Assembly (NCBI GenBank): GCA_021810805.1
Contig: JAJZHW010000001.1
Span: forward strand, 241,159-305,158
DNA length: 64,000 nucleotides
Direction of reading: 5' to 3'
Origin: Nitrospirota bacterium
GTDB lineage: Bacteria; Nitrospirota; Leptospirillia; Leptospirillales; Leptospirillaceae
The position numbers were made by a program, and so were the translations under genes. Of the stretch, positions 1-64,000 are shown piece by piece (positions within the stretch are counted from its first letter, which is position 1; each line of letters begins with the position of its first letter). The notes beneath the pieces are model-generated. The model searched no databases and had not been told where the DNA came from. It saw only the letters and a program-made list of their open reading frames with translations.

Positions 1-1
1 A

Positions 2-577
2 GAGCGTCTGGCCTTGAACCTGGCCAAACATCTCTCGGCCGTGGCCACCCTGACCCGGCGATATGTGGAGACGGTGGCCCGCCATCGCCCTCCCGGCCTG
101 CGCCCCCTTCGGGTGACCGAAACCCGGAAGACCCTTCCCGGTCTTCGCCTTTTCCAAAAGCATGCCGTTCGGGTGGGGGGAGGACACTCGCACCGCTCCT
201 CGCTCTCCTCCGGCATCCTCATCAAGGACAACCACCTCGTGGGAACGGGAGGGGTGGGGGCGGCCCTGGCCTTGGCGAGGCGCGACGCTCCCCATCCCTA
301 TCGGATTGAGGTGGAGGCCGACACCCCGGACCAGGCCCGGGAGGCGGTGGCAGGAGGCGCCGACATCGTTCTTCTGGACAACATGTCGGCCGCAATGATG
401 GCCTCTCTGGTGCCCGAGCTTCGGGAAATGGGCCGGGAGGTCCTTCTCGAGGCCTCCGGGGGGCTCACGCTGGAGAAGGTTCGGGATCTTGCCGCCATCG
501 ATCTCGATGTGTTGTCGGTGGGCGCCCTGACCCACTCGCCCGGGGACATCTCTCTTCGGCTCGATTTTCTGTCCTGA
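2..577 (+). CDS. nadC: Nicotinate-nucleotide pyrophosphorylase (carboxylating), C-terminal part; truncated by window start
   Basis: Reading frame open from base 2; RVTETRKTLPGLR...KHAVRVGGGHSHRSSLSSGILIKDNHL and LLDNMS motifs typical of NadC. Confidence 0.93.
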   Translation, partial: ERLALNLAKHLSAVATLTRRYVETVARHRPPGLRPLRVTETRKTLPGLRLFQKHAVRVGGGHSHRSSLSSGILIKDNHLVGTGGVGAALALARRDAPHPYRIEVEADTPDQAREAVAGGADIVLLDNMSAAMMASLVPELREMGREVLLEASGGLTLEKVRDLAAIDLDVLSVGALTHSPGDISLRLDFLS

Positions 578-1410
578 TGCCGACCTGGCCGAGTGACGAA
601 CCCCTTCGGCTCCGCCGGATCTATCCTGACCCTCCGGGATACTTTGCCCGGGAGCTCCCCTCCACGAACGACACTCTCAAAGCTTTGGTCCAGGCTGATG
701 AGCCGGAACCCTTCACGGTTTTGGTCTGTGGCCGACAGACCCGGGGAAGGGGGCGCCCCGGGAACCTCTGGTCCAGCCTTCGGGGGGATCTTGCCATGAG
801 CCTTTGGCTTCCGGTGGAGAGCCAGGAGCGGGCGCTTCCGCTCTCGCTCTTCGTGGCAGGAGCCTGTCTTGAGGCCCTTTCAGAGGTGCCGGGGGTCCGC
901 TGGAAATATCCCAATGACCTCTGCCGCGAGATGCCGGCCTCTTCCGACGAGGGGGGCGTGGGCAAGCTTGGAGGGATCCTGGTGGAGCCCCTGCGTCGGG
1001 AGGGCCGCCTTCGGGGCCATGTGGCCGGGGTCGGGATCAACCTGGTCGATGATCGTCCCTCCGCTCCCTTCGCCGCCGGGGCGCTTCCCCTGACCACGGT
1101 CGCTCCCTCCCATCTCCCCCCGCTTCGCCTGTCTCGCCAAATCGCGTGCTCCCTCCGATCCTTTCTCGACCGGGGGGAGGATGCCCTCCGGGAATGCCTC
1201 GACCGCCATCTCCTCTGGCGGGGACGATGGGTGGCCTATGCCCTGGAGACGGGAGAAAAGGGGGCATCGGGATTTCATTTGGGGCGCATGACGGGTCTCT
1301 CGTCGGAGGGGAGTCTTCGGGTGGTCGATTCTGACGGAAGGCCCCACCTCCTTCCGCCCCACGTCCGTACCCTGCGGCTGGTGGAGTCCCCCGGAGGAAG
1401 AGGTGTTTGA
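577..1410 (+). CDS. birA: Biotin--[acetyl-CoA-carboxylase] ligase
   Basis: STNDTLKAL, CGRQTRGRGRPGNLWSS, KYPNDL, KLGGILVE motifs; overlaps nadC stop (TGATG). Confidence 0.88.
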   Translation: MPTWPSDEPLRLRRIYPDPPGYFARELPSTNDTLKALVQADEPEPFTVLVCGRQTRGRGRPGNLWSSLRGDLAMSLWLPVESQERALPLSLFVAGACLEALSEVPGVRWKYPNDLCREMPASSDEGGVGKLGGILVEPLRREGRLRGHVAGVGINLVDDRPSAPFAAGALPLTTVAPSHLPPLRLSRQIACSLRSFLDRGEDALRECLDRHLLWRGRWVAYALETGEKGASGFHLGRMTGLSSEGSLRVVDSDGRPHLLPPHVRTLRLVESPGGRGV

Positions 1411-2215
1411 GCGGCCCCCCTGGCGCGAGGCCTGTGGGGTGACCGTCAAGGTGGGGCTCTCAAGAATATCGGTGGCCCTCCATGGATCCCGGGGGATTGT
1501 GGCCATCCGGACAGCCCCGACTCCCCCTCCGGGGGGGAAAGCCGCCCTCGGGGAATTTTTCTCCTCCCTCTGGCCGGCCCTCTCCCGGGAGGCTCTCCCC
1601 GGAGCCCTCGTCTGTGTTGTTCCGGATCTCGCCCCGGATCTTATCGAGCATTGGAAGAGGCGCTTCGGGGTCGTTCTTCGCCCCTTCGATCTGGCCGAGG
1701 CCCCCTTCTCCTCCGAAGACTACGCCGGGGTCCTGGGAGCCGACCGGGGGGCCTCCCTCTGGGGGGCTGTGGTGCGCCACGGGAAGAGTCTGGGTCCGTC
1801 GTTCATGGTGGCGGACTTCGGCACCCACACGGTGACGACGGTCCTGTGCCGGGGTCGCATCCTCGGGGGGACGATCATGCCGGGAATCACTTTGACGATG
1901 GGGGCGGTGGGGGCGGGCCGGGTCCTTTTGGGACAGGAGGCCACTCCTCGAGGGGAAGGCTTTGGGAGAGAAAAGCTTCGTCTTGTGGCGGCGGTGGGGC
2001 GAGGGACGCGGGAGGGCATTCTCTCCGGTGCAGTGCTGGGAGGCGTCGCAGCGGTGGAGGGACTCAGGAGCCGGGCGGAAAAAGAGGTGGGAGAGCCTCT
2101 GGGTCTGATTTTGACCGGAGGACTCTCACCCCTTCTTGCCCGTTTTTTCTCCGGAGATCCTCCGGTCGATCGTCAGCTCCTGCATTACGGGGCCACGTGC
2201 TTTCTGCTGGCGTGA
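1403..2215 (+). CDS. coaX: Type III pantothenate kinase-like protein
   Basis: DFGTHTV, GGTIMPGITL, LTGG motifs of the CoaX/ASKHA fold; next to birA as in many genomes. Confidence 0.75.
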   Translation: MFERPPWREACGVTVKVGLSRISVALHGSRGIVAIRTAPTPPPGGKAALGEFFSSLWPALSREALPGALVCVVPDLAPDLIEHWKRRFGVVLRPFDLAEAPFSSEDYAGVLGADRGASLWGAVVRHGKSLGPSFMVADFGTHTVTTVLCRGRILGGTIMPGITLTMGAVGAGRVLLGQEATPRGEGFGREKLRLVAAVGRGTREGILSGAVLGGVAAVEGLRSRAEKEVGEPLGLILTGGLSPLLARFFSGDPPVDRQLLHYGATCFLLA

Positions 2216-2334
2216 GCCAGCTCTTCCCGGACCACGGCGTGCGAGGGCCGGACGATGAGGTAGAGAAGGGCGGTGATCATGACAAAGCCCAGAATGCTGA
2301 GAACTCCGAAGAGAAGTGGAATGACGGTGTCCAT
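2185..2334 (-). CDS. Small single-TM membrane protein
   Basis: ORF 2185..2373 with likely start at MDTVIPLLFGVLSILGFVMITALLYLIVR; hydrophobic helix; overlaps 3' end of coaX. Confidence 0.4.
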   Translation of the reverse strand: MDTVIPLLFGVLSILGFVMITALLYLIVRPSHAVVREELAHASRKHVAP

Positions 2335-2755
2335 GGCAGACCTCCTTTCAGGGGTCTCTTCGGACGCTCCCAAAAAAACTTGAGACTATGATCCCCGTCA
2401 GGGTGGGGGCCATGCCGACGGGATAGAATAGGCGATGGTCGGAGACTTCGTGTAGACTCCCAAGGCCCTTCGATGGTAGGATCATCTCGTCCGCTCTTTG
2501 ACGGATGGCGATGGGGTTCGCCTAATCCCGACCTGTCGGGTGATGACTCCTACCATGGGTGATCCTGGATCAGGGTTCCGGCACATGTGGTGGGAGCGTG
2601 CGTTCCTCCGAGTCTTCTTTCCCCCTGCCGTCTTCTTTCCCGATCCTCTCCCCAGACTGAGACTCGATGTGGTGCCAAATTGCTATGAGGTCTGCGCTTT
2701 CGTGGACCTGCGACCTTGACCCCCGGTCGGGGACATTCCGACTTCGAGGACTTCT

Positions 2756-3700
2756 ATGGCCGAACCCGTTCAACCCCTCTCCTGGCGTTCCCCCAGAATC
2801 ATTCTGCCCCTCCTGGGGCTTTTGGCCACCCTGGTCTGGGGGCTCTTTCTGCTTGTGGACCGGGGACGCTATGTCCGTTCGGTGGACTGTTACGTGCAGG
2901 GGAAGATCACCCTGGTCTCCTCCCCCATTGGCGGGCGAGTGATCGCCCTTTCGGTCAACGAGGGCGACCCCGTCTCCATGGGAGAGGTCATTGCCACCCT
3001 CGACACCACGGGGGATCGCTACACTCGCCGCCACAACGTCTCCGCCAACATCTCCCCCTACCGGACGCTGGCCCGGGATCTGGCCAGAAAGGTCCGGGTG
3101 GCCCGGGAGGTCACCGATGCCCGGGACCACTTCCTCCGGGGCAAGACGCTCCTTGCGAACCATTTCATCTCCGAGCAGGACCTCGAGGATCTGGAGACGA
3201 CCTACCGGAAGGAAAAGGAGGCTCTGGCGGAGATCGACCGGATGGTGGCGGCCGACCGGGAGATGCTGGCGACCTCGGAGGTCCATCCGCGAAACCGGAC
3301 GGTCTTTGCCCCCCGCACCGGCCAGATCGTCCAGCGGCTGGTGACCTTGGGGGATGCGGTTCGCCCCTCCCAGCCCCTGGTGAGCCTGGTCGACCCCAAA
3401 AGCCGTGAGGATCTCTGGCTCGATGCCTACCTTCGGGAGACCCAGGTCTGGAAGGTCCACCCGGGGCAGAAGGTTCAAATTCGCATCGATAGCTATCCCG
3501 GGGTGGTCTTCTCGGGCCATGTGCTGGAGTTCATCCCGGCGGCGAGCCAGGCCTTCTCCCGACTTCCCCTCCAGAATGCCGCCGGGACCTTCGTGAAGGT
3601 GGTCCAGCGGGTTCCCGTGAGAATCGTCTTCGACAGCCTGAAGGGAAGGTCTCTTTACCCGGGGATGTCTGCCGAGGTGGCGATTGACCGGAGGTCCTGA
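2756..3700 (+). CDS. HlyD/EmrA-type membrane fusion protein
   Basis: N-terminal TM, biotinyl-lipoyl-like barrel (GKITLVSSPIGGRVIALSVNEGDPVSMGEVIATLD), coiled coil, beta-barrel. Confidence 0.85.
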   Translation: MAEPVQPLSWRSPRIILPLLGLLATLVWGLFLLVDRGRYVRSVDCYVQGKITLVSSPIGGRVIALSVNEGDPVSMGEVIATLDTTGDRYTRRHNVSANISPYRTLARDLARKVRVAREVTDARDHFLRGKTLLANHFISEQDLEDLETTYRKEKEALAEIDRMVAADREMLATSEVHPRNRTVFAPRTGQIVQRLVTLGDAVRPSQPLVSLVDPKSREDLWLDAYLRETQVWKVHPGQKVQIRIDSYPGVVFSGHVLEFIPAASQAFSRLPLQNAAGTFVKVVQRVPVRIVFDSLKGRSLYPGMSAEVAIDRRS

Positions 3701-5081
3701 GGTGTCCACAGTCCCGACTCCTCCCTTCGTGTGGTGGTGCCGCGGGAGCGGAGGGATGCGGCGAAGAATGATCGGGCTCTTCCTGGCTGCAGCAATTGCC
3801 GCCCTCCTGGGAACTCCGCCCGTCTGGGCCGATCCGGCGCCCGTGGAAATCGACCGGGAGACGGTGGTCAAAACGGCCCTCGCCTCCCATCCCCTTGTAC
3901 GAATGGCGGTGGACCGGACCCGGGCCCAGGATGAAGGGGTGGGAGCCGCCCTGGCCGATTACTATCCCCACCTTACCCTCTCCATCGACCAGCTCTTTCT
4001 GAATTCGGCCTTTGTGGGAGGAGTCTTCCCGGACTACCAGCCGATCGCCCCGGAGCTTCTCAACCCGACCCTCACCCAGGAGATTACCGATTTCGGCCGG
4101 CGCCACTACCGGGTCAGTGCGGCAAGAAATCGCCTCGAGAGCCGGCGACAGGAGCTGGCGGAGGCCCGCCTTTCGGTGGTCTATCGGGCTCGGGTGGCCT
4201 TCGATCAGCTCGCCATGTTCGAACATCTCCTCATCGCCGCGAAAAAAGGCGTGGAGGATGCCACCCTTCACTACCGGCAGGCCGCCCTGCGCCTGTCCAG
4301 CGGCTTTGGCGTTGTGACCGATGTGACCATGGCCCGGCTGCTTCTGGAGAAGACGCGCCTGGCCGAAATCCGAACGGAAAATTCCCTTCGCAAGGCTCAG
4401 GCCGATCTGGCCTATGCCATGGGCCAGGAGAGCGGTCTCTATCGGACCAAGGCCGGCCCGCCTTCTGCCTCTTCCCCGTTTTCCCTCTCCGGGTCGATGG
4501 CCTATGCCATGGCCCATCGACCTCTCCTTCTGGCCGCCCAGGCCCGGGATCGGGAGGCCCACAACCGGGTGGATGAGGTTCGCACAAGAAATTATCCCCA
4601 TCTCTCCCTGTTCGCCCAGGGATACCTCCTTTGGGGGGTCCCGGCGACGATCTCGGGGGCCCCCGCCGGCACGGGCCTCTTTCTCCCCACCTTCCAGAGC
4701 GGGGTGGCGCTCACCCTCCCCATCTTTGTGGGGGGGGAGATCGCCCACGAGACCCAGCGGGCGCGGATGGAGTCTCGTCGGGAGAGCGAGAAGACGCGTC
4801 TTGTCCGGATCCGGATTGCCCGGAACATCAGAAAGCTCGTCCTCGACATGAAGACCCAGGAGGAGACTCTGAGCCTCGATGAACGTCGCTTTGACAATGC
4901 CAGGGTCAACCTTGCCCTCGTCGAAAAGCGCTTTGCCCGGGGGCTGGTGGACGGGGTCACGGCCCTCGATGCCCAGACCGAGCTTATCGCCAGCCGGGAG
5001 CGGCTGGTGGCCGACCGGTACCGGCTGGCGATGATCCAGGATGCCCTTGACCGGGAGACGGGACGACGGGTGGGATTTTAA
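3684..5081 (+). CDS. TolC-family outer membrane efflux protein (likely start near 3756)
   Basis: Signal peptide and TolC repeats; overlaps the upstream HlyD gene. Confidence 0.85.
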   Translation: MTGGPEVSTVPTPPFVWWCRGSGGMRRRMIGLFLAAAIAALLGTPPVWADPAPVEIDRETVVKTALASHPLVRMAVDRTRAQDEGVGAALADYYPHLTLSIDQLFLNSAFVGGVFPDYQPIAPELLNPTLTQEITDFGRRHYRVSAARNRLESRRQELAEARLSVVYRARVAFDQLAMFEHLLIAAKKGVEDATLHYRQAALRLSSGFGVVTDVTMARLLLEKTRLAEIRTENSLRKAQADLAYAMGQESGLYRTKAGPPSASSPFSLSGSMAYAMAHRPLLLAAQARDREAHNRVDEVRTRNYPHLSLFAQGYLLWGVPATISGAPAGTGLFLPTFQSGVALTLPIFVGGEIAHETQRARMESRRESEKTRLVRIRIARNIRKLVLDMKTQEETLSLDERRFDNARVNLALVEKRFARGLVDGVTALDAQTELIASRERLVADRYRLAMIQDALDRETGRRVGF

Positions 5082-5289
5082 GATCCTCGATGCTTTGCTT
5101 TTTTTCTCCTCTGATTTCTTATATCTTTTTCTTTGAAGTCATAAAAAATCATAAAAAAATATAATTGTTTTACGGGAAATCCCTTGAGTTTTCCCTTCCG
5201 ATTCCTGTAGGCTCTGTTTGAGACAGGGAAAATAGGGTTTCCGTTGTTCCCCCCAATCGGTGCCGCCCGATGCTTGGAGGAGGATCGAC

Positions 5290-7143
5290 ATGAACGGACG
5301 AGAGGATCTCGCAGAGGAAGATCGGCGCATCCGGGAGGCCTTCGGGACCCTGACCCGCTTCTACGAGGCTCTGACCTCCCTCAATGCCCTGGCCCGGGAG
5401 AAGCTCTCCGAAGAGGACTTTCTGACCCGGGCGATCCCGATCCTCATCGACCGGGCCGGTTTTACCGCCGCAGGGTTCTATTTTGTCGAGGGGGAGACCC
5501 TTCGGCTGGGAGTCCATCGGATCGTCGATCCGGATCAGATGCAGGATCGCCATCCCCTTGCCTTTTCCCTGGATCCGGACTCCCCCGACAGTCGGACGGG
5601 AACGGTCCGGGCCTTCCGCAGCGGCACACCCGTCTTCGTCGACGATCTGCAAAAGGCCTACCACGATCTGGGACTCGCCCGGCGGGCCGAGGACTACCGG
5701 AGCATCTCCTTCCGTTCGACCGGATTGTGCCCCATCGTCCGGGGAGGTCAGACCGTCGGCGTCTTCGCCGTGGTCTCCGACCGGACTCACTTTTTTACCC
5801 CCGAGATCCGCGAGCTCCTTCTCGAGGTCTCCCGCATCATCTCCTTTACCCTCGATTACATCGATAGCGAATGCGCCCGCCGGCAGTCCGAAGAGTATTT
5901 CCGGACCCTCGTTGATGCCCTTCCCGATGGAGTCTGGCTCAAGGACGGCAAGGGGGCCTGGCTTTTGGCCAACAGGGTGGCGCTGGAGCTCTTCGGCCTT
6001 TTGGACCGGAGCGACTGGTTCGGAAAGACCGAAGAGGAGCTCTCCCGGGTAAACTCTCCCTTTTTCCAGGCCCACTTGACCTGTCTTGCGACGGATGAGC
6101 AGGCATGGCAGGACGGAAAAATCACCGACGCCGTTGAAGCGGTGTCGGCACCCGACGGGACTGTCCATATCATCGAGAGCCGGAAGATTCCGCTCTTCGA
6201 CGACGACGGAGCCCGCCGGCGGCTTGTGGTGATCGGACGGGACGTGACGGACCGGCTTCGGGCCGAGGAGGAGAAAAATCTCTCCGAGAAGATTTTCGAG
6301 ACGAGCCCCTTCGGGATCTTCGTCACCGACAGCGCCCGCCGGATCATCCGGGTCAATCCGGCCTTTACCGCCATTACCGGGTGGGTGGCGGCGGAGGTCT
6401 TGGGAAAAAACTCCCGGATGCTCGCCGACCCGTCTGTGGACGACGAGACCTCCCGGACCCTCTGGGAGCATGTGGACACCCGGGGAGGATGGTCGGGGGA
6501 GGCCCGCTGCCAGAAGAGCAATGGCGAGCGTTATATCGGATGGTACGACATCAAGGCACTCAAAAAGAACGGGGTGACCACCGGGTACTTCGGACTCTTT
6601 TCCGACATTACGAAAAGAAAGGAAGACGAAGAACGGATCGTTCACCAGGCCTTTCACGACCCCCTCACCGACCTGCCCAACCGGAGAAGCTTCATTTTGC
6701 GTCTCGAAGAGGAGATTGCCCGGGCGGGGCGGGATCCCTCTCTCCAATTTGCGGTGGGACTCCTCGACCTCGATGGTTTCAAGGAGGTTAACGATCGTTA
6801 TGGCCATCCGGCGGGAGACGAGCTTCTGGCGATTGTCTCCCGCCGACTGGAAAAGACCCTTCGGACGACGGACTTCCTGGCCCGCTTCGGGGGAGACGAA
6901 TTTGCCATTCTTTTTGACAAGGTGGGTGCCGGTGACCCCGTCTTTGAAAGGATCATCACCTCCATGAGGGTGCCGGCCGTCATTCGGGGCCATCAGGTTC
7001 CCCTCTCCGGAAGTCTTGGCCTCTGCCTTTGCCCCCCGGCTCCTTCCGACTCGGACCAGCTTCTGTCCCGGGCCGATGCCGCCCTCTATGAGGTGAAAAA
7101 GCGGGGACGCAATGGCTGGAGCCTCTACTCCTCCCCCCCATGA
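5290..7143 (+). CDS. GAF/PAS/GGDEF diguanylate cyclase-like protein
   Basis: HDPLTDLPNRRSF and RTTDFLARFGGDEFAILF; PAS motifs upstream; downstream AGG AGG-rich start region. Confidence 0.9.
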   Translation: MNGREDLAEEDRRIREAFGTLTRFYEALTSLNALAREKLSEEDFLTRAIPILIDRAGFTAAGFYFVEGETLRLGVHRIVDPDQMQDRHPLAFSLDPDSPDSRTGTVRAFRSGTPVFVDDLQKAYHDLGLARRAEDYRSISFRSTGLCPIVRGGQTVGVFAVVSDRTHFFTPEIRELLLEVSRIISFTLDYIDSECARRQSEEYFRTLVDALPDGVWLKDGKGAWLLANRVALELFGLLDRSDWFGKTEEELSRVNSPFFQAHLTCLATDEQAWQDGKITDAVEAVSAPDGTVHIIESRKIPLFDDDGARRRLVVIGRDVTDRLRAEEEKNLSEKIFETSPFGIFVTDSARRIIRVNPAFTAITGWVAAEVLGKNSRMLADPSVDDETSRTLWEHVDTRGGWSGEARCQKSNGERYIGWYDIKALKKNGVTTGYFGLFSDITKRKEDEERIVHQAFHDPLTDLPNRRSFILRLEEEIARAGRDPSLQFAVGLLDLDGFKEVNDRYGHPAGDELLAIVSRRLEKTLRTTDFLARFGGDEFAILFDKVGAGDPVFERIITSMRVPAVIRGHQVPLSGSLGLCLCPPAPSDSDQLLSRADAALYEVKKRGRNGWSLYSSPP

Positions 7144-7245
7144 ACCCCTTCCGGCTCCTCCCTGCCCCGATCCTTTTTATCGCACTCCTCGTCCCCGCTC
7201 CCCTTGCAAATGTCTCGTGACGGCAATGAAAAACGATTGTCCGGC

Positions 7246-7274
7246 TTGCCTTTTTCTGAGCGATTTCGTATGAT
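7246..7274 (+). promoter_or_regulatory. Candidate sigma70-type promoter upstream of malate dehydrogenase
   Basis: TTGCCT (7246-7251), 17-nt spacer, TATGAT (7269-7274). Confidence 0.5.
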
Positions 7275-7363
7275 CTGTCCCATAGTGACAACCTTGGGAT
7301 GACCGCTTCATGGCTCTTTTCGCCCTCTCCCGGACAGGTCGGTGAGGGGGGATTGGGTCGTTT

Positions 7364-8371
7364 GTGGCTCGCGGAGAGGTAACTCTTGTCGGGAATAAGG
7401 AGATTCGTGTGCGGATAGCGAAAAAGAGAAGAAAGGTCAGCATCATCGGTGCCGGAAACGTCGGCGCGACCACAGCCCAGAAGATCGTCGAAAACGGCCT
7501 GGCCGATGTCGTTCTTCTCGATATTCGCGATGGGGTGGCCCAGGGAAAGGCCCTGGACATCCTGGAGGCCGGACCCCTGATGGGGTTCGATACCCGGATC
7601 ATCGGCACCGGCCATTATGAAGATATCGCCGACTCTTCGGTGGTCGTCGTAACGGCGGGCTTCTCCAGAAAGCCCGGCATGTCTCGGGACGACCTTCTTC
7701 ACAAGAATGGCGAGATCATCCGCGATGTGGCCCACAATATCTGCAAGTTTGCTCCCGACAGCATCATCATTCCGGTGACCAACCCCATGGACCTCATGGC
7801 CTATGTCCTCTGGCGGGTGACGGGCTTTCCCCGGGAGAGGGTCATCGGCATGGGGGGCGCCCTGGACAGCTCACGGTTCGCCTACTTTCTCTCCGAAGAG
7901 ACCCGGACCTCCGTCTCCAATATCCACAGCCTCGTCATGGGGGGGCATGGGGATCAAATGGTGCCTCTCCTGGACTTTTCCACCATTGCCGGGGTGCCGG
8001 TCCGGAAGATGATTCCCGCCGACCGCCTCGAGGCGCTTGTGACCCGGACCCGGAACGGGGGCGCCGAAATCGTCCACCTGATGAAGGATTCCTCGGCGTA
8101 CTTCGCCCCGGCTGCCGCCACCTATTCGATGATCGAGTCGATTCTCCACGACCGGCATCGCATCATTCCCTCCTCCGTCCTCCTCGAGGGAGAGTACGGC
8201 ATCCGCGGGGCCTTTGTGGGAGTTCCGGTGCGGCTGGGAAATCAGGGTCTCGAAGAAATCGTTCAGCTTCCTCTCTCTGCGGAGGAGTCGAGCCAGCTGG
8301 CCCATTCGGCGGCGGTCATTGCCGAGGGCATCTCTGCGCTCAATCGGCTCTTCAACGATTTTTCAGAGTAG
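7364..8371 (+). CDS. mdh: Malate dehydrogenase, LDH-like type (alternative start 7409)
   Basis: KVSIIGAGNVGATTA, VTNPMD, GMGGALDSSRF, VMGGHGDQMVPL. Confidence 0.93.
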   Translation: MARGEVTLVGNKEIRVRIAKKRRKVSIIGAGNVGATTAQKIVENGLADVVLLDIRDGVAQGKALDILEAGPLMGFDTRIIGTGHYEDIADSSVVVVTAGFSRKPGMSRDDLLHKNGEIIRDVAHNICKFAPDSIIIPVTNPMDLMAYVLWRVTGFPRERVIGMGGALDSSRFAYFLSEETRTSVSNIHSLVMGGHGDQMVPLLDFSTIAGVPVRKMIPADRLEALVTRTRNGGAEIVHLMKDSSAYFAPAAATYSMIESILHDRHRIIPSSVLLEGEYGIRGAFVGVPVRLGNQGLEEIVQLPLSAEESSQLAHSAAVIAEGISALNRLFNDFSE

Positions 8372-8428
8372 ACTCCTGTCCGCAGGGGCCATGGCCTCTG
8401 CGTCCGGATGTGCGTCTCGGGAGGGAGC

Positions 8429-9007
8429 ATGCTGACGCTTCTTCGCCGAAAGTCAGTATTGGTGGGCCTCTCCCTTCTTCCCCTTCTTGGCGCCATCATC
8501 CTTTTTGGCCTTCTGGCCCGCCGGCACGTCGCGGACAGGGGGGCGGTCCCCACCGATCTTCATCCCCCGGCGACGCCCGTTGTCGTCATCCGGAATTTCA
8601 CCTACTCCCGGACATTTCGCTCTCAGACCCGCTGGTTCGTCAAGGCCAGGGAGGCTCGGGTCGGTCAGGGACAGAGCCGGACGACCCTTTCGGATCTTTC
8701 CGCCCATATCATTCTTTCGGAGACCCTCTCCCTCTTTATTCTGAGTCAGGAGGGGACCATCGACCGGGTCGGACACCAGTTCCTTGTTTCGGGACGGACG
8801 GTTCCTGTGTCTGCCGCCTTTTCCAGCGGGTTGCGGGTCGTCTCGCGGCGATTGAATTACCACGATGCCTCCGATACCATCACAACGGGAGGAGCGGTTA
8901 CGCTTGTAGGGCGGGGAATTGTCATTCATGGCGAAGGTCTTTCCTCCCGACCCAAAACCCAGTCCTTCACCGTTGAGAGGAATGTGCATGCTGTCTTTGC
9001 CGGGTAG
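8429..9007 (+). CDS. lptC: LPS export periplasmic protein LptC-like
   Basis: Single N-terminal TM followed by beta-jellyroll-like sequence; directly upstream of lptA-lptB. Confidence 0.7.
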   Translation: MLTLLRRKSVLVGLSLLPLLGAIILFGLLARRHVADRGAVPTDLHPPATPVVVIRNFTYSRTFRSQTRWFVKAREARVGQGQSRTTLSDLSAHIILSETLSLFILSQEGTIDRVGHQFLVSGRTVPVSAAFSSGLRVVSRRLNYHDASDTITTGGAVTLVGRGIVIHGEGLSSRPKTQSFTVERNVHAVFAG

Positions 9008-9047
9008 GGGAGGCTACGGGGGCGCTCCCGGGAGAAAGGCGCCGACA

Positions 9048-9695
9048 ATGCGCGGCTCTTCTCGAGCGAAGCTCCCGGAGAGGGCTTGGGTCGCTGCTTG
9101 CCTTGGGCTCCTCCTGTTTCCGGGGAGCTCCTTCGGAGGATCCTCTCCCGGTGGAGACGCCTCTTCTGTCCCGGGGGCCTCCTCTCACGGGAAGCCCCCC
9201 ACGGCCATGGTGATTCGCTCCGACCACATGCTGGCGCGCAATATCGAGAACGAAATCACCTTTTCGGGCCATGTTCACCTGGTCAAGGGGACCCTACGTC
9301 TGACATCGGAGGATCTGGTCGTCTATCTTCGCAAGGCGGGCAAGGGAAAGACCCTCATGGAGGAGACGGGGCAGGGGAGCTCCTCCCAGCGTGTGGAGAC
9401 CATGGTGGCCACCGGACATGTGATTATCCGGACCCCCCGGAGGACCGCCTATGCGGGACGCGCCGTCTATGTGGAGTCGGCCCATCTTTTCGTTCTGACG
9501 GAGGATCCGGTGGTGATCCAGAACGGCGACAGAATGAGTGGGGCGCGCATCACCTTTTTTACGAGGATGAACAAGAGCGTGGTTCAGGGGCACAGTCTGA
9601 TGCTTCTTGATTCTCATGGGACGAGTTCCCCCCCGACTTCCCCTAAGGCCCCCGCTCCGAAGGACTCGGGAGGAAGGGCGACCGATGGCCATTGA
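9048..9695 (+). CDS. lptA: LPS transport periplasmic protein LptA (OstA-like)
   Basis: Signal peptide, [47 protein letters not shown]; context. Confidence 0.83.
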
Positions 9696-10431
9696 GGCGA
9701 TTGGTCTCATGAAGACCTATCACAAGCGCCGGGTGGTCAACGGGGTGAACCTTCTCGTGAACCCCGGGGAGGTGGTGGGCCTTCTGGGGCCCAATGGAGC
9801 CGGAAAGACGACCTCCTTCTACATGATCGTGGGGCTTGTGAAGCCCGATGGCGGCCGGATCCTGATGGGGGGAGAGGACATCTCGAAAATGCCCATGCAC
9901 AAGCGGGCCCGTCTGGGGATCAGCTACCTTCCGCAGGAGTCGTCGATCTTTCGGAAGCTCTCCGTGGCCGACAACATCATGGCCGTCCTGGAGTTCATGG
10001 ACCTGACCCCGGCCGAGCGGCAGCAACGCCTCGATACCCTCCTCTCCGAGCTCAATGTGGGGCATCTCCGGACAAGCAAGGCCTATACCCTCTCCGGCGG
10101 CGAGCGTCGACGCGTGGAGGTGGCCAGGGCGTTGGCCACCAAGCCGGAATACATTCTCCTAGACGAGCCCTTCGCCGGCATCGATCCCATCGCGGTCATC
10201 GAAATTCAGAAGATCATCGCCCAGCTCAAATCCCGGGGGATCGGGGTCCTGATCACCGACCACAACGTCCGCGAGACCCTGGAGATTACCGACCGGGCCT
10301 ACGTCATCAACCAGGGGCAGATCCTCGAAGAGGGAACCCCCCGCCAGATCGCCTCTTCTCCGAAGGTTCGGGAGTTCTACCTCGGAGAGCGTTTCCTTCT
10401 GAACCAGGACATGGTCCAGGGGGCCTCGTGA
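9685..10431 (+). CDS. lptB: LPS export ABC transporter ATP-binding protein
   Basis: [46 protein letters not shown]. Confidence 0.96.
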
Positions 10432-11918
10432 AGCCGCAACTTGACCTTCGTCTGACTCAGAAGATGGTCATGACCCCCCAGCTTCAGCAGGCCATCAACC
10501 TGCTGATGCTCAACCGCCTCGACCTGGCCCAGGAGATGCAGGAAGCGGTGCTCGAGAACCCGCTTCTCGAGATTGTCGAGGGGGACGAGGAGAGCGACTG
10601 GGCGCCGGGCGATGAAGGGGAGGCTCCCCCTCCCACGATGGACGAGCGGATGGACCGGAACGAGCCGGAGTCCGGGGAGGAGGAGTCCGGGATCGATCCC
10701 CTGTCGAACTGGGACTACTCGGTGGACGAAAGCCTCGACAACGAGTCCTACCAAAGAGAGGAGAGGACCCTCCGGGAGTCGGATGCCGGAGAGTTCTCTT
10801 ATGAGAAGGTCCTCTCCCAGCCAACGACATTGGCCGATCACCTCGAGTGGCAGCTCTCCTTCACCGATCTCTCTCCCGGCGACCGCGAGGCCGCCTCTTA
10901 CCTTGTGGGGAACATTGACGAGGACGGATATCTGGCGCTGGAAGGAGGGGGGCTTCCCTCCGAGCTCTTTCCGGGGTGCGACCTGGAGCAGGTTCTCCGG
11001 ACAATCCAGACTCTCGACCCTCCGGGAGTCGGAGCGCGCTCCCTTCGGGAATGCCTTCAGATCCAGGCGCGTCTGCTGGGGCAGGAGGCCGCTCTCCCCG
11101 GAAGGATCCTCGATCGCGCCTTCGACGAGTTTCTGGCCATGGATGCCAAGGCCATGGCCCGGAAGACCCGGTCGACCCCACAGGCGGTGGCCGAGGCTCT
11201 GAATTTTCTGAGGGCACTTGAGCCCAAGCCCGGACGTCCGTATTATCGTGAGAGCCCCTCGATCATCGTTCCGGACCTCCGGTTTTACGAGGACGACGAA
11301 GGCGAAATGCGGGTCTCCATCAGCGAGCAGGGCCTTCCTCGCCTTCGCATCCAGCCGTCCTATCGGGCCATGCTCCGGGAGGCTCCAAAAAAGGACGAGC
11401 TTCGGGACTATCTCGAGGAAAAGATGCGGGCGGCCCAATGGTTTTTAAAGAGCATCGAACAGCGGAAGAAGACGATCCTCCGGGTGGGGGAGAGCCTCCT
11501 GGTCCATCAGGCGGACTTCTTTCGTGAGGGTCCCCGGGGCCTTCGCCCCCTGGTCCTTCGGACGATTGCCCAGGAGCTGGGTCTCCACGAATCCACCATC
11601 TCCCGGGTCACGAACCAGAAGTATGCCGAAACGCCCTTCGGCATCGTCGAGCTCAAGAGCTTTTTTTCGGGAGGGGTTCCCTCGGTGGGTGGGGGGAGCC
11701 ATTCGGCGACGAGCGTTCGGGAGAGGATCCGGGTGATGGTGCGACAGGAGTCTCCCGAGTCTCCCCTGACCGATCAGGAGATCATGAAGAAGCTGGAGGA
11801 GTCCGGGATCGTCATTGCCCGGAGAACGATTGCCAAATACCGGGCGGAGCTTGACATCCCCCCGGTCAGCCAACGCAAGAGGAGCCTCCGGGAGACCGGA
11901 GCTCTTCCCACATCCTAA
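10428..11918 (+). CDS. rpoN: RNA polymerase sigma-54 factor
   Basis: [58 protein letters not shown] (RpoN box). Confidence 0.96.
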
Positions 11919-11929
11919 CGGAGGAACCA

Positions 11930-12453
11930 TGGACATTGTCCTGACAGGACGTCACATCGATCTGACCGATGCCATTCGGAATCAGGTCAACGAAAAGCTT
12001 CAGCGGGTTTCCCGCCTCGTGAGCGAGTCGGCCAAGGCCGAAGTTGTCCTCGCTGTCGAGAAGTACCGGCAGAAGATTGAAATCACCCTCCACACCCATG
12101 GCAAGATGATCCATGCCGAGTCGGTCACCTCCGACCTCTACGGCTCGCTCGACCTGGTGGTGGATAAGTTAGAACGCCAGATCCACCGGTTCAAGGAGAA
12201 ATTCATCTCCAACCGCACCAACCAGAGAGCCGAAGATGTCCTTCCCCACCTCGAGTCGACCCGTCCTTTCGCGCTCCCCTCCCTTGTGAAGACCAAGAAG
12301 TTTCCGGTGAAGAGCATGTCTCTCGAGGATGCCATCGTCCAGATGGAGCTCTTGGACAAGGACTTCTTCCTTTATCTCGAGCCGGAAAGCTCCTCGATGC
12401 GCCTTCTCTATCGTCGCAGGGACGGTTCTCTGGGGCAGATCGAACCGGTCTAG
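11930..12453 (+). CDS. hpf: Ribosome hibernation promoting factor, long form
   Basis: MDIVLTGRHIDLTDAIRNQVNEKL; C-terminal dimerisation domain; downstream of rpoN. Confidence 0.9.
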
Positions 12454-12456
12454 CCC

Positions 12457-13404
12457 GTGGCCGGGGTTTCCCGGGCCAGGGAGGGAGGGGCAGTGGGACT
12501 CTCGTTTCTTTTTGTGACGGGGCTTTCGGGGGCCGGCAAGAGCCAGTCCCTTCGCGTGCTGGAGGATCTGGGGTATTTTTGCGTGGACAATCTCCCGATC
12601 CCTCTTGTGCCGTCCTTTGCCGCCCTGTCCCGGGAGCGCTCGGGAGAGGTCTCCCGGGTGGCTATCGGGGTCGACATTCGGGAGAGGGGCTTCCTCAAGG
12701 AGTTTCGTGAGGCGTTTGATACCCTCAGGGCAGAGGGCCATGCCGTCGAGCTTCTCTTTCTCGACGCCGGCGACGACATTCTCATGCGCCGCTTCTCCGA
12801 GACCCGGCGCCCCCATCCCCTGTCGCTCTCGGCCGGTCTCCCTCTTCTGGAGGCCATTCGGGAGGAGCGCTCCCGACTCTCTGCCCTGAGAAAGAGGGCC
12901 GACCGGGTGGTGGAGACAAGTCGTCTCTCCACGGCCGAGCTGCGGATTGTGTTGGGAAAGGCCTACGGGAGTGAGGACCCTGAAGAGGGTCTGACGATCT
13001 ACCTCCTCTCCTTCGGCTTCAAATTCGGGATTCCCATGGATGCCGATCTGGTCTTCGACGTTCGCTTCCTTCCGAATCCGAACTACGAGGAGGCGCTGGC
13101 GCCCATGACGGGACTCGACGCTTCGGTCTGGGACTTTCTTCAGGCCCGGGGGGCCACGGAGGCGCTGGAGGATCTGTCCACCTTCCTGAAGAAACTTCTT
13201 CCCCGGTATGCCGCCGAACGCCGTTCCACCCTGACCCTGGCCATCGGATGCACCGGAGGTCGCCACCGGTCGGTGGGGATGACGGTCCATCTGGCAGAGA
13301 TCCTTGCCGGGGAGGGGTATTCTTTGCGAGTGGCGCACCGCGACATTGCCAAGGAAGAGTCCCGCTACAAGAAGAAGCTGGAGTCGCCCTCCGGAAATGC
13401 TTGA
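12457..13404 (+). CDS. rapZ: RNase adapter RapZ family nucleotide-binding protein
   Basis: VTGLSGAGKSQSLRVLEDLGYFCVDNLP, GCTGGRHRSVGM. Confidence 0.93.
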   Translation: MAGVSRAREGGAVGLSFLFVTGLSGAGKSQSLRVLEDLGYFCVDNLPIPLVPSFAALSRERSGEVSRVAIGVDIRERGFLKEFREAFDTLRAEGHAVELLFLDAGDDILMRRFSETRRPHPLSLSAGLPLLEAIREERSRLSALRKRADRVVETSRLSTAELRIVLGKAYGSEDPEEGLTIYLLSFGFKFGIPMDADLVFDVRFLPNPNYEEALAPMTGLDASVWDFLQARGATEALEDLSTFLKKLLPRYAAERRSTLTLAIGCTGGRHRSVGMTVHLAEILAGEGYSLRVAHRDIAKEESRYKKKLESPSGNA

Positions 13405-13454
13405 TTGCCGCAGGCGTGCAAGAGTTTGGAATCTGAAACGAAAAACAGGGACGG

Positions 13455-14012
13455 TTGATGACAAAACGATATGTTCGGATTTCAGGGGTCCTTGGCCTCC
13501 TGCTTTTCGCCCCTCTCCTGGTCTCCTCGTGCGCCTCGGAGAAGAAAAAGGCCGCAAAGGTTTACGCCTACCAGCTCCCCTGGTCGGGGAGCACCCTGGT
13601 GCGCTCCACGATCGTCCCTCTGCCTTCGGACAAGGCCTATGATGGGACCGCCCGACTGGCGGCCTATCTGACGGCCAGGTCCCGGGTCCAGGCGCTCTAT
13701 CTGGCGGCGGTCCGGGCCCTTCCCCTGGTGGGGAAGTCCACGGTGGGAGAGCTTCTGGACAAAAAGCCGGCCGTCAGAAAGCGCGTTGAAACCTTCCTCA
13801 CCCACGCCCGGATCCGGAGTGTGGCCTATCGGCCCGGCCAGGGGCTATACCTCGAGGAGGTCGCCTATCTCGGATCGGACTTCCAGTCGCTCCTGGGTGT
13901 CACCCTCCATCTTGTTCCCCACAAGAAGAAGGTAAAGAGAGGCGCCAATACCGCCAAGGCCGGTCAGGGCGGAGCCGGAGGGGGCATGCCCATGATGCCC
14001 ATGATGCCGTGA
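13455..14012 (+). CDS. Putative lipoprotein with Met-rich C-terminus (GGGMPMMPMMP)
   Basis: Lipobox-like LLVSSC after signal sequence; coupled to aroC (GTGA overlap). Confidence 0.7.
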   Translation: MMTKRYVRISGVLGLLLFAPLLVSSCASEKKKAAKVYAYQLPWSGSTLVRSTIVPLPSDKAYDGTARLAAYLTARSRVQALYLAAVRALPLVGKSTVGELLDKKPAVRKRVETFLTHARIRSVAYRPGQGLYLEEVAYLGSDFQSLLGVTLHLVPHKKKVKRGANTAKAGQGGAGGGMPMMPMMP

Positions 14013-15211
14013 TCCGGTTTCTTACGGCCGGAGAATCCCACGGACCGGGGCTCACGGGAGTGATCGAAGGCCTTCCTGCGGGGCTCGAGCTCTCCTCCGA
14101 GTGGCTGTCCCGGGATATGGCCCGACGGAAGATGGGGTACGGACGAGGGGGGCGGATGGCGATCGAAACCGATGCCGTGCGCTTTGTCTCGGGAGTTAGG
14201 AAGGGACGGACCCTCGGGGGCCCGGTGACGGTCTGGATCGAGAATCGCGACTTCAAGAACTGGGAAGGAATCATGGGGGCCGAGACCGGCCCTGCGGGAG
14301 AGGATGTTCCCCAACGGGAGGTCTTCGTTCCTCGCCCGGGCCATGCCGACCTCGTGGGTGGGGTCAAGTACGGCCACCGGGATCTCCGGAACGTTCTCGA
14401 GCGGGCGAGCGCCCGGGAAACGGCCACCCGTGTGGCCCTGGGCGCCATCGCCCGGGCCTATCTCGCCCTCTTTGGCGTGACGGTTCTTTCTGTGGTGCGC
14501 TCCATCGGGAGCGTTTCCTGGTCGGGGCCGACCGAGGCGCAGTGGTCCGACCCCGAGACCCTTCGCCAACAGACACTTGCTTCCGAAGTCTTCTGCCCCG
14601 ATGCCCCAAAAGGGGGGGAGATGGTGGAGGAGATCCGGGCGGCGAAGAAGGCGGGGGATACTCTGGGGGGCGTGTTCGAGGTGCGGGCCCTGGGGCTCCC
14701 TGTGGGTTTGGGCAGTTACGTCCAATGGGACCAGCGTCTCGACGGAAGGCTGGCCCAGGCCCTCCTTTCGATTCAGGCGATCAAGGGGGTGGAGTTTGGC
14801 CTGGGCTTCGAGGCCGCCCGGCTTCCGGGATCAAAGGTCCACGATCCAATCCTTCCGGGAGGGGAGGGGGGACCGCTGCGTCCCTCCAACGGCTCCGGAG
14901 GGCTGGAGGGAGGGGTGACCAATGGCCTCCCTCTGGTGGTTCGGGCCGCGATGAAGCCCATTGCCACCCTCTACACCCCCCTCCCGTCCGTCGATGTCCG
15001 TACCGGAGAGACGGCTCCTGCCACTGTTGAGCGATCCGACATCTGTGCCGTTCCCGCCGCCTCGGTGGTGGGAGAGGCCATGGTGTGCCTTATTCTGGCC
15101 CAGGCCTTTTCGGAGAAGGTGGGAGGGGACTCGGTGGAGGAGGTGCGGGCGCACTTTGAGGAAAGCGAGCGGCTGGCCCGGGAACGCACCCGTTGGGGAG
15201 GGGGGCGGTGA
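14009..15211 (+). CDS. aroC: Chorismate synthase
   Basis: RFLTAGESHGPGLTGVIEGLPAGL, GGVKYGHRDLRNVLERASARETA. Confidence 0.96.
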   Translation: MIRFLTAGESHGPGLTGVIEGLPAGLELSSEWLSRDMARRKMGYGRGGRMAIETDAVRFVSGVRKGRTLGGPVTVWIENRDFKNWEGIMGAETGPAGEDVPQREVFVPRPGHADLVGGVKYGHRDLRNVLERASARETATRVALGAIARAYLALFGVTVLSVVRSIGSVSWSGPTEAQWSDPETLRQQTLASEVFCPDAPKGGEMVEEIRAAKKAGDTLGGVFEVRALGLPVGLGSYVQWDQRLDGRLAQALLSIQAIKGVEFGLGFEAARLPGSKVHDPILPGGEGGPLRPSNGSGGLEGGVTNGLPLVVRAAMKPIATLYTPLPSVDVRTGETAPATVERSDICAVPAASVVGEAMVCLILAQAFSEKVGGDSVEEVRAHFEESERLARERTRWGGGR

Positions 15212-15759
15212 CCCCCATGCATCGCTTCCTTGTCCTTGTCGGCCCCCGGGGGTCGGGAAAGACGACATTGGGCCACGCCTTGGGGCGGGTTCTGGATGCT
15301 CCGGTCTACGATACCGACCGGATGGTGGAGGATCTGGCAGGGGAGTCCCTCTCCCGACTCTGGGAGCGGGAAGGGGAGGAGGCCTTCCGGGAGATGGAGT
15401 CCCGGGCACTGGAGGCCCTCCTGACTCTGGCGCCCGGAGTCGTCTCGACGGGGGGCGGGATCGTGATCCGTCCGAAAAATCGGGAGATTCTCAGCCGGAT
15501 GGGGTATGTCCTTTATCTGCATGTGCCCGAGGAGCAGCTGGTCTCCCGGTTGTCCGGCGCCTCGGAGAGGCGTCCCCGTCTTAGGGAGGGGGTTCCCCTC
15601 GATGAGGAGATCCGGCAGGTGGTTCTCGAGCGGGATCCCCTCTACCGGGAGGTGGCCGACCATATCCTTTCGGCGGGAGGCGCCTCCATCGCCATGACGG
15701 TGGAAGAGATTCTCTCGATCCTACGCCCGATCGCCTCCACTCTGGGGACGATCCCATGA
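15193..15759 (+). CDS. aroK: Shikimate kinase
   Basis: LVGPRGSGKTTLG, STGGGIV; between aroC and aroB. Confidence 0.92.
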   Translation: MGRGAVTPMHRFLVLVGPRGSGKTTLGHALGRVLDAPVYDTDRMVEDLAGESLSRLWEREGEEAFREMESRALEALLTLAPGVVSTGGGIVIRPKNREILSRMGYVLYLHVPEEQLVSRLSGASERRPRLREGVPLDEEIRQVVLERDPLYREVADHILSAGGASIAMTVEEILSILRPIASTLGTIP

Positions 15760-16841
15760 GGACCGCTCCCGTCTCCTCCTCCGGGGGGGACTATCCTGTT
15801 ATCGTCGGCGCGGGAGTCGCCGCCTCCCTGAAGGAGCGGGTGCACGAACTCTTTCCCGGCCTCTCCCGCCTGGGCATCGTTTCAAACCCGGTTGTCTGGT
15901 CCCTGCACGGGACTTCCATCCTCAAATCCCTGGGAACAGATCTCCGAACGGTGGTGGCCCTCCACCCCGACGGCGAGCCGGCCAAACACATGGGGAGCAT
16001 TCTGGTCCTCCTTGACCGATTCCTCGAGGACCGATGGGAACGCCGGGATCCCCTTTTGGTCGTGGGAGGAGGGGTGACGGGAGACATGGGAGGCCTCGTG
16101 GCCGGCCTTCTTCTGCGGGGGGTGCCGCTCCTGCATCTTCCCACGACGGTGGTGGCCCAGGTGGATTCGGCCATTGGAGGCAAGACGGGGGTCGACCATC
16201 CTCTGGGGAAGAACCTGATCGGGATGTTCAATCCTCCGCGGGCGGTCCTCTCCGACCCCGGGTTCCTTCGCACCCTTCCGATTGTCCAGCGGCGCGCCGG
16301 GGTCGGGGAGGTGATCAAGTATGCCCTGATCGGAGACCGGGCCCTTCTCTCCCTGCTGACGGAGAGGATCGAGGAGCTCGTCGCCAGTGACTTCCATGCC
16401 GCTCTCTGGGAGGAGGTGATCTTCCTCTCAAGTTCCGACAAGGCCGGGGTCGTCTCCCGGGACGAGAAGGAGTCGGGGGAGAGGATGCTCCTGAACTTTG
16501 GCCACACCTTTGGCCATGCCCTGGAGGGAGCCTTGGGATATTCCGGGATCCTCCACGGAGAGGCGGTGGCGTTGGGTATGCTGTCTGCGGCCCGGATCTC
16601 CGGGGCGATGGGACTTTCGGACAGCGCCACCTTTGGCGTGATCCGGGATCTCGTCAAACGGGCCGGCCTTCCGGATTCCTGGCCTGCCGGGGTCGCCTTC
16701 GAGGCGATCGCCCCCTATCTTGGCCGGGACAAGAAGGCCAGCCGCGGGCAGGTCGCCCTCATCCTTCCCGAGCGGCCGGGATCTGTCCGAATTGTTCGGG
16801 ACTATGATCCGGATCTTCTTTCCCTTGGAGTCTTCACGTGA
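15756..16841 (+). CDS. aroB: 3-dehydroquinate synthase
   Basis: GGGVTGDMGGLVAG, LPTTVVAQVDSAIGGKTGVDHPLGKNLIG. Confidence 0.95.
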   Translation: MRTAPVSSSGGDYPVIVGAGVAASLKERVHELFPGLSRLGIVSNPVVWSLHGTSILKSLGTDLRTVVALHPDGEPAKHMGSILVLLDRFLEDRWERRDPLLVVGGGVTGDMGGLVAGLLLRGVPLLHLPTTVVAQVDSAIGGKTGVDHPLGKNLIGMFNPPRAVLSDPGFLRTLPIVQRRAGVGEVIKYALIGDRALLSLLTERIEELVASDFHAALWEEVIFLSSSDKAGVVSRDEKESGERMLLNFGHTFGHALEGALGYSGILHGEAVALGMLSAARISGAMGLSDSATFGVIRDLVKRAGLPDSWPAGVAFEAIAPYLGRDKKASRGQVALILPERPGSVRIVRDYDPDLLSLGVFT

Positions 16842-18067
16842 GCCCCTTTCGAAGTTCCGCCCCCACCGCCGCGGAGATGGCCCGGGAGCTCAAGCTCCTC
16901 AAGGGCCTCCTGCGGATCACGATTTCCGTGGACACCCTCTCCGTACTCCTGGACAATGCCGTTCGCCTTCTTCTTGAGATCCTTCCGGCCGACGGGGTCT
17001 TCATCTATCTGCGGGAGGAGGACGCCCCCGTCCTCACCCTGCGGGCCACCTCCCGCTACCTTCCCGATCTGGTGGGGAAGTTTTCGATCCGGCTGGGAGA
17101 GGGGCTCACCGGATGGGTTGCGGCGGAGGAGAGTCCCGTGATCGTTCCCGAACGGGCTTATGACGATCCCCGGGCCAAGGTCTTCCAGATGATTCCCGAG
17201 GATCGCTACGAGGCCTTTCTCTCCCTCCCTCTTCGGGCCCGGGATACCTTGGTGGGGGTCATGAACCTCCACTTCAAGGAGTCCTTTGCTCCGAAGAACA
17301 GTGATATCGAACTTTTGACCCTCCTCTCCCAGGAGATGGGGTTCATGATCCGGCATATCCACCTGTTCGAGGAGGCCCAGAAAAAGGCCCGCCAGATTGA
17401 GGCGCTCTCCCAGGTCAGCCAGTCGATCACCTCCAGCCGCTACCTCGAAGAGATCCTCCACCTCATCGTCACCGTCACCGCCGAGATGACGAACTCCACC
17501 CTCTGTTCCATAATGATCTATGACCCGGAAAAGGGATTGGTGGTGCGGGCGACCCAGACGCTCTCCGACGAGTATCGGAACAAACCTCCTCTTCAGGTGG
17601 GAGAGAGTATCGCGGGGACGGTCTTCGGGGAGCGCCGGGCCATCGCGGTGGAAAATGTCCTGAAGGATCCCCGATATACCTCCCGGGAGCTGGCCACAAA
17701 GGAAAACCTTGTCTCCATGCTCTCCGTTCCGATGATGATCAAGGACCGGGCCATCGGGGTGGTCAATGTCTACACCAGCCATCTCCATCATTTTTCCCGG
17801 GACGAGGTCAAGGTTCTGCAGTCGGTGGCCAACCAGGCGGCCATCGCCTGGGAGAACACCGCCCTTTTCGAAAAGACGGCGGCCATGGAGGAGGCGCTGG
17901 AGAGCCGGAAGCGGATCGATCGCGCCAAGGGAATCCTCATGAAAAAACATCGCATTGGCGAGGAGGAGGCCTACCGCCTTCTCCAGAAGAAGAGCATGAA
18001 CATGAGAAAGTCGATGAGGGAGATTGCCGATGCCGTTCTTCTGGCCCATGACCTCAAGGTCGATTAG
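16838..18067 (+). CDS. Double-GAF protein with C-terminal ANTAR (RNA-binding) domain
   Basis: Two GAF-like regions; C-term KRIDRAKGILMKKHRIGEEEAYRLLQKKSMNMRKSMREIADAVL matches the ANTAR consensus. Confidence 0.82.
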   Translation: MSPFRSSAPTAAEMARELKLLKGLLRITISVDTLSVLLDNAVRLLLEILPADGVFIYLREEDAPVLTLRATSRYLPDLVGKFSIRLGEGLTGWVAAEESPVIVPERAYDDPRAKVFQMIPEDRYEAFLSLPLRARDTLVGVMNLHFKESFAPKNSDIELLTLLSQEMGFMIRHIHLFEEAQKKARQIEALSQVSQSITSSRYLEEILHLIVTVTAEMTNSTLCSIMIYDPEKGLVVRATQTLSDEYRNKPPLQVGESIAGTVFGERRAIAVENVLKDPRYTSRELATKENLVSMLSVPMMIKDRAIGVVNVYTSHLHHFSRDEVKVLQSVANQAAIAWENTALFEKTAAMEEALESRKRIDRAKGILMKKHRIGEEEAYRLLQKKSMNMRKSMREIADAVLLAHDLKVD

Positions 18068-18111
18068 TCGAGTGCAGTGTGCGAAGCACTCCAGGCGAGC
18101 GGGAGTCTGCC

Positions 18112-18474
18112 ATGGATAAAGGATTGATGACGGTGGGGGCCGTTCTTGTCGGCCTTGGAGCCTTTTTGGGTCTTTTGTTGATGGGGCTCGAGATGGGGCG
18201 CAAGTCCTTTCCCCGGGCGCTGGGCTTTATGCACCCGACCCTGGCCATGGCCGGGCTTCTCATGCTGGTGGCGCGATTCTTTATCACAGGGGGAGCGCAC
18301 TGGCTCGACCTTGGTCTGATCCTTCTCGTCCTGGCGGCCGTCTTTGGCATGGTCCTCCTCGTCCGGGGCTTCGGGGGGAGGGCGATGGTGCGCTCGGTCA
18401 CGGTGATACACGGCGGCCTCGGACTTGTGGGCCTTGGCTTTGTCCTCTACGAAATTGTCCACCGGGCTTCGTGA
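18112..18474 (+). CDS. Multi-TM membrane protein of unknown function
   Basis: About four hydrophobic helices. Confidence 0.6.
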   Translation: MDKGLMTVGAVLVGLGAFLGLLLMGLEMGRKSFPRALGFMHPTLAMAGLLMLVARFFITGGAHWLDLGLILLVLAAVFGMVLLVRGFGGRAMVRSVTVIHGGLGLVGLGFVLYEIVHRAS

Positions 18475-19379
18475 GCCGATCTCCCGGGAGGGGGGAAGCG
18501 ATGATCCGTGGAGAGGATGTCACTCCTCCTGAAAGGCGGGATCGCAAAAGGCGTGGGGCCGACCTTCGCTCCCTCTTTTGCGCCTTGGGGGTGGGGGTCG
18601 CCCTCTTCTGGGGGGCTTCCCCCTCGGGGCGCCTGACGGGAGTCGCCTCGGCTCAGGCCGAAAGGCTGGCCGATGTCTTTCCCGACCTCCGACTCGATAG
18701 CGGAAGCCGGCGATACGATTACATCGAGGCCCAGTCCGCCGCGGACCGCCTGCTGTGGGTCCTTCGGCAGCTGTCGGGATATTCCTGCCGGACCCGGACC
18801 TTCTACTCCCTGAAGCGGCTTCCCCCGGGAATCAATGCGGCCAGACAGAGCCGGGGAGGGGTCCGGCCTCGACCGGACGAGTCCTTTGATCTTACGATCC
18901 GCTATGCCCCTCTTTCCGTGGCGGTCCGGCTTCGCCATCCCCGGAAAGGGGCCACCGTTCTCTACCGCTCCGTTGACGGGGTCGCAGTGGTACGCCCCTT
19001 TGGCTTTCTTCCTCTGAAGCTCTCCCTCTCCCCCAAAAGCTCCCTCATCACCTCCCGCTTCGGCCATACGATCGACCACGCCGACTTTCTGAGCTATGAT
19101 CGACGCATTCTCCGCCCCGCCTGTCTCACCCACTCGTGCCTCCTTCTCGCCACCGGGCAATTGGGAGGGAGAGCCGTCTTGGTCATCAATGTGGCCCCGG
19201 ACCAGCTAGAAGCCCGTCCTGTCTTTGGGCGCATGTGGCTTCTTCTGGACCGGGAGACCGCCCTGCCTGTATCGGTGGCATCGGAAGGTCCGAACGGCCA
19301 CTTCTGGGAGCGTATTGATTATTGGAACTGCCGACTTTTCAAAAAGGAGCGGACGATCTCTCCGACGGTGACAAGGTAA
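18471..19379 (+). CDS. Exported DUF1571-like protein
   Basis: N-terminal TM/signal; LWVLRQLSGYSCRTRTFYSLKR...LLLDRETALPVSVASEGPNG. Confidence 0.5.
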   Translation: MSRSPGRGEAMIRGEDVTPPERRDRKRRGADLRSLFCALGVGVALFWGASPSGRLTGVASAQAERLADVFPDLRLDSGSRRYDYIEAQSAADRLLWVLRQLSGYSCRTRTFYSLKRLPPGINAARQSRGGVRPRPDESFDLTIRYAPLSVAVRLRHPRKGATVLYRSVDGVAVVRPFGFLPLKLSLSPKSSLITSRFGHTIDHADFLSYDRRILRPACLTHSCLLLATGQLGGRAVLVINVAPDQLEARPVFGRMWLLLDRETALPVSVASEGPNGHFWERIDYWNCRLFKKERTISPTVTR

Positions 19380-19509
19380 GAACTCTGGTTTAAAATAAAG
19401 ATAAGGGAAAGTTGTTCCTCGTAAATATGCCCTCTCCCCATGCGATCTGAAGGCGATCTTATGAAGTCCCTTTTACGGGATTTTTTCTTCACTCAACGAA
19501 AGTTTTTGC

Positions 19510-20733
19510 GTGCTCTTTAATTCCCGCCCCTTTCCCGGGGCCCTCTTCCCCTCGGTGATCTCTCCCCAGAAGGTTCTGGACGGGCTGTCTCAGGTTGCCA
19601 GTCCCCATATTCTCCTCTTTCATGAAAAGCGGGGGTTGGTTCTCTTCCCTCCGGCCCTCCGTGCCCTTTGGCCCGGCGCGGAGCTGGGACTTGCCCTGAC
19701 GGACTTTCGCCTCTTTACCGAGGATGGCATCGTTCCCGCAGAAAAACACCATCTGGAAACATTTTGGGCGCAGATTCCGAAGGAGAGGGGGGATTGCGCC
19801 GACATGTTCGTCATCAAGGCCGGCCGGATCCGTCAGGTCTTCATGCTGGGATTTGTCTACATTCGCTTTTCTTGGGGAAGTCTGGTGATCATTGTCCCCG
19901 GGGAGAATCCCCGGGAGTTGGGGGGACGGATTTCCGATTACCGGAGATGGATGACCCCGCTACTCGTGGAGACCCTCTCCGCCTGGATGGAAGACTCCGA
20001 TCGGGAAGCCCTCATGGGATCCTTTCTTGAGATGATGCCGGAGGAGTTCCGGCACATGGCCATTGTGGAGCGCCCTGTGGCAAAGGGCTCAGATGACCGG
20101 TGGCCGGCCTATCGTCTGATGTACCGAGTGCGCGGAGGGGAGTGGCAGCGAGATGCGGTTGTCCTGGAGGCGGCCCCCAAGGAGACTCTTCAGGACCGAC
20201 GCATGGGGGGAAAGGTTGTGGATGGAGAGGTCGCCATCAGCTTCTCCATCTATACGGGAGGAATCCACTCTCTGGGGACAATCGACATTCCGGTGGCAAG
20301 GATGGCCGAGACCGGGCTGACCCGGCTCAACCTCTTTTTGCACGACTCTTCGGCCACTCTTTGCGAGAAGTCGCGGGAGACGGCCCTACCGGAGTTCTCC
20401 TACTGTCGCCACTGGGGGCGGGGGGGATACCGGCTCGAGGCCATCAGGGAGGTCGTGCGGGCCTTTCCTGCACAGAACACAGAGAGGCTTCCGGTTCTTC
20501 CTCTCTGGTTTCCCGCGGACCGCGATGCGCTTCCTCTGCTGAAGGCCCTCGACCAGGCCCGTTATGCCACGGATATTCTTTTTGTGGACGAGGGGATCCG
20601 TTTTGGCTGTCTTCTCCTGCAAAACGTCACCATGGAAAAGGCCCCCTTTGTCCGGGAAAAACTTCTTCGGGAGAAGACCCGGGTGACGATCGATGCCCCG
20701 ATCACCCTGGAGGAATTTCTCCAGACCCTCTAG
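19510..20733 (+). CDS. Hypothetical protein (407 aa)
   Basis: Long ORF with GC-typical codon usage; no family recognised. Confidence 0.6.
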   Translation: MLFNSRPFPGALFPSVISPQKVLDGLSQVASPHILLFHEKRGLVLFPPALRALWPGAELGLALTDFRLFTEDGIVPAEKHHLETFWAQIPKERGDCADMFVIKAGRIRQVFMLGFVYIRFSWGSLVIIVPGENPRELGGRISDYRRWMTPLLVETLSAWMEDSDREALMGSFLEMMPEEFRHMAIVERPVAKGSDDRWPAYRLMYRVRGGEWQRDAVVLEAAPKETLQDRRMGGKVVDGEVAISFSIYTGGIHSLGTIDIPVARMAETGLTRLNLFLHDSSATLCEKSRETALPEFSYCRHWGRGGYRLEAIREVVRAFPAQNTERLPVLPLWFPADRDALPLLKALDQARYATDILFVDEGIRFGCLLLQNVTMEKAPFVREKLLREKTRVTIDAPITLEEFLQTL

Positions 20734-20744
20734 AATCTCATCCC

Positions 20745-21173
20745 TTATTTTTTTCCTTTCTTCCGGTTCATCTCTGTGTCCACCCGAATGATGGTCTTCA
20801 GGTTCCCCCTGACATTGAAGTCTCCTGTGACATCCATCTCCCTAGGAGAGAGAAGGGTGTCGAGATCGCGGAAAATCTGGTTGATCACCGCCTCATGGGA
20901 GATGCGCCGATCCCTGAAGGCGTTGAGGTAGAGCTTGAGGGATCGAAGTTCGACGATGGTCCGGTCCGGGACATAGTTGATCTCAATGGTGGCAAAGTCG
21001 GGATATCCCGATCGGGGACAGAGACAGGTGAACTCCGGGTAGGAGAGATGAATCCGGTATTGTTGGTGGCTCTCGGGGTTCGGCCAGCCTTCAAGCTCGT
21101 TTGTTTTGATTGCCTGTGTCCCGTAGTTGCCCGGGTCAGTCGGAGGGGCCTTGGTTTTTTTTGATGGAGGCAA
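20745..21173 (-). CDS. queF: NADPH-dependent 7-cyano-7-deazaguanine reductase QueF, type I
   Basis: [42 protein letters not shown]. Confidence 0.94.
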
Positions 21174-21378
21174 GATGTTGTCCTTTCAGTGAAAATCCTT
21201 CAAAACCCGGGGGCAGGTTGGAAATTTCCCCGGTCTCTTTTTCATTTTATCATAGATGGTCCGGGTGGGGATCTCTCTCTTTTTCATCTTAAGTTATTGT
21301 TTTTTAAAAAAATATATTAATTTTTCAAAAAATTGCTTTATTTGGTCGGGTAAATTTTTTTTGGGGACACCCTAAGTA

Positions 21379-21406
21379 TTGACTTGTACGAAAAAAATAA
21401 TATACA
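21379..21406 (+). promoter_or_regulatory. Candidate sigma70 promoter for the pel locus in a strongly AT-rich island
   Basis: TTGACT (21379-21384), 16-nt spacer, TATACA (21401-21406); about 100 nt upstream of pelB. Confidence 0.5.
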
Positions 21407-21505
21407 TTTCTCTTGTCTTATTGAAAGTGTCGGCGAAATATTTTTTATTTTTTTTGAAAATGAGTTAGTTCCTCCAATTCTCAAAGATGCTCCAAAGGGG
21501 CGGGT

Positions 21506-24500
21506 GTGAAGATTCCCTTTGTCTGGATACTCCTTGCGGGAGCGGCTTTTTTTCTTGTGGCCCTTCTCCTGGTTCCCGGGGACTCCGAATATGTGCGTCT
21601 GGCCATCGATGCCGGCGACTACGACTATGCCCAAAGCCTTCTCGATCGCCGCCTCAAGTCGCCCGACCCTCCGGTTTGGGCATTGCGGGACGCCGCCCAT
21701 GTGGCCGCCCTCCAGGGCTATCCCTCCCGGGCCGTTCGCTACCTCGAGAATCTTCTTAAAAAAAGCCCCGGAGAGTACAACGATCGCCTCGAGCTTGCCC
21801 GCCTCTACCTCAATCTCTATGAGCCCCGCAAGGCCGCACTCCAGCTCCACGAGCTCCTCCGCACGGAAAAACTTCCTGACAGGGACATGATGCGCCTCGC
21901 CCGCTCCTATGACATCCTCAACCTTCCGGGAGAGGCCCTGACCATTCTCCACCGCATCGCCAACGAGCATCCCAAGGATATGAACTACTGGAAGGCGATC
22001 CTCATTTACGATACCCAGACGGGAAATGCCGACGACATGGCTCGTACCCTCCGGACCCTCTCGCGAAATTTTCCCCAGCGGATCGACTATCTGACCATGC
22101 GCCTCTCCCTGGCCTCCCGCCGGGGCCGGGACCGGGAGGTGTTGCGCATGATGGCCCGCCTCAAGGTTCTGGGTGCAGGAATCGACACCTCGCTCCTTCC
22201 GGCCATGCGCTCCCTTTTCCGCATGAAGCGGCCGGTCGATGCTTACCTCCTCTATCGTACCTCGGAGCCGGAGGTGGCCAAGAACTCCGTTATTGATTCC
22301 GCGGCCTGGTTTTTCTACAAGTCCGCCTATCTTCCTTGGTCCCTCTCCGCCTTTCTTGATCTTTTGGCCCGGGAGCCGACCAACCGCAAGGTTTGGGACG
22401 AGGCCATCTGGCTCTCCGACAAGCTCCACTGGTATTCCGCCACGCGCTCCCTCATGGAAAAAAGGCAGGGGGTCCTTCCTCTTCCTGTGGAGCTCTACCA
22501 CCAGCGGATTCTTGATCTCGACGAGCGCTATGGTCTCAAGGGAAGGGCCCAGGCGGATCTTCTTCTCTGGCTGGGATCTCCGGGGGGGCCAGATCTTGAT
22601 GACATGAGGCTGGCCTGGCAGACGGCGGAGGATGTCGACAACCTCCCGCTGGCCACCGCCCGGCTTCGTCAGGCCATGAACATCTTTCCCTCGAACGGCC
22701 AGGTCCGGGAGAACCTGGTGAGAAGCTACCGGGACATGGGGCGCTATGACGACGCCGGAGCCTTCCTCTGGGCCCAGGGGCTTGAGGGAGGGGACCGATC
22801 GCTTCTTCGCCGGGCCCTTGCCGCCTTTCGGGAGGCCGACAATGTGGGCGCGCAGAAGGGGATCCTCTATTATCTTGTCTCCTCGGATTCGAGGGAGAGG
22901 TTTCGTGACGATCAGTATGCCCTCTTCACCCTCTTCGATATCGGGGGGCAACCCACCGATGTCTCTCAACTTTTGACCGCGCTGCAGCGGTTCCCCGACC
23001 TCTCTGCCTCCATGGGGATGGAGCTGGCCCGGATCATGGTCTGGGGCCACCACGACAAAAAGGCCCGGGAGGCGATCGACAGAATCGCCCGGGCCTACCC
23101 CTTTAACCGGGCGATTCTCTTTCAGGCCTCCGACTGGTTCAACGAGGCCGACCGGCTCGATCTGGCCATTGACTACGACAAGAGGCTCGTCTCCCTCCTG
23201 CCCTCGGATCCCCAGGGGCTGGCCCTTCTGATTCGGGACCGGATCTGGGCAGGCCAGGACAAGAAGGTTCTGGCCTACTACCAGAGGCTTTTGGGGCTTG
23301 ACCCTCGAAATCTCCCCGCCTTGGCCTACCTGGGGGACCATGCCTATTACCATGGACGCTTTCGTCGGGCCATCCGCCTCTACCGTCGCGCCGTGCGCTA
23401 CGGGGATACCGACTATGCGCTGGTCTATCGCCTGGGATCGGCCTTCCGTCAGGTCAAAAACCTTCGCATGGCCCGCCGCATGTTCCGGCTCTCCTGGGAG
23501 CTGCTCTCTCCAAAGCTTTCTCCCCCTCCTCACTCCGCCCGGCAGCGTACACTCTCCCAAGGGCTGGATCCTCCCGCCGGCCAATTTCGTCTTGTGGCAC
23601 AGAGCCTCGGTGGTCGTCCGCCCCCGTCGCCCTCCGGGAAAAAAGACGATGCTTATCGCCGCCGGCTCCTTTATGCCATCAAGATCCAGCATGCTCTGGG
23701 ACACGATCGGGTCGCCTATCGAAGGACACTGGACTTTCTCCGGCAGTTCCCGGACGACCGGGAGGGGCTTTACTGGGCGGCCCGTCTTCTGTGGAAGGCA
23801 AAAAGGGGGGGGAAGGCCCTGGCCTATCTCGGACGATGGCTTTCCCGCCACCCCGACTCGAAGGACTTCCTTGTCTTCCGGGCCGAGATCCTGACCGCCA
23901 CCGGTCGGGTGGGCGCGGCCCAGAGGCTCCTCTGGAGGCTCCACAAGAAATATCCCGAGGACCGGGTGATCTGGAGCGATCTGGTGGAGACCTATAAAAA
24001 GCAGGGGGATCTCGTCTCGACCCAGGCCCTGGACTCCCATATATTTTCCCAGGGGGAGACCCAGGCCCCTCGGGTCACATCCGGGATCCTGAACCTTTAT
24101 AATATGGGGGACTGGTCTCTCAGAAATCAGGATTTTGCCATCTTCTATCCCGGGGGGGCGGCCTACAGCTTCGACACCAAGGTGGAAACCCCGCTCTGGG
24201 ACTCGGCCAACTACTTTGCCGGCCGCACCGAGTATCTGGGGGGCGGAAGCGGAACGGGAATCGGAACCAACGGCTATACCTATGCCGGGGTGCGATGGTC
24301 GCCCACGCCGGGGTGGCAGGTGGTGGCAGAGGGGGGGGATACCCAGCTGGCCGGAACCCCGGGGTTCTATCTTCGCGGAACGGGGTCGGTGGGTCCGGTC
24401 ACCCTCGATCTTCAGGGCTTCGACAACATGATCTGGGGAGACTTCGGGGAGTCGATCGCCCGGGACGGTCTCCAGTCGGGGTATATGGCGACGATCTCCG

Positions 24501-24967
24501 TGGCGCCCTTTCAGCGGCTCTCCTTTGAGGCGGAATCCTGGCTCTTCGACTATACCCTCGACGGCCGGATGCTCCCCTTCGGGGAGCTGCACAACACCTT
24601 GGGGATGTTCGACCTTGTTCTCGACACCGATCCCTCTCTCGACTTTGTGGGCGGCTACGAGGACTGGACGATGGAGGCGGCGAGTCCGGCTATCGGGGCG
24701 CTGGTTCCCATCCTTGACCGCCAGCAGTTCCTGTTTGGGGCCCTGGTCTACCAGGCCCACATACAAAATCGGATGAACCTCAACCTGCAGGTGGGAGGGT
24801 ATGACGACATCTACTCCCACACCCCCTCGTACGAGGGGGGGATGGGGGTCTCCTATCGTGTCTCCCGCTCGCTCGAACTCTTTGCCAACGGAGACTATTT
24901 CAATCAATCGGTTCTTTACAGCGGGGCTTCCGTGGAAGCCGTCTGGGGGTTTTCCTTATGGTTCTGA
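21506..24967 (+). CDS. pelB: PelB-like outer membrane protein: N-terminal TM, TPR superhelix, C-terminal beta-barrel
   Basis: 1153 aa, TPR repeats throughout, C-terminal barrel ending in VWGFSLWF; first gene of a pel-type operon. Confidence 0.82.
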   Translation: MKIPFVWILLAGAAFFLVALLLVPGDSEYVRLAIDAGDYDYAQSLLDRRLKSPDPPVWALRDAAHVAALQGYPSRAVRYLENLLKKSPGEYNDRLELARLYLNLYEPRKAALQLHELLRTEKLPDRDMMRLARSYDILNLPGEALTILHRIANEHPKDMNYWKAILIYDTQTGNADDMARTLRTLSRNFPQRIDYLTMRLSLASRRGRDREVLRMMARLKVLGAGIDTSLLPAMRSLFRMKRPVDAYLLYRTSEPEVAKNSVIDSAAWFFYKSAYLPWSLSAFLDLLAREPTNRKVWDEAIWLSDKLHWYSATRSLMEKRQGVLPLPVELYHQRILDLDERYGLKGRAQADLLLWLGSPGGPDLDDMRLAWQTAEDVDNLPLATARLRQAMNIFPSNGQVRENLVRSYRDMGRYDDAGAFLWAQGLEGGDRSLLRRALAAFREADNVGAQKGILYYLVSSDSRERFRDDQYALFTLFDIGGQPTDVSQLLTALQRFPDLSASMGMELARIMVWGHHDKKAREAIDRIARAYPFNRAILFQASDWFNEADRLDLAIDYDKRLVSLLPSDPQGLALLIRDRIWAGQDKKVLAYYQRLLGLDPRNLPALAYLGDHAYYHGRFRRAIRLYRRAVRYGDTDYALVYRLGSAFRQVKNLRMARRMFRLSWELLSPKLSPPPHSARQRTLSQGLDPPAGQFRLVAQSLGGRPPPSPSGKKDDAYRRRLLYAIKIQHALGHDRVAYRRTLDFLRQFPDDREGLYWAARLLWKAKRGGKALAYLGRWLSRHPDSKDFLVFRAEILTATGRVGAAQRLLWRLHKKYPEDRVIWSDLVETYKKQGDLVSTQALDSHIFSQGETQAPRVTSGILNLYNMGDWSLRNQDFAIFYPGGAAYSFDTKVETPLWDSANYFAGRTEYLGGGSGTGIGTNGYTYAGVRWSPTPGWQVVAEGGDTQLAGTPGFYLRGTGSVGPVTLDLQGFDNMIWGDFGESIARDGLQSGYMATISVAPFQRLSFEAESWLFDYTLDGRMLPFGELHNTLGMFDLVLDTDPSLDFVGGYEDWTMEAASPAIGALVPILDRQQFLFGALVYQAHIQNRMNLNLQVGGYDDIYSHTPSYEGGMGVSYRVSRSLELFANGDYFNQSVLYSGASVEAVWGFSLWF

Positions 24968-25512
24968 TTGCGCGACCCATCGTCCGTTTCGGCGGACTTG
25001 CCTTGGTCCTTTTTCTTCTGGCCTCCTGTGCCTCGGGGGGGGGATCCTCGGGCAGCCTTCCTCCGGCTCCTCGTCCTTTGACTCTCTTTGTTCAGCCCTT
25101 TTCGAATCTGACGACCACCCCGGATGCCGGCAAGTCCGTGACAACTCTTCTCGTCTCCTCGCTCCTGCGCCATCCGGAGTTGCGTCTGGCCTCGGCGGAG
25201 TCCCTTCCCTTCCCGCTTCCCCGGAATGTCTCGGCCACCAACATGAGCCTGGCGATGCGGGACCGCCTTAAAGCGGCGGGGATCGATGCGATCCTCTCGG
25301 GCTCGGTGATCGAATACACCTACCGCTCCGAGCTTGAAAGCGAGCCGGTGGTGGGGATCAACTGGACCATGACCGACATCAGAAGTGGGCGGGTCCTCTG
25401 GTCCGCGGCGCTCTCCGGGGTGGGAAGCTGCTTTCTCGGATGCAGTCAGACACTCACCTCACTCTCGACCGATCTTATCGGCCATGAGGTCTCCCGCTTT
25501 GTCCGACAATAG
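24958..25512 (+). CDS. pelC: PelC-like outer membrane lipoprotein
   Basis: Lipobox FLLASC; LFVQPFSNLTTTPDAGKSVTTLLVSSLL; position after pelB. Confidence 0.78.
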   Translation: MVLIARPIVRFGGLALVLFLLASCASGGGSSGSLPPAPRPLTLFVQPFSNLTTTPDAGKSVTTLLVSSLLRHPELRLASAESLPFPLPRNVSATNMSLAMRDRLKAAGIDAILSGSVIEYTYRSELESEPVVGINWTMTDIRSGRVLWSAALSGVGSCFLGCSQTLTSLSTDLIGHEVSRFVRQ

Positions 25513-25514
25513 GA

Positions 25515-26423
25515 ATGTCCATGAAAGGGCGTGAGAGAGTTTTTGGGGGCCTTTTCTTTGGCCTTCTCTTCCTTCTCCCCTCCTGCCTTCCCTCCGCTCC
25601 CCCGACCCGGGAGCAGGGGGGCCTGCCCCCCCTGCGATTTGTCGTCTACTATGGGGATACCCCGATAAAGGGACTCATGAAGGGGCAGGACTGGGCGATC
25701 GTCTCCGATACCTATCCGATCCCCCGTGCCGGATCGGCTCTCCCCGACTCTCCCCGATACTTTGCCTACCTCTCGGTGGGGGAGGTCGACCGGGATGGCC
25801 CCATCGCCCGGGCCCTCTCCCGGACCCCGGGGGGGGAGAGGGGGGTCTTTCTCTCGGAGAACGCCTTCTGGCACTCCCATGTGGCCGACATCAGAAATCC
25901 GGCCTTCCGGAAGGCTCTCTATGATCGTGTCGAGCGGGATCGTCGCCTGGGATTTTCCGGTCTCTTTCTCGACACCCTCGACTCTCCCCTCGACTACGAG
26001 GAGCGCCACCCCAAAAAAGGGGCGGGGATCCGGCGGGCGCTGGTCTCCTTTGTGGAGACCCTTCACGCCACCTATCCCCGCCTCCTGATCGTGGGCAACA
26101 GGGGATTCTCCGCACTTTCCCAGCTGGCCCCGTCGCTTTCGGGGGTCCTCTTCGAGGATTTTTGCACCCGTTTTTCCGAGGGGCGAAAACGTTACGTCCG
26201 GGTTTCTCCCGAGGAGCGGGCCCGCCTTCTCGTTCTCATCCGCCAGGCTAAGGAGCAAAATCCCGATCTTCGCCTCCTGGCCCTCGATTACGACGATCCC
26301 GACTCTCCCGGAATCTCCCGAGGATGCGGGAGGGTTGCCCGGAGTGAAGGTTTTTCCCATTACGTCTCCGACTGGCAGCTTCTTCGCCCCGTGAAACGGC
26401 CGGAGCGGGAGAGTGGCCCATGA
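25515..26423 (+). CDS. Stand-alone PelA-type glycoside hydrolase domain (lipoprotein/exported)
   Basis: VVYYGDTPIKGLMKGQDWAIVSD...FAYLSVGEVDRD...GFSGLFLDTLDS: endo-alpha-1,4-polygalactosaminidase/PelA hydrolase-like TIM barrel; no deacetylase domain present. Confidence 0.8.
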   Translation: MSMKGRERVFGGLFFGLLFLLPSCLPSAPPTREQGGLPPLRFVVYYGDTPIKGLMKGQDWAIVSDTYPIPRAGSALPDSPRYFAYLSVGEVDRDGPIARALSRTPGGERGVFLSENAFWHSHVADIRNPAFRKALYDRVERDRRLGFSGLFLDTLDSPLDYEERHPKKGAGIRRALVSFVETLHATYPRLLIVGNRGFSALSQLAPSLSGVLFEDFCTRFSEGRKRYVRVSPEERARLLVLIRQAKEQNPDLRLLALDYDDPDSPGISRGCGRVARSEGFSHYVSDWQLLRPVKRPERESGP

Positions 26424-28825
26424 AGAGCTTCTTGCGACGGCTGCCGCTTTGGTGGAGGCGGACCCGCATGGCTCCCCACCTTGAGTCGTTGGGGGGGATT
26501 TTCCTGGTGGGGAGCTTCTTCGTCTACTTCTACGGGAAGTCCTCCCTGATCTTCCCCAGCTTCCACCCCTTTCTGCCCATCGTCCTTCTGGTGGCGGGCC
26601 GCTATGGCTTCGCTCCCGGGGTCCTTTCGGCCCTGGAGGCGACCGGCGGCTATTATCTGATGCTTCTGTGGCAGGACCACTTCGACACGATGGTGCCGGG
26701 GGAATTTTCCTTTCTCTGGCCGTCGGCCTTCCTTTTTTCCGGGATGGTCATGGGGGAGCTGCGGGATGCCGAGGGGAGGAAGTTTAAAGCTCTCCGGGAG
26801 AAATTTCTCCAGACCAAGGATGATGCCGATACGGTCAGCCTTCAGCTCGACATTCTGACCCGGGCCAAGAGGGAGCTCGAGCAGCGCATCTTCCTCGACC
26901 CCAACGCCGTCAGCGACATGTTCGACGTCTTCCGCTCCCTCGAACGCGATGAGATCGAGAGCATTCCCTCCTCGATCCTCTCCCTCTCCACCTCCTTTCT
27001 GGGGGCCGACTCGGCGGCTCTCTACCTCCGGCGGAAGCGGCAGTTTGTTCTGGAGGCCGAGGCCGGAATCCTTCCCTCTCCCCGGGAGATCCCCGGAGAT
27101 TATCGCCCCTTTTCCCAGGCCTACGACAAGGGAGAGACGCTGGCCCTCCCTTCCCACGGGATCCTTCCGGAGCTTCCGGCCTCCGATGAGGGGCCGGCCA
27201 TGAGTCCCCTGGGGGTCTATCCCATTCGCTCGGGGGAGGAAGAGGTCCAGTATCTTCTCGTCCTCTGGCATGCTCCCTTCGAAAAGCTGACCCCGGAATT
27301 TTTCCAGACCGCCTCCATGATCGCCGACCGCGCCTCCTCGCGGCTCATGAGCCTCAAGGTCCAGACCCAGACCCGGGAGAGCGTCTCCCAGGACGACTCG
27401 ACGGGATTCCTCCGGCCGGTCTTCTTCGCCCGGCGGGCGGCGGAGGAGCTCGGCAAGGCCTACCGCTACCTCGTCCCCCTCTCTTTGTTCGAAATCCGTT
27501 TCCAGGCCGCCGATGGCTTCTTTCTCGACCGCCATGCCGCCCTCCAGACGATGAGAAGCATTGCCAAGAAGCTTCTGCGGGAGGTCGACCTTGTGGGTGT
27601 TCCCCCCGACCATTCCCGGGTCTGGTTCTGCCTCCCTCATACGGGGGATGCGGGGGCCCGGATCGTTCTTCAGAAGCTGGGAGAGTATTGGAAGGGGGAA
27701 ACGTCACATTCCCAAATCCTCTCCAAGACGGAGCTCACCTTCCGGATGATCGTCTTCGAGCCAGGAGATCGGGCAAAAAACGCCAACATCTTTGCCGCCA
27801 TGATGAAGTATCTCGACGGTCTCTACGAGGTCGACCCCTCGAGCCAAGTGTACGGGGGGAGAGGGTTTGCAGAGCTTGTTCGCGTCACCCTTCCCGAAAA
27901 GGGATCGGTTCTGGGCCTCTTTCGCATGGCCTTTTCCGCCCCCTCCCTGGAAGAGGTGCTCCTTCTCCGAAAGGATCTGGGGTCGCGTAAAAATCACTCC
28001 GGCCGATTCTCCCTCCCCCGGGAGGCCCCGATCGGGGTTCCCCTGTCGGGGGCGTGTCTCTGGATCTTTCTCCCCCACGCCACGGAGGAGACCCTCGACG
28101 AGATCCAGACCGCGGCGCAGCAGTCTTGGTCCGAGAGCGACATCCCCAAGCTCAAGCGGGGAGGGGTGAGCTTTGACCGGCTTCTCCTAGGGAAGTCAGC
28201 CTCCCGCTCAAGCGATCTTTTAGTCAGCCTCGAGGAGATGGGGCAGGAGGAGGACGAGGCTCCCTTCCGACCCCTTGATGCCGTGCCCGCTTCAGGACGA
28301 CCGGGTGCGGCTCGGGATCGAGGGGGGACGCCCCCGATTCCGGGGGCCGAACCGATCAGCGAGGAGTCCCCCGGAAAGGGTTTCGAAGAACAGTCTGGGG
28401 CGGAGCCTCCATCGTCGCCCAGTGATCTTCCCCCGAGTCCACCCCTTTCACAGGAGGAGCCGTCTGCCGCCAGGAATTCCTTCTCGGCTCGACGATTCGC
28501 CCCCCCGGTACGGGTCGGGACTCCCTATGCGCAGGGGGAAGGGGAGGAGCAGGAAAGCTTCCCCCGGCCGCCAGCGCGCTTCCCCGAGGAGCTCCTGATG
28601 AAGGTGGAGAGCCTGATCCGGGACCATGGCGTCCAGGGGATGACCCGCCGGGAGATAGCCAAGAATTCCCGAGGGTTCGCCCGACTCGACCCTGAGGCTC
28701 AGGAGGGGCTTCTGGCCCATCTGGCCGCCGAGGGGCGGATTGTCCGGGAGCAGCAGGAGGGACGAGGCCGTCCCCGGATCAGCTATGTTCATGCGGAGAT
28801 GGTCGAGGCCCTCCATGAAGAGTAG
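26420..28825 (+). CDS. pelD: PelD-like c-di-GMP receptor with TM helices, GAF, degenerate GGDEF and a long C-terminal extension
   Basis: N-terminal TMs, GAF-like region, RxxD (LLREVDLVG) followed by a non-canonical GGDEF; about 800 aa. Confidence 0.78.
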   Translation: MKSFLRRLPLWWRRTRMAPHLESLGGIFLVGSFFVYFYGKSSLIFPSFHPFLPIVLLVAGRYGFAPGVLSALEATGGYYLMLLWQDHFDTMVPGEFSFLWPSAFLFSGMVMGELRDAEGRKFKALREKFLQTKDDADTVSLQLDILTRAKRELEQRIFLDPNAVSDMFDVFRSLERDEIESIPSSILSLSTSFLGADSAALYLRRKRQFVLEAEAGILPSPREIPGDYRPFSQAYDKGETLALPSHGILPELPASDEGPAMSPLGVYPIRSGEEEVQYLLVLWHAPFEKLTPEFFQTASMIADRASSRLMSLKVQTQTRESVSQDDSTGFLRPVFFARRAAEELGKAYRYLVPLSLFEIRFQAADGFFLDRHAALQTMRSIAKKLLREVDLVGVPPDHSRVWFCLPHTGDAGARIVLQKLGEYWKGETSHSQILSKTELTFRMIVFEPGDRAKNANIFAAMMKYLDGLYEVDPSSQVYGGRGFAELVRVTLPEKGSVLGLFRMAFSAPSLEEVLLLRKDLGSRKNHSGRFSLPREAPIGVPLSGACLWIFLPHATEETLDEIQTAAQQSWSESDIPKLKRGGVSFDRLLLGKSASRSSDLLVSLEEMGQEEDEAPFRPLDAVPASGRPGAARDRGGTPPIPGAEPISEESPGKGFEEQSGAEPPSSPSDLPPSPPLSQEEPSAARNSFSARRFAPPVRVGTPYAQGEGEEQESFPRPPARFPEELLMKVESLIRDHGVQGMTRREIAKNSRGFARLDPEAQEGLLAHLAAEGRIVREQQEGRGRPRISYVHAEMVEALHEE

Positions 28826-29891
28826 AGGCGACGTCAGAACACGCACTCCGGACAAAGGGAAAACACCCCCTCGGGTCTTTGTGTCCCCCCTTCTTCGCCG
28901 GGCGGGCCTCCTGGTTTTCATGGGGTTGGGAACCCTTCTTTCAGCCCTGGCATTGGAGGATCTGCTTCTGGGGCAGGCCTCGGGAAGGGAGGTTCTCCTT
29001 CTTGCCATGGGGGGAGCGGCGGCCTGGCTGCCGGGGATGGCCTTTCTCCCTTATATCTTGCGAGGGCCCTATGCCGCCGCCCCCCTGCTCCTCCCCCTGG
29101 CGGGATCCCCGCTCATGTTTCTGGCGGTCATTTTTTTCATGGTTTCCCGAAGGAAGGACTACCTGGCGGATGACCCGACGATTGAGATGATCTTTCATCC
29201 TCCCAAGGTGCAAGGGCGTCGCCAAAGGTTTACCCTAGAGGACATCCTGACCCACGACCGGAAGATCGTCTCGGCGGGCGACATCCTGCGGTGGGGCGAT
29301 GTCTCCCTGAAGCAGGCGCTGATCGATCGATTGGCCTCCCGACAGGTGACGCCACGAGCCATCCGGATCCTTCGTGGCGCCAGGAACGATCCCGAGGACG
29401 AAGTCCGCCTCTTCGCCACAACCATCCTCACCCGGATCGAGAAAAAATTTCAGGAGAGGACCACGGCCCTTATGGAAAATCCGGATGCGGTGGCGCCCCA
29501 TGCCGCCTTGGGGCGCTCCTATCTCGAGTACGCCGAGTCGGGGCTGGTGGGGGATCGGTTGGCCAAGAGCCTTTTTCATTCGGCGCTCGCGGCCTATGAG
29601 ACCTCCCTTGCCGCGGGGGAGGGGATTGACCGGGAGGAGCTTTTGCACGTGGCCCATGTGGCCGTGGCACAAAAAAACTTCGCTGTTTTCGAAAGGGCGC
29701 GGGAGCGGGTGGCCGCCGACAGTGACCCGCTCGACCTCAAGCGCCTGGAATGGGCCAGACTCTATGAATCCGGACGTCATCGCGAGCTGCGCGACGAGAT
29801 TCAGTCCTCCCGCTCCCTGTGGGAGGGGAAGGCGCTCCCGTCTTACCTGTCGGTCTGGATGGAGCCCGGCCCCTCCCGGGAGGCGTCGTGA
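28815..29891 (+). CDS. pelE: PelE-like membrane/TPR protein
   Basis: N-terminal TM helices then helical repeats; between pelD and pelF, overlapping both. Confidence 0.75.
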   Translation: MKSRGDVRTRTPDKGKTPPRVFVSPLLRRAGLLVFMGLGTLLSALALEDLLLGQASGREVLLLAMGGAAAWLPGMAFLPYILRGPYAAAPLLLPLAGSPLMFLAVIFFMVSRRKDYLADDPTIEMIFHPPKVQGRRQRFTLEDILTHDRKIVSAGDILRWGDVSLKQALIDRLASRQVTPRAIRILRGARNDPEDEVRLFATTILTRIEKKFQERTTALMENPDAVAPHAALGRSYLEYAESGLVGDRLAKSLFHSALAAYETSLAAGEGIDREELLHVAHVAVAQKNFAVFERARERVAADSDPLDLKRLEWARLYESGRHRELRDEIQSSRSLWEGKALPSYLSVWMEPGPSREAS

Positions 29892-31396
29892 GCCCCGAAG
29901 ACAAAGATATCCCCGATGTCTGCCTGATACTCGAGGGAACCTACCCCTTCGTGACTGGAGGGGTCTCTTCCTGGACCCACCAGCTCATCAACCACCTGCC
30001 CGACGTGCGCTTCCACCTCTACTGTCTGATCGCCGAGCGGGAGCCGGGACCTTGGAAGTTTCCCCGTCCGGACAACGTGACAGGGGTGACGACGCTCTCT
30101 TTGGGAGCCTCTTCGGAGTCGCTGGAAGGGGAGGGGAAGATGCTCTCTCCGGGAGAGGAGAAGGCCCTGATCGATCTTTTGCGCACCTTCCACCGATCTC
30201 TCCTGGGCGGCTCCCCCGAGGCCTTTCAGACGCTCTTCGAGAGCTTCCATAAGACGGGTTTTTCTCCCGAGCTCTTCCGGACCCTCTCGGCAGGTCGGCA
30301 GGCCTGGTCCCTGATCGGAGAGTTTTACCAGGCTCAGTTTGCCCATGAGGCCTTTATCGACTTCTTCTGGATGTGGCGGACGACCCATCTCCCCCTCTTT
30401 GCGCTTCTCTCCGCCCCCCTTCCCCGGGCCCGCCTCTACCATTCGCTGGCCTCGGGCTATGCCGGGATGCTGGGGGTCATGGGCAAGCTGGCCTATGATC
30501 GCCCCTTTGTCCTTACAGAACATGGCATTTATACCCGGGAGCGAAAGATCGAGATTGCCCTGGCACAGTGGATCGGCAAGAGTCAGGAGGACGAGGCCAC
30601 CGTGCGGCCCATCCGGGAGACGGTCAAGGGCTTCTGGATGCGGATTTTCGAGCAGCTGGGGCGGATCGTCTACCACTACTCCGATACCATCGTGACGCTT
30701 TTCGAGGGAAACCGGAGCATCCAGATCCGGGACGGGGCCGATCCGGAGAAGACGCAGGTGATCCCCAACGGGATCACCATCGGTGAGCGGCCAGTCCTCC
30801 CTCAAATCCCCAAGCCTTCCGGGGGTGAGCGGGTCGTGGGATTCATTGGCCGGGTGGTGCCCATCAAGGACGTCAAGACCTTCATCCAGGCCTGCCGTCT
30901 TGTGGCCGACCAGTACCCCGCCGTGCGCGTCCTGATCATGGGTCCCATGGACCAGGATCCGGAGTATGCCCGGGAGTGTCAGAGCCTCGTGGAGCTCTTG
31001 GGGCTGTCGGGTCAGGTGAGCTTTACCGGGTCGGTACGGGTGGAGGACTATCTTCCGTCGCTCGATCTCCTTGTCCTGACCTCGCTTTCCGAGGCCCAGC
31101 CCCTGGTCATCATGGAGGGAGCCGTCTACGAGGTTCCCACCGTCGCCACCCGGGTCGGAGCCTGCGACGAGCTCATCAACGGTCGGCTTCGGGAGGATCG
31201 CCTCCTGGGGCCGGGAGGAATCGTGACCTCGGTCGGCAATCCCGACGAGACGGCGCTGGCGATCCTTCGGCTCCTCCGGGACGAGGCTCTCCGTCGGCGC
31301 ATGGGTCGTGCTGCGCGGATCCGGATGGAGCGCTTCTACCGGGAGGAGGCGGTCTTCTCGGCCTATCGGGAGATCTACCGAAAGGGAGGGCGGTAG
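29888..31396 (+). CDS. pelF: PelF glycosyltransferase (GT4 type)
   Basis: DVCLILEGTYPFVTGGVSSWTHQLI, ALLSAPLPRARLYHSLASGYAG, VVGFIGRVVPIKDVKTFI. Confidence 0.93.
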   Translation: MSPEDKDIPDVCLILEGTYPFVTGGVSSWTHQLINHLPDVRFHLYCLIAEREPGPWKFPRPDNVTGVTTLSLGASSESLEGEGKMLSPGEEKALIDLLRTFHRSLLGGSPEAFQTLFESFHKTGFSPELFRTLSAGRQAWSLIGEFYQAQFAHEAFIDFFWMWRTTHLPLFALLSAPLPRARLYHSLASGYAGMLGVMGKLAYDRPFVLTEHGIYTRERKIEIALAQWIGKSQEDEATVRPIRETVKGFWMRIFEQLGRIVYHYSDTIVTLFEGNRSIQIRDGADPEKTQVIPNGITIGERPVLPQIPKPSGGERVVGFIGRVVPIKDVKTFIQACRLVADQYPAVRVLIMGPMDQDPEYARECQSLVELLGLSGQVSFTGSVRVEDYLPSLDLLVLTSLSEAQPLVIMEGAVYEVPTVATRVGACDELINGRLREDRLLGPGGIVTSVGNPDETALAILRLLRDEALRRRMGRAARIRMERFYREEAVFSAYREIYRKGGR

Positions 31397-34300
31397 TGGC
31401 CGGCATCGGATTTGTCCTCCGCAAGCTCGTCTCCCGGGAGGACCTCTCGTCGCTCGCGGGCGGCTTCATCCTGTCGGCGGTGGTTGCGGCCGGCCCCTGG
31501 CTTCTCACCACGGTGGGGCTCCTGATCGTCAGCTACTCGAGCCTCGGCTCCTTCACCCGGGTCCGGGACTATCTTCTCTTTCGCTCCCTGGTCACCTTTG
31601 CCTTTTTTGCCTCCCTGATGATGGTCTCCTTTCTGCAACTTCCCGCCACCCGATTCGTGGCCGACCGCTTCTTCGAGATGAAATTTTCCGACAACCGCTC
31701 CATCTATCTCACCTCCATGGGGCTCTCCCTACTTTTTGCGGTCCCGATGGCGCTGGCTCTCGTCTATCCTCTTCACTTAAGCCTGGCCGAGAGCCTGGGG
31801 TATTACGGGCTACTCATCGTGCTGATTCTTCTGTGGATCACAACCTCCCTTGTCTCGACCCTCCACGACTACGGCACGGTGGGGGCGGCCTTCTTGCTGG
31901 GAGTGGCGGCCTCGGTGGCGGGGACCCTCTTCGGCGCCCGCCACGGGGGCACCGCCGGGGCCCTCTTTGGCTATCTTCTGGGGGAGGGGGTGATCGTGGC
32001 GCTCCTGGGCGCCAGGATTTTTGTGGAGTTCCCCGGGGAGATCCGATGGAACCGGACCTTTGTCTCCTTTCTCAGGCGACGGGGGCGACTCATGGTCCTG
32101 GGGCTCGTCATGACCTTGGGGATCTGGGTCGACAAGATCCTTTTCTGGTACGGGCCCGGCTCGGAGCGGATCGTGGGCTACATCCACGTGAATCGCCTCT
32201 ACGACATCGCCATGTTCTTTTCTCTCCTGACGGTGATTCCCACGCTGGCGCTCTTTGTCTTCTACTTCGAGACGGGATTCTACGAGCGCTACCGGGGGGT
32301 CTTCGTTCTCCTCGAAGGCCGGCGTCCCCTGGCCGAGGTCCTCGAGGCCAAGGAGCGGATGGTGGCCTTCATCAAGCGGGGTCTGGGCTACATCCTCAAG
32401 ATCCAGGGGGCGGTGACATTCATCGTCGTGCTGAACGCCCACGGAATCCTCTCCCTGTTCCACGCCGACCTTCTGGCGCTGCCCATCTTCCGCATGGGGG
32501 CCCTGGGGGGATTGTGCCAGGTGATCCTCACCATGGAGTTCACTCTTCTACTGTACTTCAACCAGCAGAAGATGGTGAGCGCCCTGGCCTGGGTCCTGCT
32601 TCTGTCGAATGCCGGACTGACGGTGCTTCTCTGGAACGTCAGCCCCCGTCTTGAGGGGATGGGATACCTGTCCGCCTGCCTTTTCTCGGCGGTCTACGGG
32701 TATTATCTCGTGGACCGCGGGGTCTACGACTTCGAATTCACCGTCTTCATGAATCCTCCGGACTATACGACGGAAGACTCTCGCCCGGAGGGGAAGGAGG
32801 ATCTGGTGATCCCCGACACGCCTCCGGGCGGAGAAAGGGGAAAGACCGTCGTGGCGGGTCTTCTTGTTCTGGCCGTGCTGGCTGGGGCCGCGCCGGGTCT
32901 GGCTCACGCGGGGGAGAAAAAAGCCGGAAATTCGCCGTCCCACTGGGAGCGGATCCACCGCACATGCTACGTGCTCTACTACGGCCCCCGGAAAGAGACT
33001 GACGATGCCAACAACTTCCGGGCCTACTGGGAATTCCCGCTCAACTACCTGGGCTTCGATGCGGTCTATCGGAACATGGCCCGGGGATTCCCCGATCCGG
33101 CCTCTCTCTCCCGGTACCGGGCCGTCTTCCTGCAGATCGACCGGAACCCCCTCCCGGACTCTCTCGCCTTCTGGCGCTTCGTCTCGGGGCTTCTCGACAG
33201 GAAAATTCCCTTTGCCATCCTCGAGGACTTCCCCGAGAGGGAAAAGGGGGATCCGAACTTCGAGGCGGCGGGCCTTCTTCGGGATCAAGTTCTTCTCCGG
33301 ATGGGGCTCAAGCGGGAGGGGGTCTGGGACACCAACCCCTTCGACCTCGACTATGGCCACCGGGATCCCTCCATGGAAGGGTTCGAGTATCCCCTCCCCC
33401 TGACTCCGCTGGCGTTTCGGCCGGTGGTGAGCATCAACCCTACGAACCAGATATTTTTGGGCGTGAAGAGCAACGAGACGAGGAATGAGGGGCTGGAGAG
33501 CCCTTATGGGATGCTGGCCCCCTGGGGGGGGATGGTCTTTGACCCCTTCATGATCCGCTGGCCCTCCCTCGATGCCGACCACACCCTCTGGTTTGTCGAC
33601 CCCTTTCGATTTCTCGAGTCCGTTCTCCATAGCCGCCCCTTTCCACGGATGGACCTCACCACCCTTAACGGCAACCGCATCTTCTACAGCCAGGTGGACG
33701 GAGATGCCTTCGAGACCCTCTCCCACTACAAGAGGCGGCGCATGTCGGCGGAGGTCCTCTATCGGGAGATCTACCGACCCATCCCCTTGCCCTTCACCGT
33801 CTCGGTCATCACAAGCCAGATCGATCCCCGAGTGCAGGGGTCGCGATCCCGGGTCTTCTGGGCCCGGAAGATTTTTGCCCTCCCGAATGTCGAGGCGGGT
33901 TCCCACACCTTCAGCCATCCCTTCTACTGGGTGCCGACCAAAAAACAGAAGGACGAGGGGCCGATCCACATCGAGATCCCCCACTATCATCTGAACCTCG
34001 AGACGGAGATCCGGGGATCGATCGACTACATCAACAAACACCTTCTTCCCCCGGGCAAGACCGTCCGTCTTCTCCAGTGGAGCGGCGATACCCGTCCGGG
34101 CCCCGATGCCCTGAAAGAGCTTGTCGGAACCGGCGTCGACAATCTCAACGGCTCGGATACCCGCTTCGACGACAATGCCCCCTCTTACACCTTCGTCTTT
34201 CCCTACTTTCGTCGGGTGGGTCCCTTTCTCCAGTATTTCAACAGCGACGTGAACGACTATATCCTGACCAACGACTGGAACGGCCCCTATTACGGCTATC

Positions 34301-34968
34301 TGAACGTCACCAAGACCTTCCTTCGCACCGACCGCCCCCGGCGGGTCGACCCCATCGATGTTTATTTCCACTTTTATGCGGGTCAGCGGGAGTCGGCCTT
34401 GAATGCCCTTCGCCAGGTGCTGACCTGGGTGATGCGCCAACCCATTGCCCCGCTGTACTCCTCCCAGTTTGTCTCGGTGGAGAAGGGGTATATCGCGGCC
34501 CATATCGATCGCATGAAATCCGGGACAACACTCTTCCGGGTCTCGGAATACGGGGCGGACACCACGGTGCGCTTTGACCATGCTGAGGATCGCTACCCCG
34601 ATCTCTCCTGCTCGCGGGGGGTGATCGGATATCGCCATCGGGGTGGAAGCCTTTATCTCTATCTCCTGCCAGGAGGGAAAACGGCGCGACTGTGTCTGTC
34701 CACGACCCCTCCGGAGGGGCCCACTCTGGCCCGGGCAACAGGGTATGTCTCTTTGGTGGGCGCCCTCTCCCCCCGGAGCTTCTCTTTCATCTATAATGGA
34801 TGGGTTCCCTCCGATCGGGTCGTCTGGCGGGGGTTGCCCCCGTCGGCGGACTACTCGCTGGAGGGGGAGGGGATCGCGGAGCGGCGAACCCTTCGGACGG
34901 ATGCTCAGGGGCGTCTTGTCCTGACCCACCTCGAATCGGGACGTCGCTACCGGGTGACGGCGGAATAG
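31396..34968 (+). CDS. pelG: PelG (multi-TM) fused in frame to a PelA-type polysaccharide deacetylase domain
   Basis: N-terminal about 460 aa GIGFVLRKLV...multi-TM PelG-like; then TVVAGLLVLAVLAGAAPGLAHAG signal-like segment; then YVLYYGPRKETDDAN..., VDGDAF, SHTFSHPF; single continuous frame with no stop. Confidence 0.83.
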   Translation: MAGIGFVLRKLVSREDLSSLAGGFILSAVVAAGPWLLTTVGLLIVSYSSLGSFTRVRDYLLFRSLVTFAFFASLMMVSFLQLPATRFVADRFFEMKFSDNRSIYLTSMGLSLLFAVPMALALVYPLHLSLAESLGYYGLLIVLILLWITTSLVSTLHDYGTVGAAFLLGVAASVAGTLFGARHGGTAGALFGYLLGEGVIVALLGARIFVEFPGEIRWNRTFVSFLRRRGRLMVLGLVMTLGIWVDKILFWYGPGSERIVGYIHVNRLYDIAMFFSLLTVIPTLALFVFYFETGFYERYRGVFVLLEGRRPLAEVLEAKERMVAFIKRGLGYILKIQGAVTFIVVLNAHGILSLFHADLLALPIFRMGALGGLCQVILTMEFTLLLYFNQQKMVSALAWVLLLSNAGLTVLLWNVSPRLEGMGYLSACLFSAVYGYYLVDRGVYDFEFTVFMNPPDYTTEDSRPEGKEDLVIPDTPPGGERGKTVVAGLLVLAVLAGAAPGLAHAGEKKAGNSPSHWERIHRTCYVLYYGPRKETDDANNFRAYWEFPLNYLGFDAVYRNMARGFPDPASLSRYRAVFLQIDRNPLPDSLAFWRFVSGLLDRKIPFAILEDFPEREKGDPNFEAAGLLRDQVLLRMGLKREGVWDTNPFDLDYGHRDPSMEGFEYPLPLTPLAFRPVVSINPTNQIFLGVKSNETRNEGLESPYGMLAPWGGMVFDPFMIRWPSLDADHTLWFVDPFRFLESVLHSRPFPRMDLTTLNGNRIFYSQVDGDAFETLSHYKRRRMSAEVLYREIYRPIPLPFTVSVITSQIDPRVQGSRSRVFWARKIFALPNVEAGSHTFSHPFYWVPTKKQKDEGPIHIEIPHYHLNLETEIRGSIDYINKHLLPPGKTVRLLQWSGDTRPGPDALKELVGTGVDNLNGSDTRFDDNAPSYTFVFPYFRRVGPFLQYFNSDVNDYILTNDWNGPYYGYLNVTKTFLRTDRPRRVDPIDVYFHFYAGQRESALNALRQVLTWVMRQPIAPLYSSQFVSVEKGYIAAHIDRMKSGTTLFRVSEYGADTTVRFDHAEDRYPDLSCSRGVIGYRHRGGSLYLYLLPGGKTARLCLSTTPPEGPTLARATGYVSLVGALSPRSFSFIYNGWVPSDRVVWRGLPPSADYSLEGEGIAERRTLRTDAQGRLVLTHLESGRRYRVTAE

Positions 34969-35080
34969 CTCAAAGTTTTATGGTAAAATGAGAAATTGTG
35001 TCGGCGAAAGGAGACGGAGGGGCCGGACCCGGGGCCCATGGGGCCGGGAAAATCATGACTCTTTTTTGGAGGTGACCGCA

Positions 35081-35668
35081 ATGATGACAAAGTGCCAAGT
35101 GGGGGGTGCGGGGGCAAGAGCCCTGCTCGTTCTGGTCCTTCTCGGAACGGGCAGCGCCCTTTCGGCCTGCTCCCTTTTTGAGCCCTCTCCCCCCTTTACC
35201 AAGGCGGAGTTGGCGCGGACCGACCGGGAGATCCTCTTTCGGGATGTGGACCACCATCTGAGGTCGATGGAGGGGCAGCGGGTCGTTCTCGGGGGGAAGA
35301 TCATTTCGGTGAAGAGGGGGACTCCTCTCTCGCTCGTTTTTGTGCGGGAGTATCCGCTGGATCCGACCTTCCTTCCCGAAACGCACCAGCAGTCCCGGGG
35401 GGATTTCGCCATCGAGACCGACATGCCGCTTCCCGCCGACCGGTTCAAGCCGGACCATACGGTAGAGGTGATCGGGACGATCCGGGCGCCCATGCGCGTG
35501 GTCATGGGGCAAAACAGCACCAAAAGAATACCTGTGGTGCGGGCGATCCATCTCCATGCCGAGGCTCCGGCTCCTCCCCCCGATCCCTACATGATGGATC
35601 CCGGCATGATGGATCCGGGGATGATGGATCCCTACATGATGGGACCCATGATGCCCATGATGTGGTAG
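35081..35668 (+). CDS. Slp-family-like outer membrane lipoprotein with Met/Asp/Pro-rich tail
   Basis: Lipobox LSAC; OB-fold-like EGQRVVLGGKIISVKRG; tail YMMDPGMMDPGMMDPYMMGPMMPMMW. Confidence 0.72.
   Translation: MMTKCQVGGAGARALLVLVLLGTGSALSACSLFEPSPPFTKAELARTDREILFRDVDHHLRSMEGQRVVLGGKIISVKRGTPLSLVFVREYPLDPTFLPETHQQSRGDFAIETDMPLPADRFKPDHTVEVIGTIRAPMRVVMGQNSTKRIPVVRAIHLHAEAPAPPPDPYMMDPGMMDPGMMDPYMMGPMMPMMW
35591..35650 (+). repeat. Four imperfect 15-bp tandem units (ATGATGGATCCNGGN) coding the Met-rich tail
   Basis: Units begin at 35591, 35606, 35621, 35636. Confidence 0.85.
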
Positions 35669-35709
35669 GGGAGGATCGCTCGCCCTTGAAATCCGGGCAG
35701 GGTGATGGC

Positions 35710-36180
35710 ATGATTCCCTTCATGCCGACCGTCACTCCCTTCCGCGTCCGTTATTCGGAAACCGATGCCCAGAAACGGGCCCACCACTCCCACTATCCGG
35801 TTTGGTTCGAGATGGGGCGGGCCGAGTATTGCCGGGCCATGGGCTTCGACTACCGGGCGATGGAGGAGGGGGGCGTCTTCCTTGTGGTGGCGAAGCTCGA
35901 GTGCCGCTATACCGGGAGCCTCCGCTACGACGATCTTGCCGCCATCGAGACCCGGTTGGTCCGGGTGGGCCGCCGCATCCTGGAGTTTTCCTACCGGGTG
36001 ACGGAGACCTCGTCGGGGGCGGTGGCCGCGTTGGGCTCAACGATCCTGGTCCCCGTGGACGAGGAGGGCCGCGTCGTGTCGATTCCCGAGGCCGTCCTCT
36101 CGCTCCTCACTCCCTGTGCCGAGGAGGAGCCGACGCCGGTTCCCTCCTTGTCAGAGACCTCACTTCCCTCAGGCGGATAG
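35710..36180 (+). CDS. Acyl-CoA thioesterase, YbgC/4HBT hot-dog family
   Basis: FRVRYSETDAQKRAHHSHYPVWFEMGRAEYCRAMG; its stop codon lies inside the tRNA-Val gene. Confidence 0.87.
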   Translation: MIPFMPTVTPFRVRYSETDAQKRAHHSHYPVWFEMGRAEYCRAMGFDYRAMEEGGVFLVVAKLECRYTGSLRYDDLAAIETRLVRVGRRILEFSYRVTETSSGAVAALGSTILVPVDEEGRVVSIPEAVLSLLTPCAEEEPTPVPSLSETSLPSGG

Positions 36181-36246
36181 CTCAGTCGGTAGAGCGCAGC
36201 TCTTACACAGCTGTTGTCGCGGGTTCGATCCCCGCTCCGCCTACCA
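36171..36246 (+). tRNA. tRNA-Val (anticodon TAC)
   Basis: AGGCGGA/TCCGCCT acceptor, CAGCT-CTTACAC-AGCTG anticodon arm, GCGGGTTCGATCCCCGC T arm, encoded ACCA end. Confidence 0.95.
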
Positions 36247-36262
36247 TCCTATGATTTTTCAC
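36233..36262 (+). repeat. Left attachment repeat: CGCTCCGCCTACCATCCTATGATTTTTCAC
   Basis: Identical to 43399-43428; includes the 3' end of tRNA-Val. Confidence 0.93.
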
Positions 36263-36290
36263 CGGCCGACAGCATCCAATATAAAACGAG

Positions 36291-36316
36291 AAGCCCGCGT
36301 AAAACCGGGCTTTTTT
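36291..36316 (+). terminator. Intrinsic terminator downstream of tRNA-Val
   Basis: AAGCCCG-loop-CGGGCTT followed by a T run. Confidence 0.65.
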
Positions 36317-36369
36317 CATGTTTTCCTGTCTTCTTCCGTCCGATGGGGTCCATTGACAGCCTGGGGAAT

Positions 36370-36420
36370 TGGGGGTATTTTTGGGGGTGCGATACCCCCA
36401 ACGGGGAGGCGATACCCCCA
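36370..36420. promoter_or_regulatory. Left cluster of integrase arm-type-like sites
   Basis: TGGGGGTATT (36370) and two GATACCCCCA (36391, 36411); the same 10-mer occurs twice at the right end. Confidence 0.55.
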
Positions 36421-36470
36421 GAATGCCCCCGATGGGCTAAAAGACATTGCTCCTCAGAAGTGGAGGCAAC

Positions 36471-37676
36471 ATGCTGACCGATACATCGATCCGGAACGCA
36501 AAGCCCAAGGAAAAGCCCTACAAACTTGCCGACAGCGGGGGGCTCTATCTCTTGGTTACTCCCAATGGCTCCCGATTGTGGCGGCTCAAATATCGGGTTG
36601 GGGGTATCGAGAAACTTCTTTCTTTTGGTTCATACCCCCAGGTGAGCCTCAAGGAAGCGAGAGACAAGGCATTTGAGGCCAAGCAAGGGCTCTTTTCGGG
36701 GATCGACCCATCCCAGGCGAAAAAAGCACAGAAGGCCAGCGCGTCCGGGGCCGATAGCTTTGAGGCGGTAGCGCGTGAATGGTTCGGGAAGTTTTCGACC
36801 GGATGGGCTCCTGGTCATGCGGAGCGCGTCATTCGGCTCCTGGAGCGGGATGTCTTCCCGTGGATCGGTCTTCGTCCCGTCCGGGAGATCACGGCTCCGG
36901 AATTGTTGGCCGTTCTCCGCCGAATCGAAGCGCGGGGGGCAGTCGATACGGCGCACCGCGCAAGACAGACGGCGGGGGCTGTCTTTCGGTATGCCGTCGC
37001 CACAGGAAGGGCCGAGCGCGATCCGTCCGGCGATCTTCGAGGAGCGATCCCCCCGGCGCGAGGCGGCCACATGGCGGCCGTCACCGACTCTCAGAAGCTC
37101 GGGGGGCTTCTCCGGGCCATTGATGCCTACGAGGGCGGCCTGATTGTCCGGTGCGCCCTCCGATTGGCTCCGCTTGTCTTCGTCCGTCCAGGGGAGCTCA
37201 GGGCGATGGAGTGGGCAGAAGTCAGCGTCGAGCGGGGGGAGTGGGTCATCCCCGGCCAGAAGATGAAGATGAAGCGCGAACATATTGTCCCGCTCTCCAA
37301 GCAGGCGCTCGAAATTCTCGAAGAGATCCGGCCCTTCACCGGGGCGGGGCGTTACGTCTTCCCAACCCCTACGTCCTCGAACCGGCCTCTTAGCGACATG
37401 GCACTTCTCACCGCCCTTCGTCGAATGGGAATCACGAAAGAAGAAGCGACGGTTCATGGATTCCGGGCCACGGCCTCATCGCTTCTGAACGCTCAGGGCT
37501 GGCCGTCGGATGTAATCGAGCGACAACTGGCCCATGTAGAGAAAAACCAGGTGCGGGCGGCCTACAATCGGCACGATTATCTCCCGGAACGCCGAAAGAT
37601 GATGCAGTCATGGAGTGATTATTTGGGGGAATTGAAAAGCGGGGCGGAAATCCTACCGTTTCGGAAGGTTGAATAA
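36471..37676 (+). CDS. int: P4-type tyrosine recombinase/integrase
   Basis: LTDTSIRNAKPKEKPYKLADSGGLYLLVTPNGSRLWRLKYR; catalytic-type RPGELRAMEW, HGFRATASSLL, RQLAHVEKNQVRAAYNR. Confidence 0.96.
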   Translation: MLTDTSIRNAKPKEKPYKLADSGGLYLLVTPNGSRLWRLKYRVGGIEKLLSFGSYPQVSLKEARDKAFEAKQGLFSGIDPSQAKKAQKASASGADSFEAVAREWFGKFSTGWAPGHAERVIRLLERDVFPWIGLRPVREITAPELLAVLRRIEARGAVDTAHRARQTAGAVFRYAVATGRAERDPSGDLRGAIPPARGGHMAAVTDSQKLGGLLRAIDAYEGGLIVRCALRLAPLVFVRPGELRAMEWAEVSVERGEWVIPGQKMKMKREHIVPLSKQALEILEEIRPFTGAGRYVFPTPTSSNRPLSDMALLTALRRMGITKEEATVHGFRATASSLLNAQGWPSDVIERQLAHVEKNQVRAAYNRHDYLPERRKMMQSWSDYLGELKSGAEILPFRKVE

Positions 37677-37692
37677 TTTTTCCAAAGGGGGC

Positions 37693-37721
37693 TTGACAAG
37701 TCCGTTTTTATCCGGTAAGTT
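37693..37721 (+). promoter_or_regulatory. Candidate sigma70 promoter driving the alpA leader
   Basis: TTGACA (37693-37698), 17-nt spacer, TAAGTT (37716-37721). Confidence 0.5.
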
Positions 37722-37808
37722 CCAAATAACACTAAGCCTCGGTTGCAACGTCTCATGGGGGGGGAACCTCCGGGACGCGACGCCGGGAACCACGCCTTCT
37801 CGCATCAG

Positions 37809-37926
37809 CCCGGCTATCGGGAGTAGACCTCCAGGGCGCGATTAGCTGATTCGAGATTGTATCCCACCGGGAGCCGACCTCCAGGGGAAAAGTGCAGACA
37901 CCAACGCATTTTTCCTTTCCTGGAGG
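37809..37926 (+). promoter_or_regulatory. Repeat-bearing leader with two anti-SD-like copies and one complementary SD
   Basis: CGGGAGTAGACCTCCAGGG (37818-37836) and CGGGAGCCGACCTCCAGGG (37868-37886), exactly 50 nt apart; CCTCCAGG is the reverse complement of CCTGGAGG (37919-37926), the SD region of alpA. Confidence 0.6.
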
Positions 37927-37930
37927 CCGT

Positions 37931-38128
37931 ATGACAACGCACCAGATCCTTCGCCTACCGCAAGTCCTCGAAACTACTCGACTCTCTCGCTCAACAATCT
38001 ACAGTCTCATCCAAAAAGGCCAATTCCCTCGACCCGTCAAGCTCGGGGAGCGGGCGTCGGGTTGGCTGTTGTCCGAAATCTGCAGTTGGATTGAGTCGAG
38101 ACGAACCCTTTCTACCGTCAAGCAGTAG
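37931..38128 (+). CDS. AlpA-family (MerR-like HTH) regulator/excisionase
   Basis: QILRLPQVLETTRLSRSTIYSLIQKGQFPRPVKLGERASGWLLSEICSWIESR. Confidence 0.92.
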   Translation: MTTHQILRLPQVLETTRLSRSTIYSLIQKGQFPRPVKLGERASGWLLSEICSWIESRRTLSTVKQ

Positions 38129-38137
38129 GAGGGGGGG

Positions 38138-40432
38138 ATGTCGACAAAAAAGGGGCGCCCCCTGACGAGGAGAGGCGCCCAAAGCGAACCGATCAAGGAA
38201 GATCATAGCACCGATCCAAGTGATTTCCTAGACCCTCAAGTTTCACCCGACGGAAAACGGCCCCCAAGAGAACCTCTGACGCCGGAGGCCCTGGGCCGAA
38301 TCGCCAAGACGCTCCCCAAGGGGCTGACGCCTTCCCACAAGGAAACTCTTCTTAAGTCGGGCCTCTCTGAAAAGGTCATCGCGGAGTCGGGTTACTTCTC
38401 CGTTTCCGCCGATGATATCAAGAAATTCAACCTCTCCTCGTCCCACGGCCCCGCCCTCGGGATGCCCTACCGGAACCGGGGCGGCCAGGTGGTGCAGGTT
38501 GACCTCCGGTTCGACGCTCCCATCCCCGACCCCGAACGCCCCGGAAAAAAGATCCGTTATTTAAGCCCCCCAGGGCTCCCCAAGGTTTGCGATTGGCCCC
38601 AACGGGAGCCATCGGAGGGAGACGCGATCTTCCTTGTCGAAGGCAAGAAGAAGTCCGACGCGGCCCGATCCCTGGGGCTCTTCGCCATTGCCCTCCCTGG
38701 TATTTATGGCCTCGGGAAGCGGGCCAAGGAAGCCCGGCGCGACTTCGAGGCATTCCCTTGGGAGGATCGGGAGATCGTCGTTGTCTTCGATACCGAGACG
38801 AAACCGAAGACGAAGGCCGCAGTCGAGAAGTCCCGGACGTTCACTTGCGAATACCTGGCCTCCCTCGGGGCCGTTCCGAAGGTTGCCACTCTCCCGGAGC
38901 CAGAAGGGCCGGATGGAAAGATGGGTCTTGATGATTTCTTCGTTCAGGGAGGAACGAAGGAAGACCTTTTCTCCCTGATTGAAGACCCGGCCCCGGACTG
39001 GAAGACGCGCCTCGTTCTCACCGATACCGGAGGCGTTCGGGTCAACGTCTTCAACCTTTCCCTCGTCCTCGCCAATGATCCCGACTTCGACAAATTCAAG
39101 AGAACCCGCTTCAACGACCTGACGAAGCGCCTGGAGCTTCCAGACGGAACCCCCATCGACACACCAACCTTGACCGAGCTCGCCGGAGATATTGAGGGGG
39201 CCTACAAAACTTCCCTTGTCCAAATTGACACCATTCAACGGGTTCTGGAACTTATCGGCGTGCAACGCCGATTCCACCCGATCCGGGACTGGCTCGAAGC
39301 CCTCCCGCCTTGGGACCGAACCCCCCGGATTGCGGGGTTTTTCCCGACGTACTACGGAGCCAAGGATTCCGTCTTCGTCCGGGCCGTGGGAAAGAATTTC
39401 ATGATCGCCACCGTTGCCCGAATCTTCTCTCCCGGCTGTAAACATGACCATGTTGTGGTCCTCGAAGGTCCCCAGGGGATCGGCAAGAGCACCTCAATTC
39501 AAACCCTCTTCGGGACCGAGTGGGCCACGACCGCAAGGGCCGACATTTCCTCGAAGGACTTCATCAGTGGGATTCTTGGCTTTTGGGCCATCGAGCTCTC
39601 GGAGCTTTCCTCTCTCCGTCGCTCCCAGGTCGAGTCGATCAAGGCCGCCATCAGCGCCACAGAAGACGACGTTCGCCTTCCTTATCGCCGGGACACGAAG
39701 CGATATCCTCGCCAATGCGTTTTTATTGCGTCCACCAATGAGGATTCCTACCTCCAGGACCGGACGGGAAACCGTCGCTTCTGGCCCATCCGGTGTTCGA
39801 GCGTCGATCTCGACGGCCTCGCTCGGGACCGGGAGCAACTCTTTGCCGAAGCCCTCTTCAGGTTCCGGGGCGGAGAGACTTGGTGGGTGGTTCCCGTCGA
39901 AGAGGCTCGACAAGAGCAGGAATCCCGCGTCCAGGTGGACGCCTGGGAAGAGCTCATCAGACCTTGGCTCCTGAACAAGTGGGAGGTGACCCCGAACGAA
40001 ATTTTTGAATATCTAGAGATCGATCGCTCCCGACGAGGGCATAGCGAATCAATCCGCTTGGGGATGGTCATGAGGGGGCTTGGGTGGGTGAAAAAGCGCG
40101 TCAGAAAGTCTCACGGGCTGGAATGGATTTTTGTTCCGGTCTCCAACACCGGAACAACACCGGAACACACCGGAACATCCAATGTTGACGGGTTTGTTCC
40201 AAGTGTTCCGGTCGAAAACACTCAACATTTTAAGGAGGAAAAAAACATTATCAATACGTGCACACATGATTTTATGTATATGGGGAAAGAGAAGGGCATT
40301 CAGACCGGAACACCGGAACAACCTAGTACTGACGGGCTGTTCCGATGTGTTCCGGACCTGTTCCGGTCTCCAACACCGGAACACCCCCCGAAGCCCACAA
40401 TCACCCTCACCCCGGAGGACTTCGAGGAATGA
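38138..40432 (+). CDS. Primase-like (DUF3854/TOPRIM-type) plus VapE-like P-loop helicase replication protein
   Basis: AIFLVEGKKKSDAARSLGLFAIALPGIYG (TOPRIM-like), HDHVVVLEGPQGIGKSTSIQTLFG (Walker A), RQCVFIASTNEDSYLQDRTGNRRFWPI (VapE family). Confidence 0.87.
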   Translation: MSTKKGRPLTRRGAQSEPIKEDHSTDPSDFLDPQVSPDGKRPPREPLTPEALGRIAKTLPKGLTPSHKETLLKSGLSEKVIAESGYFSVSADDIKKFNLSSSHGPALGMPYRNRGGQVVQVDLRFDAPIPDPERPGKKIRYLSPPGLPKVCDWPQREPSEGDAIFLVEGKKKSDAARSLGLFAIALPGIYGLGKRAKEARRDFEAFPWEDREIVVVFDTETKPKTKAAVEKSRTFTCEYLASLGAVPKVATLPEPEGPDGKMGLDDFFVQGGTKEDLFSLIEDPAPDWKTRLVLTDTGGVRVNVFNLSLVLANDPDFDKFKRTRFNDLTKRLELPDGTPIDTPTLTELAGDIEGAYKTSLVQIDTIQRVLELIGVQRRFHPIRDWLEALPPWDRTPRIAGFFPTYYGAKDSVFVRAVGKNFMIATVARIFSPGCKHDHVVVLEGPQGIGKSTSIQTLFGTEWATTARADISSKDFISGILGFWAIELSELSSLRRSQVESIKAAISATEDDVRLPYRRDTKRYPRQCVFIASTNEDSYLQDRTGNRRFWPIRCSSVDLDGLARDREQLFAEALFRFRGGETWWVVPVEEARQEQESRVQVDAWEELIRPWLLNKWEVTPNEIFEYLEIDRSRRGHSESIRLGMVMRGLGWVKKRVRKSHGLEWIFVPVSNTGTTPEHTGTSNVDGFVPSVPVENTQHFKEEKNIINTCTHDFMYMGKEKGIQTGTPEQPSTDGLFRCVPDLFRSPTPEHPPKPTITLTPEDFEE
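40132..40383. repeat. Iteron-like array: 12 GGAACA/TGTTCC hexamers in two clusters flanking an AT-rich tract
   Basis: Six copies in 40132-40209 and six in 40307-40383; longer words TTCCGGTCTCCAACACCGGAACA and TGACGGG...TGTTCC...TGTTCCGG recur in both clusters. Confidence 0.7.
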
Positions 40433-40866
40433 AAGCCTTGATTATCGAAGACTTCGCAACGAAGACGGGAAAGATTCTCAGGATTGGGGATGTGGTCGAG
40501 TCGGGAGACGGGGGGATCATTCACCGCCTTATACGGGGGGGGAGAGCCCGGCTCCTTCCCTCCGGGACGCACGGGGATGCCCCTTCCTGCCCCGATGAGG
40601 GGTCGAGTGAGGCTCCCCTACCCCGAGGGGATGAAACGCCCCTTCCGGCCCGGTTTAAGGCCGGGGATCGTGTCCGGTTCGTTTATAAGCGGGCTCTCGA
40701 CGCTCTGGAGGGCGTCGTCTTGGAGGCGAAGTGGCATCCCGCCCCGGTCAGTCGGTGGTGGTTCAGGGTCGAGACTGGAGGATCAAAAATTTGGACGAGC
40801 GAATCTCATGTCCAGGCCGCGCCCGGCGGTTCCGGGTCATCGAACAATGAAGGAGGTCACCAATGA
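40429..40866 (+). CDS. Hypothetical element protein
   Basis: ATG overlaps the stop of the replication gene; no family recognised. Confidence 0.55.
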   Translation: MKALIIEDFATKTGKILRIGDVVESGDGGIIHRLIRGGRARLLPSGTHGDAPSCPDEGSSEAPLPRGDETPLPARFKAGDRVRFVYKRALDALEGVVLEAKWHPAPVSRWWFRVETGGSKIWTSESHVQAAPGGSGSSNNEGGHQ

Positions 40867-41150
40867 AGCACGTCATTTTGAGTGAGGATCGAAACGGGAC
40901 CGGGACCATCGCCCGAGTCTGTCGGAGGCCTGATGGAAGCTATGCCGTCGAGCTCGTCGCGTACGACTTAATGGGGCGGTTGGGCGTCCAAACCATTATT
41001 GCCGATGGATGGTCCGTCGACCTTCTCCGCCACGCCCTGGTGGATTCGTGGGAATCGGAGTCCGACTTGATCGCCCGCGGGGGGGGCCGAGCGGGAGCGC
41101 GCCTGGCTCCAGACGCTCCCGGACGAAGAGGCGCGGGCCTTGGGAATTGA
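40863..41150 (+). CDS. Hypothetical element protein (95 aa)
   Basis: ATGA overlap with upstream ORF; AGGAGG upstream. Confidence 0.5.
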   Translation: MKHVILSEDRNGTGTIARVCRRPDGSYAVELVAYDLMGRLGVQTIIADGWSVDLLRHALVDSWESESDLIARGGGRAGARLAPDAPGRRGAGLGN

Positions 41151-41153
41151 AAA

Positions 41154-41231
41154 ATGATGTGGCTGGAGCAGGCGCTCTTTACTCTCGGGTTGATCGGATG
41201 GACGGCGGCATTTTGGGGGCGACGGATCTAG
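41154..41231 (+). CDS. Candidate 25-aa membrane micropeptide MMWLEQALFTLGLIGWTAAFWGRRI
   Basis: Starts 3 nt after the previous stop; single hydrophobic helix; absent from ORF track because of size. Confidence 0.3.
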   Translation: MMWLEQALFTLGLIGWTAAFWGRRI

Positions 41232-41347
41232 TCCCCCCGTCAAGAGGCTGACGGTTTACATAAGGTAACTTATTTGCGGTTTTCCAGGGGGGAATTCTCC
41301 CCCCGCCGAACCGGACGGAATCCGGGCATTGGATTGGAGGAGAAAAG

Positions 41348-41539
41348 ATGCGGCTTCTAAAAACTGAAACGGGGTTCAAGCTCGAAAACGGGGGGCGCTC
41401 CCTGGAGCTGACCAAGACCGACATGGCGAAGATCAGGGCGCGGGTGGCGGGCCTCCAGGCGTTGAACAGCAACGTCAGCCACGACAATGCGTATCGTCAA
41501 GTTCTCAGTGAAATCTTAACCGAAGGGAGTCACAAATGA
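41348..41539 (+). CDS. Small hypothetical element protein (63 aa)
   Basis: GGAGGAG SD upstream; coupled to next gene by ATGA overlap. Confidence 0.55.
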   Translation: MRLLKTETGFKLENGGRSLELTKTDMAKIRARVAGLQALNSNVSHDNAYRQVLSEILTEGSHK

Positions 41540-42096
41540 AAGCACAATTCGTCAAGACGCTTGGCAACGGAGAACCAAATCCCTACTTTGTAATCGCGCA
41601 GCGAGCTCTCGAAGAGATTGGCGGGGCCGGACGGCTCTCCCTCGAAGACCTCCGGGAGCGTTGCGGGAAGCCCCACATGGACATTCTCATTCCGGCGCTC
41701 AAGACGCTCATTGAATCCCAGGATGTTCTCAAGATCGTCGAAGGCGATAAGGTGTTTCTCGAGCTATTCACCCAAGATCGCGGCGAAGAACCGAGAGGCG
41801 CTCAATTGGTGCTAGAAACGTTGGTTCACTTCGGAATCTCTCCAAAACATGCCCAGGAGGTCCCGGTTCGCTTCGGGTCGATCATCAACCGGCTCACTGT
41901 TCCGGAGATCGAGGAGGCCGTCGAATGGCTCGTCGATCACAAGGTCATCGAGCGAGGCCGCGGGCATTCAGCTTTCAAGGCGGGTCCGCGTTGGAATGAG
42001 TTTGCAGGCGACATGCGGCCCTGGAGCATTTCCTTGGGGGCCGAGGGGGAATTTCTGAAAAGGCGCAGCTTGTCTCCAACCACGCAGGCCGACTAA
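41536..42096 (+). CDS. Hypothetical element protein (186 aa), possible wHTH segments
   Basis: Coupled ORF; GRLSLEDLRERCGKPHMDILIPALKTLIESQDVLKIVEGDKVFLELF. Confidence 0.55.
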   Translation: MKAQFVKTLGNGEPNPYFVIAQRALEEIGGAGRLSLEDLRERCGKPHMDILIPALKTLIESQDVLKIVEGDKVFLELFTQDRGEEPRGAQLVLETLVHFGISPKHAQEVPVRFGSIINRLTVPEIEEAVEWLVDHKVIERGRGHSAFKAGPRWNEFAGDMRPWSISLGAEGEFLKRRSLSPTTQAD

Positions 42097-42151
42097 GGGA
42101 GGGGGGGGCTTCCTCCTCCCATTGTTTCAGAATAGATCAGGTGGGAGTGGC

Positions 42152-42559
42152 ATGAAACATGCAATAATAATGCAAAATTCATGCGGTGGGGAAATACTTC
42201 AAAAAGGAGACGAAAAAATGGCATTAAGTGGGGATCACAACAAAATACAGGTGTCTACAGCCAAGCGGCTCCCCCCGAACGCGGGAAAAGGCCGGAAAAA
42301 AGGCGTTCCGAACAAGACAACCCGGACGTTGAGGGAGGCGCTTCTGGCCTCCTTCGAGACGCTCGGGGGCGAGGCATGGCTGGTTTCCCTTGCTGAATCC
42401 GACCCCAAGGCGTATGCGGGCCTTCTGGGTCGGCTGATTCCTTCAGAGGTCAGCGGCCACGTCCAAACGATAGGCACGAATCCAATTGTGCACCTCCACA
42501 TCTCCGACGACCCGACTATCCCGGAACCGGCCTTGACTGGTCGGTTCGGAGACCTCTGA
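42152..42559 (+). CDS. Phage/element small protein with KGRxKGxPNKxTR motif
   Basis: GKGRKKGVPNKTTRTLREALLASFETLGGEAWLVSLAESDPKAYAGLLGRLIP; alternative start 42218. Confidence 0.6.
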   Translation: MKHAIIMQNSCGGEILQKGDEKMALSGDHNKIQVSTAKRLPPNAGKGRKKGVPNKTTRTLREALLASFETLGGEAWLVSLAESDPKAYAGLLGRLIPSEVSGHVQTIGTNPIVHLHISDDPTIPEPALTGRFGDL

Positions 42560-42654
42560 CCCCCCGGCCTCTCCCCCCAGGGGGCCACATTCCCCCGCTC
42601 CACGTCCCGCCCCCATGCCCCTTGCCATCACGGAAGGGGCCTTCCTTTTCCATT

Positions 42655-42696
42655 GTCACTAGTGACGGCCCTCCCCTTACCTTAGTTACACGTCAC
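42655..42696. promoter_or_regulatory. Downstream palindrome pair GTCACTAGTGAC (42655-42666) and GTTACACGTCAC (42685-42696)
   Basis: Fits consensus GTYAC-NN-GTNAC shared with the upstream pair. Confidence 0.5.
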
Positions 42697-42935
42697 GGCA
42701 AGGCCATATAGCGCGCCCGCCCTTCCTCGTCGTCCGGCAGGCTCCGAATGAGGGCGAGGTCCGCTTCCTCGATCAGGTGAAGAATCGTCTCCCGTCGAGT
42801 CTTCCCCCAATGACGCATGAGGCGGTGGAGGGCCAGGTCGGCCCCGTCGTCGAGAACCACCGAGAGGCCCTTCCCCCCGTCGCCTTTCCTTTTCCGTCGA
42901 TACTGCGCCTGTCGTTCCTTGTTCGTCATCGCCAT
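42693..42935 (-). CDS. Small basic putative DNA-binding protein (80 aa)
   Basis: MTNKERQAQYRRKRK N-terminus; flanked by palindromic sites. Confidence 0.6.
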   Translation of the reverse strand: MAMTNKERQAQYRRKRKGDGGKGLSVVLDDGADLALHRLMRHWGKTRRETILHLIEEADLALIRSLPDDEEGRARYMALP

Positions 42936-42958
42936 GGTTTCCTCCGGGTCAAGGGTCT

Positions 42959-43004
42959 GTTACGCGTAACGGTCACGGAATGAGTCTATCATGTTACACG
43001 TAAC
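42959..43004. promoter_or_regulatory. Upstream operator-like palindromes GTTACGCGTAAC (42959-42970) and GTTACACGTAAC (42993-43004)
   Basis: 12-bp palindromes immediately upstream of the minus-strand gene start (42935). Confidence 0.6.
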
Positions 43005-43315
43005 AATCAAGGGAGGGGGGGGTGGAGTGAACGCCGGGTGTCAGGAATGCTAAGATGCTTGGAAGCGGAGGAATCCCCCCGTCTCTCGGGAGAATACTTT
43101 CCCTCCCTCCCGGCTTCTCGTGACTTCCGGCAACAGAAATCGGCATACGGCTCCCTATGTTTCGGTATTCCCTCCCTTGGTGGGGGAGACCTTTCGAGGA
43201 GGGAAGCGGCTAGCCCTGGGGGGCTTTCTGCGATTCTTTCCGAGGATCGGAGGGAGGGTGAAAGGGCAATGTCAGGTAACCAGATAACGGAGACGGGGGG
43301 GTAGCATTGAAGTAA

Positions 43316-43337
43316 TGGGGGTATCTTTGGGGGTATC
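43316..43337. promoter_or_regulatory. Right pair of integrase arm-type-like sites
   Basis: TGGGGGTATC at 43316-43325 and 43328-43337. Confidence 0.55.
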
Positions 43338-43398
43338 TTAAAAAACTAATAAATAAATATCACTCATTCATAGATATATAGTTGTATTGTTCGTTAGA

Positions 43399-43428
43399 CG
43401 CTCCGCCTACCATCCTATGATTTTTCAC
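43399..43428 (+). repeat. Right attachment repeat: CGCTCCGCCTACCATCCTATGATTTTTCAC
   Basis: Identical to 36233-36262. Confidence 0.93.
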
Positions 43429-43552
43429 TGTCCGACAACGTCCGATCAAGAATGAGAAACCGTCCTCAGCCAAGTTTCAGCACAAACACGCTCTAACGCG
43501 AAAGCTTTCGATGAGTTTGGTCCACCTAAGGTCCAAATCCTGAGGAGGTAAG

Positions 43553-44542
43553 ATGAAGTGTCTTGTCACCAGCGCCCGTCCCTATGACCGTGAGGCCCTC
43601 GACCAGGCCAACGAGGGACGCCATGAGTTGACCTATGTCGAGGCCTCCTTGAGCCGGGAGACGGCCGGGATGGCTCGGGGCTTTGCCGCGGTGTGCCCTT
43701 TTGTGGACGATTGCCTCGACTCGGAGATGATCGACGCACTTTTTCAGGGGGGAACCCGACTTCTGGCCCTTCGAAGCACCGGGTACAACCATGTGGATCT
43801 CTCTGCCGCCTCCCGCCATGGGATGGCCGTCATGCGGGTGAAGGAGTATTCTCCCCAGTCTGTGGCGGAGTTTGCCGTGGGGATGATGCTGACGCTCAAC
43901 CGCCGATTGCATCGGGCCTGGTCCCGGGTCCGGGACGGCAACTTTCTCCTCGACGGGCTCTTGGGTTTCGACATGTATGGAAAGACCGTGGGAATCGTGG
44001 GGACAGGGCGGATTGGATTGGCCCTGTCCCGGATACTGGCGGGAATGGGCTGCCGACTTCTGGGCTTCGACAGCCGGCCGAACCCCGACTGCGAAGCTCT
44101 CGGAATGGCCTATCTTCCCCTCGACGAACTCCTTCGACAGAGTCAGATCCTGAGCCTCCACCTTCCCTTGAGCGACTCCACCTTCCATCTGATGAATGCC
44201 GCCCGTCTGTCCCTTCTCCCTCGCGGGGCCATGGTCATCAACACCAGCCGGGGAGGGCTTGTGGAGACCTCCGCCCTGATCGCGGCGCTCAAGTCGGGGC
44301 AGGTGGGATACGCCGGACTCGATGTCTACGAAGCGGAAACCTCCCTCTACTTCCGGAACCACGGGGAGGAGGCCATCGCCGACGACAGCTTCGAGCGACT
44401 CCTCTCCTTCCCCAATGTCCTGGTGACGGGCCACCAGGCCTTCTTTACCCGGGAGGCGCTGGCCGTCATCGCCCAAACGACCATCACCAACCTCTCGGAT
44501 TTCGAGGCGGGACGATCAAACGAGAATGTTCTGACTCCATAG
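43553..44542 (+). CDS. D-isomer-specific 2-hydroxyacid dehydrogenase (D-lactate dehydrogenase-like)
   Basis: VGIVGTGRIGLALSRILAGMGCRLLGFD, VINTSRGGLVET, GLDVYEAE; AGGAGG SD. Confidence 0.93.
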   Translation: MKCLVTSARPYDREALDQANEGRHELTYVEASLSRETAGMARGFAAVCPFVDDCLDSEMIDALFQGGTRLLALRSTGYNHVDLSAASRHGMAVMRVKEYSPQSVAEFAVGMMLTLNRRLHRAWSRVRDGNFLLDGLLGFDMYGKTVGIVGTGRIGLALSRILAGMGCRLLGFDSRPNPDCEALGMAYLPLDELLRQSQILSLHLPLSDSTFHLMNAARLSLLPRGAMVINTSRGGLVETSALIAALKSGQVGYAGLDVYEAETSLYFRNHGEEAIADDSFERLLSFPNVLVTGHQAFFTREALAVIAQTTITNLSDFEAGRSNENVLTP

Positions 44543-44563
44543 TGTTTCTCTCCTGCATCCTAT

Positions 44564-45403
44564 TTATCTTGTTTTCCCCTCGCCGGAAATCCCGAGTGTT
44601 GCGGCAATGAGCCGGATCCCTTCCAGCGCGCCCATCGGAAGGGAAAGATCCTGAGCCCGGAAGGTATTCGGCTCCCGGGGGTTGAGGCGAAGGAGAGGAG
44701 ACCCCAGGGATTCTCCGAAATGCCGGACGGTGGGAACGGCGGTTCCGGCTCCGATCTCGATGACGATCAGGCGAGAACATGTTGCTTGCCATTCTTTCCA
44801 GCGGAGTGACTGTTCCCGGGTGCGTGCCGGATTCCAGCTCCCATCGCCAAACATGAGAATGTTGGGGCGGGCGAGGCCTCCGCAGGCGGGACAGCGGGGA
44901 AGATCCGAGAGAAGTCGGACCCGTTGGGTGTCGACCTCGGGGACAAGGCTGTCGGCGGACCAGAGCTGCCCCCGGCAGTCTTCGAGGCATTGCAGATGGT
45001 GGATCGATCCGTGGCACTCCAGGATCCTGTCCTCGGGGTATCCGGCTTTGCTAAACTGTCCATCGACATTGCTTGTGAAGACGAACATGCCCTGGGGAAC
45101 ATGGGAGGCCATTCGAAGGAGGAGTGAAAACCCTTCATGAGGCACTGTCTCCCGGTAAAGCCTGAGCCGATGGCCATAGAAACCCCATGCAAGAGGGGGA
45201 TCCTCTTTGAAGGTGCGGGGGGAAGCCACCACTTCGAAGGGCAGTCCGGCCTGGCCGAGGGCGGGGTAGGTCTTCCAGAACCCCTGAGTTCCCCGAAAGT
45301 CCGGGAGCCCTGAATCGATGCCCATTCCGGCTCCGGCCGTCAGGACGATCCCGTCGACATTCTCAAAAAGCGATCGGATCTTTTGAGGAGAGGGAAAAGG
45401 CAC
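44564..45403 (-). CDS. Sir2-family NAD-dependent protein deacylase-like protein
   Basis: VLTAGAGMGIDSGLPDFRGTQGFW, CxxC pairs, TSNVDGQFSKAGYPEDRILECHGSIHHLQC. Confidence 0.92.
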   Translation of the reverse strand: MPFPSPQKIRSLFENVDGIVLTAGAGMGIDSGLPDFRGTQGFWKTYPALGQAGLPFEVVASPRTFKEDPPLAWGFYGHRLRLYRETVPHEGFSLLLRMASHVPQGMFVFTSNVDGQFSKAGYPEDRILECHGSIHHLQCLEDCRGQLWSADSLVPEVDTQRVRLLSDLPRCPACGGLARPNILMFGDGSWNPARTREQSLRWKEWQATCSRLIVIEIGAGTAVPTVRHFGESLGSPLLRLNPREPNTFRAQDLSLPMGALEGIRLIAATLGISGEGKTR

Positions 45404-45674
45404 ATGGGCTCCTTATGGTCCGGAGATGTTTTGGGGATGTATTCTTTCCCCTTCCCGGAGAGAGGTCAGAGGGGCTGAAGGGGGTCCGCCGGAGTTCCCC
45501 GCTCAGATTGTCATCTGCCGAAAAAAGAGAGAAAGATTCTATGTCCTGTTGTTTTATCGTGGGGCCCTGGGGAAAGCAATCCGGTTCGACTCTCGAGGCC
45601 AGGCTCTGCGTCTCGTCCCGGGAAAGTGTGATGGGTGGTTGATAGGGAAGCGTCATGAAGGAGGGAAGGCTGGA

Positions 45675-46508
45675 ATGGAAAAGGCCGACATGCACCGTCG
45701 GGGGATTCGCCACGGCTGGGAACGGGCGGCCCCCTCTTACAGAGAGGGCTTCGGCCGGGCCTTGGCGGAAATCTCTCAATCTCTGGCGAGGATGCTTCCC
45801 TCGCCCCTTCCTGGCCCGGTTCTCGACCTGGCCTGCGGTCCGGGGACGGCCATGGCGGAGGTCGATCGACATCATGGTCCCGCCCTGGCGGTGGGATGCG
45901 ACTTTTCTCACGTCATGGCCGGCTTTGCCCGAAAGGCTGTCGTGACGGGCCACGGTGTGGTGGCCGACCAGGATCGTCTCCCCTTTGCTCCCGGAACCTT
46001 CGGGACGGTGGTCTCCTCCATGGGGACCATCTTCTCTCGGGATCCCGAAGGGCAGATTCGGAACATTTCCCGGATTCTCAAAGTGGAAGGTCACTTTGCC
46101 TTCTCCGCCTGGGGGGAACCCCATGAAACCGCTCTCGGGGAGGTCTCCCGAAGAATTGTCAGCTTGTGGCCTCATCCTTTGGGCCAGAGCCTGCCTCCTC
46201 TGGAGACGCCCTATTCCCGGGGGGAGAGTCCGTGGCTTTTTCAGGCGGCACGCCAGGCCAATCTTTCTGTTCGCTCTGTGTGTTCCCATTGGCTCGTCTT
46301 CCGCTTTGCCGACAGGATGACGGCAGCGCAGGCTCTTGCCGGGACAGGCCGGCTGGCGCTTCTCACCGAAGGCGACCCGTCAAGGGAGCGGGAACTTCTC
46401 GATCTGGCCATGGAGGCCTTTCGCCCCCATGAGGATCCCCGGACCGGACGGGTGGAGCTCTCGAACCGATACCACCTTTTTCATCTTGTCCGAACGGTTC
46501 TCCGGTGA
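45675..46508 (+). CDS. Class I SAM-dependent methyltransferase
   Basis: VLDLACGPGTAMAEVDR; LPFAPGTFGTVVS. Confidence 0.88.
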   Translation: MEKADMHRRGIRHGWERAAPSYREGFGRALAEISQSLARMLPSPLPGPVLDLACGPGTAMAEVDRHHGPALAVGCDFSHVMAGFARKAVVTGHGVVADQDRLPFAPGTFGTVVSSMGTIFSRDPEGQIRNISRILKVEGHFAFSAWGEPHETALGEVSRRIVSLWPHPLGQSLPPLETPYSRGESPWLFQAARQANLSVRSVCSHWLVFRFADRMTAAQALAGTGRLALLTEGDPSRERELLDLAMEAFRPHEDPRTGRVELSNRYHLFHLVRTVLR

Positions 46509-47911
46509 GATCGATCGTCTGGTTCCGCCATAACCTGAGGCTCTCCGACAATGCTCCCCTGCGTCTGGCCGCGGAGCAGGGGGCGGTTCTTCCGGTCTAT
46601 GTTCACGACCCCGCGCTGTCGCTTTTTTCCGATACCGCAAGAAGGGTGTGGCGATCAAAAAGCCTGGAGTCTCTGGACAGCTCCCTCCGGAGCCGGAAAA
46701 ACCGTCTCTTTGTCTTCCAGGGATCGACGCAAGAGATCCTTCGGCGGATGGCTGCCCACATTCGTGCGCAGAAGATCTATGCCTACCGGGGACTGACCTC
46801 CGAGGATCGTGCTCTGGAGGACATATTGTCGGGAAGTCTTGCTGAAATGGGCGTTCAGCTTTGTTTGACAGGGTTCGATACCCTTTTTCCCCCAGACCGT
46901 GCCTCGGAAGGTCGCTCCTCCCCCTGGAAAATCTTCACTCCCTACTATCGATTCTGCCGATCGGCCTTCCTGCCGGAAGCTCCCCTTCCTCCTCCGGTCA
47001 GGGTCGATCCTTGCCCCGATTTTGGGGGCTTGCCCGGGGAAACGGACTTTAGGCAGGGGGAGACCCCTTTCCTCACCGGACTTGCGCCCGGTGAAGTCGG
47101 AGCCATGAATCGGCTTCAGGAGTTTGTCGAAACAGCCCTTCATGGATATGCCACCTGGCGGGATTTCCCGGGAGAGGACTTCACCTCGCGCCTCTCTCCG
47201 CATCTGGCGGCCGGAGAGATCAGTGTGCGAGAGATCTTTTGGACGGTCCAAGAGTCGAAGGCCCCCGAGGAGGATCGGCAAAAGTTTCTCGAGGAGTTGG
47301 GATGGCGCGAGTTTTCTTCGCATCTCCTCTTTCATCATCCGGAGATGCTCGTCGAGCCGCTCAGAAAGGAGTTTGACTCTTTTGAATGGCTGGTGGACGA
47401 GGAGAGATTTGCGGTCTGGAGTCAGGGACGAACAGGAATTCCGCTGGTGGATGCCGGCATGAGGGAGTTGGCTCAGACAGGATGGATGCACAACCGTGTT
47501 CGCATGGTGGTGGGCAGCTTTCTTGTGAAAAACCTTGGGATATCCTGGCAGGACGGAGAGAAATGGTTTGCAGATCACCTGATTGACTATGACCCGGCAA
47601 ACAATGCCGCCTCCTGGCAATGGGTGGCCGGTTGCGGGACCGACTCGGCGCCATATTTTCGGATCATGAATCCTGTTCTTCAGAGCCAGCGCTATGATCC
47701 AATGGCTCGCTATATCCGACGATTTCTCCCCGAGCTGTCGGCTCTGCCCGATGTGCAAGTCCACACTCTCGGGAGGTGTTCCATTTCTAAGGGGTCGGCT
47801 CTTCCGTATCGAGCGATGGACTACCCTGAGCCCTGCGTGGATCTCACCGCCAGCCGCGAGGCGGCCCTCAAGCGTTATCGGAGGATCCGCAGCACACCTC
47901 TGATGCCCTAA
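46505..47911 (+). CDS. phrB: Deoxyribodipyrimidine photo-lyase
   Basis: VWFRHNLRLSDNAPL; RTGIPLVDAGMRELAQTGWMHNRVRMVVGSFLVKNLGISW; NNAASWQWVAGCGTDSAPYFRIMNP. Confidence 0.96.
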   Translation: MRSIVWFRHNLRLSDNAPLRLAAEQGAVLPVYVHDPALSLFSDTARRVWRSKSLESLDSSLRSRKNRLFVFQGSTQEILRRMAAHIRAQKIYAYRGLTSEDRALEDILSGSLAEMGVQLCLTGFDTLFPPDRASEGRSSPWKIFTPYYRFCRSAFLPEAPLPPPVRVDPCPDFGGLPGETDFRQGETPFLTGLAPGEVGAMNRLQEFVETALHGYATWRDFPGEDFTSRLSPHLAAGEISVREIFWTVQESKAPEEDRQKFLEELGWREFSSHLLFHHPEMLVEPLRKEFDSFEWLVDEERFAVWSQGRTGIPLVDAGMRELAQTGWMHNRVRMVVGSFLVKNLGISWQDGEKWFADHLIDYDPANNAASWQWVAGCGTDSAPYFRIMNPVLQSQRYDPMARYIRRFLPELSALPDVQVHTLGRCSISKGSALPYRAMDYPEPCVDLTASREAALKRYRRIRSTPLMP

Positions 47912-48136
47912 TCGACAGGGAGTGATGGACCCTTGGCGGAGGGTTGTGGTAGCGTTCTTGTGGCTCTTGACCGGAAACAAACGTTTTAATGGGGTTTTTT
48001 GCAGAACTTCTTCTCTCGTAACCCCTTCCGGGTCCTCCGTTTAGGAAAATCTCCAATGTGTGAGGAGTGGCTTGGGGGGAGGGGGAGAAAGAGGGGACAT
48101 GTTCGGCATGGTGGTTCTGTTATTTGAGGAGGTGGG

Positions 48137-48775
48137 GTGAAGGGAAGGACGATTGGAGCCATCGCACTCACAGGGGTCGCGATCCTTCTGGGATCTTATG
48201 GGATTTGGCTTGAATCTCAGCCCCATGCTTTTCTCTCCGAGATCTCCAAAGAGAGTGGTCTCGTGCTGACAGCGAGGGCGAGCTCGGTAGGAGTTCCTTA
48301 CGTGCTGCGATATGAAGATCTGACCGTCAGGCCAGGAAAGACCCACGCGCCTTCGCCGGGAACTGCCGGGGGCGGACAGCTGTCGGCGCTCCGCTTCGAA
48401 CATCTCTCCCTCTCGGCACTCAGCCTCCACTCCGCCCGGATTACCTTTCATGACCTTTCTCTGAGAAGCTCCAATCCTCTCGCCAACATGCTTCTCTCTG
48501 CCGTGGGGGTCAAGAAGGGGGAGGTGGTGGTCCAGGAGGAGCCCGGAAAGATTGTTCTTCCGCATGTTGAGGCGACGGATAGCTCTTTGACTCTGGTGGG
48601 GAAGGGTGAGGTCGACCGCCTTCCTTCGGGGGAGGTCTCTCGCTTCGACTTCACCTTCGATCTGGAGGCAAGGGGAGCGCTGGCCCAGTTTTTGGGGGCG
48701 GGACGTCAGCCGGGCCATCTCTATGGGGAGAAGGGGCAGACTCACCTGTTTTTGGGAGGCCGACAGGTTTTTTGA
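48137..48775 (+). CDS. Exported/anchored protein resembling type II secretion protein N-like family
   Basis: N-terminal TM; repeated beta segments (LSALRFEHLSLSALSLHSARITFHDLSLRSSNP). Confidence 0.4.
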   Translation: MKGRTIGAIALTGVAILLGSYGIWLESQPHAFLSEISKESGLVLTARASSVGVPYVLRYEDLTVRPGKTHAPSPGTAGGGQLSALRFEHLSLSALSLHSARITFHDLSLRSSNPLANMLLSAVGVKKGEVVVQEEPGKIVLPHVEATDSSLTLVGKGEVDRLPSGEVSRFDFTFDLEARGALAQFLGAGRQPGHLYGEKGQTHLFLGGRQVF

Positions 48776-48839
48776 TGCCAAGGGAGCGGGGCCGGGCTAT
48801 ATTCTGGGAGAAGTCGACTCAGTCCTTCGTGAACCTCCG

Positions 48840-50537
48840 GTGGGGACGGAGGTGAGACCTGTCCGTCTTGTTGGGAGGACGGGAGGGCTCTTTGTCCTTG
48901 GGCTCCTCTTTGTTTTTTTTACAGCCGATCGCTCTTTTGCCTATGCCGGTTTTTCCCGAAGCTACGATCTCCCCTGCGCCTTCTGCCACATTCAATGGCC
49001 CAAGCTCTCCGACGAAGGCAATTTTTTTCGCGACCGCGGCTTCATGCTCTCCACGACCGGGACCGCAAATGGCCTTGACCTTCTCTTTGAACGCCCCGAG
49101 GCCCAGAGCTACTTTCCCATCGGCTTTCACATGACGATGGCCTATGGCGGGCAGGCGCTCGCTGGCGTTGCCACGCCCTCCCAGAAGACCACGCTGGGGA
49201 ATCAGGACTCTTCCAAGATTTCGCCGATCACCTTGGGAGGGGGAGGGTCTCCCTCCTCCGGATCCTGGTCCAATGGAGCCTTTTCCCCCGTTCCCTGGAC
49301 TCTTCTCTCCGGAGGACTCCTGTCTCCGTCGATTTCTTTCTGGGCTGAGCCGGGAGTCACGGGTCCGGTTGTCCGCACGGAGGAGTTTTCAGTGGAGAGT
49401 CTTTGGGTGCGCTTCGACGCCATTGGAGGGAGCACACTGCTCAACCTCTATGCCGGTGATACCAGCCAGGATCCTCCCTTTTCCAGTCGAAGGGCGCTCC
49501 AGAAGGGGGAGGGGACTCCCTACCTCATGTACGACTATTTGCCGGGGGCTCCTGAGGTTGTCACCAACAGCTCCATGTCCTCCTTTGCGAGTTACGGCTC
49601 GTTGGTCCTTCCTGCCTATTACGATGCGGATCGATTCCAAATGAAAAATAACCACACATCTCTGCGATATTTCGGTTATTTTTTTGAGAACGGATGCGGA
49701 AGCGAGCGCTCCTTTTCTCTCGACCCGTGTGAAACGCGTCTTTCCATTTCCCTGATGCCAAACTCCGGGCTCTACGGGAATCCCGATGGAGCCATCTTCG
49801 CCCAGAATGCGGCGGCTTCAGGGATCCCTGGGGAAAACAACGGACTGGCCGTCTTTGCCCACCTGACCCAATCCCTGGGGGGATGGGGGGCGACAAATGG
49901 TGAGAGGGTTGGCGTGTTTGCCCTCGTCGGAGAGTCGGCCCTGTCTCTTTCTGGAGGGTCCGGGGCTTCTCCCAACGGGGTTTACCATCGGGAGGGGGTG
50001 GACCTTTCCTTCAACCCGATTCCCGATGGAGGGCTGAATATCTTCGGGGCATGGGAGATCGCGGCCGATCCCGCTTCGGCGCTGGTGGCCAATCCTGCTC
50101 TCTTTGGGACGGGTGTCGGGGCGGTGTCGGGGCTTTCCTACATGTCATGGTTTGTCGAGGCGGATTACCAGCCGAGCCTTCCCGGGGTGGCAGAGGAGAC
50201 GGGAAGTGGCTCCGATATGCTCATCGTGACGGCCAATCAGGTCAACATGCTTAACCAGCCGTCCTTTTCCGGGGTCTCACAACAGCTTCCAGGGGACTTC
50301 GACAATGTCCTGGCCTTTGGTGTGGCAGATCGATATTGGCTCTATGGAGGAGATCGTACCGCCATCTCCCTTTTTGCCGAGTGGCAGTGGATGCTGAATC
50401 AGGGAGTCGGATCCTTCCTTGCCAAGGGAGGGACGGCCCTCGAGGGATACGGGACGGCGACAGGAGCCTTTGCCACCGGCGGGTTTTCAAATGTGACCTC
50501 AAACACGGTCCTTGCCGGCATCGATTTTTCATTTTGA
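48840..50537 (+). CDS. Monoheme c-type cytochrome fused to an outer membrane beta-barrel (Cyc2-like architecture)
   Basis: Signal peptide then GFSRSYDLPCAFCHIQWPKLSDEGNFFRDRGFML (CxxCH at 48975-48989), about 500 aa beta-rich region ending in phenylalanine (IDFSF). Confidence 0.68.
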   Translation: MGTEVRPVRLVGRTGGLFVLGLLFVFFTADRSFAYAGFSRSYDLPCAFCHIQWPKLSDEGNFFRDRGFMLSTTGTANGLDLLFERPEAQSYFPIGFHMTMAYGGQALAGVATPSQKTTLGNQDSSKISPITLGGGGSPSSGSWSNGAFSPVPWTLLSGGLLSPSISFWAEPGVTGPVVRTEEFSVESLWVRFDAIGGSTLLNLYAGDTSQDPPFSSRRALQKGEGTPYLMYDYLPGAPEVVTNSSMSSFASYGSLVLPAYYDADRFQMKNNHTSLRYFGYFFENGCGSERSFSLDPCETRLSISLMPNSGLYGNPDGAIFAQNAAASGIPGENNGLAVFAHLTQSLGGWGATNGERVGVFALVGESALSLSGGSGASPNGVYHREGVDLSFNPIPDGGLNIFGAWEIAADPASALVANPALFGTGVGAVSGLSYMSWFVEADYQPSLPGVAEETGSGSDMLIVTANQVNMLNQPSFSGVSQQLPGDFDNVLAFGVADRYWLYGGDRTAISLFAEWQWMLNQGVGSFLAKGGTALEGYGTATGAFATGGFSNVTSNTVLAGIDFSF

Positions 50538-50718
50538 TTTTTCGATCGGGGGTTGGAGAGAGATCTGGAATTCCGCGAATTCCGGAGTTTTTCTGTTGAC
50601 ATTTTTCTTCGGGCACCCTACAATCTTCCGTCGAGCGTCTTGTCCCGGAAGGCAAGGGGAATTGCCCCCTTTCTTTTTGATCTGACGACGAGTTTTTTGG
50701 ACCGAATGAGTTCTCTTT

Positions 50719-50795
50719 GGGGCCGTAGCTCAGCTGGTTAGAGCGCTGGCCTGTCACGCCAGAGGTCGCGGGTTCGAGCCCCGTCGGCCCCGCCA
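50719..50795 (+). tRNA. tRNA-Asp (anticodon GTC)
   Basis: GGGGCCG/CGGCCCC acceptor, CTGGC-CTGTCAC-GCCAG anticodon arm, encoded GCCA end. Confidence 0.96.
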
Positions 50796-51087
50796 TCTTT
50801 ATGCCCGGATCGTCAGCCTCATTAGTCCGGTGACATCAAAGTGCAGGGAAATTGCCCCGGTTTTTCGTGTTGAATTTTTCTCTTTCTCAATTCAGTACTC
50901 ACTGAGATAGTCTTTCTCGCGTTCCTCCTTTCTGTCGCCAATGCCGTAGGGGGCTCCTTGCGTCAGACCATGTTCGGATCTTTTCCTGCCCGTCACCCCT
51001 CTCCTCTTTCTCCGGATGTCCTGAAGGAAAAGAGTCCGAATCCACATCCCCTTCCGTCCTCATTCCCTTCTCCAAGGAAAAAATTCA

Positions 51088-51759
51088 ATGAATCTTTTTA
51101 ATTTCATCAACCAGATCAGCCTCCTCGCGGAAATCGTCCTGGGATTTCTTATTTTCCTTTCTTCGCTGAGCTGGGGGGTCATCTTTTACAAATGGTATGC
51201 GATCTCCAAGACGAACGGTGAGAACCGTGGGTTTGTGAAGTCGTTCAAGAAGGCGGACCGCTTCTCCCGCCTCTATCAGGATGCCGGAGAGTTTCGTCGC
51301 TCGACTCTCGCGTTTATGTTTCGGAGCGCCTACGAAAAGATCAAGGGGATCGAGGAGAGGGCGAACAGCCGTGGGGGAGAGGTTCGGGAGAACGAGATCG
51401 AAATCGTTCACCGGACCCTTTTACAGGCCCGCCAAGAAGATCTCACCCGCCTTGAATCCTATCTTCCTATTTTGGCGACGACGGCCAATATCTCTCCCTT
51501 TGTGGGGCTGTTTGGGACGGTGTGGGGCATTATCCATGCCTTCCGGGACATCAGCCATCAGTCCTCCGTGAGTATCGCCTCCGTGGCCCCTGGTATTGCC
51601 GATGCCCTTGTCACCACCGCCGCCGGTCTTTTTGCGGCCATTCCCTCCGTGATTGCCTACAATTACTTTCTTCAGAGGATCCGGTCGATTGAGTCTCTGG
51701 CCGAATCCTTCAATATGGAGCTTTTGAATCTGATGGCGGAAGGCCGCTGGAAGGAATAA
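51088..51759 (+). CDS. tolQ: TolQ/ExbB-type proton channel protein
   Basis: TTANISPFVGLFGTVWGIIHAFRDI; PGIADALVTTAAGLFAAIPSVIAYN. Confidence 0.93.
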   Translation: MNLFNFINQISLLAEIVLGFLIFLSSLSWGVIFYKWYAISKTNGENRGFVKSFKKADRFSRLYQDAGEFRRSTLAFMFRSAYEKIKGIEERANSRGGEVRENEIEIVHRTLLQARQEDLTRLESYLPILATTANISPFVGLFGTVWGIIHAFRDISHQSSVSIASVAPGIADALVTTAAGLFAAIPSVIAYNYFLQRIRSIESLAESFNMELLNLMAEGRWKE

Positions 51760-51802
51760 GTCCCCTTAACGCCTTTTTTAACCCAGTTGGGCGGGAGAAT
51801 TT

Positions 51803-52225
51803 GTGAAGTTTGATTCAGGGTCCAAGCGCGACCGCATGTTGTCCGAGATCAACATGGTTCCCTTCATCGATGTTGTTCTCGTTCTCCTGATCATCTTTAT
51901 GGTCACGACCCCCCTCCTGTACCGAGGGCTCAAGATCAATCTGCCGAAAACCAGTGCCAACAGCCTGAAGAAGCCCGTTCCCAAGATCATCGTGAGCGTG
52001 ACCACGGCCAAGCAGATTTATGTGAATGGCCACGCCGTGACCTGGGAGGCGCTTTCGGCGCTCTTGGCCCGTCGCTATAAAGAAGACAAACGGGTTGTCG
52101 TCTATTTGAAGGCGGACAGAAAGGTCGACTACGGCACAGTCGTTCACTTGATGGATGTGGTGAAGTTGGCCGGCATTGATCGTCTTGGCATGATTACGGC
52201 TCCGTCCCCCAAAAATCCGGAATAA
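51803..52225 (+). CDS. tolR: TolR/ExbD-type protein
   Basis: SEINMVPFIDVVLVLLIIFMVTTPLL. Confidence 0.94.
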   Translation: MKFDSGSKRDRMLSEINMVPFIDVVLVLLIIFMVTTPLLYRGLKINLPKTSANSLKKPVPKIIVSVTTAKQIYVNGHAVTWEALSALLARRYKEDKRVVVYLKADRKVDYGTVVHLMDVVKLAGIDRLGMITAPSPKNPE

Positions 52226-52231
52226 AGTGAC

Positions 52232-53044
52232 GTGATCCGTTCGGGAGTCCGACCCACCGGAGATCGAGGGATCGGCTGGTTCCTGCTGATTTCCTTGCTT
52301 CTTCATTCCTTGGCGCTGGCGGTTTTTGTCATGCACAAGAAGCCCATGTCGTTGGGCTATCAGACCGCGACTACGGTGGCATTGGTTCCCGAGGATCAGC
52401 TTGTACAAACAGCGACGCCTCCTCCGACACCGGCTCCCCCGGCGCCTGCGGTAAAGAAGGTTCGTCCGGCACCACCCCCTCCACCGCCTCCGCGCCCGAT
52501 TCATCGTGCCCCCGCACCCCGGGTGATTCGGAAGCCTCCCATTCGAAAGCCTCAACGGAAGGTGGTTCCGAAGCGAGCACTGAAGCCAGTACACCCACAT
52601 AAGCCCGCTCATCCGAAACCCGCTCACCAGAAGGCACGAGCGGTTCCGGTCAAAGCTCTTCACCACGAACCGTCACGAACGGCTCATGCACCCAAGGCGG
52701 CCCTTGCTCCGGTGGCCAACCCCTCCCCGGTGCATATGGATTTGGCGGGGAGTCAGTTCCCTACCTACTTGCAGCACCTTCTGATCTCCCGGATCAAGTC
52801 GAACTGGGCGCCACCTCCTGGTTCCCATGGTCTTTATGCCACGATCAAGTTTACTCTTCTCAAGGATGGACAGCTGTCGGGGGAGCTTGTCCTTCTCAGT
52901 GCATCGGGATCGAGAGTGTTTGATGATGCCGCCCGCTATGCCATCTTGCGCTCGGTCCCCTTTCCCCCCTTTCCTCCGTCCTATGGCAAGGAAAAGGAGG
53001 AGGTCACAGTGACACTTCAGGCCACAAAAAGGCAAGGGTTCTGA
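52232..53044 (+). CDS. TolA/TonB-like energy transducer
   Basis: N-terminal TM, Pro/Ala/Lys-rich linker, C-terminal TonB-like domain. Confidence 0.85.
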   Translation: MIRSGVRPTGDRGIGWFLLISLLLHSLALAVFVMHKKPMSLGYQTATTVALVPEDQLVQTATPPPTPAPPAPAVKKVRPAPPPPPPPRPIHRAPAPRVIRKPPIRKPQRKVVPKRALKPVHPHKPAHPKPAHQKARAVPVKALHHEPSRTAHAPKAALAPVANPSPVHMDLAGSQFPTYLQHLLISRIKSNWAPPPGSHGLYATIKFTLLKDGQLSGELVLLSASGSRVFDDAARYAILRSVPFPPFPPSYGKEKEEVTVTLQATKRQGF

Positions 53045-54360
53045 TGAGACAAATTTTTGTATGGAAAGCCATGGTTGGGCTCTGTCTCGTGGGCGCCCTG
53101 TTCCTGATTGCGGCTCCCGCCATGGCCATTGACCTCTCGGTGATTACCAATGAGACCCGTCTTTCCTTCAAGGTGGTTCTTGTGGGCAGTATGGAGCACA
53201 AGGGGAGCTCTTTCCTGACGAAAAAGGGGGAGGCTCTCGTACGGAAGGATCTCCTCGAAACCGGATATTTTGAGATCCTGACACCTCCTCCCGCGATTGC
53301 GGCTGTCTTTGCGCGAGAACCCCTGGACTCCGTCTCGGCGCATTCCGTGGCCCCCTTGGGGGTGGAGGGGGTCGTCGGCATGCAGTTTTCACTGCAAGGC
53401 GATGGGGTTCAACTGCATGGGGTGGTCAGAGATCCCCTGAACGGGTCGATTCTCCTCGACAAGATTTATCGAACACCGGGAAAGTATTCTCTTGTTGTGC
53501 ACGAGTTTGTCGACGACATCCTTTATCAGTTCGCTGGGATTCGAGGGGTGGCCACAAGCCGGATTGCCTTCATCGGGAGGACGCGACACGGGTATGATCT
53601 TTTCACGATGGACTTCGATGGGGAAAATACTCGAAGGATGACATTCGACAATGTGTTGGCCTTCAACCCTGCCTGGTCCCATGATCGTCGCCACATTCTC
53701 TATGTGACCTACCTTCACGGAGAGCCCCAGATCATCGACTATGATCTTTCTGCCGGGAGCCGTCACATGCTTTTTGCCTATCCCGGTCTCAACATCACCC
53801 CGACCTACTCTCCTGATGGGAAGCGTCTGGCCGTGGCTCTTTCCCGCGGCCGCCCCTCCCAGCACACCCAAATTTATCTCTATACCTTTGCGACAAAACG
53901 TTTGGAACGACTGACCTATTCCCGCAGCAATAGCCTTTCCCCGACCTTTTCTCCCTCCGGAAATGCTCTGGCCTTTGTGTCGGACCGAGATGGACACCCA
54001 CAGATTTTCTTGATGGATGCCGATGGCTCCAATGTTCACCGTTTGACCTTTGATGGCAGTTACAATGTGGCTCCGGCCTGGTCTCCCCGAGGAGACTGGA
54101 TTGCGTATGTTTGCATGAATGACATGCATCGTCCTAAAATATGCCTCATCAGTCCGGATGGAACCTCCCGTATCATGATTACGCATGGATCCGGTCGCGA
54201 TGACAGCCCCAGCTGGTCTCCTGATGGGCGATTCCTTCTCTACTCCCGACAGATTCGTGGCCATTCCAAGCTGGCAAAGATATGGATCGATGGCCATGGG
54301 CGAGAGTTTCTGGGCCAGTATTCCCGGAGTGTCCTGACTCCTTCCTGGTCGGCCCCATAA
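53044..54360 (+). CDS. tolB: Tol-Pal system beta-propeller protein TolB
   Basis: Repeated FNPAWSHD, ITPTYSPDGKRLA, LSPTFSPSGNALAFVSDRDG, APAWSPRGDWIAY blades. Confidence 0.95.
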   Translation: MRQIFVWKAMVGLCLVGALFLIAAPAMAIDLSVITNETRLSFKVVLVGSMEHKGSSFLTKKGEALVRKDLLETGYFEILTPPPAIAAVFAREPLDSVSAHSVAPLGVEGVVGMQFSLQGDGVQLHGVVRDPLNGSILLDKIYRTPGKYSLVVHEFVDDILYQFAGIRGVATSRIAFIGRTRHGYDLFTMDFDGENTRRMTFDNVLAFNPAWSHDRRHILYVTYLHGEPQIIDYDLSAGSRHMLFAYPGLNITPTYSPDGKRLAVALSRGRPSQHTQIYLYTFATKRLERLTYSRSNSLSPTFSPSGNALAFVSDRDGHPQIFLMDADGSNVHRLTFDGSYNVAPAWSPRGDWIAYVCMNDMHRPKICLISPDGTSRIMITHGSGRDDSPSWSPDGRFLLYSRQIRGHSKLAKIWIDGHGREFLGQYSRSVLTPSWSAP

Positions 54361-54438
54361 ATGGCAAGAAAAACTGAAGACGACACCCTTGCAAGGAGAC
54401 CCGATTTGAGCATCGATGCCAGAAATCAAACCTTCTTG

Positions 54439-55236
54439 ATGAGGCGGAATTTCCATGTGGGAGGGGCTCTCCTGCTTACACTCACTTTGGGGCTCTCTTC
54501 TTGTGCCTCTCCTTCCGATGTTTCCGACCTTCGGGCCCAAATGGACACGTTGTCCACAAAGGTCGCCAAGGTGGAGCGTGAAGCCGGGGGAGGGGCAGGC
54601 GTTTCCGGGGGAACGCAACTGGCTGATCTTGAAACCCGTCTGGACAACCAGAAGCTCCGTATTGCCCGTCTGCGCGACCGGCTTGAACGCATGAACCACC
54701 GGCTCGACCAGCTCATGAATCGGATCGAGGCCCAGACCCCTGCCTCCGGGGCAACTCCGCCCGCTCCCAGCGCTCCTGGCACTCCTCCTCCCGGCACTGC
54801 CGGAGCAAAAACACCTGCCACGGCCGGAGCGGCAATGTCTCCCCAAACGACGAGCGAATCCCCCGACATGATCTATCACCAGGCCTATGCGGATTATCAG
54901 GCCGGCCACTTTGATATCGCGATTTCCGAATTCGACCGGTTGGTCAAGGAGTACCCCGATTCCCACCTGGCCTCCTCGGCAGTTTTCTGGGAGGCCCAGT
55001 CGCACCTTAATCTCAAACACTACAAGCGTGCCCTGGCCCTTTACGATGCCGTGATCCACAAATATGTCGACAGTCCGAAAAAGGCCACGTCCTATTACAA
55101 AAAAGGGCAAGTTTACGAGAAGCTTGGGAACAAGAAGGCGGCAGTTAAAAGCTACAAGCGCGTTCTCGAACTCTTTCCACTGGAACAGCAGCTCGACGAT
55201 CTGTCGAAAAGACGTCTTTCCCGTCTGGATGAGTAG
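54439..55236 (+). CDS. cpoB: CpoB/YbgF-like lipoprotein (coiled coil plus TPR)
   Basis: Lipobox LGLSSC; coiled coil; YHQAYADYQAGHFDIAISEFDRLVKEYPDSHLASSAVFWEAQ. Confidence 0.87.
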   Translation: MRRNFHVGGALLLTLTLGLSSCASPSDVSDLRAQMDTLSTKVAKVEREAGGGAGVSGGTQLADLETRLDNQKLRIARLRDRLERMNHRLDQLMNRIEAQTPASGATPPAPSAPGTPPPGTAGAKTPATAGAAMSPQTTSESPDMIYHQAYADYQAGHFDIAISEFDRLVKEYPDSHLASSAVFWEAQSHLNLKHYKRALALYDAVIHKYVDSPKKATSYYKKGQVYEKLGNKKAAVKSYKRVLELFPLEQQLDDLSKRRLSRLDE

Positions 55237-55239
55237 GCG

Positions 55240-57183
55240 ATGGGGCTGATCCGTGAACTGCCGGCAGCCCTGGTCAATCAGATCGCCGCCGGGGAGGTTG
55301 TCGAGCGTCCCGCCTCCGTTTTAAAGGAACTCCTGGAAAACAGCCTCGATGCCGGAGCGAAGAGGATATCCGTAGTCACAGACCTCTCGGGAGAGGGGCT
55401 CGTTCGCGTCGAGGATAATGGTTCGGGAATCATGAATGAGGATCTCCCCCGCGCCTTTCTTCGTCATGCCACAAGCAAAATCGCCTCCTTTGATGATCTT
55501 GTTCACGCGAAGTCCATGGGGTTTAGGGGAGAAGCTCTCGCCTCGATTGCCTCAGTGGCGCGGGTGACGGTAGAGACGCGCCATCAATCGGAGGAGACAG
55601 GCACTCGTCTGGAGATTGTTCCGGGTGAGGATCCCCGGCTCTCTTCCTGGGCCGGCCCTGTCGGAACCTCCATCACTGTTCGAGATCTTTTTTTTAATGT
55701 TCCCGTTCGGAAAAAGTATCTCCGCTCTCATCAAACGGAGCAGGGCCATCTTACCGAGGCCTTTCACCGTGTGGCTCTCGGCTTTCCTGACGTTCATTTT
55801 GAGCTTGCCACCTCCTCCCGAAAGATCTTCTCCCTTCCCTCCCGTCCCACTCCCCTTCTACGCATTCTCGATCTTTATCCGTCGTTTCAGGAGGATGATC
55901 TCCTTTTTCATGAACGAGGGGGCGAGGATCTTCGAGTCTCTCTGGTTTTCCTGCGCCCGGACCGTCTTCGAAAGGATCGCCAGTATCAGCATTTATTCAT
56001 CAACCGACGCTGGATTCGCCATCCTGCGCTTTTCGAGGCGATCACCCAAGGGGCCTCCGGGAGGATCTCCCGGGACCTTCACCCGGGGGTCTGGGTCTAC
56101 CTCGATCTCCCCCCCGATCGCCTCGATGTGAATGTCCACCCCACCAAGCGTGAAGTGCGTCTCCTTGAGGGGGATAGAATTTTTTCGCTCCTTCGCCGAG
56201 TGATCTCAGAGGCCTTTGAGTTGTTCTCGGAAGGGGCAAGGCCAGAGAGGACGGGAACCACGACGTCCCTTTACGAGGCGCCCCTCCTGTCGTCAACCCG
56301 CGGGGGCGGGGACGAGGTTCGGGACGGGGACACGAAGATCCCCCCCGCCTCGGGAGACTCTGCATCAAAGGAGAACGTCGCCCCTTCTTCGGAGTCCTCT
56401 GCCCTTACCAAGGAAGACAATGGTTTTCTTCCGCGGGATTCTTCTCGTCCTCGCGCCGGTTCCGCTTTTTTCCCTCGGGGGGAAAGTTCTTCCTCACTCT
56501 TTCCTGCCGAGAGGAAGGAGGAGGGTTCGCGACCCTCCTTTCGGGGGATCCCGGAGGTGCTGAAGTCTCTTCCTTCTGTCTTCGCCGGAAAAAGGCCTGA
56601 TCCGAGTGAGATTTCTGTGGTGGGTCAGTGGGTTGGAACATATCTTGTGGCCCTGGCAGGAGAGGATCTTTGGCTTGTGGACTGGCATACAGCCCATGAG
56701 AGAGTCAATTATGACCGCTATCGCAAGTCACTTCTGGGCGACGGCGGGGGAGGCTTCCGGCGAGCCTTGCTCTTCCCTCTCTCCTATCGTGTGGCTCCCT
56801 CGATCGCCGACAACCTCGATAGTCGCCTTGAAGAGCTGGCCCATTTGGGCTTCGATATTGATCGAACCGGTCCCGATCTCTTTCGCATTCGTGCAGTTCC
56901 TGTCCTGCTTGATGAACAGGATCCCGCCCGGGCGCTCGATGAGCTGGGTGTTCAAACCCGGGGCTTTGAGATTCCCGTTCTTCGCTCCGACCGTATTGAT
57001 GAAACATTGATGACCCTTTCCTGCCATCGAAGTGTCCGGAGAAATGATGTCTTCGCCCCGGATGAAGGTCTTCGGCTCATTCTGGAGCTTCTATCCTCCG
57101 AACACCCCTACAGCTGTCCTCATGGAAGACCCACGATCTTGTCCCTTGGCCGGTCGGCCGTCGACTCATGGTTCGGTCGCTAG
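55240..57183 (+). CDS. mutL: DNA mismatch repair protein MutL
   Basis: LVNQIAAGEVVERPASVLKELLENSLDAGA, GFRGEALASIASV. Confidence 0.96.
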   Translation: MGLIRELPAALVNQIAAGEVVERPASVLKELLENSLDAGAKRISVVTDLSGEGLVRVEDNGSGIMNEDLPRAFLRHATSKIASFDDLVHAKSMGFRGEALASIASVARVTVETRHQSEETGTRLEIVPGEDPRLSSWAGPVGTSITVRDLFFNVPVRKKYLRSHQTEQGHLTEAFHRVALGFPDVHFELATSSRKIFSLPSRPTPLLRILDLYPSFQEDDLLFHERGGEDLRVSLVFLRPDRLRKDRQYQHLFINRRWIRHPALFEAITQGASGRISRDLHPGVWVYLDLPPDRLDVNVHPTKREVRLLEGDRIFSLLRRVISEAFELFSEGARPERTGTTTSLYEAPLLSSTRGGGDEVRDGDTKIPPASGDSASKENVAPSSESSALTKEDNGFLPRDSSRPRAGSAFFPRGESSSSLFPAERKEEGSRPSFRGIPEVLKSLPSVFAGKRPDPSEISVVGQWVGTYLVALAGEDLWLVDWHTAHERVNYDRYRKSLLGDGGGGFRRALLFPLSYRVAPSIADNLDSRLEELAHLGFDIDRTGPDLFRIRAVPVLLDEQDPARALDELGVQTRGFEIPVLRSDRIDETLMTLSCHRSVRRNDVFAPDEGLRLILELLSSEHPYSCPHGRPTILSLGRSAVDSWFGR

Positions 57184-58085
57184 CACCCATTGATCTGGTG
57201 ATTGCCGGTCCGACCGCTTCGGGCAAGAGCCAGCTTGCCATGAGGTGGGCCCGGGAAATCGGGGGGGAAATCGTCTCCGCCGACAGCCGCCAGATCTACC
57301 GGGAAATCTCTGTGGGAACGGGGAAGCCCTCCCTTTCGGATCAGGAGGCTGTTCCCCACCATACCATTGATCTCTGCTCAATTCGCGATGTCTATAGTGC
57401 CGGAGCTTTTGTCAGAGACGCCCGCCGCGCGATTGAAAAGATCCAGGCCCGTGGAAATAAGGTGATTGTCTGTGGAGGAACAGGACTTTACATCAAAGCA
57501 CTTCTGGAAGGGATCGTCGATCTTCCTGAAAGCGATAGCACCTCCAGCGAGACCTTTCGAGAGTCCATGGAAGAGTTCTCCACACCCACCCTTTATTTAA
57601 GGCTTATGGAGCTTGATCCGGAGCGGGCTAGGCTTCTCTCACCAAGGGATCGGGTTAGAATTCTTCGGGGGCTTTTTCTTCATGAGTTAACGGGGCTTCC
57701 CCCCACAGAGCTTTATCGCCGCTCGCGGGGACAAGCTCTTTCCTTTCGCTCATTCATTGTCCTTTCTCCCGATCGAGAGACCCTTTATGCCTCCATTGAA
57801 CGCCGTGTGGCTCTCATGCTTGATGAAGGTTGGGTTGCGGAGGTGGAGGATCTTCTGTCCCAGGGGTGCAATCCCGAGTGGCCAGGGTTTGCAAGTTTGG
57901 GGTACCGGGAGGTTGTGGCACACCTCGATGGGCGGCTGGCCTTGGGGGAGCTTCGGGAGGCCATTGTGCGAAAGACCCGTCAATATGCGAAAAGACAGGT
58001 CACATGGTTTCGCCATATGGCCGGAGCTATTCCTGTTGATCCGGCAAAAGCCCCGCATTCTCTTGGAGTCTCCTTCAAAATATGA
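57168..58085 (+). CDS. miaA: tRNA dimethylallyltransferase
   Basis: VIAGPTASGKSQLA, SADSRQIYREISVGTGKPS, GGTGLYIKALLEG, RQYAKRQVTWFR. Confidence 0.95.
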   Translation: MVRSLAPIDLVIAGPTASGKSQLAMRWAREIGGEIVSADSRQIYREISVGTGKPSLSDQEAVPHHTIDLCSIRDVYSAGAFVRDARRAIEKIQARGNKVIVCGGTGLYIKALLEGIVDLPESDSTSSETFRESMEEFSTPTLYLRLMELDPERARLLSPRDRVRILRGLFLHELTGLPPTELYRRSRGQALSFRSFIVLSPDRETLYASIERRVALMLDEGWVAEVEDLLSQGCNPEWPGFASLGYREVVAHLDGRLALGELREAIVRKTRQYAKRQVTWFRHMAGAIPVDPAKAPHSLGVSFKI

Positions 58086-58109
58086 TAAAATCCTGAAAAT
58101 TTTCGAATA

Positions 58110-59081
58110 ATGAACGGCTTGATAATGATGGAGGATTGTGTGGCGCAGGGAGTCAAAAGGCCCGTGGGCAAGAAGAGTGCAGGGGAGATCAATAGGGCTC
58201 CCATTGGTGTGATAGGCGGTTCCGGACTATACCAGCTCAAGGGATTGTCGGATCTTGTTCCGACAGTTGTCGAGACGCCCTGGGGACAACCCTCCGATCC
58301 CTATATGACGGGATTTCTCGGTGGCATTCCTGTGGTCTTTCTCTCCCGTCATGGCGCAGGCCATCGCTATCTTCCCGGAGAGGTCAATTACCGGGCAAAC
58401 ATAGCAGGGTTTGTTGCTCTTGGTGTCAAGAGAATCCTTTCAGTTTCAGCTGTTGGCTCCCTTCGGGAGGAGATTGTTCCCGGCGACATGGTGGTGATTG
58501 ACCAATTCATCGATGGAACCAAGGGCCGACCCTCCACTTTTTATGGCCAGGGCGCAGTCGGTCATACCGGCTTTGCCCATCCGATTTGCGATGATCTTGC
58601 CAAAACCCTTGTGGGAGCCTGTCGGGCCTCAGATGTTCGTCACCATGTGGGAGGGACCTATTACTGCATGGAGGGTCCAGCCTTCTCCACTCAGGCGGAG
58701 TCATTCCTCTATCGGCAATTTGGCGCCGATGTTATTGGAATGACGAATGTCACCGAAGCCAGGCTGGCTCGGGAGGCGGGACTTTGTTATGCAACGCTGG
58801 CGCTCTCGACGGATTTTGACTGTTGGCATCCCGACCATGATGCAGTTACCGTGTCGGAGGTCCTTGAGGTCATTTCAAGAAATGTCGCAAACGCCAACCG
58901 TATCCTCGCCCATGCCCTTGCGGCTGTTCGAAGTCATCCTCCCTGCTCTTGTCAGCAGGCTCCCCTTAATGCCCTGATCACCCACCGGGATATGATTCCC
59001 CCGGCAACCCGCGAGCGGCTGGCCTTCTTGGGGCTGCTTCCTCGGGAGGCCTCCATGTCTTCCCACGGATGGAGGCCATGA
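58110..59081 (+). CDS. mtnP: S-methyl-5'-thioadenosine phosphorylase family
   Basis: IGVIGGSGLYQLKGL, SRHGAGHRYLPGEVNYRANI, YYCMEGPAFSTQAES, GMTNVTEARLAREAGLCYATL. Confidence 0.94.
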   Translation: MNGLIMMEDCVAQGVKRPVGKKSAGEINRAPIGVIGGSGLYQLKGLSDLVPTVVETPWGQPSDPYMTGFLGGIPVVFLSRHGAGHRYLPGEVNYRANIAGFVALGVKRILSVSAVGSLREEIVPGDMVVIDQFIDGTKGRPSTFYGQGAVGHTGFAHPICDDLAKTLVGACRASDVRHHVGGTYYCMEGPAFSTQAESFLYRQFGADVIGMTNVTEARLAREAGLCYATLALSTDFDCWHPDHDAVTVSEVLEVISRNVANANRILAHALAAVRSHPPCSCQQAPLNALITHRDMIPPATRERLAFLGLLPREASMSSHGWRP

Positions 59082-60016
59082 GTCCCAATCTCGTAATTGT
59101 GGGGACGGTAGCCCTTGATGATGTGACGACTCCCTTCGGAACAGTCAATCGTGCCTTGGGAGGATCGGCTTTTTACGGGGCGATTGCCGCCTCTTACTGG
59201 ACATCGGTAGGGATTGTTGCTGTCGTCGGAGAGGACTATCCGGAGACCGGCCTTAATCTCCTTGCCTCCCGGGGAATCGACGCCCGCGGGCTGGAGCGAA
59301 GCTCCGAGAAGACCTTTGCCTGGACGGGAGAATACTCCTATGATCTGAACACGGCAATTACCCGAGATACCCGTCTGAATTGCCTGCTTTCTTTCGATCC
59401 CAAGGTGGCGCTCCATTATCCACGTCCGGAGACACTCTTTTTGGCCAATGTTGACCCGGAAATCCAGGGAAGGATTCTCGATCAGCTCTCGGATCGCCCC
59501 CGCCTTGTGGCTCTCGATACGATGAATTACTGGATTGAATCCAAGAAGGAGGCGCTTCTCAAGGTTCTTCGCAGGACCGATCTCCTGACAATCAATGAAT
59601 CTGAGGCACGGATGCTCACTGGTGAGTTTAACCTTGTGCGGGCGGCCGATGCCATTAGGAAAATGGGTCCCAAGATCATAGTCCTGAAAAAAGGGGAGCA
59701 CGGAGCCCTTGTTTTTTATGAAGGAGGGATCTTTGCCTCTCCCGCGATGCCGCTTGAGGTTGTCAAGGATCCCACCGGGGCAGGGGACTCCTTTGCGGGA
59801 GGCCTTCTGGGTTACCTGACTCGTCATGCCAAGCTTTCTCCGGAGTTTTTGCGCCAGGCCGCCATTGTCGGCTCCACGATGGCCTCCTTTTGTGTCTCGG
59901 ATTTTGGGGTGGCCGGAACTAAGGAGTTGACTATGGACCAAATTTCACGAAGAACCGGAGAATTCCTCGACCTTACGGCATTCCCCCGGATCGATATCGG
60001 AGACCGGAGGCTTTAG
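59069..60016 (+). CDS. PfkB-family carbohydrate kinase
   Basis: GGSAFYGAIAAS; KDPTGAGDSFAGGLLGYL. Confidence 0.92.
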   Translation: MEAMSPNLVIVGTVALDDVTTPFGTVNRALGGSAFYGAIAASYWTSVGIVAVVGEDYPETGLNLLASRGIDARGLERSSEKTFAWTGEYSYDLNTAITRDTRLNCLLSFDPKVALHYPRPETLFLANVDPEIQGRILDQLSDRPRLVALDTMNYWIESKKEALLKVLRRTDLLTINESEARMLTGEFNLVRAADAIRKMGPKIIVLKKGEHGALVFYEGGIFASPAMPLEVVKDPTGAGDSFAGGLLGYLTRHAKLSPEFLRQAAIVGSTMASFCVSDFGVAGTKELTMDQISRRTGEFLDLTAFPRIDIGDRRL

Positions 60017-60017
60017 C

Positions 60018-60863
60018 TTGACCTGTGCGGAGGGGAGGTGTCCGGCAGGATGGCGGGCAGTATGCTTGTTTGCGGCATTGGCGACCCTTTCTGCATGCCA
60101 CCGGGGCGTCTCCCCACGAAATCATCATATGGCCATTGAGCATTATAATGGAGGGCTTCGCAGTCTTCAGAACCACCAGCTTCAAGCAGCGTTTTGGGAA
60201 TTTGAGTATGCCAATCACCTCGATCCTCATATCCCAAAGGTTCACTATTCCTTGGGCCATGTGTATTATCTCATGCATGACCTCACTGATGCCCAGATCG
60301 AATTTCGACGGGCGCTCAAGAATAACGATGATCCATCCTCGACCTATAACTATCTCGGCAAGATTGCCCTTGAAAAGAAGCAGTATAAAGAGGCCCTCAA
60401 GGACTTTCACAAAGCCCTGAAAAATACCCTCAACAAGACTCCCTACTTTCCGCTTGCAAATATTGGCAAGACCTATATGGTCATGGGAAAGTTTGAAAAG
60501 GCCAAAGAGTATTTCGCCAAGGCTATCCTGCGAAACGATCGGTTTCTTCCTGCCTATTTCTGGCTTGGGAAAGTCCATATGTCTGAGGGGGCCTATGAAA
60601 AGGCCATCGCGGACTTCTCGGAGACGATCCGCCTTGCTCCGACCTTTTCGTCAGGCTACTTTGAGCTTGGCAGGGCCTACCTGAAGCTTGAGGATCAGAC
60701 CCGGGCCGCGGAGGCATTCGGTGAGGCCGTTCGGCTTGATCCGACTTCTAAGGTAGGGGTTCGGGCGAAGCGATATTTACTCCTTCTTCCGGAGATATTG
60801 AGAAAAAATCAGCAGGGGGCCTTGCCTTTGGCTCCGAACAAGAGCCAATTTCCGAAACCTTAG
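60018..60863 (+). CDS. TPR lipoprotein (PilF/Tgt-like)
   Basis: Lipobox TLSAC; multiple TPRs. Confidence 0.8.
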   Translation: MTCAEGRCPAGWRAVCLFAALATLSACHRGVSPRNHHMAIEHYNGGLRSLQNHQLQAAFWEFEYANHLDPHIPKVHYSLGHVYYLMHDLTDAQIEFRRALKNNDDPSSTYNYLGKIALEKKQYKEALKDFHKALKNTLNKTPYFPLANIGKTYMVMGKFEKAKEYFAKAILRNDRFLPAYFWLGKVHMSEGAYEKAIADFSETIRLAPTFSSGYFELGRAYLKLEDQTRAAEAFGEAVRLDPTSKVGVRAKRYLLLLPEILRKNQQGALPLAPNKSQFPKP

Positions 60864-60911
60864 GAAAGCAGTTCGCTCATCAACCAGATCCTGAAAAATA
60901 AAGGGCCAGCC

Positions 60912-62033
60912 ATGGCGCACGAGGACAACGCTTTCCCCAACGAGGAGAACCGGATGAATGAGCCGGTTTATTCTGAGCCAGTTTCTTCCATTCTCCTCCG
61001 CGCTCGCGAGGCCCGAGCAATGACGATCGATGATGTTGACCGAGTGACCCATATCAGCCCGGGTTGGGTGTCCGTGATGGAGAGGGGAGACTGGAGTCAG
61101 TATCCCAGCATGGTTTATGCCCGTGGCCATGTCAAAGTCTATGCGGAATTTCTTGGGCTCGATGTTCCGGCGACCCTTCGCCAGTTTCAGCTGGATTGGA
61201 GCCAAGTTGTCCCCTCTGAACTTCCTGAAAACAACGGAAAGACCACGTCCATGAAACCCATTGGACAATCTTCAGGGGATACGAGGCTTTATTGGCTGGC
61301 GGCCGCCATCGTTGCGGTTCTTCTCCTGGGAGGGCTAGCCGTAAAGAGCGAACGGAAATCACCGGCTCCAAAAACACCGGTTTTGTCCAGCACGCCGCCT
61401 CCGACTGCTGTCGTCCCTCCTCCAGCGCCAGCGTCGGTGCCCCCCGTGAATTCATCGACGACACCCTCTCCATCCCCTTCAACTCCGGTTTCCGTTGGGC
61501 AGTCGCCTTCCCCGTCATCGACTCTCTCAGCTCCCGCGCCCTCTGTGCCTTTGACTCCTTCTCCAACGGAAGGGGGAGCTTCTCCGTCAAATCGTTTGAC
61601 ACTTAAGATGGTAGGACTCAAGAATGTCTGGGTTGTTATTTCTGTGGACGATGGAACCGTTCGACGCTTTCACCTGAGCCCCGGAGATGAACGAACACTC
61701 GTTGGCCGAAATTTCATGACATTTTCTACGCAGTCAGGGGATGGATTGGCCCTCTTCCTCAATGGAAAGCGCCTTGGGCTCGCAGGGCCCACCTCTGCGC
61801 CGGTTCTCCATCGACGCCTTAACCGGCAGACGCTCCACCATTTGAAGGTGGTTGTTGCAGCCCACTCTTCTTCAAGTGCCACCAACTTAAAATCGTCATC
61901 AACTTCCCTGGGGCAGACGAAGGGTGGGGCAGTCGCTCCTGCTTCGAAAACACCCTCTCAGCCGGTGAGCGAAATTCCTTTGGCACCTTCGACTCCTAAT
62001 GCGTCTTCGACTTCCTCTGGAGGTTCCCACTGA
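60912..62033 (+). CDS. RodZ-like protein: HTH_25, TM, Pro/Ser-rich linker, DUF4115-like C-terminal domain
   Basis: LLRAREARAMTIDDVDRVTHISPGWVSVMERGDWSQYPSMVYARGHVKVYAEFLGLD; TM; PSTPVSVGQ-type linker. Confidence 0.87.
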   Translation: MAHEDNAFPNEENRMNEPVYSEPVSSILLRAREARAMTIDDVDRVTHISPGWVSVMERGDWSQYPSMVYARGHVKVYAEFLGLDVPATLRQFQLDWSQVVPSELPENNGKTTSMKPIGQSSGDTRLYWLAAAIVAVLLLGGLAVKSERKSPAPKTPVLSSTPPPTAVVPPPAPASVPPVNSSTTPSPSPSTPVSVGQSPSPSSTLSAPAPSVPLTPSPTEGGASPSNRLTLKMVGLKNVWVVISVDDGTVRRFHLSPGDERTLVGRNFMTFSTQSGDGLALFLNGKRLGLAGPTSAPVLHRRLNRQTLHHLKVVVAAHSSSSATNLKSSSTSLGQTKGGAVAPASKTPSQPVSEIPLAPSTPNASSTSSGGSH

Positions 62034-63031
62034 TGCGCCGAATATTGTCTCGAGTCCTTACCCTTTCGCTCCTTGTCCTGATGATCGGAACCTCCTCGTG
62101 TGCTCAGCCCCCAGTGGTGCTTAACTACAGCCCGAACTTTGGAGAGACACAGCCCAATCAGTTCCGGTCGTCCTTGCGGTTTGGTTTTGTGACCTTTGAT
62201 GATCAGCGGGTGGCAAAGCGGCTGATGGGGGATACGACCCTGATTGGTTGGGGATCCAATACCTTCCACACCCGGCAGAATGTGCCGGCACATGTGACGA
62301 AGGCCTTTGTTGACACATACCAATACCTTGGACTTAAAGCTGTCTGGATAAAAACTCCTCCGGACAACTTTTCATTCTCAACTAAAACATGGGTCACATC
62401 GTTGAGAACCCGCTACCCCAATGTTGACATCTTTGTCATCGGAAAGATTCGAAATTACGAGTTTCTTCTTCGCTCCGGAGGGCTTAGTGGGGCGGTTAAG
62501 GGAAAGTTTAGCGCGCTTGCTGCAACGACTCAAGCTCGGGTCGAGCTCTATTATCTCGATAGTGAGTCAGGTCGGATCATTTGGGGCAACACCCTCCATC
62601 ATGATACCTACGACCGTAAGGTGTCTAAAAAGGCTCCCACCGACTATGCATCGATGCGTCTCGATGAGGCTCTTCACAATGTCATCTTGCAGTCAATTGA
62701 TCGGGTGCTACCTAAGATTAACTCCAAGAGTCCTGGATCTGTGCAGCTCCTCTCTGGGATGATGGCCGATGTTCCCAAGACACCCGAAGGGAAAACTGCT
62801 GGAGCTGTTCCCGCAGACAAGGGAAGGATTGAAGTTGTCTCAAAGCCTTCCGGGGCCAAGGTCTATCTTGATGGAATCTACTATGGAGTCACCCCTCTCG
62901 CGTTGGACATTACTCCTGGCGTCCATCTCCTGAAGGTTAAAAAAGACGGTTTTGAAACCGGGCGGGATAAGGTGGGGGTTGTGGCAGGCAAGGTCACTCC
63001 CTGGAAAGGTGTCCTTCCGGCCAAGAATTGA
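62033..63031 (+). CDS. PEGA-domain lipoprotein
   Basis: Lipobox GTSSC; IEVVSKPSGAKVYLDGIYYGVTPLALDITPGVHLLKVKKDGFE. Confidence 0.82.
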   Translation: MRRILSRVLTLSLLVLMIGTSSCAQPPVVLNYSPNFGETQPNQFRSSLRFGFVTFDDQRVAKRLMGDTTLIGWGSNTFHTRQNVPAHVTKAFVDTYQYLGLKAVWIKTPPDNFSFSTKTWVTSLRTRYPNVDIFVIGKIRNYEFLLRSGGLSGAVKGKFSALAATTQARVELYYLDSESGRIIWGNTLHHDTYDRKVSKKAPTDYASMRLDEALHNVILQSIDRVLPKINSKSPGSVQLLSGMMADVPKTPEGKTAGAVPADKGRIEVVSKPSGAKVYLDGIYYGVTPLALDITPGVHLLKVKKDGFETGRDKVGVVAGKVTPWKGVLPAKN

Positions 63032-63064
63032 CAGAGCCTTGGCTCTCTTTGTTTTAACCCAATT

Positions 63065-63105
63065 CCCGGAGGAGGCACGAGTTCGTTCTTGCCTCCGGGT
63101 TTTTC
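63065..63105 (+). terminator. Intrinsic terminator after the PEGA lipoprotein gene
   Basis: CCCGGAGGAGGCA ... TGCCTCCGGG followed by TTTTTC. Confidence 0.8.
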
Positions 63106-63149
63106 TTTCGCTATCATAACCACTGCTTCTTTCCACTACAGGTTAATCT

Positions 63150-63224
63150 GCCGGCGTAGCACAGTGGTAGTGCAGTCGATTCGTAATCGACAGGTCGTCG
63201 GTTCAATCCCGACCGCCGGCTCCA
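63150..63224 (+). tRNA. tRNA-Thr (anticodon CGT)
   Basis: GCCGGCG/CGCCGGC acceptor, GTCGA-TTCGTAA-TCGAC anticodon arm, GTCGGTTCAATCCCGAC T arm, encoded TCCA end. Confidence 0.95.
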
Positions 63225-63313
63225 GTTTTCAAGCCATTTCGATATTCTTCCCAACCTGATCTTACCCCGATTTACCCTCTTTGTTGCAACAAAATCTGCA
63301 ACAGATTTTTCCC

Positions 63314-64000
63314 CTATTTTCCGCGTTTCCCGTTGGCGATCCTGTTGACCAGCTGGCGAGAGGTCCCGACCGATTTCGCTATGGCGCTTTGTTTCATGCC
63401 CTGGCCAAGCATGGTCCGGATCCGGTCGGCTTTCATGGAGGTTTTCTCGAAACCGGAGGAGAAATACGCCTCGGCCGCCCGGAGCCAGAAAAGAACCCCG
63501 CTGACGGGCCACGGCGATGGGGGAATGTCTCCCAGGCCAATCCCCATGTCTTTTACCGCCGTTTCCCAATCGGACACCGAGAGAGCCTTTTGGATCCGTT
63601 CGAACACATGGGGGGCGTCTTTTTCGAGACGACGGGCCAGATCTTCTCTGGCGGAAGACCAGGACCGGCCGATATTCCCGGAAAGAATCCTCTCGTCCGG
63701 ACCGGCGAGTCGGAACCTGGCATGGCTAAGAACCTTCGTGCGATGAAATGCTTCCGACGGCTTTTTTCTCAAGTAAGCATTCGTTATAGCCCTCAACGTG
63801 GGCAGGACAGGGTTCGAGGGGGCTGGTGCCGGGAATATCAGGGTGGATGGGAGTTTTCGAAGGTCCGGCAAAAGTGTCAGTGGGAAGTGTAAAATCCCCC
63901 CCAAGTGGGAAATGAAAAATCCCCCCTCCCAACTGAGGAGGAGAGATGGAACACGAGGGTCATCAGGGAGAAAAAAGAGATATTCTTCTTTCCGGAACAC
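63314..64000 (-). CDS. HTH-containing protein, start uncertain; ORF open to window edge
   Basis: C-terminal KADRIRTMLGQGMKQSAIAKSVGTSRQLVNRIANGKRGK is a recognisable HTH; the upstream part of the ORF overlaps a possible IS end. Confidence 0.5.
   Translation of the reverse strand: MFRKEEYLFFLPDDPRVPSLLLSWEGGFFISHLGGILHFPLTLLPDLRKLPSTLIFPAPAPSNPVLPTLRAITNAYLRKKPSEAFHRTKVLSHARFRLAGPDERILSGNIGRSWSSAREDLARRLEKDAPHVFERIQKALSVSDWETAVKDMGIGLGDIPPSPWPVSGVLFWLRAAEAYFSSGFEKTSMKADRIRTMLGQGMKQSAIAKSVGTSRQLVNRIANGKRGK
63880..63927. repeat. Two 25-bp-period direct repeats GTGGGAARTGWAAAATCCCCCC
   Basis: Copies at 63880-63902 and 63905-63927; resembles the multiple terminal repeats of IS21-family ends. Confidence 0.45.

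Follow-up and report, generated by a model that had tools for sequence, protein, structure and literature searches.

What does it mean for an exporter and a polysaccharide-modifying enzyme to share one reading frame? The window analysed here, a 64,000-nucleotide stretch from a Nitrospirota bacterium of the family Leptospirillaceae (GCA_021810805.1), raises this question: one of its genes runs from PelG, the membrane exporter of the biofilm polysaccharide Pel, straight into a PelA-type deacetylase. Is the junction real, how did it arise, and do the two halves stay together once they are made?

One frame encodes PelG and a PelA-type deacetylase

Translation of 31396–34968 yields 1190 residues with no internal stops, from a GTG start preceded by a strong Shine-Dalgarno match. 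The N-terminal part is PelG: the Pfam profile PF16933 matches residues 2–451 of 1190 over profile positions 2–452, scoring 375.8 bits (cut-off 29), and by hydropathy this part has 11 to 12 hydrophobic segments, the number varying with the sequence scored. One further hydrophobic segment of 19 residues (485–503) lies beyond PelG, in the stretch GKTVVAGLLVLAVLAGAAPGLAHA/GEKK (about 32839–32922), where A505 of AHA ends at 32910. From about residue 523 onward the protein matches the PelA crystal structure 9cgy, and the match is confined to the non-hydrolase part of PelA (chain residues 260–855). Consistent with these results, a sequence-only reading had described a single uninterrupted frame of about 1190 residues with an N-terminal PelG, a signal-like segment near 32840–32925 and a PelA-type deacetylase carrying VDGDAF and SHTFSHPF; both motifs align with those of PelA in 9cgy. 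The fused gene and its parts are as follows:

31396–34968, + strand: pelG-pelA(deacetylase) fused gene, 1190 aa, start GTG; fused frame also in five congeners
31399–32748, + strand: PelG domain, residues 2–451 (PF16933, E 4e-112; hydropathy)
32749–32847, + strand: fast-evolving linker, residues 452–484, predicted cytoplasmic (dN/dS; frame kept in 6/6)
32794–32808, + strand: possible internal start AAGGAGG-ATCTG-GTG, in frame, codon 471 (Shine-Dalgarno pairing −11.7 kcal/mol)
32848–32910, + strand: signal-peptide-like hydrophobic segment ending P-G-L-A-H-A, residues 485–505 (hydropathy; motif in 6/6)
32911–34965, + strand: PelA-type polysaccharide deacetylase, residues 506–1190 (PDB 9cgy, E 5e-73)
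33697–33705, + strand: predicted catalytic base D768 and metal ligand D770, VDGD motif (alignment; roles from PMC12022489)
33904–33918, + strand: predicted metal ligands H837 and H841, SHTFSH motif (alignment; roles from PMC12022489)
34369–34371, + strand: putative catalytic acid H992 (alignment; role from PMC12022489)

The catalytic base, metal ligands and acid have been assigned in Pseudomonas aeruginosa PelA (PMC12022489), and the whole set is present in the fusion (D768, D770, H837, H841 and H992). Two accessory residues are altered, H526 of PelA being Q766 and E723 being D954. H526 precedes the base motif of PelA and is proposed to activate the base, in place of the arginine that has this role in CE4/CE18. 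The equivalent histidine is absent here (Q766, 33691–33699), and Q likewise occupies the position in every deacetylase examined, fused or free. Because this position is Q, we describe the C-terminal part as a homologue of the PelA deacetylase with predicted activity and do not file it firmly in CE21, whose activity is de-N-acetylation of alpha-1,4-GalNAc. AlphaFold2, run with only few sequences in the input alignment, returned pLDDT 37 and pTM 0.30 for the whole fusion, and pLDDT 43.5 and pTM 0.35 for residues 1–515; neither model is good enough to position the extra helix.

The fused gene is the last gene of a pel operon

Upstream of the fusion, the operon contains, in order:

21506–24967, + strand: pelB-like TPR protein (TPR families; same place in relatives)
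24958–25512, + strand: pelC lipoprotein (PDB 5t11, E 1e-12; 9h80 PelC, E 1e-9)
25515–26423, + strand: pelA hydrolase half, GH114/GH166-like, with a lipobox-like N-terminus (PF03537; PDB 5tcb PelA hydrolase, E 1.6e-25)
26420–28825, + strand: pelD-like gene with an extra C-terminal winged-helix-like domain (position, conservation in relatives)
28740–29891, + strand: pelE-like gene (position, conservation in relatives)
29819–31396, + strand: pelF glycosyltransferase (NF038011, E 6e-135, residues 33–520)

The labels PelB-, PelD- and PelE-like are based on domain type, position and conservation and carry no specific family match; in profile searches the PelE-like protein had no family match and the PelD-like protein none for its whole length. 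PelG is thus encoded with PelF adjoining and with the PelD- and PelE-like genes at the expected place. pelF and pelG overlap by one base, at which the pelF stop ends and pelG begins, and the true start of pelF may lie somewhat downstream of 29819. The locus has no two-domain PelA with GH166 hydrolase and deacetylase in one chain; PelA is split, with the hydrolase as a gene of its own and the deacetylase on PelG. A search of the source genome, which is 89% complete, with the fused protein gave a single match and no separate copy of PelG or of the deacetylase.

The operon and its surroundings show other particular features. The winged-helix-like domain of the PelD-like protein (residues about 720–800) follows a Pro/Ser-rich linker, is 51–85% identical in four relatives (L021, L022, L024 and L026) and was found only in the fusion genus; it is absent from the sister-genus loci tested and represents a second genus-specific domain gain in the pel operon. 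Directly downstream of the fused gene (34988–36180) are an Slp-type outer membrane lipoprotein with PGMMDPYMM-like repeats at its end and a 4HBT thioesterase, and the Slp gene also adjoins the fused gene in L021, L022, L024 and L005. Further on, a tRNA-Val, a tyrosine integrase (36447–37676) and a VapE-like protein (38138–40432) form an integrated element near the operon (36171–40432).

The fused frame is conserved in the genus

Could an extra or missing base, introduced by sequencing or assembly, have erased the stop between two normal genes? In the sister genus the two genes overlap as ATGA, and a single indel could join them. Relatives were sought in 41 genomes and in the genome collection, and the fused frame was found in five congeners (G001, G003, G005, G007 and G010) at 70–87% identity, with a junction devoid of stops. 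The in-frame fusion is present in all six congeners in which the junction is covered, source genome included; a further genome, G011/L026, whose sequence ends before the junction, was left out. The fused genomes are incomplete draft assemblies, and their records, judged from the titles, come from several projects and assemblers. An artefact would have had to produce the same frame in six genomes with differing linker sequences and lengths, and we consider it extremely improbable.

The linkers between PelG and the deacetylase have six different lengths in the six genomes (70–80 aa), so insertions and deletions have occurred, all of them keeping the frame. Across the junction region, the coding frame is free of stops in 6/6 and the +1 frame contains 2–5; the chance of six open linkers is about 1e-5 in an independent-sites estimate, a rough guide given that the genomes share ancestry. 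The linker has a dN/dS of about 0.2–0.8, compared with 0.07–0.2 in both flanking domains. Because it recurs in five further genomes, the fusion is more than chance, and the earlier claim of a real in-frame fusion, made with the proviso that an assembly error be excluded, stands. In L022 (9249–9438), the deacetylase C-terminus goes out of frame where the record has an ambiguous base; an assembly flaw is the probable cause.

The fusion probably arose once from adjoining genes

How widespread is the fusion? The sequence-only reading had suggested a survey of pelG neighbours across the phylum; among 399 Nitrospirota genomes examined here, PelG scored above the cut-off in 19, fused C-terminal parts were confined to one genus, and no fused PelG was found among the PelG-positive genomes outside it. 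Outside the phylum, a plasmid search retrieved 25 records with parts of the fusion, but no record reached 80% coverage of the query; with other phyla so sparsely sampled, fusions may occur there too.

In the sister genus (G019/L025), the ATGA overlap joins the pelG stop to the start of a deacetylase gene with a signal peptide, and in a single-contig genome (G015/L054) 49 bp lie between the two genes. Two genera of the family that are more distantly related encode the deacetylase at the other end of the operon, adjoining pelB, and their PelG ends 8 aa past its domain. The deacetylase gene has moved within the operon among L053, L050 and L054, being first, before pelB, in two genera and last, after pelG, in another. 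Close relatives with separate genes had been held to speak against a fusion. Such genes do exist in the sister genus, but since all tested congeners are fused, they point to the origin of the fusion and do not refute it. In a tree of PelG and deacetylase sequences, the fused proteins form one clade, split from the unfused ones with UFBoot 99; thus, the fusion probably arose once. The simplest history would be that a deacetylase gene adjoining pelG came to overlap it and was then joined to it in one in-frame fusion.

The deacetylase is predicted to be exported and may be released

What is the fate of the fused protein? With the 12 helices described for PelG (PMC13254593), PelG is expected to end on the cytoplasmic side, so that the extra segment would run outwards. 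Most probably, this segment derives from a signal peptide and takes the deacetylase to the periplasm. In all six fused proteins the hydrophobic run ends with P-x-x-[AS]-x-A, in otherwise poorly conserved surroundings; the motif looks like a site for signal peptidase I, with a predicted cut after 32910. The fusion combines a polytopic protein, an internal signal-like sequence and an exported-type domain in a single frame, the layout of the FbcH polyprotein of Bradyrhizobium, in which cytochrome b and cytochrome c1 are made in one frame and cleavage by signal peptidase was demonstrated. In FbcH, too, a polytopic membrane protein is followed by an internal signal sequence and then by a protein of the periplasm; its proteins are unrelated to the present ones, and cleavage is here only predicted.

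Alternatively, the segment could be a permanent tether, a thirteenth transmembrane helix packed on the C-terminal helices of PelG that would hold the deacetylase at the channel exit. Its 19 hydrophobic residues are enough to span the membrane uncut, and the fused frame is retained down to 70% identity. An uncut form could work, because PelADA of Bacillus cereus (CE26) is anchored by a transmembrane helix, which AF2/AF3 models place on PelG helices 9, 10 and 12 (PMC13254593, 2026), and this placement fits the order of parts in the fusion. Against a tether stand the helix-breaking proline six residues before a canonical cleavage position and the A/S-x-A at that position, both kept in 6/6; moreover, the segment diverges faster than the domains, which is unexpected for a specifically packed helix. 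Conservation of A-x-A could in part reflect common descent. We favour cleavage over a tether because P-x-x-[AS]-x-A is kept in all six proteins despite the divergence of the linker: the polyprotein is, in our judgement, probably cut by signal peptidase after export. A permanent tether is a less likely outcome, although one to be taken seriously, and the same holds for its functional corollary, a single polypeptide that exports the polysaccharide and deacetylates it at the channel mouth. The sequence-only reading had put the deacetylase at the exit of the export channel, with a signal peptidase cut at AHA/GE as its alternative; periplasmic placement is likely, and between tether and release the conserved motif leans towards release.

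The deacetylase could also be made mainly from the GTG at 32806 as an ordinary signal-peptide protein, beginning M-IPDTPPGGERGK and continuing into the hydrophobic segment, with read-through from pelG as a by-product. The Shine-Dalgarno pairing at codon 471 equals that at the pelG start, and comparable sites exist in L021 and L022, but L023, L024 and L005 have no equivalent, and about 9% of the start-like codons inside these genes have pairing of −9 kcal/mol or better. Internal initiation would also leave the unbroken frame unexplained, PelG still being made joined to the deacetylase. As the site is not conserved, we rejected this main route as improbable; since a strong site is present in only half of the relatives, an internal start would do no more than supplement the deacetylase in some members of the genus.

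Cleavage after export remains our preferred reading, and the following sequence of events, which we regard as reasonably probable as a whole, would best explain the locus. The stop between pelG and an adjoining deacetylase gene would have been lost in frame, once in the genus, so that each ribosome translating PelG would also translate the deacetylase. PelG would enter the membrane as an exporter of 12 helices whose C-terminus is cytoplasmic, and the former signal peptide would act as a thirteenth, internal export signal carrying the deacetylase to the periplasm beside the channel exit. Signal peptidase I would most likely cleave behind residue 505, the last of A-x-A; PelG would then keep a spare helix at its C-terminus, and the deacetylase would be free in the periplasm, at a 1:1 ratio to PelG. 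There it would deacetylate nascent Pel, and the separate lipoprotein hydrolase would provide PelA's other half.

Comparison with known systems

All parts of the P. aeruginosa pelABCDEFG operon have predicted counterparts here: PelB-, PelD- and PelE-like proteins, PelC, PelF, PelG and both PelA activities. In P. aeruginosa, however, PelA is a single protein with a hydrolase and a CE21 deacetylase, whereas here it is divided, the deacetylase forming the C-terminus of PelG. The pelDEADAFG operon of B. cereus resembles the present one in that its deacetylase lacks a hydrolase domain and lies outside the membrane behind one hydrophobic helix, its hydrolase has its own gene, and the deacetylase is predicted to contact the PelG C-terminal helices; it differs in having separate genes and an uncut anchor, compared with one gene, a cleavage motif and a Gram-negative-type operon with PelB and PelC here. 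Export-coupled deacetylation was proposed from that system, and the PelDEFG-PelA link in Gram-negatives was called unclear (PMC13254593). The Leptospirillum ferrooxidans-type pel operon (G015/L054; G019/L025) has the same order, with a 62–65% identical deacetylase directly after pelG, but as two genes, the deacetylase having its own signal peptide.

Fusions are known from the cellulose and PNAG operons, and the passages of PMC7112194 consulted name BcsZ-BcsC, BcsA-BcsB and glycosyltransferase-PgaB, as well as a rearranged pel operon in L. ferrooxidans. As here, parts of one synthesis and export machine are joined, including a synthase with a deacetylase; in none of the fusions named there is an exporter of the MOP superfamily linked to a modifying enzyme of the periplasm, as in the present one, and a PelG-PelA fusion does not appear in those passages. 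Nor did we find a report of one in the literature searched, which covered few subscription journals.

Implications

The fusion ties two steps of the Pel pathway, export and modification, in one protein; elsewhere they have separate genes. Its presence throughout the genus suggests that PelG and the deacetylase work jointly at the inner membrane and are required there in equal quantity. In the sequences compared, two proteins proposed to touch form one gene product, which supports the idea of export-coupled deacetylation (PMC13254593). For biochemistry and structure, the fusion offers a ready-made 1:1 construct. If it stays uncut, it would be a natural covalent PelG-PelADA complex, so far only modelled; if it is cut, a biofilm system would provide an unusual example in which an internal signal peptide serves to process a bacterial polyprotein.
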